A stretch of DNA of 47,557 nt from a virus: the IMG/VR virus record IMGVR_UViG_3300043419_000521, positions 1-47,557 of that record. One strand, 5' to 3'. Under the pieces are notes generated by a model. The model did no database searches and was not told the origin of the DNA. It saw only the letters and a list, made by a program, of their open reading frames with translations. Each line of letters starts with the position of its first letter. Position 1 is the stretch's first letter. This document shows positions 1-47,557 of the stretch, piece after piece. The position numbers and the translations under genes were made by a program.

Positions 1-77
1 GCGAGGGCGTCCAGACGTTTGGCGTTCTCAGTCGGGACTTTAATCCAGATGAGGCGGTGGGTTTTGTTATCTTTCAT
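1..77 (-). CDS. Ribbon-helix-helix protein, N-terminal part (duplicate of 47316-47507)
   Basis: This is the first 25 or so codons of the 63-residue ribbon-helix-helix gene, duplicated here by the circular overlap. Its ATG (77-75) overlaps the TGA stop of the 102-residue gene (76-74) in an ATGA arrangement, so the two genes are translationally adjacent in one leftward operon. The full entry is at 47316-47507. Confidence 0.8.
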   Translation of the reverse strand, partial: MKDNKTHRLIWIKVPTENAKRLDAL

Positions 78-127
78 TTTTTGGTGGGTTGGAAAAGTTC
101 GTTGAGGTGCTTGGTCATTTCTCCGCC
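1..127. repeat. Terminal direct repeat, left copy (circular assembly overlap)
   Basis: These 127 bases are repeated exactly at 47431-47557. A perfect overlap of 127 nt equals a common maximum assembler k-mer and most simply means a circularly closed contig of 47,430 bp. The repeat interrupts the ribbon-helix-helix gene whose full copy is at 47316-47507 and includes the 3' end of the 102-residue gene at 74-382. It is not evidence for a packaged terminal repeat. Confidence 0.9.
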
Positions 128-382
128 TCTGATGGTGTTATCCTTCCAGCAGACGTAGTTGAGGCCAGTGTAGTTGGACTGCCACTTGGAGCCGTACTCC
201 CTGAGTTTATTGGAGAGCGAGCCCCAAGACTTGTAGCCGTCCTCCCAGAGTTCCTTGCACAGCGTGTACAGGTTCTCGTCGTTGGCGATGACGTGTGCGG
301 CCCAATAGGTGCTGTAATTGGGCCAGCCGTTGTACGGCTCGTCCTTGGCCTTGGGCTTGGTGATGTTCTTTACTTCTTTCAT
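74..382 (-). CDS. Small phage protein with NGW-NY-TYW motif
   Basis: This encodes 102 residues. Near residues 18-28 it has the signature NGWPNYSTYWAA, which resembles a widespread family of small phage and bacterial proteins beginning NGWTNYETW (DUF7249-like, recalled from family knowledge and not searched). No enzymatic motif is visible and the function is unknown. The start is supported by a C/A-rich leader (CCAATTTCCACACACATG) like those of neighbouring leftward genes. Its stop overlaps the start of the downstream ribbon-helix-helix gene (ATGA), suggesting coupled translation. Confidence 0.8.
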   Translation of the reverse strand: MKEVKNITKPKAKDEPYNGWPNYSTYWAAHVIANDENLYTLCKELWEDGYKSWGSLSNKLREYGSKWQSNYTGLNYVCWKDNTIRGGEMTKHLNELFQPTKK

Positions 383-421
383 GTGTGTGGAAATTGGTGG
401 GGGCCTCTCACCCCCTTGGGC

Positions 422-661
422 TTACTTGGCTTTCGCTTCGAGGGCCTTAACCTTGGCGGTCAGTTCTTCAAGACGCTCGATGACGGCGTTGTGAAGATGG
501 ATGACAGCCGAGGCTTTGCTCAGGTCGAGTTCGCTGAACTTGACGCCGAGTCCCTTGATGACGGGGTCGGTGAGGTTCTGCTTCTCAGCCTTGATGGTAG
601 CGATTTCCCTTTCGAGGTCCTCGATACGAGCATTGACGTGATTGATGTTGATGTCGCTCAT
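422..661 (-). CDS. Small coiled-coil protein of unknown function
   Basis: This encodes 79 residues, dominated by two heptad-like helices (about 9-30, IEDLEREIATIKAEKQ, and 60-79, VIERLEELTAKVKALEAK). They flank a short segment reading VKFSELDLSKASAVIHL. No known family is recognised. The ATG at 661 is strongly supported by the leader CCAACCAACCAACAACC just upstream, the CA-rich initiation context shared by this operon. A 6-bp hairpin at 689-706 lies in the 5' leader. The protein may be a small oligomeric adaptor, but nothing in the sequence fixes its role. Confidence 0.75.
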   Translation of the reverse strand: MSDININHVNARIEDLEREIATIKAEKQNLTDPVIKGLGVKFSELDLSKASAVIHLHNAVIERLEELTAKVKALEAKAK

Positions 662-801
662 GTTGCTGGTTGTTGGTTGGTTGGTTCTACCCAGCGTTTA
701 CTGGGTCGTAGATGAAGTAGAACGTTTAGTTAGACGTCCTGCAACAAAATAAATGAGTTTTTTTAGGATACGTTAGTTTATGTATAACAACGACTTCGGG
801 A
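662..801 (-). promoter_or_regulatory. AT-rich leader with hairpin, candidate promoter region
   Basis: This 139-nt gap is the longest between leftward protein genes of the 1-5100 block. On the minus strand it begins AT-rich, contains a run of seven A residues, then a 6-bp hairpin (689-694 with 701-706, loop CGTTTA) and the CCAACCAACC leader of the 79-residue gene. It is the most plausible place in this block for a promoter or a processing site. No convincing -35/-10 pair is claimed. Confidence 0.35.
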
Positions 802-1179
802 TTACTGCTTGCCCTCCTTGGCGGCGTTCCAGCGTTGAACGGATTTGTGAACGATGGTCGGGCCGTTGTAGTCCTTAGCCATCTCCTCGTTGAATTGGAT
901 GGAGGAAGCCATCGCATCCCCTGCCTTCGTCAGCCGCTCGACCTCGGCTTTGAGCAAGCCAATTGCATTGGCATCCTCGGCGTTCATTTCTCCTCGCTCG
1001 ATAGCCGTCTGTCGCCACTCTTTGTTTCCAAGTTTCACGGCTTCATTTTCGGCCTTCAGCCTCTCGACCTCGGCTTTCAACTGCTCGATGCCAATGCTGT
1101 CGATGCTGTGGATAGACTGAAGCCGCTCGACCTCGGCCTTGAGGCGGGCGTATTCTTCTATCGGTATGACGATGGTCAT
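802..1179 (-). CDS. Coiled-coil protein with LKAEVERL repeats
   Basis: This encodes 125 residues from the chosen start MTIVIPIEEY. Four near-identical heptad blocks of the type (L/A)KAEVERL recur through the first 80 residues, predicting a long parallel coiled coil. The C-terminal part (MAKDYNGPTIVHKSVQRW) is distinct. An upstream ATG at 1209 overlaps the previous gene's stop (TGATG), but the start at 1179 has the typical CA-rich context (AACGCACACAACATG), so it is preferred. No enzymatic function is recognised. Confidence 0.75.
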   Translation of the reverse strand: MTIVIPIEEYARLKAEVERLQSIHSIDSIGIEQLKAEVERLKAENEAVKLGNKEWRQTAIERGEMNAEDANAIGLLKAEVERLTKAGDAMASSIQFNEEMAKDYNGPTIVHKSVQRWNAAKEGKQ

Positions 1180-1208
1180 GTTGTGTGCGTTGTATGGATA
1201 CCTAGGCA

Positions 1209-1889
1209 TCACTTTGCGGCGAACCTTTCAAACAGGTCCTCGTCCTTGAGACGGGCGACGAACGCCGCACCAGTCTCCTTGTCATGGAAACGCTCAAGCA
1301 GAGTCTCTCCAGTCAGGTTGGTCGTGATGATGGTCGGACGCTTGTGCATGGTACGCTGGTCGATGAGTGCGAACAGGCACGATGCCATGCGGTCAGTCAT
1401 CTTCTCCTTGCCCATGTCGTCGAGGAACAAGAGCGGAACGTTGGTCATGTGTAGCATGGTCTTGTCCCAAGTGCTATTACCCCACGATGCGGCGATGCGA
1501 GCCTCAAGTTCGAACATGGTAAGGAACAGGTACTTGTTCTTGTACGGGTTATCGTTCCACAGCCTGTTGGCGATGTACCATGCGGTACGAGTCTTGCCCT
1601 TGCGGGTTGAGCCATGGATGAGCAGGCCCTTGCCCTGAGGAGTCCATTCCTGAGCGACACGCTCAAGCATTCCCAGACGCTCGGTTTCGGTATCAGCAAA
1701 CAGTGCAGGCATGGGAGTCTCGGGCACGGGCTTCTTCGGAGCACCGAAGGACATCACCATCTTGTTCCAATGCACCATGCAAGGGGTACACAGGGTTTCG
1801 TAGATGGCTACGCCGTCCTCTCCGAACTCACGGACGTGGCAGATGTTGTTGCAATTGAAATTGCGACAGAGCGGTGCGTCAGAAGCCAT
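1209..1889 (-). CDS. DnaC/IstB-like AAA+ ATPase, probable helicase loader
   Basis: This encodes 226 residues. The N-terminus is Cys-rich (C8, C13, C17, C34, C37) and may bind zinc. The AAA+ core has Walker A GSTRKGKT (93-100), Walker B LLFLDD (153-158) and a sensor-1-like TIITTN (186-191). This order matches DnaC/IstB/DnaI-type ATPases that load the host replicative helicase on DNA. The gene overlaps the 3' end of the upstream winged-helix replication gene by 11 nt, the classical initiator-plus-loader pairing of phages. No phage helicase was found, so the partner is presumably the host DnaB (inference). Confidence 0.88.
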   Translation of the reverse strand: MASDAPLCRNFNCNNICHVREFGEDGVAIYETLCTPCMVHWNKMVMSFGAPKKPVPETPMPALFADTETERLGMLERVAQEWTPQGKGLLIHGSTRKGKTRTAWYIANRLWNDNPYKNKYLFLTMFELEARIAASWGNSTWDKTMLHMTNVPLLFLDDMGKEKMTDRMASCLFALIDQRTMHKRPTIITTNLTGETLLERFHDKETGAAFVARLKDEDLFERFAAK

Positions 1890-2544
1890 TGGCGTGGTCG
1901 TTGGGGCCTTTTGCCTGAGGACGAGGCTTCATCCCCGCCTGAGGCCTGAAGATGCCTTGGTAGCCGTTCCTGAGGCTGGATTCGATGGCTCTGGTGGCGT
2001 CGAACACCCCCCAGTTCTTGAACTCGGTGTTCCAGCGGGTGATGTACAGGGAGTTGACCGACTTCTTGCTGGCCCTACGCCAAGCAAGGTACTCGTCCCA
2101 GACCCTAGACAGTTCAGAATCAGACCTGATGAAGTCCTCGTTCGGAGGCGTAGCCTCCTTTACTTTCTTCGTATCCATATCCTTGTTCCTATATGGGTGA
2201 AATTCCTTTCCTACTTGGGGTGAAGAAATTTTCACGTCTGGGGTGCAATCCATTTCACCCTCCAGAGCCTTGGTCACGACGTCCCATACCTTGCCGTCGG
2301 CACGGACGATGAGGCCAGCCTCCGCCAGTCTGGACAGGGAGTACTGCACGTTGCGTACGGACGAGCCCATGTAGTTGGCCAGAGTCTCCTTGGTTGCGAA
2401 GCACCCCTTCTCGTTGCTCAGGATGTGCACGATGGACCACAGGAACTTGTCGGCGTGGGTCAGCCTTTGGTCCTTGAAGACCTTGGCTGGCACCCACACC
2501 CCCTTGAACGGGAAATCAGGCGTTGAGGATGGACTCTCCGACAT
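1879..2544 (-). CDS. Winged-helix phage replication protein (initiator/O-like)
   Basis: This encodes 221 residues. Residues 10-90 read as a winged helix: FKGVWVPAKVF, helix LTHADKFLWSIVHIL, then TKETLANYMGSSVRNVQYSLSRLAEAGLIV as the HTH and wing. A charged linker follows. The C-terminal segment 145-200 (SRVWDEYLAW ... AIESSLRNGYQGIF) resembles the C-terminal region of DnaD-like or O-like phage replisome organisers. It probably binds the origin and recruits the ATPase encoded just downstream. The start overlaps the upstream nuclease gene by 29 nt. Confidence 0.82.
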   Translation of the reverse strand: MSESPSSTPDFPFKGVWVPAKVFKDQRLTHADKFLWSIVHILSNEKGCFATKETLANYMGSSVRNVQYSLSRLAEAGLIVRADGKVWDVVTKALEGEMDCTPDVKISSPQVGKEFHPYRNKDMDTKKVKEATPPNEDFIRSDSELSRVWDEYLAWRRASKKSVNSLYITRWNTEFKNWGVFDATRAIESSLRNGYQGIFRPQAGMKPRPQAKGPNDHANGF

Positions 2545-3406
2545 AGTCTGCGGTGCTGGGTCTGCCAGCGATAATCCAACGATGGTACTTCACGAAGGCC
2601 TGCTTGTACTGGGCCCTGCCACGCTGGTACATCTCTTCAGAGCAGACGAACCTACGGCTCATGTTCGGGGCCTCCTTCTCGGTGGCCACATAGACGAACT
2701 TGCTGGGCTTGGGCTCGTGGGCGAACACGACGTCCCTGTAGAACGCACACTGGATGGACCACTGGTGCGACTTAGCGGAGCCGATGACGTCGTTATCCGA
2801 CAGCGATGCCAAGGACTTGATGTCCCTGATTTCAATCACCTTGCGTTCGCCCTCATCGACCTGTGCGACCATGTCGCATCTGATTTTGAAGGGGAACTCG
2901 CAACGGACGTCTTCGCCGTCCCACTTGTACTCGATTTCGAGGATGCCAGCGTAGGTGATTTCGTTAAGGGCGTTGGTCCTGTCGGGCCTGACGCCGTCAT
3001 ACATGAGAGGCACGGCACTGTCACGCATACGCATGGCGGTGTTCAGTTCCATCTCTTTGATGAGGTCCCTGTTGCCGCAGGCCGCTTCGAATTCGGCATA
3101 CACCTGCTTGCCCTCCTTGGTACGCCTGTCGATGTCTGGCAGGACTGCGTAACGATTGGTGAACTGGTCCTCCTCAAGCACGAGCGTGTGGAACAGACTG
3201 CCCATCACGAGTGCGGGAGTCTTCTCCATGGGGTTGAGCCTCTGGTTCTCGGCGTGGATGACGCCATGGGTGTACACCTTTTTCAGATAGGACTGATTGA
3301 TGCCGTCCATGGCCCTGTAGTCGGCGTCCTCCATCACGTGCCTTTCGCACTTGAGGAATGACACCTTGGGTTCGCTCTTGTTGAGCAGTTCGTTGTAGTT
3401 AATCAT
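2516..3406 (-). CDS. RecE-like PD-(D/E)XK exonuclease
   Basis: This encodes 296 residues. Family features in order are a substrate-handling helix (DGINQSYLKK, about 34-43), GSLFHTLVLE (69-78), IRCDMV with the metal-binding D178, EIRDIK with D195-x-K197, and a Q-rich helix HQWSIQCAFY (214-223). This order is characteristic of RecE/DUF3799-type exonucleases of phage recombination systems, which resect dsDNA 5'-3' to expose single strands. The ERF annealing protein further along the same leftward operon is its natural partner. The ATG at 3406 follows an A-rich leader (AAATAACACATG). Confidence 0.85.
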   Translation of the reverse strand: MINYNELLNKSEPKVSFLKCERHVMEDADYRAMDGINQSYLKKVYTHGVIHAENQRLNPMEKTPALVMGSLFHTLVLEEDQFTNRYAVLPDIDRRTKEGKQVYAEFEAACGNRDLIKEMELNTAMRMRDSAVPLMYDGVRPDRTNALNEITYAGILEIEYKWDGEDVRCEFPFKIRCDMVAQVDEGERKVIEIRDIKSLASLSDNDVIGSAKSHQWSIQCAFYRDVVFAHEPKPSKFVYVATEKEAPNMSRRFVCSEEMYQRGRAQYKQAFVKYHRWIIAGRPSTADYVGESILNA

Positions 3407-3409
3407 GTG

Positions 3410-3580
3410 TTATTTCTGGGTTTGAAGTTCGATGGATTTGAGGAGCAACGCCTTGACGTCGTCCATGCCATTGGGTTCGTAGTAGCACAGGAGCCTGTAG
3501 GCTTTCCATGCGATTCTCCTAGCCTTGTCATCGCTTGCGGCGATGGCGTGCTGGAGTGCGTGATGCTTCGATGATTTCAT
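3410..3580 (-). CDS. Small basic protein of unknown function
   Basis: This encodes 56 residues from MKSSKHHALQ. An in-frame ATG at 3604 overlaps the upstream stop (TGATG), which would give 64 residues. The start at 3580 is preferred because it has the CA-rich context AAACGAACCAACATG. The protein is helical, with KARRIAWKAYRLL and DDVKALLLKSIEL segments, and has no recognisable domain. It sits 3 nt upstream of the RecE-like nuclease start in the same operon. Confidence 0.65.
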   Translation of the reverse strand: MKSSKHHALQHAIAASDDKARRIAWKAYRLLCYYEPNGMDDVKALLLKSIELQTQK

Positions 3581-3603
3581 GTTGGTTCGTTTGCCAGTGT
3601 CCA

Positions 3604-4086
3604 TCAGGACGGCTGTTCGTCAACGGGCTTTTTGGGCTTTCTTCCCTGCCCACCCTTGGTCCAGCCTTTGCCTACACGAGTGTAATAATAACACAGGTTG
3701 GTCTGGGTACGCATGGCTTCGTTCTTATGGGTCTTGGCGAATTCATCCGCCACCTTGTTCCTGCTGTCCTTCATTTTGGTGCCTCCCGTGCCCTTGAACA
3801 TGCCAGTCGCTTTCGACAACTCTGCTATGCTCAGGGTGATAGGGATATGCTTTACGATTACTTTACGGGTCTGGACGCTGGCATTGTGAGGGTTGTAGCC
3901 CCTCTTCTTGCCTTCCTTCACTCTGGTGCTGACCGACCTGTGTCCGACCTTGCTCTCCCAAGCCAAGGCTCCGCTGAGCCTTTCGGCCCTGAGCCCGTGC
4001 TCGAAGAGAGGTTTGGTTACGCTGACGCCTCTCTCCTTGAGTTTTAGGACGAGGAGTTTCCGTTGTTTCTTGGCGTCTTTGTTCAT
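3604..4086 (-). CDS. Basic protein of unknown function
   Basis: This encodes 160 residues, lysine- and arginine-rich throughout, with a basic, Gly-rich tail (KGGQGRKPKKPVDEQPS). A middle segment (VKHIPITLSIAELSKATGMFKGTGG) could include an HTH-like turn. The second half carries TNLCYYYTRVGKGWTKGG. I do not recognise the family. The charge suggests nucleic-acid binding (inference). It lies between a Cys-rich micropeptide and a small basic protein in the DNA-metabolism operon. Confidence 0.75.
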   Translation of the reverse strand: MNKDAKKQRKLLVLKLKERGVSVTKPLFEHGLRAERLSGALAWESKVGHRSVSTRVKEGKKRGYNPHNASVQTRKVIVKHIPITLSIAELSKATGMFKGTGGTKMKDSRNKVADEFAKTHKNEAMRTQTNLCYYYTRVGKGWTKGGQGRKPKKPVDEQPS

Positions 4087-4087
4087 G

Positions 4088-4186
4088 TCACTTGTTGCAG
4101 ATGTGGCACATGCCGAAGGGGCAGACTGCTCCGCAGTAGTCGCAGACGTCGCCCCCCAGCCAGCCCTTGATGGAGATGAGCCTCAT
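4088..4186 (-). CDS. Cysteine-rich micropeptide, possible zinc knuckle
   Basis: This encodes 32 residues with five cysteines in the C-terminal half: C15-x2-C18-x3-C22-x4-C27-x2-C30, with H28 nearby. Two CxxC pairs could bind a single zinc. The ATG lies 3 nt after the TAA of the 161-residue gene, and its TGA is 1 nt before the next ATG, so it sits tightly between two leftward genes as a real gene would. Similar short zinc-ribbon peptides are common in phages, but the function is unknown. Confidence 0.65.
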   Translation of the reverse strand: MRLISIKGWLGGDVCDYCGAVCPFGMCHICNK

Positions 4187-4189
4187 GGC

Positions 4190-4675
4190 TTAGCCGAACA
4201 CGACGCCCTCTCCGTTGCTGAAGACGATTTGGGCCATGGCATCGTCATGTACGCCGTCAGGTTCGTACTCATCCATGAGGATGCTATCGAGCCTGCTTTC
4301 GTCGTGGTCAGGCTTGGACAGGTAGTCCAGATACTTAAGGTAAGCCTCCACCTTGCTGGGCAGGAACTTATCCTTGGTGTTCTTGACGTACTTAGTCCAC
4401 TCCTCGACTGCGAGAGCGGGAGTCACCTTGGTCCACTTGGACTTGTGCCCTTCGCAGTTCAGCCTGCCTTCGACGACCCAATCCTTGATGGCTGGCTTGC
4501 CGCTGGCGGTGTCTCCGTTCTCAGGCCCAGCGAAGGCGGCGTCTAGGAAGCCGCCCTTGGAGAGCGACTTTACTTCGAACCACGCAGGGTTAAGGCCCGT
4601 CTCGAAGGCACCATTGATGACGCTTGCGATGGCGTTGGTGACCTTGATGTTGTTGATGTCTATTTCGTATTTCAT
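4190..4675 (-). CDS. Phage protein of unknown function
   Basis: This encodes 161 residues and is acidic toward the C-terminus. It has ordered alpha/beta-looking sequence (MKYEIDINNIKVTNAIASVINGAFE; EEWTKYVKNTKDKFLPSKVEAYLKYLDYL). No domain is recognised. The start is well supported: the leader AACCAAACACACACATG is identical over 21 nt with the leader of the next upstream gene (4869-4889). Confidence 0.75.
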   Translation of the reverse strand: MKYEIDINNIKVTNAIASVINGAFETGLNPAWFEVKSLSKGGFLDAAFAGPENGDTASGKPAIKDWVVEGRLNCEGHKSKWTKVTPALAVEEWTKYVKNTKDKFLPSKVEAYLKYLDYLSKPDHDESRLDSILMDEYEPDGVHDDAMAQIVFSNGEGVVFG

Positions 4676-4694
4676 GTGTGTGTTTGGTTGGTGA

Positions 4695-4868
4695 TTAGGA
4701 TTCGTTAGCCTCGGTGTCGCTCTCGGAGTCGTAGATGACGGAGAGGTACTTCTTTTCGTCGTTCACGACCTTGTCGAACTTATCAAGGGCTTCTTGCTCG
4801 CTCTTGGCTTCGATGTCCATGCAGACGTAGATGGTATGCGTGACGTAGTAGGTTTTGGTCTTACTCAT
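4695..4868 (-). CDS. Small acidic protein of unknown function
   Basis: This encodes 57 residues, beginning MSKTKTYYVTHTIYVCMDIE and continuing AKSEQEALDKFDKVVNDEKKYLSVIYD, with an acidic tail. The layout (beta strand, 'A.SEEEA' helix, beta strand) is shared by many tiny phage proteins, but no function can be assigned. The leader is the operon's CA-rich type, and the downstream gene's leader overlaps this gene's stop codon. Confidence 0.75.
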   Translation of the reverse strand: MSKTKTYYVTHTIYVCMDIEAKSEQEALDKFDKVVNDEKKYLSVIYDSESDTEANES

Positions 4869-4891
4869 GTGTGTGTTTGGTTGGTGATTGA

Positions 4892-5101
4892 TTACATGCC
4901 CAAGTATCCAGCGACCTCTTCGTTGACAGTCTTGGCACCGCCATTGTGGGTCTGAGCGGCCTCGACAATCTTCCTGCCTACGTATCCGTCGAGGATGTAG
5001 AGGAAGTTCGTGGACACCCTCTTGCCGCTTACGTCCCTGATGTGGGCCCTGACGGCAGATGCCTTGATGAACTTGAACTTACTTTTGGTTTTTTTACTCA
5101 T
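4892..5101 (-). CDS. Histone-fold-like small basic protein (candidate)
   Basis: This encodes 69 residues with a lysine-rich N-terminus (MSKKTKSKFKF). Helix KASAVRAHIRD (13-23) is followed by GKRVS (26-30), a long helix (31-52), a loop with GGAKTV (54-59) and a short helix (60-67). This helix-RVS-long helix-KTV-helix order mirrors archaeal and bacterial single-domain histones, where RVS and K-T-V loops contact DNA. Homology is inferred by pattern only. If correct, it is a phage nucleoid protein. The start has the leader CCAACCAACACACACATG. Confidence 0.6.
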   Translation of the reverse strand: MSKKTKSKFKFIKASAVRAHIRDVSGKRVSTNFLYILDGYVGRKIVEAAQTHNGGAKTVNEEVAGYLGM

Positions 5102-5124
5102 GTGTGTGTTGGTTGGAAAGTGAC

Positions 5125-5138
5125 GCCCCCGAAGGGGC
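5125..5138 (-). promoter_or_regulatory. Intergenic UUCG hairpin
   Basis: The minus-strand transcript forms GCCCC-UUCG-GGGGC (5138-5125) between the 32-residue membrane peptide and the histone-like gene. A C(UUCG)G tetraloop is exceptionally stable. No U-tract follows, so it is more likely an RNA-stability or attenuation element than a simple terminator. Confidence 0.45.
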
Positions 5139-5144
5139 TGGCGT

Positions 5145-5243
5145 TTACCAGAGGAGGCCGATGGTCACGCAGAGGGCGATTAGAGCCGCCGTGTCGATGA
5201 CCAGAGCGACGACCCACAGGGTGCCGATTTGGTGTTTGTTCAT
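5145..5243 (-). CDS. Single-pass membrane micropeptide
   Basis: This encodes 32 residues: MNKHQIG, then an uninterrupted hydrophobic stretch (TLWVVALVIDTAALIALCVTIGLLW) with a single Asp. The C-terminus is at the membrane edge. The initiation context CAACCAAACCACAACATG matches the neighbouring leftward genes, which is the best support for it being translated. The role is unknown; a small membrane modulator is possible. Confidence 0.6.
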   Translation of the reverse strand: MNKHQIGTLWVVALVIDTAALIALCVTIGLLW

Positions 5244-5500
5244 GTTGTGGTTTGGTTGTGCCCGTTAGGGCGGTGAAGGTGAGGCTCGGCCATGCTAACC
5301 GACTTACGCCTTGGAGTTTCAACCACGATACTCTTCAGGACCTCATAAATGGTGCCTCCGATGGAGGCTTTTTGGCCACCCGAAGGTGTTAGCCAAGGAC
5401 AGTTTATTAGACCGCCCTAATTGGTAGGCGTGGGTGATGGGATGGCCCCATCTTCTTACCTCTTTGCACTATCAGAGGCCCAGACCTAATGTACTCATGT
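5244..5500 (-). ncRNA. Structured non-coding region, candidate small RNA
   Basis: There is no protein gene here. The region is closed by a perfect 10-bp inverted repeat (5265-5274 with 5411-5420). Inside are GCCTCC-GAT-GGAGGC (5354-5368) and a hairpin of TTGGC+CACC pairing GGTG+GCCAA with a 3-nt bulge and a 4-nt loop (UUCG on the minus strand, about 5373-5396). Outside is another 6-bp hairpin (5436-5452). The minus strand gives the stable C(UUCG)G loop and is the strand of flanking genes and tRNA, so minus is favoured. No family is recognised. Confidence 0.4.
5354..5373 (+). terminator. Rho-independent-like hairpin with T5 on the plus strand
   Basis: GCCTCC-GAT-GGAGGC is followed directly by TTTTT when read rightward. 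There is no rightward gene nearby upstream, so this may stop antisense transcription, end a rightward small RNA, or simply be one helix of the structured leftward RNA. Confidence 0.35.
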
Positions 5501-5510
5501 GTGTGAGAAA

Positions 5511-5585
5511 TGGTGACTCAGGAGAGAATCGAACTCTCATTATCTGGTTCGTAGCCAGAAGTCCTATCCGTTAGACGACCGAGTC
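5511..5585 (-). tRNA. tRNA-Arg (anticodon ACG), CCA encoded
   Basis: Read on the minus strand this forms a full cloverleaf. The acceptor is GACTCGG pairing CTGAGTC with one G-U, the D arm is GTCT/GGAC, and the anticodon stem is TCTGG/CCAGA with loop CTACGAA. The T arm is GAGAG-TTCGATT-CTCTC. The anticodon is ACG, read as inosine-CG to decode CGU/CGC/CGA arginine codons. The discriminator A is followed by an encoded CCA (5513-5511), unlike the second tRNA of this phage. Confidence 0.95.
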
Positions 5586-5629
5586 ATGTGTAGTTGTTTA
5601 GTGTATGAACTGTTGTTTTGAAAGAGCGA

Positions 5630-5701
5630 AGTTGGCCTGAACCGATGTAATGAGCCCTGCGTCTCTAGGACTCGGTTACTGGTGTTACCCAGCGGCCAAC
5701 T
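5630..5701 (-). ncRNA. tRNA-sized structured RNA candidate, not a canonical tRNA
   Basis: About 72 nt are closed by an 8-bp perfect terminal stem (AGTTGGCC with GGCCAACT). On the minus strand the interior folds into CTGG-GTAACA-CCAG, and then AACC/GGTT enclosing a 7-bp stem GAGTCCT/AGGGCTC with one G-U pair. The G-U favours the minus strand. The size and acceptor-like stem recall a tRNA, but no 5-bp anticodon stem with 7-nt loop or T arm can be drawn. It lies 45 nt upstream of tRNA-Arg(ACG) and may be co-transcribed. Confidence 0.45.
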
Positions 5702-5787
5702 CCAATGACCATGCAACTTACTTCACCCCGTGCAACCACCAATCTGTTGATTCTGCGTAAGTCGCTGATAACCAACGAAATAAACTT

Positions 5788-6180
5788 CTAAATTGAGGCC
5801 AAATTGACCCTAATTTGAGGCCTATTTGGGCCCATGTAGGGCAGACTTCTGATGGTATTGTACTCCACGTACTCGACGCAGTCATCGTGGAAGTTCTCAT
5901 CAGCGTTTGTGTATGCAGATTCCAATGACTTGAACGTGCTGTATTTGTTTTTCTGATACAGGCACATGAGCGTGTGCCAATAAACCAAGTTGCCTCTGTC
6001 GTACACTACGTGGTGCGACCAGTCGCTTGGGTCTTGCACTATGTCCACGATTGCGTGGTCATACCATTCTCTCGGCTCCAGCACCGCAACGCACACGCCT
6101 TCGTTCTCAGCATACACGTCGATGAGTTCACCTATCACACGCTTGGGCATCTTGAATCTGCTCTTCTTTTTCTTGGCCAT
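5788..6180 (-). CDS. Phage protein of unknown function
   Basis: This encodes 130 residues from MAKKKKSRFK. The frame is open upstream to 6387, but that would overlap the divergent lysozyme-like gene, so the lysine-rich start at 6180 is chosen. The protein has a basic N-terminus, then alpha/beta-looking sequence (VIGELIDVYAENEGVCVAVLEP) and an acidic, Tyr-rich C-terminal half (NADENFHDDCVEYVEYN). No family is recognised. It is the most upstream gene of the leftward block and faces a 10-bp palindrome. Confidence 0.65.
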   Translation of the reverse strand: MAKKKKSRFKMPKRVIGELIDVYAENEGVCVAVLEPREWYDHAIVDIVQDPSDWSHHVVYDRGNLVYWHTLMCLYQKNKYSTFKSLESAYTNADENFHDDCVEYVEYNTIRSLPYMGPNRPQIRVNLASI

Positions 6181-6192
6181 GCACTCATGTTC

Positions 6193-6209
6193 GTGCATCG
6201 TGCATGCAC
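6193..6209. promoter_or_regulatory. GTGCAT repeats and 10-bp palindrome between divergent genes
   Basis: GTGCAT occurs at 6193-6198 and again at 6200-6205. The second copy is part of the perfect palindrome GTGCATGCAC (6200-6209). It sits in the 37-bp gap between divergent starts at 6180 and 6218, the expected position for an operator controlling both. Confidence 0.4.
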
Positions 6210-6217
6210 AGGGCAAC

Positions 6218-6763
6218 ATGAGAGTTGGATACGAAATGAACATCATCTTGGGAGCCATCTCCATTGTGGAGTCTGGCAACAACGATATGGCGGTAGGTGA
6301 CAGGAGATGCCCTGATGGCCCAGCCATCGGCAGATTCCAGATACACCAGAGTGCGTGGCTGGACATCGACAAGTTGCGTAGGGCCAAGTGCCTGCCCGTT
6401 CATCCCTATCATGACGCACACAAGGCCAGCGTAGCACGTGCCTATGCGAACACGCTGGTAGAGGCCATCATCGAGCAGTTCGTTAAGTCGCATCTGGCCA
6501 AGCCCTCACCCGCACTCATCTACGCATGCTACTCCCTCGGGCCATCTATCGTGCCCAAGATTAGGAACATGGCTGGCCTCAAGATTGTAGGCACCTCTGA
6601 ATTCTCACTCGTCGTATGTAACAACATGGAGGCTACGCTTTGGAGTATCGGTTACACGACCAGCCTCTCCCGACGTAAGGCTAAGCAATCAGACAGATAC
6701 GAGAAGTTGGTGCTTGCCCATTACATCAGCATGCGTGACCTTGGCATACCACTTATCCTATGA
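6218..6763 (+). CDS. Lysozyme-like lytic transglycosylase, probable endolysin
   Basis: This encodes 181 residues from MRVGYEMNIILG. The segment AISIVESGNNDMAVGD followed by AIGRFQIHQSAW matches the lysozyme-like fold, where the Glu of ESG (E18) is the catalytic acid and G-R-x-Q-I follows. The enzyme would cleave the MurNAc-GlcNAc bond of peptidoglycan. A start at 6236 is also possible. The longer frame from 5990 gives a fake signal peptide, because its Leu/Phe run is antisense to the KKKK of the opposite gene. The holin is more than 38 kb away, so a virion role cannot be excluded. Confidence 0.78.
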   Translation: MRVGYEMNIILGAISIVESGNNDMAVGDRRCPDGPAIGRFQIHQSAWLDIDKLRRAKCLPVHPYHDAHKASVARAYANTLVEAIIEQFVKSHLAKPSPALIYACYSLGPSIVPKIRNMAGLKIVGTSEFSLVVCNNMEATLWSIGYTTSLSRRKAKQSDRYEKLVLAHYISMRDLGIPLIL

Positions 6764-7197
6764 GCGACAGAGCCAAGTTCGACCTAGACCTTCAGTACGG
6801 CCAAGCAGGTGAGAAGTGGCTCGCATGGCTGGGCACCGACCAAGCCAAGGTAGAGGTCAAGACCGAGCGAGATACTTGGGCCACCACTGGCAACGCCGTC
6901 TTCGAGTTCAGGTGCAGAGGCAAGGCATCAGGCATCGCCGTCACCACGTCCGACTTCTGGGTTCACAACTTCATGCTCGGTGGCAAGCACTGCATGACCA
7001 TGGTCTGGCCTACCGAAGACCTCAGGACGTTCCTCAGGATGTGCCATTCGACCAAGGGCCTACATGGCTCACGTCTGGTATCAGGTGGAGATGATAATGC
7101 CTCAGAGGTCATCCTAGTGCCCATCCAAGCCCTTTGGAGGATTGGTTGCCACTCCTTGCCTATGTCGGTCAATCCAAGCCCTCAGGGCCAATCCTAG
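6760..7197 (+). CDS. PD-(D/E)XK nuclease-like protein
   Basis: This encodes 145 residues. The core is DLDLQYGQAGEKWLAWL (E18), then AKVEVKTERDTWATTGN with the E-x-K motif E32-V-K34, then FEFRCRGKASGIAVTTSDFW. This G-x-x-GE ... VEVK ... TGN ... G-K-x-SGI pattern belongs to a restriction-endonuclease-like phage family related to Holliday-junction-type nucleases. It may process phage recombination intermediates or degrade host DNA. The ATG overlaps the upstream stop (ATGA), so it is translationally coupled to the transglycosylase gene. Confidence 0.75.
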   Translation: MSDRAKFDLDLQYGQAGEKWLAWLGTDQAKVEVKTERDTWATTGNAVFEFRCRGKASGIAVTTSDFWVHNFMLGGKHCMTMVWPTEDLRTFLRMCHSTKGLHGSRLVSGGDDNASEVILVPIQALWRIGCHSLPMSVNPSPQGQS

Positions 7198-7424
7198 ACC
7201 CCAAGGATGACCCAATCAGGCTAAGGTCAGGTTAGGCTGATTTAACGCGTCGCATAGGGCACTGGTAATACCTAACAAAGCATACCCCATGTCAATACCC
7301 CAAGTGGTATGATGCCTGATTTGACCTGCTTTTAGTCTAACCCTGACCTAATCACGTAGGATTACGTCCAGACTAGACATAATGAATCTTGTGCGAAATC
7401 AAATCCTGACCTAATCACCCCAAA
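7198..7424. promoter_or_regulatory. Intergenic region with repeated CCTGACCTAATCAC
   Basis: This is 227 bp between convergent gene ends. The 14-mer CCTGACCTAATCAC occurs perfectly at 7342-7355 and 7405-7418 (63 bp apart). A near-complement (TAAGGTCAGG) is at about 7222-7231, and a partial match (TTGACCTGC) at 7321. No tRNA or ORF is seen. Repeats in a gene-free convergent gap suggest protein-binding sites, for example a replication origin or a packaging signal (inference). Confidence 0.45.
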
Positions 7425-8033
7425 TTAGAGGGGGGGAGGGGGGTCGATTGCTGGCAGGTCGCTCTCGCCGAACGGGTTAGGAGATGTATCCTTTCCGCTC
7501 AAAAAGGAATGCTTTGGATTTTTAGACCAATCCAGAAAAGCCTGAGTAGAATCTGGCTTTTGCACCACCACTTCAGCGTCAATAGCCTGTTCTTTAGCCC
7601 TTTTGAGGGCCTCACCACGCTCCGTAAGTAGTTTATTGATAGTATCATGTGAAATGCTGAAGCGGTGTTCTACGACGCTTTGGGGCTGGTCTTGCAGGGT
7701 CTGAATCTTGTCAATGGCGATACCCATGGCGATGGGAATCTGGGAGACGTGCAGGTTGTCCAGTTCATCGACCAACTTGCGGGAAGCCTGCTGGACGAAG
7801 TTTTTGAGGTTTCGGACAGTAGTGGCCTTGAACTCGTCCTGAAGGCCAGTTGACTCGGGCATGGCCCTTTTGACCGCCATGACGTTATTGGGCGACATCT
7901 TGGCCTCCTTGGCGATTTCAAGGATTGGCTTACCTTCCCTCAATAGGGCCTCTGCCTTGTCTTTACGCTCTTTGGGCACTTTTGAGGCTTTATGCTGAGA
8001 TGAGGGGTTTGTGCTTAGACGCTCGTTATCCAT
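7425..8033 (-). CDS. HTH DNA-binding protein, candidate small terminase subunit
   Basis: This encodes 202 residues. Residues 24-57 form an HTH (DKAEALLREGKPILEIAKEAKMSPNNVMAVKRAM). A helical region at 66-125 includes VRNLKNFVQQASRKLVDEL and IPIAMGIAIDKIQTLQDQP. The C-terminus is flexible and ends DPPPPL. An HTH plus a helical oligomerisation region is the usual make-up of small terminases, and no other candidate is present, but here the gene is on the opposite strand and 2.5 kb from TerL. It could alternatively be a regulator of the divergent operon. The start codon lies in an 11-bp inverted repeat shared with the RusA start. Confidence 0.6.
   Translation of the reverse strand: MDNERLSTNPSSQHKASKVPKERKDKAEALLREGKPILEIAKEAKMSPNNVMAVKRAMPESTGLQDEFKATTVRNLKNFVQQASRKLVDELDNLHVSQIPIAMGIAIDKIQTLQDQPQSVVEHRFSISHDTINKLLTERGEALKRAKEQAIDAEVVVQKPDSTQAFLDWSKNPKHSFLSGKDTSPNPFGESDLPAIDPPPPL
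7430..7443 (+). repeat. G7-A-G6 tract at the 3' end of the HTH gene
   Basis: Plus-strand GGGGGGGAGGGGGG encodes, on the other strand, the C-terminal prolines of the HTH protein just before its TAA. The tract could form a G-quadruplex on the plus strand. It adjoins the repeat-bearing intergenic gap. Confidence 0.5.
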
Positions 8034-8074
8034 GGTTGACTCCTATCTGCCATTTGACCACCTGTCAACCATGG
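8030..8074. promoter_or_regulatory. 11-bp inverted repeat covering both divergent start codons
   Basis: CCATGGTTGAC (8030-8040) and GTCAACCATGG (8064-8074) are perfect inverted copies. Each arm contains a start codon, 8033-8031 for the leftward HTH gene and 8071-8073 for the rightward RusA gene. The 23-bp spacer is the only room for promoters. This fits an operator for the HTH protein, or two identical initiation contexts (GTCAACC-ATGG). Confidence 0.55.
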
Positions 8075-8562
8075 CCGATAACATACCCAACTACCTCGAA
8101 CGCAAGTTTTTGGTAGAACTAGTCCCTATCAGGACTACCCACCAGTCAGACCTCAGAATCCTCAAGACCAAGGACGGGCGGCAGTTCGTCGGGAAGACCT
8201 CCAAATCGGAGGTGGTGAAGTGGATGAAGGAGTTTTCGCTGTGTGCAAACCATTTCATCCCTGACGTTCCCTACGAAGGACCGCTCGAAGTGACCCTTTA
8301 CTTCGGCTTCCCCCTCATCAAGTCCGACAAGGGCAAGGACTCCGCCATGACCACCAAGCCCGACTTCGACAATCTGGCCAAGTCCATGCTCGATACCCTC
8401 ACCAAGATGGGCTTCTGGGGGGACGACTCTCAGGTGGTGTTCGGCAAGGTGATGAAGTTCCGCACCAAGCGGCCCTTCGTCGGGGTCTGGATTAAGCCCT
8501 GCAACTTCATCGACAGCGAATACTGCGAGCAAATCCGCAAGCACCTCAATGAGAGAGTCTGA
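8071..8562 (+). CDS. rusA: RusA-family Holliday junction resolvase
   Basis: This encodes 163 residues from MADNIPNYLE, a start with a CA-rich context outside the opposite gene. The C-terminal half has the RusA signature: KPDFDN (96-101) with D98 and D100, K104 in LAKSMLDTL, and GDDSQVV with D118/D119. These are the metal ligands and the catalytic lysine of RusA resolvases, which cut four-way junctions symmetrically. It opens the rightward operon and could resolve recombination intermediates or trim branched DNA before packaging. Confidence 0.9.
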   Translation: MADNIPNYLERKFLVELVPIRTTHQSDLRILKTKDGRQFVGKTSKSEVVKWMKEFSLCANHFIPDVPYEGPLEVTLYFGFPLIKSDKGKDSAMTTKPDFDNLAKSMLDTLTKMGFWGDDSQVVFGKVMKFRTKRPFVGVWIKPCNFIDSEYCEQIRKHLNERV

Positions 8563-8992
8563 ACTGGTACGCCTCTACGGCATCCCCAAGGAGGAACTCA
8601 AGGAGTTCCGCCTGACCCTCCAACGGGGGGCGGACTGGGACAAGGAGAAGGTGGGCGACAAGCCCGAGAAACTGTGTCCCGTAATTTTTTCCCCTTCGGG
8701 GAAGGCTAAGGTCTTGGAGAAATTCGGCGTTAAGGAGGCCAAGCCAGCCGAAATCGAATCAACCACCTTCAAAGCGAAGGTGGTTAGATGTGACTTTCCG
8801 AATCGTCGCCTCATGACGGCGGTTGCGGACGGCCACACGAACGTCATCACTGTGCAGACTTTCGACGCTCGCCTGTTCTATCGTGGTGCGGAGATTCTGG
8901 TTACACCGAAGGGTTCCTCGTTTTTCTGCTCGCAAAGACCCGCTTCTGCCCAGAGACTCTTCAGCACCTCTACTAAACCCAGACCCCAATGA
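8549..8992 (+). CDS. Phage protein of unknown function
   Basis: This encodes 147 residues, overlapping the end of RusA by 14 nt. The N-terminal segment (SELVRLYGIPKEELKEFRLTL) looks like a small helical domain, and GKAKVLEKFGV follows. The second half is beta-rich (FKAKVVRCDFPNRRLMTAVADG; AEILVTPKGSSFFC). DNA binding is possible from the layout but not demonstrated. Its TGA overlaps the next ATG (ATGA). Confidence 0.7.
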   Translation: MRESELVRLYGIPKEELKEFRLTLQRGADWDKEKVGDKPEKLCPVIFSPSGKAKVLEKFGVKEAKPAEIESTTFKAKVVRCDFPNRRLMTAVADGHTNVITVQTFDARLFYRGAEILVTPKGSSFFCSQRPASAQRLFSTSTKPRPQ

Positions 8993-9120
8993 AGTACAAG
9001 AATGACAAACATGAGAAGGCTGAAAGCACCAAGTATGAAGCCTATGAGCGTAAGGCCAAGACTGAGCCTGAATACCGCTCCAAAGGTAAAAAGCCCCAGA
9101 GGGGTGGCAAGCGTTGCTAA
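8989..9120 (+). CDS. Small highly charged protein
   Basis: This encodes 43 residues, nearly all charged or polar (MKYKNDKHEKAESTKYEAYERKA ... GKKPQRGGKRC), with an arginine-glycine-rich C-terminus. Its ATG overlaps the stop of the 147-residue gene (ATGA), which supports translation. Such short basic tails often contact nucleic acid, but no family is recognised. Confidence 0.65.
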   Translation: MKYKNDKHEKAESTKYEAYERKAKTEPEYRSKGKKPQRGGKRC

Positions 9121-9151
9121 ATTTAAAAACCCCCCGAAATAAAAAAACCCC

Positions 9152-9808
9152 ATGAACAAAAACACACGTAAGAAAATCTTAGACTGGATGAAGGGCACCG
9201 ACTCGGACATGCCCATCATGCCTTCGACTAAGGCCGAAAGACCCGAAGGCATCGGCCCCTTCGACCCCCAAGTAAGAGAACGTAAGGCCAAGATTAACGA
9301 ATCTGCCCCCAAGGGTCCAGCAGGCAAGGAAACTAGGATTTTCGGGCCCAGACAGAACAACACCCCCTCCGCCGCATTTGGTGAGAGACTCAAGAAGGAA
9401 AGCGAAGACTTCTACAATTCTGACGCTGGCAAGGGTGATGGCTACAGCGGAATGTTCGCCTCTCCGAATCCTAACCGAAAGCCCCATCCCCTTCCCACCG
9501 ACGGAAGACTCGATAAGGACTACATCAATGGTTACTTCGACAACGCCGCCAAGAAGGCCAAGTCCGATAATTACGTCACCAAGAAGGACGGCAACATGAC
9601 CAATAAGGGCGTCGATTGGAAGTCCATCATGGCTGACAAGGGCGACATGCAGAAGTACATCAAGAACGTTCCTAAGGCTGGCCTTTCCGACTTTGAGAAG
9701 GGTGTCATCGGCGGTGCTGGTGCGACTGCCGCTGGTGGTGGTGCCGCCGCCGCTAATTCCTACTGGAGCCGAAAGAAGGAGCAGGACAGAAGCGGCGGTA
9801 ACAAGTAA
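9152..9808 (+). CDS. Probable virion-associated protein with Gly/Ala-rich C-terminal helix
   Basis: This encodes 218 residues. The bulk is polar and low in predicted structure. Near the C-terminus GVIGGAGATAAGGGAAAANS (about 185-204) is a small-residue hydrophobic segment flanked by basic SRKK. Similar segments recur in the internal-virion candidates at 24409 and 25509, which suggests a structural or membrane-interacting protein. The ATG is preceded by an A/C-rich leader (AATAAAAAAACCCCATG) and no Shine-Dalgarno. Confidence 0.65.
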   Translation: MNKNTRKKILDWMKGTDSDMPIMPSTKAERPEGIGPFDPQVRERKAKINESAPKGPAGKETRIFGPRQNNTPSAAFGERLKKESEDFYNSDAGKGDGYSGMFASPNPNRKPHPLPTDGRLDKDYINGYFDNAAKKAKSDNYVTKKDGNMTNKGVDWKSIMADKGDMQKYIKNVPKAGLSDFEKGVIGGAGATAAGGGAAAANSYWSRKKEQDRSGGNK

Positions 9809-9822
9809 TTCGCAGTCCCTTT

Positions 9823-10488
9823 ATGGCGGAAGACGACAAATACGTTCCGTCTAAAGGGAACAGCGGGTTGAATCCAGCCTTGGGAGAGTCCGCATTCGTG
9901 CGTGACTCCAAGGGGCTTTTGACGAGGAAGACTGAAAGCGGCTGGCATGCTGGAGACGGGATAGAAGCCGTCGAGAAGCGTAACAAGGCCATTGGCTCGT
10001 CCGCTTTCGTCCGCAATTCGAATGGGATGCTCACCAGAAAGAGCGAGGTCGAGGAAAACAACAAGACCTTGGCTAACATGCGTGAGTCCGCCTTCGAAAG
10101 AAACAGGCTTGGGCTCCTGACGGAGAAGAACCCTTTTAACAAGAAGGACCCATTAGCCTACAGCAACAACAACCCAGCCGTAGCGAGCATCAGGACGCAT
10201 GAGGACTTTTTCAAGAAGTCCAAGAATACGCCAAACGTTCGTAGGGCGAGAAGTTCGTTCAAGGGCGGACTTCCGTACGGGGGTTACGCATCCAAATTCA
10301 ACTTCAAGAGCAACCTGCACTCCATGATGAGCGGAGGCGGCGTTTTCTCGTTACCCGACCTGAGCCAATTCTGCCCCATCGCTGGAAAGATTGGTGCGGC
10401 TGGCGGATTCAGGTTCAGCGGAGGCCATATCAAGCCTTCCCTGCTCAACGACGTCGCATTCCCGTCCCCCGTGGACGCAGACGACTGA
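9823..10488 (+). CDS. Probable structural protein with three SAFxR...LTxK repeats
   Basis: This encodes 221 residues. Three related units occur in the first 105 residues: ESAFVRDSKGLLTRK, SSAFVRNSNGMLTRK and ESAFERNRLGLLTEK, spaced roughly 35 residues apart. The C-terminal part (GGLPYGGYASKFNFKSNLHSMM; GKIGAAGGFRFSGG) is Gly- and aromatic-rich. The function is unknown. The stop overlaps the terminase start (TGATG), so it is coupled to the packaging gene. Confidence 0.7.
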   Translation: MAEDDKYVPSKGNSGLNPALGESAFVRDSKGLLTRKTESGWHAGDGIEAVEKRNKAIGSSAFVRNSNGMLTRKSEVEENNKTLANMRESAFERNRLGLLTEKNPFNKKDPLAYSNNNPAVASIRTHEDFFKKSKNTPNVRRARSSFKGGLPYGGYASKFNFKSNLHSMMSGGGVFSLPDLSQFCPIAGKIGAAGGFRFSGGHIKPSLLNDVAFPSPVDADD

Positions 10489-12116
10489 TGGCTTTCGAGA
10501 AGGAGATAGTCTGCGGGATAGAACTGACCAAGCATCCCGTAATCAAGATGCCTACCGAAGCCGAAGTCTTGGACTTGGCTCAGGAGTTAGGCCCAGACGC
10601 ATTGACGGAAATCCTCAAGCGTCGTGAGGAGAAGATTAGGGCTGAACAGAACGACCCGTACAGGCACGGCTACGAGCCAGACAGTTGGGCCGAGGCCGAC
10701 AAACTGCTCATGAAGGGCAACGAACTGCTCATCATGGGAGGCAACAGAGCAGGAAAGACGGAATACGCCGCCAAGCGTGTCATGCAGTTGCTATGCACAA
10801 GGCCAGAAAGCCGTGTATGGTGCCTGCACACGACATCCCAGACTTCCATCCAGATGCAACAGGCGGTCATCTGGAAGTACATGCCCCCAGAGTTCAAGAA
10901 CGCCAAGAAGACCAAGGTAACGAACATCCAGTATTCCCAGAAAAACGGGTTTTCTGACGCTACGTTCGTTCTGCCGAACAGGTCCCAAATCTTCTTCATG
11001 AATTACGGGCAGGAGAAGAAGGTCATCGAAGGTGGCGAACCAGACTTCATCTGGTGCGACGAACTCGTGCCTCAGGACTGGATTGAGACGCTCCGCTACC
11101 GACTAGTCACCCGCTCTGGTAAGATGATTCTTACCTTCACGCCCATCACTGGGTTCACTCCCGTCGTCAAAGACTACGTCGCTGGCTCTAGGATTAAGAA
11201 GACGCTCTTTGCAGACCTCCTTCCAGATACCCAGAATGTCCCAAGCATCCCCAAGGGGCACATGCCCTACGTTGCAGAGTGTAGCAAGGGTTCGGCCAAT
11301 GTAATCTGGTTTCATTCAATCCTTAACAAGTACTCTCCGTTCGAACAAATCAAGTTAGCATTACGTGGGAGAGGGCCCTACGAGGTCAAAATCCGTGCGT
11401 ATGGCTGGGCGGAGTCCCTTTCTGGCTCGCAGTTCCCGAGATTCGGGGAGGCCAACATCATCCCAGAAGAACTGGTGCCAGAAGAAGGCACTAACTACAT
11501 GGCGGTTGACCCAGCAGGTGCCAGAAACTGGTTCATGCTCTGGATGCGGGTCATGCCAGACGGCTCTAAGTTCATCTACAGGGAGTGGCCTGACATCAGC
11601 ATGGGCGAGTGGGCCATGGCTGGCGAAAAGCACGACGGAAAGGCTGGCCCAGCCCAACGTCAGGGTGCTGGCATGGGCTTGGATGAAATCAAGAAGCACA
11701 TCCTAGACATCGAGAAGGGCGAAGTCATCGCCGACAGGTACATCGACCCTCGTGCTGGCGGAACGACAATCATCCAGAAGGAGGGCGGAACGACCCTCAT
11801 CCAACTGCTCGACGATGGCGAAAACCCGATGTACTTCACCCCTGCGGCTGGCCTCAGGCTGGAAGAAGGCGTCTCAATCATCAACGATTGGCTTTCGTAT
11901 GACCCCAATCAGGAGGTTTCCATGGTCAACCTCCCCAAACTTTTCATCTCCGAAAAATGCCATAACCTGATTTGGTGCCTGCGTGAGTGGACTGGGCTGG
12001 ACGCCGAAAAGGGTGCCAGCAAGGACCCAATCGACACCCTCAGGTATCTGGCTGTCATGGACCCCATGTATGGCGGCTCTGACACCTACAAGGCAATCGG
12101 AGGAGGCTCTTACTAA
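10488..12116 (+). CDS. terL: Large terminase subunit
   Basis: This encodes 542 residues. The ATPase domain has Walker A GGNRAGKT (84-91) and Walker B FIWCDE (187-192), followed by a coupling-type motif LTFTPITG (215-222). The nuclease domain shows AVDPAG with D341, DRYIDPR with D416 and D420, and KDPIDTLRY with D513 and D516, the acidic residues of the RNase-H-like terminase nuclease. It packages DNA into the prohead through the portal encoded just downstream. The start overlaps the preceding stop (TGATG). Confidence 0.95.
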   Translation: MAFEKEIVCGIELTKHPVIKMPTEAEVLDLAQELGPDALTEILKRREEKIRAEQNDPYRHGYEPDSWAEADKLLMKGNELLIMGGNRAGKTEYAAKRVMQLLCTRPESRVWCLHTTSQTSIQMQQAVIWKYMPPEFKNAKKTKVTNIQYSQKNGFSDATFVLPNRSQIFFMNYGQEKKVIEGGEPDFIWCDELVPQDWIETLRYRLVTRSGKMILTFTPITGFTPVVKDYVAGSRIKKTLFADLLPDTQNVPSIPKGHMPYVAECSKGSANVIWFHSILNKYSPFEQIKLALRGRGPYEVKIRAYGWAESLSGSQFPRFGEANIIPEELVPEEGTNYMAVDPAGARNWFMLWMRVMPDGSKFIYREWPDISMGEWAMAGEKHDGKAGPAQRQGAGMGLDEIKKHILDIEKGEVIADRYIDPRAGGTTIIQKEGGTTLIQLLDDGENPMYFTPAAGLRLEEGVSIINDWLSYDPNQEVSMVNLPKLFISEKCHNLIWCLREWTGLDAEKGASKDPIDTLRYLAVMDPMYGGSDTYKAIGGGSY

Positions 12117-12117
12117 A

Positions 12118-12330
12118 ATGCTACCCAAAGAAACACCCCCACTGCTCAGGCTTGCCGATGCTTCACGCATCTTCAATCTGTCCAAGTCCACCCTGCTCCG
12201 ACTCAGGAACAAGGGCTCCTTCAAGACTTTCAAGACCCTAGGAGGACAGCACATGTTCTTCAGGGACGAAATCCTCAATTACATCGAAAAAAATACCAAT
12301 GAACTTCAAAAGCCCGACTCCCCACGCTGA
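12118..12330 (+). CDS. Small MerR/excisionase-type HTH protein
   Basis: This encodes 70 residues. LLRLADASRIFNLSKSTLLRLRNKG (9-33) is a MerR/Xis-like winged HTH, followed by the wing FKTLGGQHMFFRDEILNYIEKN. It starts one base after the TerL stop and its end overlaps the portal start by 32 nt, so it is embedded in the packaging cassette. Late-gene control or a role in DNA packaging are both possible. With no integrase present, excisionase function is unlikely. Confidence 0.75.
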   Translation: MLPKETPPLLRLADASRIFNLSKSTLLRLRNKGSFKTFKTLGGQHMFFRDEILNYIEKNTNELQKPDSPR

Positions 12331-14545
12331 TAAACTGGCGTACCACGCCGAAAAGCCCGACATCAACCTGTTGCTGTCGGAGTACCAGCGTTCCGCATTC
12401 CACGGCACGATGGTGTCGAAGATGAACTACGCCGACGACATCAGGCTCACCAGATGGACTGGCCAGACCGATGACGGGAAGAAGCACTCTTGGGCCCGTC
12501 CCGACGGCGACCCCGCTTTCCCGTTCGAGGGTGCGTCCGACGTCAGAATTAGACTCGTTGACCGACTGATTAACGACCAGAAGGCCCTTCTTCTCACCGC
12601 TTTCAAGGGTTGCACCCTCAAGGTCGGCGGCACCGAAATCACCGACACCATGTCCGCCGCTTCGGCCACGACCCTGATGAGATGGATGGTCGAGACTAAG
12701 ATTAAGAACGAACTGCACAAGGAGGCCGAACTGGCCGCAGATTACGCCCTGACCTACGGCTGGAGCGTCGTTCAGGTGACTTGGGAACAGCAGATGGGCA
12801 CCAGAGTTAACAACATGAAACTGGACGAACTCCAGAGCATGGCATTGGCCGAAGCCCAGCAGGGCTCCGCCAGCGGGGCTAAGAATGGAACGTTCCAGAA
12901 ACTCTTTAACGCCATCGTTGACCCCAACAAGGAGGAGTACGCCATCGCACTTCTTAAGGACATCATGCCTCAGTTGAAGCAGAGGGAGATGAAGAAGTTT
13001 GTTAAGGGCATGAGGGAGAATGGAATCGGAGAAATCCCCGAAGTCTATGTCCAGAGGAACCTGCCTCACGTCGAAGCCCTAAAGCCGTTCGATGAGGTGT
13101 GCTTCCCTCCCGAGACGGCCGACCTTCAAAAAGCCCGTGTCATCTTCAGAAGGCAGTACATGACCGAAGTGGAGATGCGTTCCACCGCAAAAATCGCAGG
13201 ATGGAACATGGAATGGGTCGAGAAGGCCGTCAACAGCATGGGGAACAACTACTACTTCAACGACCCCAACCTGATTCCCACCACCACCATGCTCAATTCG
13301 AACATCGAGCGTGGTAATAACCTCATCGAAGTCGTCTGGGCGTACTACAGACAGTTGGACAGCGACGACGTCCCTGCAATCTACTACACTGTGTTCAGCC
13401 CCCATTGTGGTGCCGAACTGTTCGCCAAGCAGGACATCCTCAACTACGCCCACGGGGAGTACCCGTTCGTTGAGTACAGACGTGAACGCAACCGCCGTGC
13501 CGTCGCCGAATCCAGAGGCATCCCAGAAATCAACAAGACCGAGCAGGACGAGGTCAAGGCCCAGCATGACGCCATCAGGGACAGAACCGCCTTTGAGGTG
13601 CTTCCTCCAGTCAAGGTCGTCAAGCGTATCGGTGCCCTGAACAGAATCGCCCCCGCTCAGGTACTTCCAGTCTCCAATAAGGACGACTACACTTGGCTCG
13701 AATCCCCTAGAAGCGACGCTGGCATGGCGTTTCAGGTGATTCAGCAGGTCGAGCAGAACCTAGGAAACTACTACGGATTCGCCGTCGGCGAACTAATCGA
13801 CCCCCAGAAGGTTCAGATGCTCAAGCAACTTCAGGTGGACGGGTGGCTGATGTTCTGGAATCGGGTCTACACCCAGATGTTCTCGCTCAGCCTCCAGTTC
13901 ATGTCCGAGGAGGAAATCATCAGAATCACTGGAAGCCCCCTCAAACAAGGCATGCAGGACATCCATAGCCAGTTCGACTTCAACGTACGCTTTGACGTGC
14001 GTGATACGGACCCCGAATTCGTCCAAAAGAAACTGGAAGCCATCATCAAGACTGTCGTTCCGCTGGACAGCGGCGGCATCATCGACAGGAACAAGTTGGT
14101 CAAACTGGTCATCGAGTCCATCAGCCCTGATGCGGCCCGAGAACTGGTCATCGACCAAGCCACGGCGTCTCAGAAACTGTACAAGGACGTCGTCAGCGAC
14201 ATCGGCATGATGATGCTTGGCAACGAAGCCCTCTACACCGAGATGGACCCCGCCGCCTCCAGCAAGTTGCAGTTCGCTCAGGACATCATCCAGAAGAACC
14301 CGAAGGCTCAGCAGGCCCTCCAAGGCGACAGAATCTTCCAAATCCTGTTCCAGAACTACACCAAACAGTTGCAGTTCTCCATCGACCAAGAGAAGAACAA
14401 GCAAATCGGAAGAATCGGCGTCTCTCAGGCTTCCGAGGAGATTCAAAAGGAGTTCAGCAAGGAGGGCGTCGGACAGCAAGCCCCCCAGCAGGCCCCCCAG
14501 CAGACCAACAACACCACTATTAACCTCAACGCACCCCTAGCATGA
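12299..14545 (+). CDS. Portal protein
   Basis: This encodes 748 residues directly after TerL, in the size range of P22- and SU10-type portals. Portal-like features include an N-terminal region with GASDVRIRLVDRLINDQKALL, a central region (LPHVEALKPFDEVCFPPE; FVEYRRERNRRAVAESRGIPE) and a helical C-terminus. The tail is Gln/Pro-rich (QQAPQQAPQQ). Twelve copies would form the ring through which DNA enters and leaves. The assignment rests on position, length and overall pattern. Confidence 0.85.
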   Translation: MNFKSPTPHADKLAYHAEKPDINLLLSEYQRSAFHGTMVSKMNYADDIRLTRWTGQTDDGKKHSWARPDGDPAFPFEGASDVRIRLVDRLINDQKALLLTAFKGCTLKVGGTEITDTMSAASATTLMRWMVETKIKNELHKEAELAADYALTYGWSVVQVTWEQQMGTRVNNMKLDELQSMALAEAQQGSASGAKNGTFQKLFNAIVDPNKEEYAIALLKDIMPQLKQREMKKFVKGMRENGIGEIPEVYVQRNLPHVEALKPFDEVCFPPETADLQKARVIFRRQYMTEVEMRSTAKIAGWNMEWVEKAVNSMGNNYYFNDPNLIPTTTMLNSNIERGNNLIEVVWAYYRQLDSDDVPAIYYTVFSPHCGAELFAKQDILNYAHGEYPFVEYRRERNRRAVAESRGIPEINKTEQDEVKAQHDAIRDRTAFEVLPPVKVVKRIGALNRIAPAQVLPVSNKDDYTWLESPRSDAGMAFQVIQQVEQNLGNYYGFAVGELIDPQKVQMLKQLQVDGWLMFWNRVYTQMFSLSLQFMSEEEIIRITGSPLKQGMQDIHSQFDFNVRFDVRDTDPEFVQKKLEAIIKTVVPLDSGGIIDRNKLVKLVIESISPDAARELVIDQATASQKLYKDVVSDIGMMMLGNEALYTEMDPAASSKLQFAQDIIQKNPKAQQALQGDRIFQILFQNYTKQLQFSIDQEKNKQIGRIGVSQASEEIQKEFSKEGVGQQAPQQAPQQTNNTTINLNAPLA

Positions 14546-14787
14546 TGACCGAAGAGCGTAAGAAAATCATTAAATCGTTCCAATTCAGGACACACGAGGG
14601 GGAAGAACTGTACAAGTCCTTCTTGGTCGTATGCGACTTGGCACTACAGATTGAAATGGGCAAGGTGATGTCGGCGAATACAGTCGGCGAGGCCAGAATC
14701 CACTCAGCAGGACGCATGGATGCCATCAATGACATGCTCCTTGAGGTCCAAAGACTCAGGGAAGAGGCCAAGGCGGACATGTCTTAA
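14542..14787 (+). CDS. Small helical protein of unknown function
   Basis: This encodes 81 residues (80 from the second ATG). It is entirely helix-like: EERKKIIKSFQFRTHEGEELYKSFL and AINDMLLEVQRLREEAKADM. It overlaps the portal stop by 4 nt (ATGA) and precedes the scaffold. Genes in this position often encode small head-assembly factors, but no family is recognised. Confidence 0.7.
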   Translation: MMTEERKKIIKSFQFRTHEGEELYKSFLVVCDLALQIEMGKVMSANTVGEARIHSAGRMDAINDMLLEVQRLREEAKADMS

Positions 14788-14802
14788 GAGAAAAGCGACT
14801 CA

Positions 14803-14829
14803 AAGCGTGGTGCGGCTCTAGCCACGCTT
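14803..14829 (+). promoter_or_regulatory. 8-bp hairpin in the leader of the scaffold gene
   Basis: AAGCGTGG pairs with CCACGCTT around an 11-nt loop in the 101-nt gap before the scaffold gene, one of the few real gaps in the late operon. There is no U-tract, so it is more likely a processing or stability element marking a head-gene transcript than a terminator. A promoter in the AT-rich stretch after it is possible. Confidence 0.4.
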
Positions 14830-14888
14830 GCTGGCCGTTTAAAAAGGGTGTCCACTGTCAACGCTTCTGGGAGCACTAAACCCTGACT

Positions 14889-15896
14889 ATGGAAGAAAAC
14901 ACCAATCAGCCTAACGCTGACCTCGAACTTGGGACCGAGGTTAATACCCCCATGCCTGATAACAACACCGAAGTTACACCCGACTCTTCGGCTAACGAAA
15001 AACTCGCTGATTTCTTCATGCGAGCCTTGTCTGACGGGCAGATGAAAGCGGAGAGCGGTGACTCCGAAATCAAAGAAACTGAAGCAGAGGCGGAGGAACC
15101 TACGCAAGAAGTTGCGGAAGAACCACAAGCCGAAGCGACCACGGAAGCAGTAACCGATGAAGTTCGTCAGGACAGCGATGACACTCCTAAGGGAGTCCAG
15201 AAGCGTCTTAACAAACTAACGGCTCTGAGACGTGAGGCGGAGGAGCGTTCGAAGAAACTCGAAGAAGAACTCGAATCTCTCAAGCGACAACAGGCCACCC
15301 CAGTAAAACCCGCTACAAATAACCCTTATGCGGAACTTGATACTGAGGAAAAAATTAAGGCCGAGTACGAGAGACAGAGGAAGATTCGTCTTTTCTGTGA
15401 ACGCTACCCAGACGGATACTACGACGAAAATAACTACGAAAAGAACGTCTCCAAGGAAGAGGTAGCCAAGGCTAAGGTCGTGGCTCTTCGTGCCATGGAG
15501 GAGTTCCTGCCCCAGCAGGCTACGTACATTCAGACGTCGAAGGAATACAAGACGATGGCTCGCAAGGAGTTCCCTTGGCTAGACGACCCCACCGACAGCA
15601 GAGCATCTGTTGTCAAGAAGTTCGTCGATGCAGTGCCTGAAATCAAGAAGTTCCCCGACTATGAAATCTACGCCGCTCAGTTGGCCATGGGCATGGTTTC
15701 GTACAATACTCAAAAGAAGAACGCTAAGAACTTCGTGAGTAACCCTGTCGTTCAGGTCCAGCCTACGCAAACTTCGTCCGCTCCCCGTCCCACCATGCGT
15801 GTGGATGAGGCTCAGGCAAAGCAAAGCGTAGAACGCTTCAGACGTTCGGGCTCAATCGACGACCTTGCGGAAGTGTTTAAGAGCAAGTTCATCTAA
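14889..15896 (+). CDS. Scaffolding protein
   Basis: This encodes 335 residues, immediately before the capsid gene. The N-terminal 100 residues are strongly acidic and low-complexity (ETEAEAEEPTQEVAEEPQ). A coiled coil follows (KRLNKLTALRREAEERSKKLEEELESLKRQQ, about 100-130), then a helical C-terminal region ending RRSGSIDDLAEVFKSKFI. An acidic coiled-coil protein just upstream of the major capsid protein is the typical scaffold, which shapes the prohead and is then released. Confidence 0.85.
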   Translation: MEENTNQPNADLELGTEVNTPMPDNNTEVTPDSSANEKLADFFMRALSDGQMKAESGDSEIKETEAEAEEPTQEVAEEPQAEATTEAVTDEVRQDSDDTPKGVQKRLNKLTALRREAEERSKKLEEELESLKRQQATPVKPATNNPYAELDTEEKIKAEYERQRKIRLFCERYPDGYYDENNYEKNVSKEEVAKAKVVALRAMEEFLPQQATYIQTSKEYKTMARKEFPWLDDPTDSRASVVKKFVDAVPEIKKFPDYEIYAAQLAMGMVSYNTQKKNAKNFVSNPVVQVQPTQTSSAPRPTMRVDEAQAKQSVERFRRSGSIDDLAEVFKSKFI

Positions 15897-15909
15897 ACCA
15901 AAAACTATC

Positions 15910-17262
15910 ATGGCCTCACTATTCGAAAGACAGTTCCAGAATCAGCGTCCCCTTCAGGGTGCTAGAGTCGGTATCAGAGAAGAACTCTCTGACCTCATCG
16001 CCAACGTCGATGCTAAGGACACGCCCATCACCTCGATGGCTAAGCGTGGTTCTAAGCCTGGAAATACGACGTTCCGCTGGCAGGTTGACCGCCACCCCGA
16101 CCCCTCCATCGAACTCGGCGTTCTCGATGGTGCTGACGTTGACCCTACCTCCCCCGCCACCAACCCTGCCTTCAAGCAGTACACCCTCGGCTACAGAGAA
16201 GAAGTGGAAAACAACATCCACATGTTCCGCAGAGCCGTTCACGTGTCCAATCTGACGCAGGACATCCTCAACATCGCTGGTGTTAAGGACGAACTCAGCC
16301 GCCAGTTGTCCAAGGCCACCATCGACCTCAAGCGTTCGATGGAAATGACCTTCACCTCGGACATTCTTCCCGCCATCGACGATGGTGCCACCCCGTACCG
16401 CACCCGCTGTCTTACGGCTTGGATTAAGAATGACCTCCTTGGTGCCACCACCAACTCGCAGGCCAAGTACGGCTCCCAGAACCAGTCCATCCGCCCCATC
16501 GGTGAAAACTTCCGCACCCCCGACTCCTCCATTGTCGGCACTGGCGAAAGCGTTGACCAGTTGGGTGAGAACACTGTTCAGGACCTCATGACCTCGGTCT
16601 ATGAGCAGACTGGCCAGTTCAAGAACCACGAAGCCGTCGTCGGCACCGCCCTGAAGCGTCAGTTCACCAACCTTGTCTACACCAAGGCGAGCCCCGCTAT
16701 GGAGTCCAGAATCACGAACAACAGAGATGCTAACTCTGACAGCATCAAGGTGTCCGTGGACTACTTCGAAGGCGACTTCGGTAAGTTGGCCCTCATCCCG
16801 ACCCAGTTCCTCCATGCGGGTGTCAACCCCTACCGCATCGAAGACACTGGCTCTGGCTCGACTGGTGCCTCCTACACCAACACCGCCCGTTACGCCGTCT
16901 ATGATGGCATCACTGCGGCTGGCAACCTCGTCTGGCTCAAGGACGCTACCACCAACAAGTACGAAAGAGTCGCCGTCGGCACCGAAGATGCCGTCCCTGC
17001 TCGCTTCGCTACCGAGTCCGAAGCCAAGGCTTACGTCAACCTCCACGCCAACAACGCTAAGACCAAGGGCTTCATCATCCCGTGGGACATGCTTGAAATC
17101 CGCTACGGCGGTAACATCGCTCAGGTCCGTGAACTGACCGAAAACGGCGGTGGTCCCCGCAGAATGATGGAAGCGATGGCGGCTCTGGTCGTCCAGTCGC
17201 CCCTGACGTTCGGCATGCTGGACTACAAGGCGGCTAACTCCAACGGCGGTCTGCTTTCCTAA
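15910..17262 (+). CDS. Major capsid protein (SU10/DUF5309-like)
   Basis: This encodes 450 residues from MASLFERQFQ, the start with context AACCAAAAACTATCATG. The pattern DTPITSMAKRGSKPGNTTFRWQVDR near the N-terminus resembles SU10-type major capsid proteins (DUF5309), where a 'TPfxS...G...NTxxeW' segment follows the N-arm. An HK97-like fold is inferred. Arginine here is coded by CGC and CGT as well as AGA, unlike the AGR-dominated giant gene. It forms the icosahedral shell with the preceding scaffold and portal. Confidence 0.88.
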   Translation: MASLFERQFQNQRPLQGARVGIREELSDLIANVDAKDTPITSMAKRGSKPGNTTFRWQVDRHPDPSIELGVLDGADVDPTSPATNPAFKQYTLGYREEVENNIHMFRRAVHVSNLTQDILNIAGVKDELSRQLSKATIDLKRSMEMTFTSDILPAIDDGATPYRTRCLTAWIKNDLLGATTNSQAKYGSQNQSIRPIGENFRTPDSSIVGTGESVDQLGENTVQDLMTSVYEQTGQFKNHEAVVGTALKRQFTNLVYTKASPAMESRITNNRDANSDSIKVSVDYFEGDFGKLALIPTQFLHAGVNPYRIEDTGSGSTGASYTNTARYAVYDGITAAGNLVWLKDATTNKYERVAVGTEDAVPARFATESEAKAYVNLHANNAKTKGFIIPWDMLEIRYGGNIAQVRELTENGGGPRRMMEAMAALVVQSPLTFGMLDYKAANSNGGLLS

Positions 17263-17274
17263 GCAGAGCGGAGC

Positions 17275-17643
17275 ATGGCTGGCATTCAACCCATCCATGA
17301 AACCATCCCGTCCGACCTTCTTAAGCCTATGCTTGAGGAGTTTCGGACGGGGTGGGAACTCCGTAAAGTGCAGGCCCATGCACAAAAGAAACTAATCGGG
17401 CAATTAAACCAGCAACTTCACAAGCACGTCAATGGCTTGGGACAGTTATCCATGCGAATCCCAGTGGACTCCTACCACTACTGGGGCCAGCGTCTCGGAT
17501 ACGATTGCTGGAGAGACAAGGGGTTCGTAAAGGACTTCTTGAGAGACAACCCAGAGTGCAAAGTGAACTCCAAAGCAGAGAACACCACTCTACTGGTCAA
17601 CGGGACTAAAGGCCTGTTCGACCAGTTTGGTAGGTCAATTTAA
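17275..17643 (+). CDS. Phage protein of unknown function
   Basis: This encodes 122 residues. The first half is helical and amphipathic (LLKPMLEEFRTGWELRKVQAHAQKKLIGQLNQQL). The second contains SYHYWGQRLGYDCWRDKGFVKDFLRDNPECKV. It sits between the capsid and adaptor genes, overlapping the adaptor start by 1 nt, which suggests a small head or connector component. No family is assigned. Confidence 0.7.
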   Translation: MAGIQPIHETIPSDLLKPMLEEFRTGWELRKVQAHAQKKLIGQLNQQLHKHVNGLGQLSMRIPVDSYHYWGQRLGYDCWRDKGFVKDFLRDNPECKVNSKAENTTLLVNGTKGLFDQFGRSI

Positions 17644-18389
17644 TGCGTACCATCAACTTCAGCGAAATCCTGCATACGGCACTGCAAATCTGCGGTCTGG
17701 ACAGGAACCTGACTACCCCTGATAGGTTCGCAACAGTCAGAGACTTCGCCTCCAGACGGCTCCAGACGGCTTGGGAACAGCACGAATGGCCTGAACTCAA
17801 GAAGTTCACCCAGTGCCCCACTGGAATCGTCAGCGAACGCAACAAGGTCATCCTCCCGAACGACGTCGGTCAGGTCATCGCCGTGTGGACAAAGGACCCC
17901 CTTGCCCACAATTCCATCGAAAAGGACTTCGTACTCAACGGAAGCGAGTGTTTCCTGATGAACAACCTAGACCAGAACGTCTGGGTGGAGTACAGGAGCG
18001 ACGCTCCTAAGTTGTTCGGCGACCCTTGGGACACCGCAGTGTCCTACAAAAAGGGTTCGCAGGTCTATTTTGATGCTGGCAGTGCAACCAGTTCGCTGGT
18101 ACCTGTAAGTGGAAGTCCCGTACAGGGCAATTTTTATGAATACACTGGCGAATCGCCTTCGGGCACTGGCTCAATCCCTACTCTCGGGTCTTGGCAAATT
18201 GTTCAAGTCCCCAGATTGTTCGGCTCCTATCTCATCCACGGAGTTCACGCTGACTACCAGCGTTCGCAAGGTCAGACGGAACTCGCCCAAGCGGCTGAAG
18301 CGGACGCTCAAACGGCCCTCGACCAAGCCCTTGACCAAGTCCTCAGGCAACAGGGCCAAGTAAGGCGTATCAACTTCAGAAACTACTAA
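17643..18389 (+). CDS. Head-tail adaptor-like protein with inserted sugar-binding-like module
   Basis: This encodes 248 residues. The N-terminus (INFSEILHTALQICGLD ... FATVRDFASRRLQTAWEQHEWPEL) is the helical pattern typical of podovirus head-tail adaptors, and the C-terminal helices (ADYQRSQGQTELAQAAEADAQTALDQAL) belong to the same fold. Residues about 127-190 (DPWDTAVSYKKGSQVYF ... GNFYEYTG ... SWQIV) look like a CBM5/12-type carbohydrate-binding module inserted between them. The order W...Y..GdqV.....Y......SW matches that family. Confidence 0.7.
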   Translation: MRTINFSEILHTALQICGLDRNLTTPDRFATVRDFASRRLQTAWEQHEWPELKKFTQCPTGIVSERNKVILPNDVGQVIAVWTKDPLAHNSIEKDFVLNGSECFLMNNLDQNVWVEYRSDAPKLFGDPWDTAVSYKKGSQVYFDAGSATSSLVPVSGSPVQGNFYEYTGESPSGTGSIPTLGSWQIVQVPRLFGSYLIHGVHADYQRSQGQTELAQAAEADAQTALDQALDQVLRQQGQVRRINFRNY

Positions 18390-18395
18390 AAACTC

Positions 18396-18695
18396 ATGTC
18401 TAACTTCTCATTTGCCACCCCTTTCATCAGGGGATTCACCCATCAGGACGCTGTTGCTGGCACCGCCGCCACCACCCTCATCCAAGCGGCCCTAACCCCC
18501 GCCAGACGTGTCGTGGTCATCGTCCAGAACAAGTCCGCCGATGCCACCATTCAAATCATCATGTCTGAAACTGGCACCTCTGGCATCCTGATTCCGCCAC
18601 TCGGGAACATCAGTTTCGACAATTACAACGGCATCATCCGTGTGATTGCCAGTGCTGATGCAACTCCTGTCCATATCGCTTACGCACTAAACTAA
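18396..18695 (+). CDS. Small beta-rich structural protein
   Basis: This encodes 99 residues, predicted beta-sandwich: RRVVVIVQNKSADATIQIIM, SGILIPPLGNISFDNYNG, IIRVIASADATPVHIAYAL. Proteins of this size and type among tail genes are often decoration or small tail-fibre adaptor proteins. The stop overlaps the next ATG by one base. Confidence 0.7.
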   Translation: MSNFSFATPFIRGFTHQDAVAGTAATTLIQAALTPARRVVVIVQNKSADATIQIIMSETGTSGILIPPLGNISFDNYNGIIRVIASADATPVHIAYALN

Positions 18696-19615
18696 TGGGA
18701 GTAGACATTTCACAGGGCGGAAGCGTCGGTATCACGATTGAAACCGACCCGACGGCACTCAAGATTGCCAACAATCTTAGCGACGTTCAGGACGCAGAGG
18801 TCGCCAAGAGCAATCTTGGCATTGGTGCGTCTAAAATCAGCGACTACGACAACGGAAAGACCTACTCTGCTGGCGACCAAGTAGTTTTCTCCAACAAGAT
18901 TTACAAGTTAAACTTTTTTATCGGAGCCGCTGGTTACGCACCAGACACGCATCCTGAGGCTTGGACTTCGTTGGGTGCTGGCACTACGGCTGAGTCTGAG
19001 TTTATCAGCCGTATGTCCTCGTCTGAGATTACGATTCCACTGGCTACTAATTGGAGCGTTTCTACGAGTGCTGGTGGAACTGTATCGGTTCCTGACCCTT
19101 TTACTAGGCTCATTAACGGTCCTTTCACGGCGGCTGGATTTGCACAGACTACCCTAGACACAAACAACCTCCAGCGTGGCATATACTCGTCTGGAGGAAA
19201 CTTTGCTTGGAATCGCAGAATCTCAATTTCATACAGAGTTAATCTTACGAATGCGACTGTCAGCCCGAACGTGCGGTTTAAAATTCATTTTGGAACCGCT
19301 GGAGGTGCTGGTTTTGGAATCCAGAAATGGGCTCATCAGCCAATTCACTTCCTTAACCACAATGGAACCGAAAGAACAATCAATACCAACATTAATCCTG
19401 TTTTTATGACTGGGTTCGATGTCCTTCAGGAAGTTGATGGCGTTGGAGGTTCTAAACTTTTTATAGACGGAAACTTAGTAGCCACAAGTTCTCAAGCCCC
19501 TTTGTCGGCTGGTTCTAGGTTTCAGTTTGCGGCATACTCTACTACTGCCGTCACATCTGGTGATGCTATGCAGTTTTCCGTCTCAAACCTTAAGTTTAAA
19601 TCCTTCGATGCTTAA
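18695..19615 (+). CDS. Tail fibre protein, probable receptor-binding
   Basis: This encodes 306 residues. The N-terminus contains NNLSDVQDAEVAKSNLGIG (27-45), the 'NLSD...AR.NLGlG' repeat characteristic of phage tail fibres. Residues 48-95 form a carbohydrate-binding-like module (YDNGKTYSAGDQVVFSNKIYKL ... HPEAWTSLG). The rest is beta-rich and resembles a jelly-roll (VRFKIHFGTAGG, KLFIDGNLVATSS), suitable for glycan recognition on the host surface. Codon use is A/T-richer than in the head genes, which may hint at exchange of this receptor-binding gene. Confidence 0.78.
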   Translation: MGVDISQGGSVGITIETDPTALKIANNLSDVQDAEVAKSNLGIGASKISDYDNGKTYSAGDQVVFSNKIYKLNFFIGAAGYAPDTHPEAWTSLGAGTTAESEFISRMSSSEITIPLATNWSVSTSAGGTVSVPDPFTRLINGPFTAAGFAQTTLDTNNLQRGIYSSGGNFAWNRRISISYRVNLTNATVSPNVRFKIHFGTAGGAGFGIQKWAHQPIHFLNHNGTERTINTNINPVFMTGFDVLQEVDGVGGSKLFIDGNLVATSSQAPLSAGSRFQFAAYSTTAVTSGDAMQFSVSNLKFKSFDA

Positions 19616-19826
19616 ATACAAAGTAACCAAGCCCTTTGGGTTCAACGAAACGACTTGTCCTCCTGCTTGGACTAAGTTGGTGTTTCCGCTTTTCAACGGA
19701 GAATTGGTGACTCTCAATGACTCTGAACTAACCATCGAGTTCGACGCTGAAACGACTGTCGTTCCTAACCCGAATGTCGTCATCGAGAAGTGGAACGGGG
19801 AGACTGAAACTTGGGAGCCCCTCTGA
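19608..19826 (+). CDS. Small tail-module protein of unknown function
   Basis: This encodes 72 residues from MLKYKVTKPF. The frame is open further upstream, but the ATG at 19608 avoids a long overlap with the fibre gene. The sequence is beta-rich with charged turns (LTIEFDAETTVVPNPNVVIEKWNGETETW). It is nested between the fibre gene (8-nt overlap) and the next tail gene, probably as a fibre accessory or chaperone (inference). Confidence 0.65.
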   Translation: MLKYKVTKPFGFNETTCPPAWTKLVFPLFNGELVTLNDSELTIEFDAETTVVPNPNVVIEKWNGETETWEPL

Positions 19827-19829
19827 CCG

Positions 19830-20756
19830 ATGTTCGGAGTCCCGAGGCAGGTAAAGGGACCCAAGCCTTGGCCGTTACATCCTTGGCAGGTATCCTTTTA
19901 TGACGGGAAGTGGAGATGCCAAGTCGGGATTGTAAGGGACGAAGACTACACGGACAGGACTGCTGGACGCACCTTCAACTACAGCGTTCAGAACGTAAGG
20001 CAGAACTCTGTTCAGTACGGGAACGGAAGCATCAGGAACGACAAGGGTGGCAGTAACAACCCTAAGCATTTCATCCTTTCGGAGACTGCCTACGCCTGCG
20101 GTAACAAAATCTACCAAGAGGATGGCACCGAGGTGCCCAATGATGGGTGCGTAAAGTGGGGTAGCGGAGCGTTCAGTTCCGCCAGCCCGACGCACATCAT
20201 CCTGAGGAAAGTCGATGATACGCCTAAAAAGTGGACTGTTATCGCCTTAGCAGACGGGGCAACTTGGCTGGACAAGGACATCTGCATCGCCCGTATTGAG
20301 CCGACATCAGGCTCCCCTAGTGGGTGGCTAGTGGCTCAAGTACTAAAGAGCGACGTGTTCATCACGCCAGCGGCGGCTAACGAAAAAGACCACCCGTTCA
20401 AGGTGGTGAAGCACGGCCATCATGAAGGCGTCACTCAGTGGAATGTCATCACTGGCATGGTAAACAACGTGGTGCCATCTAACATGCAATCCATGCTCAG
20501 CGTAGATAACGGATGGGTGTGGGTGCAGTGCAACTACGATGACGTGACAAAGTTTTTTCCTAAGTCCTCCGAGGTTTACATCGGTGCTGGAGCGACACTC
20601 CCAGCGACAAGCGTGAACTCCTCATACGTTGCCTTGGCACAGATTATCAACGGGGTATCCCACCAGTTGGTCACAAGTTCACTTTGGGGCGACAGACTTC
20701 AGGTCGGAAGCGGAGTAACCGCCGTGTCCGCCCAATACTTCTACGCTAGGGTATGA
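19830..20756 (+). CDS. Tail-module protein, possible spike or fibre
   Basis: This encodes 308 residues. It starts with a Pro/Trp-rich segment (PKPWPLHPWQVSFYDGKWRCQVG) and continues as beta-rich sequence with many Asn and Gly turns (NVRQNSVQYGNGSIRNDKGG). No enzymatic motif is visible. Position after the tail-fibre gene and composition suggest a fibre or spike. Its stop overlaps the next start (ATGA). Confidence 0.65.
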   Translation: MFGVPRQVKGPKPWPLHPWQVSFYDGKWRCQVGIVRDEDYTDRTAGRTFNYSVQNVRQNSVQYGNGSIRNDKGGSNNPKHFILSETAYACGNKIYQEDGTEVPNDGCVKWGSGAFSSASPTHIILRKVDDTPKKWTVIALADGATWLDKDICIARIEPTSGSPSGWLVAQVLKSDVFITPAAANEKDHPFKVVKHGHHEGVTQWNVITGMVNNVVPSNMQSMLSVDNGWVWVQCNYDDVTKFFPKSSEVYIGAGATLPATSVNSSYVALAQIINGVSHQLVTSSLWGDRLQVGSGVTAVSAQYFYARV

Positions 20757-21445
20757 CCTTTATTAAGCAGAGTTTTATTGGAACACAGCCGCCTTCTTGG
20801 GAGGGCGAGACTCCGAGAGGTAATACTTGGGCCAGCCTAAGGGCACCCGTGTGGGAGGGTGCAGGATTCCTTCCAAATCCCGAACTTGAATTTGCAGCCC
20901 CAGTATCTGAAAACTGGAGTGACTTAAGTTCTTATCAAGTGCGTCACTCTGCTGGCTACCCGAAAGCCCTTACTAGGCTACTCAAGGCCTACCCAGTAAG
21001 CGTTCACCTTAACTCGGCTGAATCCCCGTCTGGCTCATTCTTGACTGCCATGGGTTTCAGTATGAAGCGTGTCGGGGACTATGACGACGAACTTTACCTT
21101 AACCTAGGAACTGGATACAGTTACGGAGGCGAAGTAGACGGGAATGGAGGAGTAAGAAACGGGATTCAGCACTATGCCGCTGGAGGCATGACTGGCTACA
21201 TTGGCTACGATTGGTGGACGACGCAGGTAAGCATGATTTACTGCCAAGTGAACATCACATACAACGACTGGCACGGGAACGAGTACACGCTCGACGTATC
21301 AATCTCGGGCGAGATGTTCCCAGAAGACCCTGCAAACTACCTTTCTGAATATGGGACCTACGTAGCCACCATTACCATCCCTTCAGACGGCTCAGGAACG
21401 ACCTCGCCTAAGGCTAAAATCAATTACGTAACCATACCCGACTAA
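20753..21445 (+). CDS. Tail-module protein of unknown function
   Basis: This encodes 230 residues. The sequence is aromatic- and Gly-rich and beta-like (VHLNSAESPSGSF, YLNLGTGYSYGGEVDGNGG, YCQVNITYNDWHGNEYTL). It begins with FIGTQPPSWEGETPRGNTW, whose 'PPSWEGE' and later 'APVWEGAG' look like a short internal repeat. Probably a tail-tip or fibre component, judged only by composition and context. Confidence 0.65.
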   Translation: MTFIKQSFIGTQPPSWEGETPRGNTWASLRAPVWEGAGFLPNPELEFAAPVSENWSDLSSYQVRHSAGYPKALTRLLKAYPVSVHLNSAESPSGSFLTAMGFSMKRVGDYDDELYLNLGTGYSYGGEVDGNGGVRNGIQHYAAGGMTGYIGYDWWTTQVSMIYCQVNITYNDWHGNEYTLDVSISGEMFPEDPANYLSEYGTYVATITIPSDGSGTTSPKAKINYVTIPD

Positions 21446-21446
21446 A

Positions 21447-22820
21447 ATGCCTAGAGAAATCATGCCAGACGGCGACCTACGCTTCGAAGCGTTCGCCTCC
21501 TACCCAAACTCCGCTGGCTTCCCAGCCGAGGCTGGACTCCTTGAGTATGCCGAGAACGTTGAACTGAACGATGGCGTGGTCATCCCCAGAAAGGGGAGTG
21601 CTAAGGTCTATGCCCCCGCCCTTCCAGTGACCTATGCCTGCTCCGCCCATTCGGCGGCTGGCGACAGCATCCTGCTCTGGGGAGAGAACGTCCGTTTCAA
21701 CTGCCAGACTGGTTTGGCCACTCCCGTCAGTCTGGCCCAAAAGACAAAAGCCCGTGGTCAAGGCTACCAAGACGCCGCAACCATGGAGTCAACCGACCCA
21801 GACTTCGTAGCCTGTGCTGGAATCATCAACAGGCTGGTTACGGCCAAAAACGCTCAATTATCCTTCACCCAGTACGGCTCTGGAACGTTCGACCCCATCG
21901 ACGGCGTGAACCTGATTCAGCACACCTACGACCCGATTCAGGCCATCGTGCCCAACGGCAACACCATGACTGTTTTGGGCAAGCGTAGCATCTACATGGT
22001 GGAGGCTGGCATGGGCTACTTTGCCAATGTCGGCAGAGAACTCAACAAGAACACCATGCACGGAGTCCAGAAAGTGTCGGCTCAGGACGGAGTTCAGTCA
22101 AAAGAGGGCTGGGCGGAGAGTGGTGGCCTCCTGACCTTCTTGGACAGGGACGGAATCAAGGCGATTCAGGGCGGAAAGTTCACCGAAGGCTCCGCACCCA
22201 TCTCGACAGTCATTCAAGACATCATCGACGCCATCGACCCGACGAAAATCGACACAGTTTGTGCGGTTGGGCTGAATGGCAGGCACTATTACTCTTTGCC
22301 CCTCCTCGGCGGTTTCAACAAAAGGGCTATTTTGGTGCTAAATACGGCCAATAAGGGCCTTTTTGAGTCCATTCACCTCTACCCTGTGGACATGGATTTC
22401 CTCTGCGTAGCCCGTAAGGACGGCGTACCGAGGCTTTGGGGCGTCAACAAGGGCACTGGAGGCGTCTTCCTGCTCGACGAGGGCAGTCTTGATGTCACGA
22501 CGCCCGTGCAGGCCAAGATTCGTTCCCGTATGTACATGTTCAAGACGCACTTCGACAAGAAGTACGACGACATCTACGTTTATCTGGCCACCGAAAACGC
22601 CGCAGAGGTCGAAACAAAGTTCATCACCACCAATCCAGACGGAGTTACCCGAATGGACATCTTCAGTGGCAACATCGGCACATCGGTTAGACGTGCTTTG
22701 GCTAACAAAAAGTCAATGGGTGGGAGGCTGGAAATCATCGTAAAGTCAGGAAAAGTAAGAATCATGAGCATAGGCGTTGAGGCTTCGTTGGCTGGACGCT
22801 CCATTTTCTCCTCCTTCTGA
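21447..22820 (+). CDS. Tail nozzle/stabilisation protein (podovirus-like)
   Basis: This encodes 457 residues. The N-terminal AGLLEYAENVELNDGVVIPRKGS resembles the opening of tail tubular/nozzle proteins of podoviruses (T7 gp12- and P22 gp10-like). In those, a 'N..l..g.i..R.G' strand starts a beta-propeller, and the repeated beta segments fit a propeller (SILLWGENVRFNC, TVLGKRSIYMVEAG, YYSLPLLGGFNKRAILVLN). It would form the distal short tail below the adaptor and is the best evidence for podovirus morphology. Confidence 0.7.
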   Translation: MPREIMPDGDLRFEAFASYPNSAGFPAEAGLLEYAENVELNDGVVIPRKGSAKVYAPALPVTYACSAHSAAGDSILLWGENVRFNCQTGLATPVSLAQKTKARGQGYQDAATMESTDPDFVACAGIINRLVTAKNAQLSFTQYGSGTFDPIDGVNLIQHTYDPIQAIVPNGNTMTVLGKRSIYMVEAGMGYFANVGRELNKNTMHGVQKVSAQDGVQSKEGWAESGGLLTFLDRDGIKAIQGGKFTEGSAPISTVIQDIIDAIDPTKIDTVCAVGLNGRHYYSLPLLGGFNKRAILVLNTANKGLFESIHLYPVDMDFLCVARKDGVPRLWGVNKGTGGVFLLDEGSLDVTTPVQAKIRSRMYMFKTHFDKKYDDIYVYLATENAAEVETKFITTNPDGVTRMDIFSGNIGTSVRRALANKKSMGGRLEIIVKSGKVRIMSIGVEASLAGRSIFSSF

Positions 22821-23575
22821 TGCCAGACCCAGCACCCACACTAGATTACACCTACCCACAAGTGGACTCCTTGAACGGAGTGACCATGAAGGGTAGGAGT
22901 AGTGCGGCTGAAATGCAGGCGGCTGTCACTGCGTTCAATGGAGTGGCATCTCAGATTGTCGCCACTGATGCCACGCTTTCTGGCGGATTCGTCAACAGGG
23001 TTGCGGCTGGCTACGCCACTTTGAAGACGGCCATCGAGACTAACTCCCCGTCCGCACCAGATTTCAATTCGAACTACCTGTCCGACATCACTTCCAAGAC
23101 TGTCGAAGTGGATACTGCCGCCATCTTGGCCCAGTACGGACTGGCCATGAGTTCGATGTTCGGTGGTGGCCACAACAACACCTACGCCTACAGCACTCTT
23201 CTTGGCTTCGAGCAGAAACTTAAGTCCGTTGAACTCGAAATGAAGTCCCTTTCTTTCGGTCTGGAATCCGACCTTAAGATTTATGAAAGCAAGTTAACCT
23301 ACAGGACCAATAGCGGGAACTCAGCACTTAACGCCGCCTCCTCCGTCCCCATCATCAACCCTGCCGACATCACTCTCGTCTCTGACGTCAACTCCTCGAA
23401 CATCGAGGCTAACAATGCCCTGCAAATCAGGGCTCAGCAAATCAGACAGGCTCAGGCCGCTGGTGCTGAATTGGCTACTGTCGGTCCTGACGCTGGCACG
23501 AATCCTCGTCCGTTCGAGGAAATCATGACCGCCGCAAGCATCAGAGCCGTCGGAGCCGCATCTTTAACTGAATAA
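22820..23575 (+). CDS. Internal virion/ejection protein candidate
   Basis: This encodes 251 residues: Ala/Ser/Asn-rich helices (EMQAAVTAFNGVASQIVATD), a long heptad segment (GFEQKLKSVELEMKSLSFGLESDL) and a C-terminal Gln/Ala helix (NALQIRAQQIRQAQAAGAEL). It is the first of six consecutive genes after the nozzle that resemble the internal-core or ejection proteins of podoviruses. No homologue is recognised from the sequence alone. Confidence 0.65.
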   Translation: MPDPAPTLDYTYPQVDSLNGVTMKGRSSAAEMQAAVTAFNGVASQIVATDATLSGGFVNRVAAGYATLKTAIETNSPSAPDFNSNYLSDITSKTVEVDTAAILAQYGLAMSSMFGGGHNNTYAYSTLLGFEQKLKSVELEMKSLSFGLESDLKIYESKLTYRTNSGNSALNAASSVPIINPADITLVSDVNSSNIEANNALQIRAQQIRQAQAAGAELATVGPDAGTNPRPFEEIMTAASIRAVGAASLTE

Positions 23576-23577
23576 AC

Positions 23578-24405
23578 ATGAACATTGGAAGCGGATTTCT
23601 AGGACAGTCGAGCAACAGGAGCATTACTCCTCAGACCATGGGCGACATTTTCGGTGCCGACTTGGTCAAGAACGCCACGAACTCCATCGTCAGCAGTGGA
23701 ATGCAAAGCATGGGTAACAAGAGCCTAGAGAATCTCAGGCAGGCTGGCGTCATGCAGAGCAATCAGTTCAACTTTGAAAAGGACATGTACAGGGACCAGC
23801 AGACCCTGCTGGGTAACAAGTTGGAGTTCGACAGACAGTTCGACAAGGAGGGCAGAAGAATCGCTGACTTGACCGCTCAGCGTAAGATTGAAACCGATGC
23901 CGCAACCGACCTTCGTAAACTGGAAGCCGATGATAGATTTAAGAGAGACAAAGAAGAGTTCGACAGGCGTATCAAGGAACAGGAAAATTCCGCAAATAGA
24001 CTAAAACAGCCTGAAACTGAGAAGGCCCAGAAAACTATTGAGGGTACGATTGCTGGCATCAACTCGGTCTGGGATACTCAGGATAAGACAGTTAGTTGGG
24101 AATTGGACGAAGACACTGATGAAATTGACTCCTATGACCCAGACACCGACCAGCCAATCATGGTCAAGAGAAGCAAAGCACAAAGGCTTATGAATGAGCA
24201 TAGGGCGAGAATTTTGGGAGGGATGAAGGACCTTAAAGACCCTGCCGCCCAAGCCGCTTATCTCCAGAGAGTCCAAACCGAAGGCCTCCTTGATTTCAAC
24301 AAGGTTCGTGGGATGTATGACCCTGTCTTCAAGAAGCAAGAAGAAGAGCGTCTGGCAAAAGAAAAGACCGCCCCCGCCTCAGCGGCTGGCCTTGGTAGCA
24401 ACTAA
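23578..24405 (+). CDS. Internal virion protein candidate, coiled coil
   Basis: This encodes 275 residues. A central run of charged helix (about 60-145: FEKDMYRDQQTLLGNKLEFDRQF ... DRFKRDKEEFDRRIKEQEN) predicts a long coiled coil. The N-terminus is Gly/Ser/Asn-rich with GMQSMGNKSLENLRQAGVMQ. The C-terminal half is acidic, then basic. Gene order resembles gp14-gp15-type ejection proteins. The leader is A-rich and there is no SD. Confidence 0.65.
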   Translation: MNIGSGFLGQSSNRSITPQTMGDIFGADLVKNATNSIVSSGMQSMGNKSLENLRQAGVMQSNQFNFEKDMYRDQQTLLGNKLEFDRQFDKEGRRIADLTAQRKIETDAATDLRKLEADDRFKRDKEEFDRRIKEQENSANRLKQPETEKAQKTIEGTIAGINSVWDTQDKTVSWELDEDTDEIDSYDPDTDQPIMVKRSKAQRLMNEHRARILGGMKDLKDPAAQAAYLQRVQTEGLLDFNKVRGMYDPVFKKQEEERLAKEKTAPASAAGLGSN

Positions 24406-24408
24406 CCT

Positions 24409-25503
24409 ATGGCGTCAATTTACCCACAGTTCGGAAAGGACTCCGAAAGTCCCAAGGAAAACGAGCCTTCCAGTCCTAATCCTGCAAGAATTCCTTGGTC
24501 CACTAGGGTCAAGGAAGCCGCCCTTGGTGCCAAAGAGGTGGCTGGAAACGTTTACGACTACGCAACGACCAGACCATCCAAAAGGCCTAATGGCGGGAAC
24601 GAAGGAAGAGAAGCGGACGCTCTTGGTAGCGGTAAGGAATGGTACAATGACTTGGAGTATTTTGCCGACTTGGCTACCGCCGCAGGCTCTCTTGGAGGCT
24701 CTGTTTTGGGGGTAGCAAACAACTCTCCACTTATCGACGGAGAGTTCGTCAAGGGTGCCAAGGCGGGAGCGAGCCGATTGTCGAGATTTGCTAGAACTGG
24801 AGCGAACATGGGTGCTGGAATCGTCGGAGGATACTACGCCCAAGAGGCTGGAGATGCTATTGCAGAACGTCAGGATGACACCTCTGACCTAGATGAAGCA
24901 TTAGCCGCCGCCAGATACTACGGAGACGACGACACAATCAGCCAAATTGCCGAACTAATCAATCAGAGGAAGACCAGAGCGACCAATACCAGAACTCTGG
25001 CCAACGGATTGGCTGTCGGTATGAGCGGCGGTACGGCTGGAACCCTAGTAGGAGCAGGAACAGCCTCACTTGTTAACGCCGCACGAGGTGCAATCGGAGG
25101 AGAAATGCACATGTCCCATGACGCAAAGTTCATGAAGGACTTTAAGGCTAGGGAGAATCAGGCAATTCTGGCGTCGTTTGATGCCAACCCAGAGGGTAAA
25201 AGCCAAATCTCCCCCAATGACGCCATGGACGCACTCATTGAAAGAGTAGCCAGAGGAAGAAGGATGGAAGCCGACTTAGAAAGTTCGTTGCCAGACGAAA
25301 GGACCATTGATGCGATTTTCGGATACATGAAGAAGCAGGGGTTCAACGACCCTGAATTCATGAAGAAAATGGACGTTCTCGGCAATTTCATCGAGGGAAA
25401 GGCAGATATCGGAATCCCAGAGTCCGAAGCCCAAAAAAGACGAGACAGGATTTCGAAGTTCCCAAGCCAAGAAACCCTCAGACAAAGATTTAGCAAAAAC
25501 TAA
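24409..25503 (+). CDS. Internal virion protein candidate with glycine-zipper segments
   Basis: This encodes 364 residues. Three Gly/Ala-rich hydrophobic stretches occur: ATAAGSLGGSVLGVA (about 89-103), GANMGAGIVGGYYA (130-143) and GLAVGMSGGTAGTLVGAGTA (201-220). These are the glycine-zipper type seen in proteins that insert into membranes. The remainder is charged and helical. It probably belongs to the ejected core that forms a channel in the host envelope (inference). Confidence 0.65.
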   Translation: MASIYPQFGKDSESPKENEPSSPNPARIPWSTRVKEAALGAKEVAGNVYDYATTRPSKRPNGGNEGREADALGSGKEWYNDLEYFADLATAAGSLGGSVLGVANNSPLIDGEFVKGAKAGASRLSRFARTGANMGAGIVGGYYAQEAGDAIAERQDDTSDLDEALAAARYYGDDDTISQIAELINQRKTRATNTRTLANGLAVGMSGGTAGTLVGAGTASLVNAARGAIGGEMHMSHDAKFMKDFKARENQAILASFDANPEGKSQISPNDAMDALIERVARGRRMEADLESSLPDERTIDAIFGYMKKQGFNDPEFMKKMDVLGNFIEGKADIGIPESEAQKRRDRISKFPSQETLRQRFSKN

Positions 25504-25508
25504 AAACC

Positions 25509-27002
25509 ATGAATAAAACCCAGAGAAGAATTCTCAAGGAGAGTTTTAAAGGAAAACTCAAAGAAATCGGTGATGCCGACTTGGATTACACGACTACTAC
25601 CAAGCAAGCCGCAAAGGAAAGCGATGAACGTATCGCCGCCAAGATTAACGCACATGTCGGCGTAGGCGAGAATGAGGTCCCAGTGGTCGTGAGTCGTGGT
25701 CCAGACGGATTCCCAGTCTACACCGCTGGAGACAAGCAAACCACTGACCTGATTAATGCCCAGCGTGGGCTTGATGAGGCTAGTTTTGATTGGGCGGATG
25801 CCAGACTCAAAAAAATCGGAGACAAGCCTTTTGAAACCATGATTGATGTCCCTGACGCACGTCCCGCTGGACTGTTGCCTTCGGACATCGGAATCATGAC
25901 GACCCAAGTGGACTCCCCCACCCTGTCATCTTTTGTTACTCCAGAAATGGATGCCAGAATGAAGAGGCTGTGGGACGTCGGTTTCGATGGAGGATTTGCT
26001 TCGGGTACGAAAAACCTTCTCGGCAATCTTTTGGGCTATGGACAGGCAGGCAAGTGGCAACAGAAACTCAGACAATCTGCCGATGCTGGTGAAACCAGCG
26101 GTACAAAGAGCAAAATTGGCATTTGGACTAATCGTAGATTGGCTGACGCAGTAGGCACTGTCGCTAATCCAGTCGGTGTCGTTGGCACTGCCGCAGGTGG
26201 AGCAGTCGCAGGAAATGTCTTGTTCGGAGGAAAACAAGAAGCCGAAACCGCCGCCAACGCAAAGGGCGAAAAACTTAACAGAGAAGAACAGGCTCTTGCT
26301 GAAAAGTTCGGAATCGACACGGATTGGACCAATCCAGCGAGTTATGACAGGTTCACCAGAAATGATGAACTCTACGACAGGCAACTCATGAGAGAGGCTT
26401 GGGCTGACGTCAGAGATTCCTTGGACAGCGGAGGTAAGTTTGCCAGAACCATGCAGACTGACGCAGGACAGGTCATGGAAAAACTGCTGACCGCTTACGG
26501 GGCCAGACTTGATAAACTTCAGGGAGAAGGAGGCGTCTTCAAGAGAGATTCTAAAGGCGAGCCCATCAAGAAGAAGGGCAAGGAAAATGATTTCGAGAGG
26601 TACAACCCTCTCACAGTCGAGCAACTAAGAAAGGCAATTCAAGAGAAGGGACTCAACATTGCAGGGTTTACCGAGCAAATAGGCGAAGATGGTCGAAACC
26701 AGTTGGGCTTTAAGGATGTAAAAGGGAAAAGGTACGTGGCCGTCCTACAGTATGACGACGAGAAAAGTTACCAAGACATCGTCAAGGCTAACGACGAAGC
26801 GACCAAGGCGGAAAGGTCCGCAACCAACCAGAAGGAAAAGACTCCATCCAATCGCAACGAAGCGAAGGAAATCCAAATTGCCCGTCAAAAGGAATTACCC
26901 AAGAGGGCAAGATGGGTGTACGTCGGAGTTGAACCAGATTCCAAAGGAACCAGCGGAATCCTTAGAGACAAAAAAGGAAACCCCGTAAGCCCAGAATTCT
27001 AA
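25509..27002 (+). CDS. Internal virion protein candidate
   Basis: This encodes 497 residues. One glycine-zipper-like segment (VANPVGVVGTAAGGAVAGNV, about 219-238) lies in the middle of an otherwise charged, helical protein. The C-terminal region (GVFKRDSKGEPIKKKGKENDF ... VYVGVEPDSKGTSGILRDKKG) is lysine-rich. No catalytic motif is recognised. It is flanked by similar genes with gaps of only 3-5 nt. Confidence 0.65.
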   Translation: MNKTQRRILKESFKGKLKEIGDADLDYTTTTKQAAKESDERIAAKINAHVGVGENEVPVVVSRGPDGFPVYTAGDKQTTDLINAQRGLDEASFDWADARLKKIGDKPFETMIDVPDARPAGLLPSDIGIMTTQVDSPTLSSFVTPEMDARMKRLWDVGFDGGFASGTKNLLGNLLGYGQAGKWQQKLRQSADAGETSGTKSKIGIWTNRRLADAVGTVANPVGVVGTAAGGAVAGNVLFGGKQEAETAANAKGEKLNREEQALAEKFGIDTDWTNPASYDRFTRNDELYDRQLMREAWADVRDSLDSGGKFARTMQTDAGQVMEKLLTAYGARLDKLQGEGGVFKRDSKGEPIKKKGKENDFERYNPLTVEQLRKAIQEKGLNIAGFTEQIGEDGRNQLGFKDVKGKRYVAVLQYDDEKSYQDIVKANDEATKAERSATNQKEKTPSNRNEAKEIQIARQKELPKRARWVYVGVEPDSKGTSGILRDKKGNPVSPEF

Positions 27003-27005
27003 GCC

Positions 27006-27962
27006 ATGGAAGAAGAAACAGACTATTCCCAGTTCTCTGGAGATGCAAAAAGTCAGGCCAATTTCACGACTGGCCAGATGTACGGCAATCAGACCAGACC
27101 TAAGAACGAAGAGGAAATCTCACTTGAATTGACTGGAAACAGGTTTGCTCATCTCTGGGGAAACTATGTCCCAGAAAAGGAGGACTACCTCAAGAAGAGG
27201 GCCGCTTACGGGGCCGAGCAAAGAAAAGCCGCTCAGGCCGCATCTAACGCCGACTTTAGGGTGAATGACGCCAGATTCTACGCTGGAATCGGAGACTACA
27301 GTGCCGTCGAGACGCTCCTGAAGAGCAAGGGTACTGGCATCTTCCAGATTGGCGAACAAATCGAGATGGAAGACTACGACCCTAGCGGTGCCAAGAAGTC
27401 CTTTTCGTTCACTATGGCACCAAGGGGCTCCTATGCCGTCCCTGATAACGCTGGGAACGTCAGCAACGTATCGGCCCTTGGTCTTGCCAGAAAGATGGGC
27501 GTCAGGTCCCTTCCGTTCAAGGGTGGGGATATGAAGGCTCAGGATTTCAGGTCGCTCATCGGCAAGGTCCAGAGATTCCAGACCATGTCTAACCAACTTA
27601 AACGTATCTACGCTAACAATGCCTACCTAGGCACCCTTAGCCCCAGCGAAGCCTCTTCGCAGGCAAGAGCCTTGGAGTCCAACATCAAGATGGACTACCT
27701 TGCCATCATGAAGGACATGAGAGGCATGGGCGGCAACGTCTCTGACAACGACATGGCCATCGCAGAGAGCATGGTGCCCCAGAGAGCAAGCAACGCATTC
27801 TTCAGACTCGGTGGCAACGAAATGTTGCTGTTAGACAACGCAAGAGAGGGAGTTCTGGGCAAGTTAAAAGATGTTGCTGGAAACAACGGCATCGACCTAA
27901 TTGACGGCAGGCAAGAGTCTAGGCGTAACTCGATGTTACGCTACACCAAGCCTACCCGATAA
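27006..27962 (+). CDS. Internal virion protein candidate
   Basis: This encodes 318 residues, soluble-looking and mostly helical (YLKKRAAYGAEQRKAAQAAS; LIGKVQRFQTMSNQLKRIYANNAYLG). A beta-like patch lies near 95-150. It has no hydrophobic segment and no recognised domain. Its stop overlaps the start of the 5,649-codon gene by one base, so the two are probably translated together and act as partners. Confidence 0.65.
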   Translation: MEEETDYSQFSGDAKSQANFTTGQMYGNQTRPKNEEEISLELTGNRFAHLWGNYVPEKEDYLKKRAAYGAEQRKAAQAASNADFRVNDARFYAGIGDYSAVETLLKSKGTGIFQIGEQIEMEDYDPSGAKKSFSFTMAPRGSYAVPDNAGNVSNVSALGLARKMGVRSLPFKGGDMKAQDFRSLIGKVQRFQTMSNQLKRIYANNAYLGTLSPSEASSQARALESNIKMDYLAIMKDMRGMGGNVSDNDMAIAESMVPQRASNAFFRLGGNEMLLLDNAREGVLGKLKDVAGNNGIDLIDGRQESRRNSMLRYTKPTR

Positions 27963-30900
27963 TGGAAAACCCCCTAAATACTCCCCCTCAAGACAACACT
28001 GACGCCCTTGATAGGGCGGCAAATGAATTGTTCAAGGGCGGCGGACTGGAGTTCTCGCACTTAGCAAGGCCCTCGGAGTCCAATGACTCGACTGTGGGTG
28101 ACGAGAGTCAGTTAACCAATGACGACATCTATGACTTCATTCAGGAGAATAGGGACAGGACGTTCGATTTCACTACCGCAGAGGGCAGGGCGTTCTTCAA
28201 CAGATTCGAAGAGGCCAATGCTCGCAGAAACACATTTTCGTTCAATCAGTTCAAGGAAGTAGCGAGCAGGATTGCGTCCGTGCCTTATGACATGGTCGCT
28301 GGAATCATCGGAAATCCCCTTAAAACTCCGGGTTCTCTCGCAGATGGCGTACTCAGAGACGCACAAGACTTGGCCATTCTTCTCGCCCAGTCTGAAGACC
28401 CTTCCTCTCCCCTCTTCAAGTTCAAGTCCTACATCACTGGCACTGGAACCACCGAGGAAAGAATCAAGCAGTTCAACGAAGCGAGATGGTGGAACAACAG
28501 GGCCAACGCTCTGGAAGAGGGCAAGGATACAATCCTAGAACACTGGGTGCCCGATGACTACAGAGAGTACGCCAAAAAACTGATTGACCCCAAACTTGCC
28601 AACGCACTTTCCTACATCGGACTAGACGCACCGCACATCATCAGGGATGCGTTCAGGCGTGGCGGCATCGGTGCCTCCGCCGAAATCATGAAGGGGAGCG
28701 TCCGCAGTGCCAGCGAGTTCACGGCCAAGTCCGCCATCGAGACTCAGGACTGGTTCTCCACTTCCGCCGCTAAGTTCAGGAATCTGTCCCAGAAAATCAC
28801 TGGGGAGGTCCTTTCTACGGCTGGAGATTTGGCTTCGGCTCCTTTCGCCTACATCCAAGAGAAGATTGCCAGAGGCTCCACCGAAATCGAGTCAAGGCTA
28901 GGCCACATTCCCGCAGAAGTCACCAATGGTGCTTCGACCATGATGGCGGACGTCGGTTCCTCCATCACCAAGGGAGGAGTCGAGATGTCTCCAGTCAAGA
29001 GCGTCCTGTTCTCCTTGGGCGTCAAGCCTCTGGCGGAATATGCGAGCGTTCTGGGCAGGGAAATGGCAGACGCTTCCATGGTGGACGCCGCCCAAGGTGT
29101 CGTGAGAATCAAGCCAGAGTTCTCTGGCCTTGGAATGATGGACAGGCTCGCCCTGAACGGGGGAAGAATTGCGATGAGCAAAGAGGCTCAGGCTGTCGCC
29201 AAATTCGCAAATGTCGTCGTCGGATGGCCTGCTTCCATGGCCTTCCCAGTGCTCAAGAGAGCCGTCGGAGACGCCGCCTACATGGGCGTACTCGGGTATG
29301 CCAACGCAAGAGGAGAGGGTGCGTCTTCTGGTTTCGGCATGGGCTTCGCTTGGGGCGGATTCTCTGGCTCCCTGAGACACATCCACAATGTCTACAACCA
29401 AAGCGTAGCACATAGGTACATCATCGACAATTTCGACAATGCACAGTTGCTGGAAATCGAAAAGCACAGCCCCAAGCATGCCGAAAATATCAAGGAGTTC
29501 ATTTCTAGCATCGACGCACACGGGGACAACAGGGTTTCCGCAACCATCCGTGCCGAAATCATGATGGGCTGGGCCGCAGACGCCCAGACCGAACTCAGAT
29601 ACAGAAGCGTTCAGGACTTGGTGGCTGAATACGGAGAAGCCAACGTAAAAAGACAGTTGGGCGACCTTGAGAACGCCAGAATGGCCAGAGGCTCTTCCCT
29701 TGAATTTAACGGAAAGAACGTCATCTGGGTCAACAAGGAGGGAACCACCGCAGAGGCACTTGGCCACGAGTACGGACACAGGTTCTTGGACATCCTGCTA
29801 CAGAGAACCGACGGCTCCGCAGTGGACGCTTTAAAGTCTTTCATGGGCGACGGCGTCGATAAGGGCGTCGTACCCGATGAGGTTCTGGCTACCTTCATCG
29901 CTCATTACAGCATGAAGAGGTACGGCTATGACTCCAACTGGCTGAACAATCCGACCCCTTCTTTCGTCCACGTTGACGGACCGAACGCACTGGATTTCGA
30001 CCCCAATAAGGCAGAAAACTTCGACAAGTCCTTCGGCAACTTGGCCTACGCCAAGGAGCAAATCAGGAAGTTCAGACAGGAGATGGAGTCTGACCCTGCT
30101 GGGATGATGTCTTTCCAGAAGACGGCTAGCGGCAAGATGGCCATGAAGGTCTTTGAGAATTACCCAATCCTCGAAAGGCTTATGCATGAGACGTTCGCAT
30201 ACAGCCATTCGAACAACATGCTCGTCAGGTCGCCTGACATCTTCCTTAGGAATCCGAACATCAAGACCATCAGGTATGTGATGGAGAACTGGCAGATGCT
30301 CAACAACCAGCGTCTGGTCAGCAACCTTGAAGCGGCTGGCTATGTCCTCAAGGAAGTCCAGAAGGAGAGCGGAGAAACTGTCCTTCAGGGCATCTTCTGG
30401 GACGACGGAAAGTTCATCAGCATGCCCCTGCTGGATAAGTGGGGCGAAGACGTGATGAGGAGAGTCCTCAAGAACTCCGATATCAGCGTTACGACCATGT
30501 CTCCTGAGAGGGCCCAAGCCTTCTTGAAGCAGGCCAAAAAGGAAAGATTCCTTAAGGGCGGAAAGGTCATGACCAAGAAGGAGGTCGAGGACACAATCAC
30601 CGCCACCGCCGACTCCATCGCCGCAACCCTAGACTCACTGCCAGACGCAATTAAGCCTAAGTGGTCCCTTGAGAGGGGCGGAACCAAGAAGATTAAACTG
30701 ACCGAACTCACCAAGGAGGCTTGGCAGGCCATCGAGGCTTCCAACGTCTACCACCCAGAGGAGTTCAAGGTTCTGGTTGGCATGGTTGATGTCCTGAAAC
30801 AGATTGAGGCTGGAAAGCCCGTCTTCAACACCTTCACGGCCCAGTACGTCGGCTGGAGCAAGCAGGTCGTCGAGGCCGCTCTCGGCGAAAGGCTAAAAGG

Positions 30901-33900
30901 CCGTCAGGTCCCAGTCACGTTCAGGCACTTTGCACCTTTCGACATCGAACTGACTGTAAGCAAGTTCGACGAAATGGGGAACCCGCTCAAGAATCCACGT
31001 TCCCACATCACGATTCACGCACACGATGTCAGCGTCCTCAACAGGCGTAAGATGAATCAGTGGCAGAAGCCCGAAGTAAGGGCCCTGTTCAGGGACTTCG
31101 GTCACTTCTCGGAAACGTTCATCTCTTGGTTCTCCCAGTTGTCGGAAGACCCCAGCACCAGAAAGCCCTCCGCAGAGTTCCTCAGACCAGAGTTCGGCTC
31201 CAACGCCGAGCGTGTCAGGGACATCATGTACGAGACTTGGGGCGGCAGAAAGCGTAACGACGAGTCCTACATCAACACCCCAGAAGGATATGCTGGCGGC
31301 AGGGACGGACCCGACTACCCAATCCATTCCCTCAGGTTCGACCTGATGGCCAACGTCCTCAAGCAGTCCCAGATTTTCCCAGAAGCATTCCAAGGTCAGG
31401 TGATGGGACTGTACCATAGGCATGGCATCGCCTACGAGCCTATGCGTAGGAACATGATGCTGGGCAACTTCGTCCAGCGTGAATTGGAAAATGGCAGAAG
31501 GTTCTACACCGACGCCAACGGGTACGAAATCAGAGGCGAAGAGCCTAAGTTAAAACTCTTCAACATGTACGGCAACCTAGTGGGCACGTTCTCGAAGATG
31601 GAGAACGCCCAGAAGGCCGCAGAGCGTGACATGTACAAGAAGCCTAAGGAGGAACTGATGCCCAACATGTCGGACATGGGCGACGAAAGGACCCCCAAGG
31701 CTGACAACGAGTACGTACTCAACCCTAACGACGTCCATTCTGGTTCGGCCAATTTCCTAATCGGAAACAATGGCTCCTATGAATTCAAGATTAACGGGGC
31801 CTCTAGGATTGTAAGGTCCTTCAGGCTGGACGCTGAAAAGTACATGGACGACTTCGCCAACGGATTCACTGGCGAAGCACCGAAGATTAAAATCGCCGAC
31901 TTGGTTCCTGACCTTTCTGCGTTCAAGAAGGTACTTCCTAGCGTAGAAAACTACTACATCGAGGCCAGCCCCTATGTCAGTTGGTGGGGCGGCGTGGTTG
32001 CTGGCATTCAGGTCGGCACCAAGCAGAGCATCCTAGGGTACGTAAGTCCTGAAATCCTCAGGTCAGAAGGCGGAATGGAAACTGCTTCGTTCGTTATTTC
32101 CGAAGCACTCCAGCAACTCGTTGACATCGCAGAAGGCAGGGCAACCGCAAGAAGAGTTCCTTGGTCTGCCCCAGATGTCCATATGCGAGACACTGCGGCA
32201 TCGCAGTTCAGGGCCCACATCCTGCTCAGCGACGCTACGGCGGCTTTGGGCAAAACCCCCACCAAGGAAGAGTTCTCGAATTACCTCAGGGAAAGAAGCG
32301 AGGAGTCCGTCGAGAGGGTCTTTAATCGCTGGGTCGGTAAGGCCCCCGTCCGTACCAACTTGATTCCTAGGTGGATTAAGGGCAAGCAGTTCGCCGATGG
32401 GTCCGACAGGATTTCTTACTCGCTCTTAAACGCCTTTGCCCAGAGCAAACTTAACGAATCCGCCAACGCACCTTCGAGCAGTGACCCATCCGTAACTAAG
32501 TTTGTCACCAGCATGAACGACTGGATGTGCGGAATCACCGAGAAGTTCCAAGCGGGAGATGCTTTCGTAATCGACGTTCAGGGTACCAGCGTGGTCGTGT
32601 GCCCTCCTCAGTTCTTCGACCTGCCTGCTGACATGGTGAAGACCGCCGACGCCACCACTGTCGTAGTCAACGGACAGACGACCTATCCTCTCTGGGACTT
32701 CTACAATTCGGTAGTCCAGAGACTGGACCTTACTCACTCGATTTCCAAGTTCGGAAACAGGGAAACCCTCACCAATCAGGGCAATGTATCCAACGACTTC
32801 TTCAAGGCCAACAACCTTGAGGCCTCAAAACTGAATGACAGGCCGTACGAATTCCCCGCTGGTAGCGGGATGTATACCGCCGTACAGCCAGACATCGCAA
32901 GACAGGCTTCTGAACTGTGGAGCGGACTGTTCGGAGAAAACGGGGCTTTAATCGTCACCCTAACACCCTCCGACCTCCCCTCTGACCCGAACAATCCGTC
33001 CCTCAGGATGCCAAGAATGCAGATTGGCACCAACACGCTACACCTGATGAGCGGCATGGGCAGGAATGGCAAGGACATGGGAGTTACCACGCTTCCTCAG
33101 GGCGGCAATATTTCTAATCTAAGGGGCATGATGGGAAGATTCGTGTCTTCTCAGGGCATGGATGCCATCTTCGACATGCACACGGAACTGATGCTGTCTG
33201 GAAACGCACCTTTCCTCGGCTCCTTCAAGGGACGCCTGCACAGGATGTACTCCAAGGGTGAGCACCTCAGTACGCTTGAAATCGCTTCCGCCGCCATCGG
33301 CGTTCCGTTTGACAGGGCCAAGGATGGAACCGCTCTCGGCCTGACTGAATACGTCAAGAACCTAGAAGATTCTGGGGTGAACACTGCAGACAAGGCCTTC
33401 GTCTATAGATGGGCACTGGGCTGTAAGATGGCCGAAATCGGAAGAAGCGTACTGAACGGAGACAACGATAACTTCCACAAGCAGTGGACCAATCAGGATT
33501 ACAGCAACGTTCTCAGGGATAAGGCCACTGGTGCCGTCATCGGGCCTGCCCTGACTGCCGTTGAGTTTGGACAAAGCATGGTCAACAAGGGCTTCTCCCA
33601 GATGGCACACGCACTTGCGTCGTCCAGTGCTGGCCATAGCCGTAGCAAACTCGCCAAGAAAGGTAAGAAGGAAGGATGGGGAGGCCCTAATTCCGTTGTC
33701 GAAAGGGCGTTGGTAGCCCCCAGCAAGACCAATCCATCGTTCGGCAAGGCCATTCTTAAGGCCGCTGACGAAGCCATGGCCAGCATGAGGGCAAATGGCC
33801 ATGACCCTGCGAACATGAACAGAGGTCAGGTCCATGTCTCGCTGAGAAGGTCTAACATGATGCTGGGCGGGATGACCGCCAAGGAAATTGACATGGTCGC

Positions 33901-36900
33901 CTCTGGTGCCCTTCGCTTCGTCAAGACGGACAGCGGAAAGTACTACAAGGCATTCGAGTTCAGCGACAAGGATGCGTCCCTCCTGACCGAAAAGGTCGGA
34001 GGCAAGTTGCACCTTATTCCGTTCTCCAAGGGAGGACAGGCCGACTTCGACGCATACTACAAGGACTTCATGCGTAGTCAGGCACCCATGATGTCCACGG
34101 ACTCGCTCAAACTAGGCGAACTTCTGGACCACAGGATTCTGTACGCACACTACCCGTCCCTCAAGGATGTCAGGGTCGAGTGGGACTATGGATATGGTGC
34201 CTACTACAACCCAGATGCGGATGTCATCACGCTTGGTATCGACAGATTCATCGGCAAGGAGATGCACGAACGTGGCTCTCCCGACCACCTAGACTACGCA
34301 TCCTTCGGCATCGACTTCGAGCGTAACGCCGTCGAGACAATCCTGCACGAAGTCCAGCATGCCATCCAGCGTCGTGAGCAGTGGACCGACTCCGTCTCCG
34401 TCAAGGACAGCAAGTTGTTCCAGAACGCAGGCCTGATTCTGCTCAACAACATCACGGGCGAGGCTGGCAGGACCCTGAGCACCGAAAGAGTGGTCAATGA
34501 CAGCGGTAGGGTCTTCTTCACTGACGACCCCTCCAGTTCCCCCACGCAGTTCCAGAACGCACAGATTATCCAGTCCATCATCAAGATGGCTGGTTCTCCG
34601 ATGCACATGCACCTCAGGCAGTACGCCTACCCCAACCTCATCAGGGTTGCGGAAGAGTCCATGCTCGGGCTTGCGGACGCACACATGCACCACCCCGCTG
34701 GGCACATGTCTAGGGTGAACGCAGAAAGGCTGTCCAAGAGAATCGCAGACATCAGGAACAAGGCCAAGGAGGCCATGGAATCCTTTAAGCGTGGTGAAAT
34801 CAGGGAAGCACATGCCAAGGACATCGTCTGCGAGCATGTCATGGAACTCGAGAATCTCCTTGAGAGCGGAATCGGAATGCTCTCCATCGAGAACTCTCCT
34901 CTGGCTTACAGGCTGTACAACGGCATGAACAACTCGCTGAAGTACATGAGGCGTTCGATGCAGGCCCTCAACGCATTCCAGATTATTAGCAAGATGGCTG
35001 ACTCTGGCCCCCACGGCCTCGACGTCGGCTCGTTTGCCGCCAAGGCCAAGGAAATCTTCAGTACTGTCAGCACGATGCAGTACCTGTCCCAGAAGCATGA
35101 AATCGAGGCCAACCTGACCGAAAGCAGGTCTAGGATGACCCAAGAGGAGTTGAACTCCACTGGCATCAACCCTGACATGACCAGAGTCAATGGTCTGGAC
35201 GCAATCAAGGGGGCCATGGAAATCGGGTACGCTGGCAATAGCATCAAGGCCATCGGACTGGCCCTGAAGAACAAAACCCCCATCCGTGTGGCCAATCTGA
35301 TGATTGCTGGCACTGGGGACTCTAGGCTGAAGCCCGAAGAAAGGTCCAACGAACCCCTTAAACTGATGGCCAGAGGTGCTCTGGTGTCTTGGGTTCTGAG
35401 GACTCTCGACAACGAACTACAGCGACTCAATGCCGTGGCCTTCTACGGGAGAGGTTGGGAAATCGGCAAGGACGGCGTCCCCCGTCTCGCCTTCAGGCAG
35501 GGCGTCATCAGGGTGAAGGGCAACAGGGTACAATCGCTAGACAGGACTAGGAATCTCCTCCACGGAGAGTTTGATAACGCCTCGGTTCAGGGCCACGGCG
35601 AAGGAAGCCTTGGTATCTACAACGCAATAGCCAAGGACGGGCAGACTACTGTGACGCTCGAAGACATCGCCAGAATCATCGACGGCATCGTCGTGTCTGA
35701 AAGCGAGTTAATCACGCCCACCGAGGCCATGGACATCATCACGAGAGACGACTTCCCGTCGGTGGTTAAGGCAAAAGACCTCCCAGAAATCCTCAAGAGC
35801 AGGGGAATCAGCGAAGACGGACTGCTTCTTTCCAACGCCGCCCTGTTCTCCCAAGTGGACCTTACGGACTTCCCCGAGACACTGACCAAGGGGGAACTGG
35901 TTGACCTCATCTCAATCGCACACAGGCAGTTGGTTCACGAAAGAACCGCCACTAGGTCTATGGGCGTCGGGGCCTTGATGAAGGCCAAGTTCGACGTTGA
36001 AAATGCCACTCCGAAGAAATTGATTTCTTCCGTCGATGCAGCATTCAAGGGCAACTCATACTACAGCACCAACGACCCAGTAAGGAATTTCATTGATACT
36101 CTGGTTGGCCGTGAAGCGATGCCAGAACAATTTGGTACGATTTTCCAACACATCAATACGTCCGTAGGAAGTTACGGGAAAAATAGGTTCGGTTTACTAA
36201 ACATTGACTTTGCAACTGGAAGAGCGGTTTTCATTCCGAGAAAGCCCGACTGGGTCGAGGATGCAGTTTGGGCTAAACTGACTGATAAGTGGGCCAATAA
36301 GGGGTATCTGGACGCTGGATACTTTGGTGCCAAACAATCCCTTGCTGACACGGATGCCGAAAGGCTCATGAGAACGGCCATCGAACAGCAGGCCGAATTG
36401 CTCAACAGGAGGATTGCGAGAAAGATGTTCCTGATTAAGCCGTTCTATCAGAAGATTATCGAGAAGTTGTCCTCTGGTACCGAGGGTATGGACCCGTCTC
36501 AGGCCGACCAACTGATGGCCGTCAAGTTCTCGCTATTGGACGAAGCGTCTCTGGCAATGATTGAGCCAGACCTCGCTGGATTCAGGACTCACTCCGTCAA
36601 CGGAGTCGGTACGCAGTCCCACAGGTCATTTGGCAGTTCGATGTCCATGTACGAAAGCCACACCGACCCACGCTCCATGGAGGCGTCCAGAACTCACAAT
36701 CAAATCGGTATCGCACCAGCCATTTATGCGAGCGGATACAGCCCAGAAGTAAGGGATGCTTTCGTCGAATTGCAGACCCTCATGCCCATGGTCGGATTCA
36801 CTTCAGAGTCCACAATCAGGGCTGGGTCAATCTCCAATACGGATTTCAAAATCGGGCAAAGGGAATTCAGTTTCTACGGACTTATTGATGACATCGGAGA

Positions 36901-39900
36901 AAGAAGATTCCACTCCGACATCAACATCCAAGACAACCTGATGTCCGTGACGACATCCGCCTACGCCACGAAGTCGCTTGCGGAAAAGGTCCTGAACGAA
37001 CTGTCCGACCAAGAGGCTGAAGTCGCAGGTCTTGATAAGATGCGGTTCCTTATTAAGATTTCGTCGCAGGCCGCAACTCTGGCCCAGTCCGCCACCCTGC
37101 TAATCGGCGACGCCCAGAACTCCAGCAGGGACTATGTCCACAGAAACGTGCAGAAGATTGGGGATGGAAGTTCTGTCTCCACTGGATTCATCCAAGAACT
37201 AGCATTACTGAGAGGCTATCGTGGTGCCGACGGAGGCCTCGTCCTGCAAGAGAACTTGGTTGCGGACACTTCTTCCGCACTCACGCACAAGCGGAACATG
37301 GAACTTCCTATCTGGAACAACCAACTCTCTCCCTCTGGCGTCGGAAGCAGGTCGTACAACATCCCAGCCGTAAAGGCTTCCGTCCTGAAGGACCTTGCGG
37401 CTAGGTCCATCATCTTCGGTGCAATCAACGACGGAAGCGGGAATGTCACTAGGCCAATGTCTTACATTGGTCCGTTGTCCGACCTTGCGGCCACCATCGT
37501 GCAGACCCAGCAGGGCGGCACATTCAGCGAAAGGGGAGTACTCATCGACTCCGCCCGACCCTACACGAGTGGCATCCATGCACTCCATTCAGCCCTTTAT
37601 CTGACTTCTTGGGAGAAAGGCATCGGAGTGACCCAGCCCCTTACGGCTGATTCGGATTTCTACAAACTCTGGGCACAGCCGTCACAGAGCAACACGTTCA
37701 ACTCACAGCATGACGGCGGACATACCATCGAAAGTTACGCTATCGGCATCGCACCCTTCTTGGCTGTCGCCATGTCCGAAAAGGTGCCTGTTGTAAAGAA
37801 TGGCAAACTCGTAGTCGGAGACATACTCAGCGTCGAGCAGAGAGCCTTGCTCAAAGCCGCCAGAGACGCCTACAGGGGTCACGACTTCTCCGTAAGATTT
37901 ACACCAGAGATGGATGCGGCCAGAAAGGCTTTCTTCGAGACTCTGGATTCCAAGCAGATTTCCGCAATCATCAGCCACCTGACGTCTTCCAATTCCAATT
38001 ATGGAATTCTGACGATGCTTGGCGTGATGAACGCATATCAGCACATCAAGAGACTCCCAGAAGCCCCGAACCTTTCGCAGAAAATCGGCAACGAAGCCCG
38101 TGCTGAGTTGAACAGGCAGTTAGACTTCTACCTGACGGAAGGAAGATACGTCACAGAAATGGGCGTAAATGAAAGGGACTACGTCAATAGCATCTACAAT
38201 AAAGGAGTGTCCCCTTCGTGGATTGGCCAAATGGCATCTGCGGTCTTCAGTGACCCTATCACTCAAAACGCCCTTCTTGCCGCTTGGTCCGTCATGGATT
38301 CTTCCGCTAGGGCCTATGTGCCAGACATGACCGACGGAAATCCGTCCAAGGACAGGCCTCATTCCAGCCTGATGACGTACATGTCTCCCATGGCTTACAG
38401 GTCGCAGTCTCCAACCTTCTCCGCATCCAACACCGCAGTCGGTTCTTACTTCACTGGGCAAATCAACCATCCCGAAAGAACCCACTCCATCATGGCGGGA
38501 GACACCAACATTGTTCAGCAAAGAGAATTGCAGATTCCAGCCGTCGGATTCTCTGGCGAGCAGATGGGCTTGGCCGAGGCTCTGTTCAAGGTTTACGACC
38601 CTGCTTCGAACGACCCTGTCGTGTTCGCCATCGAGGGGGATGAAGCACAGCCTAGCCAAAGCCCAGACAGCCTTCTCGGCGTACATAAGGCAGATGCAGG
38701 ATTCAGGGGCTCGGAAATCAGCCAGACTTTCATCAGAAAGAACGTGGTCAATTCCATCATCGCTCAGGCCAAGAAGATGGGGACCGACAAGGTAAGCATC
38801 GAGCCTGCCAGATTCAGGCTCAGCGGACGAGCCATCACCAGCAAATCCATGAAGTCGCATGAAACCGAAGGCGGCTCTTCTGGAATCAAGTTCAAGGCAC
38901 ACGCACAGGGCGTCTCCGCATTGTTTGCTGGCCTTCCCTTCGTCCCAGACAGGGACAATGGCACGACCCAATACGACACCTTCGCCGAGAACATGCCCTA
39001 CATGACCAATCCGATGGCTGGATTCGCATGGAAGCGTCTCGAAGACGGAAGGCTGGTCATCAACATCACTGGCGACCATGCTGGATACAAGGCTGGCTAC
39101 CTCGGAAGGCAGTATACTCCTCAGGAAGAAAGACGAAAGATTCCAATCGGATTCAGTCTTCAGGAATCCCTAGGCTACGACCCGTATACTGGCGATATCT
39201 CGCCACCCAACATCCACATGGCTTTGTTCGGAAACATGAACACGTCGAGTTACTCCGCAGAGCCTGCTGGCATGAACCAAGCGTTCTCCATCGGAGGAGA
39301 GTCTTGGCGTAAGCAGTTAATCAAGTCTGCTAGGGCTAGAATCGCAAAGGGAGATTCAATCAGGACTAGGTACGAGGGCGTGGACGTAAACAAGTCTGGC
39401 ATACCCTTCAGGTCCTCAGGGCAGAGTGTTGCGTTCGAAAAGATGATGTCTTCTGACGACGCACACAACGACGGCGAGGCTGTCAACTTGGCCTATTCCA
39501 TCCTTGGCCATAGGACTGGGCATCAGTACGCAAGCATCACGCTACCAGCCAACGCCACGCCAGAAGTCATCCGTTCGGTCCTGAACAACGTCTTCATCGG
39601 AGGGTCCATGTCCAACCTGATGAGAATCCTTGCTGGCCAGAGCCAAAGCACAGGCCTGCTGATTCCTCCGCTCGGAGACGGAGCAAGCATCTTCGGAGGC
39701 ATGACCGCAAGTTCTGGTTCTCTCGGGCCCCAGTACCATCGTGGTGGGGGGAATAGCAGTAGGCTTGCGGCCTTGATGAAAGACTCCGCTGGCTCTTCTC
39801 TGCTTGATTCGGCTGACATCGAAGAAATCCTCAGGAAAAACCCAGAGGCCACTTCCGAGTACAGCCAAATCTTGGACGTCGAAGAACATAAAAACGCATT

Positions 39901-42900
39901 TTCTAGAAGAGCCGCCCTCGTGCTTGGAAGAAATCCGAGATTGCTCGGAGACATCGAGAAGGTCGCAGAACTTGCCATCCAATCCGACCACGGCTTCTCC
40001 ATCCCTGACGCCGAAAGACACATCACGAAGAACGGGGACACCACGCTCGCCATCGAACTTATGTTCCCTAATAGGAAGGACTTGCTGAAGTTCGCATGGG
40101 ACGGCAAGGAAGAGAACGGCGTCTCCATCGTCCACAGAGGACCCAAAGCCAAGCCTACTGGCTACTTCGTCACCTACGACTTCCAGACTGGCATCGACCA
40201 GTACGGGAACCCAATCACCACCAAGAAGGTGGTTCCAGTCAAGACCCTAGCCGAAGCCGAATCCATCAGAGCACAATTCGGCGTCAAGGCCAGCAAGGCT
40301 ATCATGGCTCAGGCTTTAGTGGCCGCAGGCATGGACGCTCCGCAGATTAAGCAGGGAGTCACGAACCCAGACTCGAACGTGGACTTCAGCGTACAGTCTG
40401 GAAGGTTCCTTAGGGAGAACGAATCTGGCCTAGCCATGGTGAACAGCAAGTCGTACTACGTCGGAGATTTCGACAAGTCCATGACTTCCACCGAGGCGAA
40501 TGCCGTGAGTCAGGCACTCAGCACTGGCTCCGTATTGCAGACCCAATTACCCCCCGTTCAGGTCAGGTCCGCCAACCTCATGATTGGTAGCAGGGACGCA
40601 AGAGAACTGGAGGGACTTCTCAGAAGAAAACTCACGTTCGGCAACGGGAGCGGTCCAGTAGAGTTCTCTTCCAAGTTGATGAAGGTCGTGGCCTACGGAA
40701 AGCGTAAGTCTGGAAGGGACCTTTACCCTGACAGCATGACTGGTGCGGAATGGTACAAGTTCATCAGGGAAAACGCCGTCTCCAAGGACGAGATGCGTAT
40801 GACTGGCATCGTGTACCTCCTGCACGACAACATGAACACGCCCCTCACCAGACAGGACCTAGCCGAGTTCATCTACACTGTCTATCCTAGGACCAGCAGG
40901 CAAATCAGACGTTCCAACAACAACCCAATCCTGTCCGAAAACAGGAATATCAAGGCTGGCTCGCTGAGCGGATTCTACAACCTGCCCTTCATTGATGACG
41001 TTCAAGCAAAGGAAGATTTCGTGGTCAACACCCACTTGGATAATCTCCAGAAGGTAGCCAAACTTATTGAAGACAAACTTAATGTGGAGGAAACCCATGC
41101 CGACGCACAGGCCCTTTCCGCCGCACTTCAAAAGTCCCTTGAGTTCACGATTGCAGAAATGGGCATGCCCCCAGACCTAATCACTGGAAGCCTGATGGAC
41201 AGCATCGAGGCCATGAGGAATCTGTACAAGAACACTACGGAAACCTCTGCGACCAAGGAAGGATTCTTCGGGGAGACTAGAGGCGTAAGACCTGCCCAGT
41301 TGGAATACGTCATGAGGGACGCAATCTGGGGAAGGCTCGCCGACCAGTACAAGACTATCGAAACATTTTTGGGTGAACTTGGCTTCATCAATCCTTATGA
41401 GATTGAGTACTCCAATCAGACCAGAGAAACGAACCCGCTGAATCCTACTTCTGGCGAAGACACCCCGTCTTCCCTCAATACTGGAGTCGGAGTGTTCAAG
41501 AGCGTGTCTTCCGCAACGCCTTATCCGTCGGCCAGCCAGCAGAACCTTTACTTCCATGGAGGAAACTACCATGCTTCCTATGCGACCTTTACTGGATTCT
41601 ACCAGTCCAGCCCTCAGTTCGTAGAAGTGACCAACGTCAGACTCCTCGAAGAGTCTAGAAGGGCGAAGGAAACGCTAAAGGACAGGATGAACCACTCCGA
41701 TTCTCCAGAGCAAAAGAAGAAGATTCAGAGCATCATCGACACCATCGAGCGAGTAGAGGCCGTGAGAAAACTTGTCGGAGGAAACGTGGCAGACTTCAGT
41801 CACTACGACAACAATGACCCCGGAACCTTCCAGTTGGGCCACGTAAGAAGCACCGAGACTGTGCTTTCTGGTGAGTACGGAATCGCAAACCATACCGAGC
41901 CTGCCTTCCACGGAGAAGACGCTGTCAGCGGATTTAAGTACGCCCCAGAGGCCGTAATCGGAATCGAAGAAATCCAGTCTGACTCTTTCCAGTACCATAC
42001 CTTCGGCGACCCGAACGTCGCAGAAAAATCGCTACCAGATACGTTCGAGCAAATCGAAGGACTCAAGAAGTCTGGAGACTTGGCCAAACTAGTCGAGGCC
42101 AAGAAGAGGCTGGAAGCATCGGTCAAGGACGCCCAGACGCTCATCAACCAGAACCTCAGGTATCAGATGATGAACGCCCGTGGGGACAATAGGATGAACA
42201 CCATGTTCCTGATGAAGAACCTGTCCATCCTGTCTCCAATCGAACTCTACATGCTGAAGGACAGCCTGATGCTGAAGGAGACTGGAAGGACCATGCAGGT
42301 TCCAGAACATTACAGGCCCTACATCGGCAAGGAGACAATCCCAGTCTACGCACACCCAGACCTTCAGGATTACAGGACTGGACGCATCCATGAAAACGAA
42401 GAGGCTGGAAGAATGGCGGTTCAGGTAGGCAGAAGGCTCGCCGTACAAATCAACAATCTGGCCCATGGGGACCTCATGGCGGCACTAATTCCAAAGTCGT
42501 TCATGGGATACGTTTTTGAAAACGACTCTTTCAGTTATCGTGAGGACGCATCGAACAGGCCCCAGCCTACCCCTAGTTTCGTCTTCATGGTCTATGCGGC
42601 CCAAGACCCAGAGGTAATCAGCAAGTCCCTCCACATCACCGAATCCAACAACGCCATGGTCGGTGCCACCGACGTTGACTGGGACGCAGTTGCGGCAAGA
42701 ACCATCGACAGAATCGAGTCTATGAGGGAATCCGTCCTTTCGGGCGACGCCTTGGAGCAGCAACACCTTCGTGACTATGCTGGTCCGAAGGCCAGCAGGC
42801 TGGCCAAGGCTAAGTTCTTCGACAACCTCATCGCAACCTATCGTGAGCGTCTTGAGTCTCCTAGGAATCAGATGCTCATGCCAGAAGTACAGCCAGACGG

Positions 42901-44911
42901 AGCACCCGTCGAAGGCAACTTCGGAAAAGGATACGAAGATAGTCCTCTGGCATCTTCGGTCACCCAGAACCCAAACAGGTACGTCCTGATAGAGTCAGGC
43001 CAAGACCATGACAGGATGAACCCCTCACAACTTCTGTTCCCATCTGCTGGCATGATTTCCAATCCGATGAACGCACATCAGTTGGACTTCAGGAACGCAC
43101 AAAGGGCTCCCGCTCCAGACGAAGATATGGCATCCTATGCTGTGCAGTACGTTGCGGCCAACACCGCACTCGGTCAGTTCGCCGCCAGTTCGATTTCTGG
43201 GCTAATCTCGCATGTTTCGAGAATGGGCGTCGTTCCTGCCCAGATTAAGGACTTGCAGGTTAGAATCGACGAACTCTCGCCTCAGGTGCCGATTAAGCCG
43301 AGCAACAACGCCCCCAGACTGACCAATACGCTTCCGTACGGAGTCGAGGACATCTACAAGCCCGTGGCTGTCACTGGCACAATCCTTCGTGCGGCCAACG
43401 CTGGCTTTGGTGCCATCACCTATTCCGACGCAAGAATGCAGGTGATGAGAGGACACTCGTTGGACATCGTACCGACCATGCTTATCGGCAGGCAGGCGAA
43501 CATGCTTACCATGTCGTCGGACAACACGTTCGCACATGTCATGGCCCAGATTTTCGTGCTCCCAGAATCCGTAAGGAGTCAGTTGCACGGAGGCCTTTTC
43601 AAGAGATTGACCGAAGTGGACAACGCCTTCTTCGTGTCCGTGTTCAGAAACGGCAACGCATTCGAGCATAACGGCGTCAGCGGAGACATCAGGTTGCACG
43701 TCACCAAGGCGGCAATTGAAGCCGCCCCGCTGATTATGGCTGACGGAATCATGCCTGCCGACATGGGTGACGTTTCCTCTTACTGGAGGGCGGTGTCTGG
43801 AGGCGAAGCCCACATCGAGGGTGCGATGGATTACATCGGAAGACCTGCCGACCCGTATGTAGGTCAGGGAGAAAGTAGCATGCTCGATGCTGACGGGAAG
43901 CCCTATAAGGCCAAGGACTTGGCCACCGACTTCTTCAAGCAGTACTACGGAAAGGTCAGCGATGGGGAGAAGAGCGACAGGCAGAGAGTAATCGACTCCG
44001 CCGTGGCCAACGCTGGCTCCTCCATGTTCTATTGGTCCGAGGCTGGAAGAGCCATGGGATATGTGTCCCAGTATGGTGCACCTTCTTGGTTCATCCAGTC
44101 CATCATGTACGGGCAGAAGCAGGCGTCCATCGACGGGTTCTCCACCGACGCATTCCAAAGACCCTTGGTCACAGTCGCCGCAGACGGGACCTACACGCTC
44201 GTTGACCCCAAGACTGGCCGTGCAATCATGGAAAAGATTAACAACCCGACCATGCTCAGGGAGGCGTTCTTCCAGAATTCCAAGTACATGGGCAGACTGC
44301 CCTACATCTCCAAGTTCCTGAGCGAGTGGTCCCCTGTCGGTGCCTATGTCACCCAAGGCCATACCCACGGCAAGACGACTGGAGAAAGCATGGTTTCGGC
44401 ACTTAGCGACGACTACAACCCCTCCGAATACAACAGGAAGGGCAACGTCCTCCCAGCGGCATTCGGAGGTGTCGTATCGAACCTAGGCAGGGAAGAGCCC
44501 AAGTCAGGCAGTTCGTTCCGAAGCCAAAACTCCAAGCCCATGGCACCCTTCGGCCCAGTGTTCAACGTGGTCGGACCGAAGGTATGGATGAAGCATGTCA
44601 ACAAGGTCAACATTTCTGACCCCGAGGCGTTGTCCCGTGCCATGTCCACCTACTTCTCGTGCGGCGGTCCTGTCCTCAGGTTCAAGCCCCGAATGCCCAC
44701 GGAGGCCCACAAGAAGGCCTTTAGGAAGAAGATTGTCGATGGCATCGCCATGCTCATGCCCTCTGGCGGTGGCAAGGGCCGTGCCGAACCCAACACCCAG
44801 ACCCTTGAGATGCTCTCCAGAATGTACAGGAACTTCAGCAAGGTCACGATGGGCCGCAAGATTCCGACCAAGGGCGAAGCCCTCGAAGACGAAGATGACT
44901 CCGCCAGATAA
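27962..44911 (+). CDS. Giant 5,649-residue protein with zincin and polyvalent-type domains
   Basis: This single open frame of 16,950 bases makes up about 36% of the genome. The N-terminal 460 residues are helical and Gly/Ala-rich, with hydrophobic patches (VVGWPASMAF; GFGMGFAWGGFSG). HEYGH at 602-606 sits in a zincin-like helix. A second module at about 2065-2140 (LGELLDHRILYAHYPSLKDV ... YYNPDADVITLG ... TILHEVQHAIQ, H2129/E2130/H2133) matches a zincin domain recurrent in giant phage proteins. Near 4620-4677, LGHVRST ... GIEEIQSDSFQ is another recurrent polyvalent-protein module. LFNMYGNLVGTF (about 1198-1209) resembles short 'yD.dGklvGtF' repeats of such proteins. Only about five cysteines were seen. 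No P-loop, polymerase or helicase motif was found. Position suggests a packaged, ejected protein; enzymatic activity is unproven. Confidence 0.9.
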   Translation: MENPLNTPPQDNTDALDRAANELFKGGGLEFSHLARPSESNDSTVGDESQLTNDDIYDFIQENRDRTFDFTTAEGRAFFNRFEEANARRNTFSFNQFKEVASRIASVPYDMVAGIIGNPLKTPGSLADGVLRDAQDLAILLAQSEDPSSPLFKFKSYITGTGTTEERIKQFNEARWWNNRANALEEGKDTILEHWVPDDYREYAKKLIDPKLANALSYIGLDAPHIIRDAFRRGGIGASAEIMKGSVRSASEFTAKSAIETQDWFSTSAAKFRNLSQKITGEVLSTAGDLASAPFAYIQEKIARGSTEIESRLGHIPAEVTNGASTMMADVGSSITKGGVEMSPVKSVLFSLGVKPLAEYASVLGREMADASMVDAAQGVVRIKPEFSGLGMMDRLALNGGRIAMSKEAQAVAKFANVVVGWPASMAFPVLKRAVGDAAYMGVLGYANARGEGASSGFGMGFAWGGFSGSLRHIHNVYNQSVAHRYIIDNFDNAQLLEIEKHSPKHAENIKEFISSIDAHGDNRVSATIRAEIMMGWAADAQTELRYRSVQDLVAEYGEANVKRQLGDLENARMARGSSLEFNGKNVIWVNKEGTTAEALGHEYGHRFLDILLQRTDGSAVDALKSFMGDGVDKGVVPDEVLATFIAHYSMKRYGYDSNWLNNPTPSFVHVDGPNALDFDPNKAENFDKSFGNLAYAKEQIRKFRQEMESDPAGMMSFQKTASGKMAMKVFENYPILERLMHETFAYSHSNNMLVRSPDIFLRNPNIKTIRYVMENWQMLNNQRLVSNLEAAGYVLKEVQKESGETVLQGIFWDDGKFISMPLLDKWGEDVMRRVLKNSDISVTTMSPERAQAFLKQAKKERFLKGGKVMTKKEVEDTITATADSIAATLDSLPDAIKPKWSLERGGTKKIKLTELTKEAWQAIEASNVYHPEEFKVLVGMVDVLKQIEAGKPVFNTFTAQYVGWSKQVVEAALGERLKGRQVPVTFRHFAPFDIELTVSKFDEMGNPLKNPRSHITIHAHDVSVLNRRKMNQWQKPEVRALFRDFGHFSETFISWFSQLSEDPSTRKPSAEFLRPEFGSNAERVRDIMYETWGGRKRNDESYINTPEGYAGGRDGPDYPIHSLRFDLMANVLKQSQIFPEAFQGQVMGLYHRHGIAYEPMRRNMMLGNFVQRELENGRRFYTDANGYEIRGEEPKLKLFNMYGNLVGTFSKMENAQKAAERDMYKKPKEELMPNMSDMGDERTPKADNEYVLNPNDVHSGSANFLIGNNGSYEFKINGASRIVRSFRLDAEKYMDDFANGFTGEAPKIKIADLVPDLSAFKKVLPSVENYYIEASPYVSWWGGVVAGIQVGTKQSILGYVSPEILRSEGGMETASFVISEALQQLVDIAEGRATARRVPWSAPDVHMRDTAASQFRAHILLSDATAALGKTPTKEEFSNYLRERSEESVERVFNRWVGKAPVRTNLIPRWIKGKQFADGSDRISYSLLNAFAQSKLNESANAPSSSDPSVTKFVTSMNDWMCGITEKFQAGDAFVIDVQGTSVVVCPPQFFDLPADMVKTADATTVVVNGQTTYPLWDFYNSVVQRLDLTHSISKFGNRETLTNQGNVSNDFFKANNLEASKLNDRPYEFPAGSGMYTAVQPDIARQASELWSGLFGENGALIVTLTPSDLPSDPNNPSLRMPRMQIGTNTLHLMSGMGRNGKDMGVTTLPQGGNISNLRGMMGRFVSSQGMDAIFDMHTELMLSGNAPFLGSFKGRLHRMYSKGEHLSTLEIASAAIGVPFDRAKDGTALGLTEYVKNLEDSGVNTADKAFVYRWALGCKMAEIGRSVLNGDNDNFHKQWTNQDYSNVLRDKATGAVIGPALTAVEFGQSMVNKGFSQMAHALASSSAGHSRSKLAKKGKKEGWGGPNSVVERALVAPSKTNPSFGKAILKAADEAMASMRANGHDPANMNRGQVHVSLRRSNMMLGGMTAKEIDMVASGALRFVKTDSGKYYKAFEFSDKDASLLTEKVGGKLHLIPFSKGGQADFDAYYKDFMRSQAPMMSTDSLKLGELLDHRILYAHYPSLKDVRVEWDYGYGAYYNPDADVITLGIDRFIGKEMHERGSPDHLDYASFGIDFERNAVETILHEVQHAIQRREQWTDSVSVKDSKLFQNAGLILLNNITGEAGRTLSTERVVNDSGRVFFTDDPSSSPTQFQNAQIIQSIIKMAGSPMHMHLRQYAYPNLIRVAEESMLGLADAHMHHPAGHMSRVNAERLSKRIADIRNKAKEAMESFKRGEIREAHAKDIVCEHVMELENLLESGIGMLSIENSPLAYRLYNGMNNSLKYMRRSMQALNAFQIISKMADSGPHGLDVGSFAAKAKEIFSTVSTMQYLSQKHEIEANLTESRSRMTQEELNSTGINPDMTRVNGLDAIKGAMEIGYAGNSIKAIGLALKNKTPIRVANLMIAGTGDSRLKPEERSNEPLKLMARGALVSWVLRTLDNELQRLNAVAFYGRGWEIGKDGVPRLAFRQGVIRVKGNRVQSLDRTRNLLHGEFDNASVQGHGEGSLGIYNAIAKDGQTTVTLEDIARIIDGIVVSESELITPTEAMDIITRDDFPSVVKAKDLPEILKSRGISEDGLLLSNAALFSQVDLTDFPETLTKGELVDLISIAHRQLVHERTATRSMGVGALMKAKFDVENATPKKLISSVDAAFKGNSYYSTNDPVRNFIDTLVGREAMPEQFGTIFQHINTSVGSYGKNRFGLLNIDFATGRAVFIPRKPDWVEDAVWAKLTDKWANKGYLDAGYFGAKQSLADTDAERLMRTAIEQQAELLNRRIARKMFLIKPFYQKIIEKLSSGTEGMDPSQADQLMAVKFSLLDEASLAMIEPDLAGFRTHSVNGVGTQSHRSFGSSMSMYESHTDPRSMEASRTHNQIGIAPAIYASGYSPEVRDAFVELQTLMPMVGFTSESTIRAGSISNTDFKIGQREFSFYGLIDDIGERRFHSDINIQDNLMSVTTSAYATKSLAEKVLNELSDQEAEVAGLDKMRFLIKISSQAATLAQSATLLIGDAQNSSRDYVHRNVQKIGDGSSVSTGFIQELALLRGYRGADGGLVLQENLVADTSSALTHKRNMELPIWNNQLSPSGVGSRSYNIPAVKASVLKDLAARSIIFGAINDGSGNVTRPMSYIGPLSDLAATIVQTQQGGTFSERGVLIDSARPYTSGIHALHSALYLTSWEKGIGVTQPLTADSDFYKLWAQPSQSNTFNSQHDGGHTIESYAIGIAPFLAVAMSEKVPVVKNGKLVVGDILSVEQRALLKAARDAYRGHDFSVRFTPEMDAARKAFFETLDSKQISAIISHLTSSNSNYGILTMLGVMNAYQHIKRLPEAPNLSQKIGNEARAELNRQLDFYLTEGRYVTEMGVNERDYVNSIYNKGVSPSWIGQMASAVFSDPITQNALLAAWSVMDSSARAYVPDMTDGNPSKDRPHSSLMTYMSPMAYRSQSPTFSASNTAVGSYFTGQINHPERTHSIMAGDTNIVQQRELQIPAVGFSGEQMGLAEALFKVYDPASNDPVVFAIEGDEAQPSQSPDSLLGVHKADAGFRGSEISQTFIRKNVVNSIIAQAKKMGTDKVSIEPARFRLSGRAITSKSMKSHETEGGSSGIKFKAHAQGVSALFAGLPFVPDRDNGTTQYDTFAENMPYMTNPMAGFAWKRLEDGRLVINITGDHAGYKAGYLGRQYTPQEERRKIPIGFSLQESLGYDPYTGDISPPNIHMALFGNMNTSSYSAEPAGMNQAFSIGGESWRKQLIKSARARIAKGDSIRTRYEGVDVNKSGIPFRSSGQSVAFEKMMSSDDAHNDGEAVNLAYSILGHRTGHQYASITLPANATPEVIRSVLNNVFIGGSMSNLMRILAGQSQSTGLLIPPLGDGASIFGGMTASSGSLGPQYHRGGGNSSRLAALMKDSAGSSLLDSADIEEILRKNPEATSEYSQILDVEEHKNAFSRRAALVLGRNPRLLGDIEKVAELAIQSDHGFSIPDAERHITKNGDTTLAIELMFPNRKDLLKFAWDGKEENGVSIVHRGPKAKPTGYFVTYDFQTGIDQYGNPITTKKVVPVKTLAEAESIRAQFGVKASKAIMAQALVAAGMDAPQIKQGVTNPDSNVDFSVQSGRFLRENESGLAMVNSKSYYVGDFDKSMTSTEANAVSQALSTGSVLQTQLPPVQVRSANLMIGSRDARELEGLLRRKLTFGNGSGPVEFSSKLMKVVAYGKRKSGRDLYPDSMTGAEWYKFIRENAVSKDEMRMTGIVYLLHDNMNTPLTRQDLAEFIYTVYPRTSRQIRRSNNNPILSENRNIKAGSLSGFYNLPFIDDVQAKEDFVVNTHLDNLQKVAKLIEDKLNVEETHADAQALSAALQKSLEFTIAEMGMPPDLITGSLMDSIEAMRNLYKNTTETSATKEGFFGETRGVRPAQLEYVMRDAIWGRLADQYKTIETFLGELGFINPYEIEYSNQTRETNPLNPTSGEDTPSSLNTGVGVFKSVSSATPYPSASQQNLYFHGGNYHASYATFTGFYQSSPQFVEVTNVRLLEESRRAKETLKDRMNHSDSPEQKKKIQSIIDTIERVEAVRKLVGGNVADFSHYDNNDPGTFQLGHVRSTETVLSGEYGIANHTEPAFHGEDAVSGFKYAPEAVIGIEEIQSDSFQYHTFGDPNVAEKSLPDTFEQIEGLKKSGDLAKLVEAKKRLEASVKDAQTLINQNLRYQMMNARGDNRMNTMFLMKNLSILSPIELYMLKDSLMLKETGRTMQVPEHYRPYIGKETIPVYAHPDLQDYRTGRIHENEEAGRMAVQVGRRLAVQINNLAHGDLMAALIPKSFMGYVFENDSFSYREDASNRPQPTPSFVFMVYAAQDPEVISKSLHITESNNAMVGATDVDWDAVAARTIDRIESMRESVLSGDALEQQHLRDYAGPKASRLAKAKFFDNLIATYRERLESPRNQMLMPEVQPDGAPVEGNFGKGYEDSPLASSVTQNPNRYVLIESGQDHDRMNPSQLLFPSAGMISNPMNAHQLDFRNAQRAPAPDEDMASYAVQYVAANTALGQFAASSISGLISHVSRMGVVPAQIKDLQVRIDELSPQVPIKPSNNAPRLTNTLPYGVEDIYKPVAVTGTILRAANAGFGAITYSDARMQVMRGHSLDIVPTMLIGRQANMLTMSSDNTFAHVMAQIFVLPESVRSQLHGGLFKRLTEVDNAFFVSVFRNGNAFEHNGVSGDIRLHVTKAAIEAAPLIMADGIMPADMGDVSSYWRAVSGGEAHIEGAMDYIGRPADPYVGQGESSMLDADGKPYKAKDLATDFFKQYYGKVSDGEKSDRQRVIDSAVANAGSSMFYWSEAGRAMGYVSQYGAPSWFIQSIMYGQKQASIDGFSTDAFQRPLVTVAADGTYTLVDPKTGRAIMEKINNPTMLREAFFQNSKYMGRLPYISKFLSEWSPVGAYVTQGHTHGKTTGESMVSALSDDYNPSEYNRKGNVLPAAFGGVVSNLGREEPKSGSSFRSQNSKPMAPFGPVFNVVGPKVWMKHVNKVNISDPEALSRAMSTYFSCGGPVLRFKPRMPTEAHKKAFRKKIVDGIAMLMPSGGGKGRAEPNTQTLEMLSRMYRNFSKVTMGRKIPTKGEALEDEDDSAR

Positions 44912-45224
44912 CAACCTACTACAGACCGCCGAAGAGTTGAAGAAAGGTGGGTGGATTGTAGCCATGCTCGGGGCCTTGGGTGCCCTATGCAGGTTGCTTT
45001 TGGCCAAGGAGGATGTTCCTTGGTGGCTATGGGTAAGACGAATCATCGCAGGCGGAATCGTAGGGGTGCTGTGCTACTTCGCCGTCCACGGAAAGGTGGA
45101 GCCTCTGTACGAGGCCATCATCTATTCCTGTTGCGGCTCAGCCACGCCTGAACTCATACAACTTGTCTTGAGGGTCTTGAACGGCTCTAATCCTCTCCAT
45201 GGAAAAAATCAAAGAAATCGCTAA
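44895..45224 (+). CDS. Holin (LydA-like)
   Basis: This encodes 109 residues from MTPPDNNLLQ, overlapping the end of the giant gene by 17 nt. There are three hydrophobic segments (about 20-36 WIVAMLGALGALCRLLL, 46-65 and 70-84) with WVRRIIAGGIVGVL between, then GSATPELIQLVLRVL. This matches the 'GGlG.l.R.l......rr...g..vG' layout of LydA-type phage holins. It would open the inner membrane at lysis. It is followed by membrane and spanin-like genes, forming a lysis cassette without the endolysin. Confidence 0.8.
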   Translation: MTPPDNNLLQTAEELKKGGWIVAMLGALGALCRLLLAKEDVPWWLWVRRIIAGGIVGVLCYFAVHGKVEPLYEAIIYSCCGSATPELIQLVLRVLNGSNPLHGKNQRNR

Positions 45225-45303
45225 CTACCTATGGGCCAATCACACTATCAGATGGTTCGCCATCGGGTTTGTTGCTGGGCTGGTTTTGTCTGCCTTGCTC
45301 TGA
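45199..45303 (+). CDS. Single-pass membrane micropeptide overlapping lysis genes
   Basis: This encodes 34 residues, MEKIKEIANYLWANHTIRW then FAIGFVAGLVLSALL. It has an amphipathic or charged N-terminus and one C-terminal membrane segment. It overlaps the holin 3' end and, in a different frame, the 5' end of the spanin-like lipoprotein gene. Out-of-frame nesting of a small membrane peptide next to a holin is common in lysis cassettes. It may be a holin regulator, but the function is not shown. Confidence 0.6.
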   Translation: MEKIKEIANYLWANHTIRWFAIGFVAGLVLSALL

Positions 45304-45986
45304 TTGGTTGCTCCACCAAGCCCTTGCCCCCCGTGGTCAAGGTCGTGGACAACCCAGAGAAGGACAAGTACATCACCCGCATCGAGAACGAGGCATCGGA
45401 GGCGTCTGCGGCCCTTAAAGTGGCCAAGGATGGCACCTCCATGCCTCACGCCAAGTTAGTCGAACTCACCATCACCAGACTGGACGGAATCAAGCCATCC
45501 ACCCAGAAGCAGGTGGACGCCTTCAAGTCAGCCCTGACCAGTTCCAAGGAACTCAAGAAAGCCGAGGACAAGGCCAACAAGGTGGAGGAAGAAACCAACG
45601 AACTGTGGACCATGGTGGATATGGTGCAGTTGGAGAACCTGTCGCTCAAGGAGGAGAACGAAGCCATCCGCAAGGACAAGGCGTTCTCTGAACTCAGAGC
45701 CCAGTGCTTCACCCTCGGCTCATGGTTCGCCATCGCCAGCGTCCTGCTGTTGATTGGCTCCAGCGTACTTGGCCTGAGCAAGAAGAACGGGCTCACCTTG
45801 CTGGCTACGTCGGCGTTCTTCTTTGCATGCCCTTTCATCATTCAGGACGTGGTTGAGTCCCTTTGGTTCAAGATTGGCGTCGGCGTACTCATCGGAATCG
45901 GTGCCTTGCTTTTCCTCGTGGAAGCGTACCAGCATCACAAAGCGGTCAGCGGACGCTTGACCCGTGATGAAGGTAAGCCATCCTGA
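45231..45986 (+). CDS. Spanin-like lipoprotein with C-terminal membrane segments
   Basis: This encodes 251 residues (244 if started at 45252). A signal peptide MVRHRVCCWAGFVCLALIGC ends in a lipobox LIGC, with lipidated Cys27 from the first ATG. The periplasmic part has a coiled coil (KKAEDKANKVEEETNELW ... LENLSLKEENEAIRKD). Near the C-terminus are three hydrophobic segments (WFAIASVLLLIGSSVLGL, LLATSAFFFACPFII, IGVGVLIGIGALLFLV). A lipid anchor plus C-terminal membrane anchor is the plan of unimolecular spanins, which fuse the envelope membranes. Three segments instead of one is unusual. Confidence 0.65.
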   Translation: MGQSHYQMVRHRVCCWAGFVCLALIGCSTKPLPPVVKVVDNPEKDKYITRIENEASEASAALKVAKDGTSMPHAKLVELTITRLDGIKPSTQKQVDAFKSALTSSKELKKAEDKANKVEEETNELWTMVDMVQLENLSLKEENEAIRKDKAFSELRAQCFTLGSWFAIASVLLLIGSSVLGLSKKNGLTLLATSAFFFACPFIIQDVVESLWFKIGVGVLIGIGALLFLVEAYQHHKAVSGRLTRDEGKPS

Positions 45987-46173
45987 GGCTGTTGGTATTC
46001 ATGTGTCGTGAGGGTGCCGAGAGGTTAAATGGGGGTCACAGTTGGTTCTGTCCCTACAGCCCTATAGACGCAAAAAAGGGAGTCCGAAGACTCCCGTGTT
46101 AACAAGGCTTTGGCTTATTAACGCCAAACCGCTTTCGCTTTAATTACGCTTCGGCTTATTAAAGCCAGTCGCC
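45987..46173. other. Convergent intergenic region with hairpins and a short repeat
   Basis: This separates the ends of the rightward and leftward blocks. It holds the leftward terminator at 46072-46095 and two imperfect copies of GGCTTATTAA-CGCCA / GGCTTATTAA-AGCCA (46112-46126 and 46152-46166). Each can form a short hairpin (TTGGC/GCCAA and GGCTT/AAGCC). No gene is seen. Confidence 0.5.
46072..46095 (-). terminator. Rho-independent terminator of the leftward operon
   Basis: On the minus strand GGGAGTC-UUCG-GACTCCC (46095-46078) is followed by UUUUUU (46077-46072): a 7-bp stem with a C(UUCG)G tetraloop and a U6 tract. It lies about 80 nt after the stop of the last leftward gene (46174) and ends the whole leftward block. 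On the plus strand the stem lacks a U-tract. Confidence 0.9.
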
Positions 46174-46494
46174 TTACTTGAGGGCGAGAGCGGCGTTGAA
46201 GGCCTTGTAGGCCACCGCAATCTGCTCAGCGTAGTGCTTGTCCTTGGCCTTGGAGCCGTAGGCAAAGCCGCCGCCGATTTCGCAGGAGGCGATATCACGT
46301 TCCTTGATGTAGGAACGGAAAGCGACCTCACGGACGATTGCGGTACGGATGAAGTCGGAACGGCTGATACCTTCAGCGGTGGCGAGGACATCGACATCAG
46401 CGGCCAAGTCTTTGGAGACATTGGTGCAGATGATGGTCTTGCCGATGACAGTCTTCACTGCCCCGAACTTCCTGTTGTGGGTTCTTTGTTTCAT
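46174..46494 (-). CDS. Ribbon-helix-helix DNA-binding protein
   Basis: This encodes 106 residues. KTIICTNVSKDLAADVDVLATAEGISRSDFIRTAIVREV (about 19-57) reads as a ribbon (TIICTNVS), a helix, a turn GIS and a second helix starting RSDFIR, the Arc/CopG-type fold. The C-terminal half (AKDKHYAEQIAVAYKAFNAAL) is helical. It probably regulates phage transcription. It is the last leftward gene, has the leader CCACCCACACACACATG, and lies just after tRNA-Arg(UCU). Confidence 0.75.
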   Translation of the reverse strand: MKQRTHNRKFGAVKTVIGKTIICTNVSKDLAADVDVLATAEGISRSDFIRTAIVREVAFRSYIKERDIASCEIGGGFAYGSKAKDKHYAEQIAVAYKAFNAALALK

Positions 46495-46513
46495 GTGTGT
46501 GTGGGTGGAAAAT

Positions 46514-46585
46514 TGCTCCCTCTAGGAATCGAACCTAGATTCACTGCTTAGAAGGCAGTTGTTCTATCCGTTGAACTAAGGGAGC
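46514..46585 (-). tRNA. tRNA-Arg (anticodon UCU)
   Basis: The minus-strand cloverleaf has acceptor GCTCCCT/AGGGAGC, a D arm GTTC/GAAC, anticodon stem ACTGC/GCAGT with loop CTTCTAA, and T arm CTAGG-TTCGATT-CCTAG. The anticodon TCT reads AGA and, by wobble, AGG. CCA is not encoded, in contrast to tRNA-Arg(ACG). It lies between the ERF and ribbon-helix-helix genes in the leftward transcript. AGA/AGG dominate arginine coding in the sampled part of the giant late gene, which gives this tRNA an obvious purpose (inference). Confidence 0.95.
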
Positions 46586-46591
46586 AAAGGA

Positions 46592-47332
46592 TTAGAACGG
46601 AACGTCGTCGCTGGTGGGCTCGCTGGCCTGACCCTTGGCGTTCTGGATGGCGTCCAGAGCGGCACGGAGTGCGATGTCCTGAGGGCTGGGAGGCTGGTCC
46701 TTGTAACCCTTGGGCTGGAACTCCTTGATGTACCACTCCAGCGAATTGCTGGGCAGTTCGAAGAGGGCCTTGCCCTTATTCTTGCCGAAGTGGAGGACAG
46801 TCCTCATGGCGTCTCCGACAGTCTCGGGGTCCTTGGCGACGGCCTGAGGCTTGGCAACGGCTTTAGGGGCAGAAGCGGCTACAGGGTTGGGAATGTACTT
46901 GGGAGCGGGAGCCTTGGAGGCTCTGTCCGCTTCTGCGTCATCATCAGCCGTAGCCAGATTTGCAACGGAGGCGATGGCGTACCTTCTCAAATAAGAGAAA
47001 AGCGAACCAGCATCCTGACCCTTGAACTTGTCCTTATCGACGGGCAGTTCGCAGGTGTAACCCATCTGGCCGCCGCTCTTGTGGACGATGCAGGTACGGA
47101 TGCCTACGGATTCAGCCGAGCCGATGGGGAACTGGATGATGGCCAGACCATGCTTGGCGAAGATTGCCTTGGTGGCCGCAATATGGGCACTCAAGGTTGC
47201 GTAGGACGAGTGGTGAAACGGGTTCTCCGCATCGGGGCTCACGTCCCTAGTTTCACTGCATGCGGCCACTAGTGCGGCGGCGAGTTCGGGCCTGATGTCG
47301 TACACGTAGGTAGGATTAGTTGGATTGCTCAT
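46592..47332 (-). CDS. erf: ERF single-strand annealing protein with extra C-terminal module
   Basis: This encodes 246 residues. Residues 1-135 match the ERF superfamily: NPFHHSSYATLSAHI (37-51), FAKHGLAIIQFP (58-69) and SLFSYLRRYAIASVANLATADDDAEAD (110-136). After a Pro/Ala/Lys linker, residues 176-230 (RTVLHFGKNKGKALFELPSNSLEWYIKEF) resemble the small module found at the C-terminus of exonuclease X and in related proteins. The protein ends TSDDVPF, like the acidic tip of SSB (DDIPF). It would anneal ssDNA made by the RecE-like nuclease. Confidence 0.88.
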   Translation of the reverse strand: MSNPTNPTYVYDIRPELAAALVAACSETRDVSPDAENPFHHSSYATLSAHIAATKAIFAKHGLAIIQFPIGSAESVGIRTCIVHKSGGQMGYTCELPVDKDKFKGQDAGSLFSYLRRYAIASVANLATADDDAEADRASKAPAPKYIPNPVAASAPKAVAKPQAVAKDPETVGDAMRTVLHFGKNKGKALFELPSNSLEWYIKEFQPKGYKDQPPSPQDIALRAALDAIQNAKGQASEPTSDDVPF

Positions 47333-47507
47333 TGTTGGTGGAATTGATGTTGATGGTCGGGTTCTTCTCGTTGAGGAACTGAGTGACGACGAGACGGCAG
47401 AGCGAGGCTCTGGTCAGGTCCCAGTTCTTGGCGAGGGCGTCCAGACGTTTGGCGTTCTCAGTCGGGACTTTAATCCAGATGAGGCGGTGGGTTTTGTTAT
47501 CTTTCAT
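47316..47507 (-). CDS. Ribbon-helix-helix protein (Arc-like)
   Basis: This encodes 63 residues. RLIWIKVPTENAKRLDALAKNWDLTRASLCRLVVTQFLN (8-46) is a ribbon-helix-helix: strand WIKVP, helix ENAKRLDALAKN, then the second helix from LTRASLCRLVV. The tail is Asn-rich. It probably autoregulates or controls the leftward genes. The 3' end overlaps the ERF start by 17 nt. The 5' part lies in the 127-bp terminal overlap and is duplicated at 1-77. Confidence 0.78.
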   Translation of the reverse strand: MKDNKTHRLIWIKVPTENAKRLDALAKNWDLTRASLCRLVVTQFLNEKNPTININSTNNEQSN

Positions 47508-47557
47508 TTTTTGGTGGGTTGGAAAAGTTCGTTGAGGTGCTTGGTCATTTCTCCGCC
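47431..47557. repeat. Terminal direct repeat, right copy (circular assembly overlap)
   Basis: This is an exact copy of 1-127. On joining the ends, the ribbon-helix-helix gene and the 102-residue gene become contiguous in one leftward operon, which supports circularity of the assembly. It includes the 3' part (47504-47557) of the 102-residue gene. Confidence 0.9.

Follow-up and report, generated by a model that had tools for sequence, protein, structure and literature searches.

It has been proposed that the tRNAs carried by phages correspond to the codons that are heavily used in the phage genes (Bailly-Bechet et al. 2007, as cited in PMC10264068), and this codon-compensation model is the most established model of phage tRNAs, although it was not supported in mycobacteriophages (PMC10264068). 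In Shigella phage Sf14, which carries 26 tRNAs, the phage's own tRNA pool suits the late genes better than the early ones (PMC12482277). The locus described here is a tRNA-Arg(UCU) gene of a freshwater-type phage, and comparison with its relatives shows, by association, that the codons of these phages and the tRNA at this position have co-evolved.

The phage genome, its two tRNA genes and its relatives

The window, by which we mean the whole stretch of DNA that was analysed (47,557 nucleotides, IMG/VR record IMGVR_UViG_3300043419_000521), is a complete circular phage map of ~47.4 kb, and its terminal 127 bases are identical at both ends. It encodes an SU10-type major capsid protein (MCP; 15910..17262, + strand; Pfam PF17236, E 1e-36), a terminase large subunit (10488..12116, + strand; PHROG 2, Pfam PF03237) and a portal protein (12299..14545, + strand; recognized by tblastn to the annotated portal of MW202524), the latter two of which served as tree markers. 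The lambda-like early block consists of genes for an ERF-family ssDNA-annealing protein (46592..47332, - strand; PHROG 2324, E 6.6e-26; Pfam PF04404), an exonuclease VIII-like protein, a replication initiator and a DnaC-like helicase loader (1209..1889, - strand; PHROG 50, E 8.8e-26), the last being used as an early/replication-gene marker. A single giant gene (27962..44911, + strand) encodes 5649 aa, for which no Pfam match was found; its first 2000 aa also gave no PHROG match and no match in a protein search. The giant protein is nearly cysteine-free, with 5 cysteines in 5,649 residues and 0-10 in 20 relatives. No near-identical genome was found among the known phages searched, the nearest named phage being C75C1, which has a terminase of 32% identity and no tRNA, and a literature search on the phage family found no papers.

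The tRNA-Arg(UCU) that the earlier note had placed at 46514-46585 was confirmed by ARAGORN (46513..46586, - strand) and by Rfam RF00005 (46514-46585, - strand; 70.7 bits, full-length model 1-71); it is a complete cloverleaf with a UCU anticodon and no encoded CCA. The other tRNA is a tRNA-Arg(ACG) at 5511..5585 (- strand; ARAGORN, Rfam 58.3 bits), with an encoded CCA. Both programs agree on these two genes, and because the identical 127-base ends make the map complete, the count of exactly two tRNAs given earlier is real. The UCU tRNA lies directly 3' of the ERF gene, on the same strand, and is convergent with a gene for a predicted lipoprotein/membrane protein (45231..45986, + strand), which had no family match in PHROG or Pfam and is syntenic in most of the relatives examined but was undetected in G018. 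We refer to this place, directly 3' of the ERF gene and facing the lipoprotein-like gene, as slot B, and to that of the ACG tRNA, between the early block and a gene at 7425-8033, as slot A.

A query with the MCP returned 77 contigs in IMG/VR, many of about 48 kb, and further family members came from tRNA-pattern and DnaC-like searches; 20 near-complete and about 39 further contigs were analysed. Slot B holds a tRNA-Arg(CCU) in most relatives and a tRNA-Arg(UCU) in the clade of the window, in G033 and G049, in G076 and in outgroup phages of 43-45 kb, and its synteny is common to the CCU phages, the UCU phages and the outgroup. G041, the sister of G076, also has a UCU tRNA, the ERF slot not being found on its contig. 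When filled, slot B always held a reader of AGR codons (AGA or AGG) in the phages examined. No tRNA-like sequence scoring above shuffles was found in slot B of G011, G016 and G040, and no tRNA in that of G077, whose convergent neighbour was not clearly detected and whose giant gene was read for 2,037 aa only. In G011 (L115, L135, L155; longest ORF 3,635 aa) and G056 (L221, L222; 3,293 + 2,371 aa), the giant gene is divided or reduced in length, either naturally or by assembly error.

In a 55-row tree, the CCU tRNA is present in all three main ingroup clades, and the copies compared share 92-100% identity. The UCU tRNA of the window's clade has about 74% identity to the CCU tRNA of the sister phages and 93-96% to the UCU tRNA of G055, a sister-group contig and the closest match found; these identities make a replacement by exchange within the wider group more probable than a point mutation in the anticodon. 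A tRNA with the same anticodon arm and 78% overall identity occurs in G050 (L210-L212), a phage contig of 43.6 kb that is unrelated and carries about a dozen tRNAs. Among bacteria, a search with the phage terminase gave no match, and a 30-base pattern of the UCU tRNA was found in only eight contigs (L250-L257), six of which are titled as Patescibacteria-type lineages. These matches are apparently chromosomal tRNA-Arg(UCU) genes, and as their whole-tRNA identity of 77-85% is too weak for the purpose, Patescibacteria were not inferred to be the host.

Arginine codons and the anticodon at slot B

The 321 arginine codons of the giant gene comprise 157 AGG, 105 AGA, 41 CGT, 8 CGC, 8 CGA and 2 CGG. 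AGR therefore accounts for 262 of 321 arginines (82%), compared with 267 of 466 (57%) in the remaining genes (Fisher p = 4e-13) and about 43% expected from codon-position composition, and it is distributed evenly, dominating every full 1.5-kb slice. The excess over both composition and the other genes indicates an enrichment beyond chance, of the kind that codon compensation expects for cognate codons, and one that extends well beyond the sample at 29,761-30,300 on which the earlier note had relied. That sample is indeed rich in AGR, but it had been miscounted: all nine in-frame arginines are AGR (7 AGG, 2 AGA), and the CGT that had been counted with them is out of frame.

The proposed match between the UCU tRNA and AGR-rich late genes was borne out by the relatives, in which the AGG:AGA ratio of the giant gene tracks the slot-B anticodon. 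AGG/(AGA+AGG) was 0.75-0.96 with CCU, 0.16-0.60 with UCU in the ingroup and 0.68-0.73 with an empty slot. AGG thus exceeds AGA about 3-22 to 1 in CCU relatives, whereas AGA roughly equals or outnumbers AGG in the three ingroup UCU lineages and in the UCU outgroup, where codons were counted in the eight longest ORFs instead of one homologous giant gene, a looser comparison. The control ratios AAG/AAA (Lys), GAG/GAA (Glu) and CAG/CAA (Gln) do not shift with the slot. When their mean was included in a PGLS analysis as the covariate for background A/G-ending bias (coefficient 0.5), the UCU effect was -2.2 logits, with p of 1e-10 at the maximum-likelihood lambda of 0.96, 5e-6 under full Brownian motion (lambda 1) and 3e-5 for the ingroup alone (lambda 1). 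All four independent CCU/UCU phylogenetic pairs differ in the expected direction, which by a sign test alone gives p = 0.125. At conserved arginines, comparison of a CCU sister (G007) with the window showed 35 changes from AGG to AGA and 2 from AGA to AGG, whereas the lysine control at conserved sites shifted slightly in the opposite direction. Furthermore, the AGR share was 0.44 and 0.51 in the empty-slot genomes G011 and G016, compared with 0.79 in their CCU sisters G014 and G015. Codon use therefore changes when the tRNA changes, as seen across the three slot states, in the PGLS analysis and in the independent pairs; all of this support is correlational, and the independent contrasts number only four.

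Early and late genes were compared by means of marker genes, with dnaC and erf as the early markers, because greedy picking of the longest ORFs can take antisense ORFs. Median AGR shares were 0.11 for the MCP, 0.27 for the early markers, 0.41 for the remaining late genes and 0.66 for the giant gene, which exceeded the other late genes in 21 of 21 genomes and the MCP likewise in 21 of 21. Under codon compensation, the cognate codons would be rare in the host or poorly read there, for which the avoidance of AGR by the MCP and the early genes may be an indirect hint. The MCP is likely to be the most abundant phage product, yet it avoids AGG: it has little AGG and mainly CGN in CCU relatives, and in the window's clade it combines CGN with AGA (CGT 6, CGC 12, AGA 9 and AGG 0 in the window). 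The MCP has zero AGA in all CCU and confirmed empty-slot genomes. In the window's clade, AGA encodes 9-10 of its 27 arginines, and in the outgroup 5-7 of roughly 14-18, again with no AGG. This shift is absent from the second UCU lineage (G033 1, G049 0). The earlier suggestion that arginine supply limits translation of the late genes is not supported by these observations, since the effect is confined to the codons that each anticodon reads, and since AGG is avoided in the MCP, presumably the late protein made in the largest amount; arginine supply is thus the wrong quantity.

Variable tRNAs at slot A

The occupant of slot A varies strongly between clades and can be a tRNA for Arg(ACG), Pro, Met/Ile2, Ala, His, Val, Lys, Phe or Tyr. 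Therefore, the pair of arginine tRNAs pointed out earlier is not a general design but is peculiar to the window's clade. The idea that the ACG tRNA is matched to CGT and CGC also failed, as no enrichment of CGN was found in the giant gene with Arg(ACG): CGT makes up 7-17% of arginines in genomes with both ACG and UCU tRNAs and 4-21% in those without ACG.

For other tRNAs of the family a codon association was observed. Seven near-complete genomes, G017, G018, G019, G023, G037, G046 and G048 (L118-L120, L122, L126, L129, L130 and their continuations), carry a tRNA with a CAU anticodon, whose probable Ile2 identity is suggested by its sequence and by the codons. With this tRNA, AUA reaches 43% (38-49%) of isoleucine codons in the giant gene and 32% in the other late markers, but stays at 1% in early markers and the MCP; without it, the shares are 4% in the giant gene, 3% in late genes, 3% in early genes and 0% in the MCP. 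The pattern is confined to one clade, a sister clade, and hence represents one event, and G042 of the same clade, which has high AUA and no Ile2-type tRNA on an incomplete contig, was left out. Similarly, a Pro(UGG) tRNA goes with CCA at 42-58%, compared with a median of 14%, with the exception of G049 (14%).

A proposed explanation, its alternatives and known systems

We consider it probable (about 0.78) that the UCU tRNA functions in decoding for the phage, from a conserved slot, and has co-evolved with the codons of the late genes. The comparison of sequences supports a role in which the slot-B tRNA would serve the late genes, and most of all the giant gene, by codon-specific decoding. The replication operon to which the ERF gene belongs ends with slot B, and the UCU tRNA is presumably co-transcribed with this operon; once matured, presumably by host enzymes, it would raise the capacity for reading AGA (and AGG) during late-gene translation, above all that of the 17-kb giant gene. 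In this family slot B usually carries a CCU tRNA, and the late genes that go with it use AGG. A UCU tRNA like that of G055 would have taken over the slot in the clade of the window. AGA would then have become about five times as frequent in the giant gene, and in the MCP, where it had stood at 0, it would have come to about 9 of 27 arginines. The tRNA probably came first and the codons later, because AGA is used without any AGG in the MCP, whereas many AGG codons remain in the giant gene, which may be more weakly selected and still catching up.

A more speculative and rather doubtful extension is a sense-codon lock, in which the non-capsid late genes, the giant one above all, would be paced by the tRNAs of the phage's early operon. 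Translation of these genes would wait until phage tRNA has accumulated, and there would be no competition with the capsid gene, which would use codons read by the host. The contrast in AUA shares in the clade with the Ile2-type tRNA, with 1% in early markers and the MCP against 32-43% in the giant gene and the remaining late genes, is what such a lock would predict.

Alternatively, the UCU lineages may have moved to hosts with a different pool of arginine tRNAs, so that codons and tRNA responded separately. The clades may differ in host, since their slot-A tRNAs also vary. However, a host shift is unlikely to be the explanation, because among A/G-ending codons only those of the swapped tRNA change, the Lys, Glu and Gln ratios staying as they are, and because the AGR share falls in empty-slot genomes. 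Less likely still is that the tRNA replaces host tRNAs cut by anticodon nucleases, with codon use being secondary. Such evasion has a precedent proposed for mycobacteriophages (eLife 2023, PMC10264068), and the constant presence of an AGR reader in the filled slots would be consistent with one targeted tRNA species. Evasion alone, however, does not predict that the AGG/AGA ratio tracks the anticodon, that AGR is enriched in late genes and the giant gene with early markers and the MCP spared, or that the AUA share tracks the Ile2-type tRNA. It is very improbable that the richness in AGR simply follows from base composition or mutation bias. GC content in the family spans 39% to 60%, and part of the AGG/AGA ratio is indeed accounted for by the background A/G-ending bias, but composition predicts 43% AGR where 82% was found, the anticodon effect survives the background covariate, and the MCP of the same genomes contains far less AGR.

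Fragments of tRNA genes are frequent at phage attachment sites. That the UCU tRNA is an integration relic of this kind or a functionless passenger can nevertheless hardly be maintained for a full-length tRNA with a strong Rfam score, in a slot conserved across MCP identities of about 45% to 100% and with codon usage that follows its occupant. A role as a prophage attachment site was set aside, as there was no integrase, next to the tRNA or elsewhere, among the gene families found in the ORFs searched, which did not cover every small ORF.

The preferred reading, a decoding tRNA that has evolved together with late-gene codons, makes this family a natural experiment, in which one slot has three states (CCU, UCU and empty) with several independent switches, and the read-out is a giant gene with more than 300 arginines. 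It provides unusually clear evidence for the joint evolution of phage tRNAs and phage codons, and the near-exemption of the MCP suggests that phages may split decoding between host and phage tRNAs. As in the codon-compensation model, in the form in which it is cited above, phage-borne tRNAs match codons that the phage uses heavily; the evidence here comes from an anticodon that was exchanged repeatedly at a single syntenic slot and from the codon-specific response in relatives, instead of from a correlation within a single genome, and it concerns the phage side of a model that also involves host codon use. Late genes that favour the phage's own tRNAs are shared with Sf14, which is one genome with 26 tRNAs, whereas here there are two tRNAs, a giant carrier gene and an MCP nearly exempt from AGG. 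A small set of tRNAs kept by selection is also a feature of the phage tRNAs proposed to evade anticodon nucleases (PMC10264068), but in contrast to the mycobacteriophages of that work, which showed no codon compensation, codon use here closely tracks the anticodon. Finally, in gut phages that recode stop codons with suppressor tRNAs (PMC10879173, PMC9523058), a phage tRNA likewise reads a codon of the phage genes. Here the codons are the ordinary sense codons AGG, AGA and AUA and the code is unchanged, and a sense-codon lock, if true, would be the ordinary-code counterpart of stop-codon recoding.
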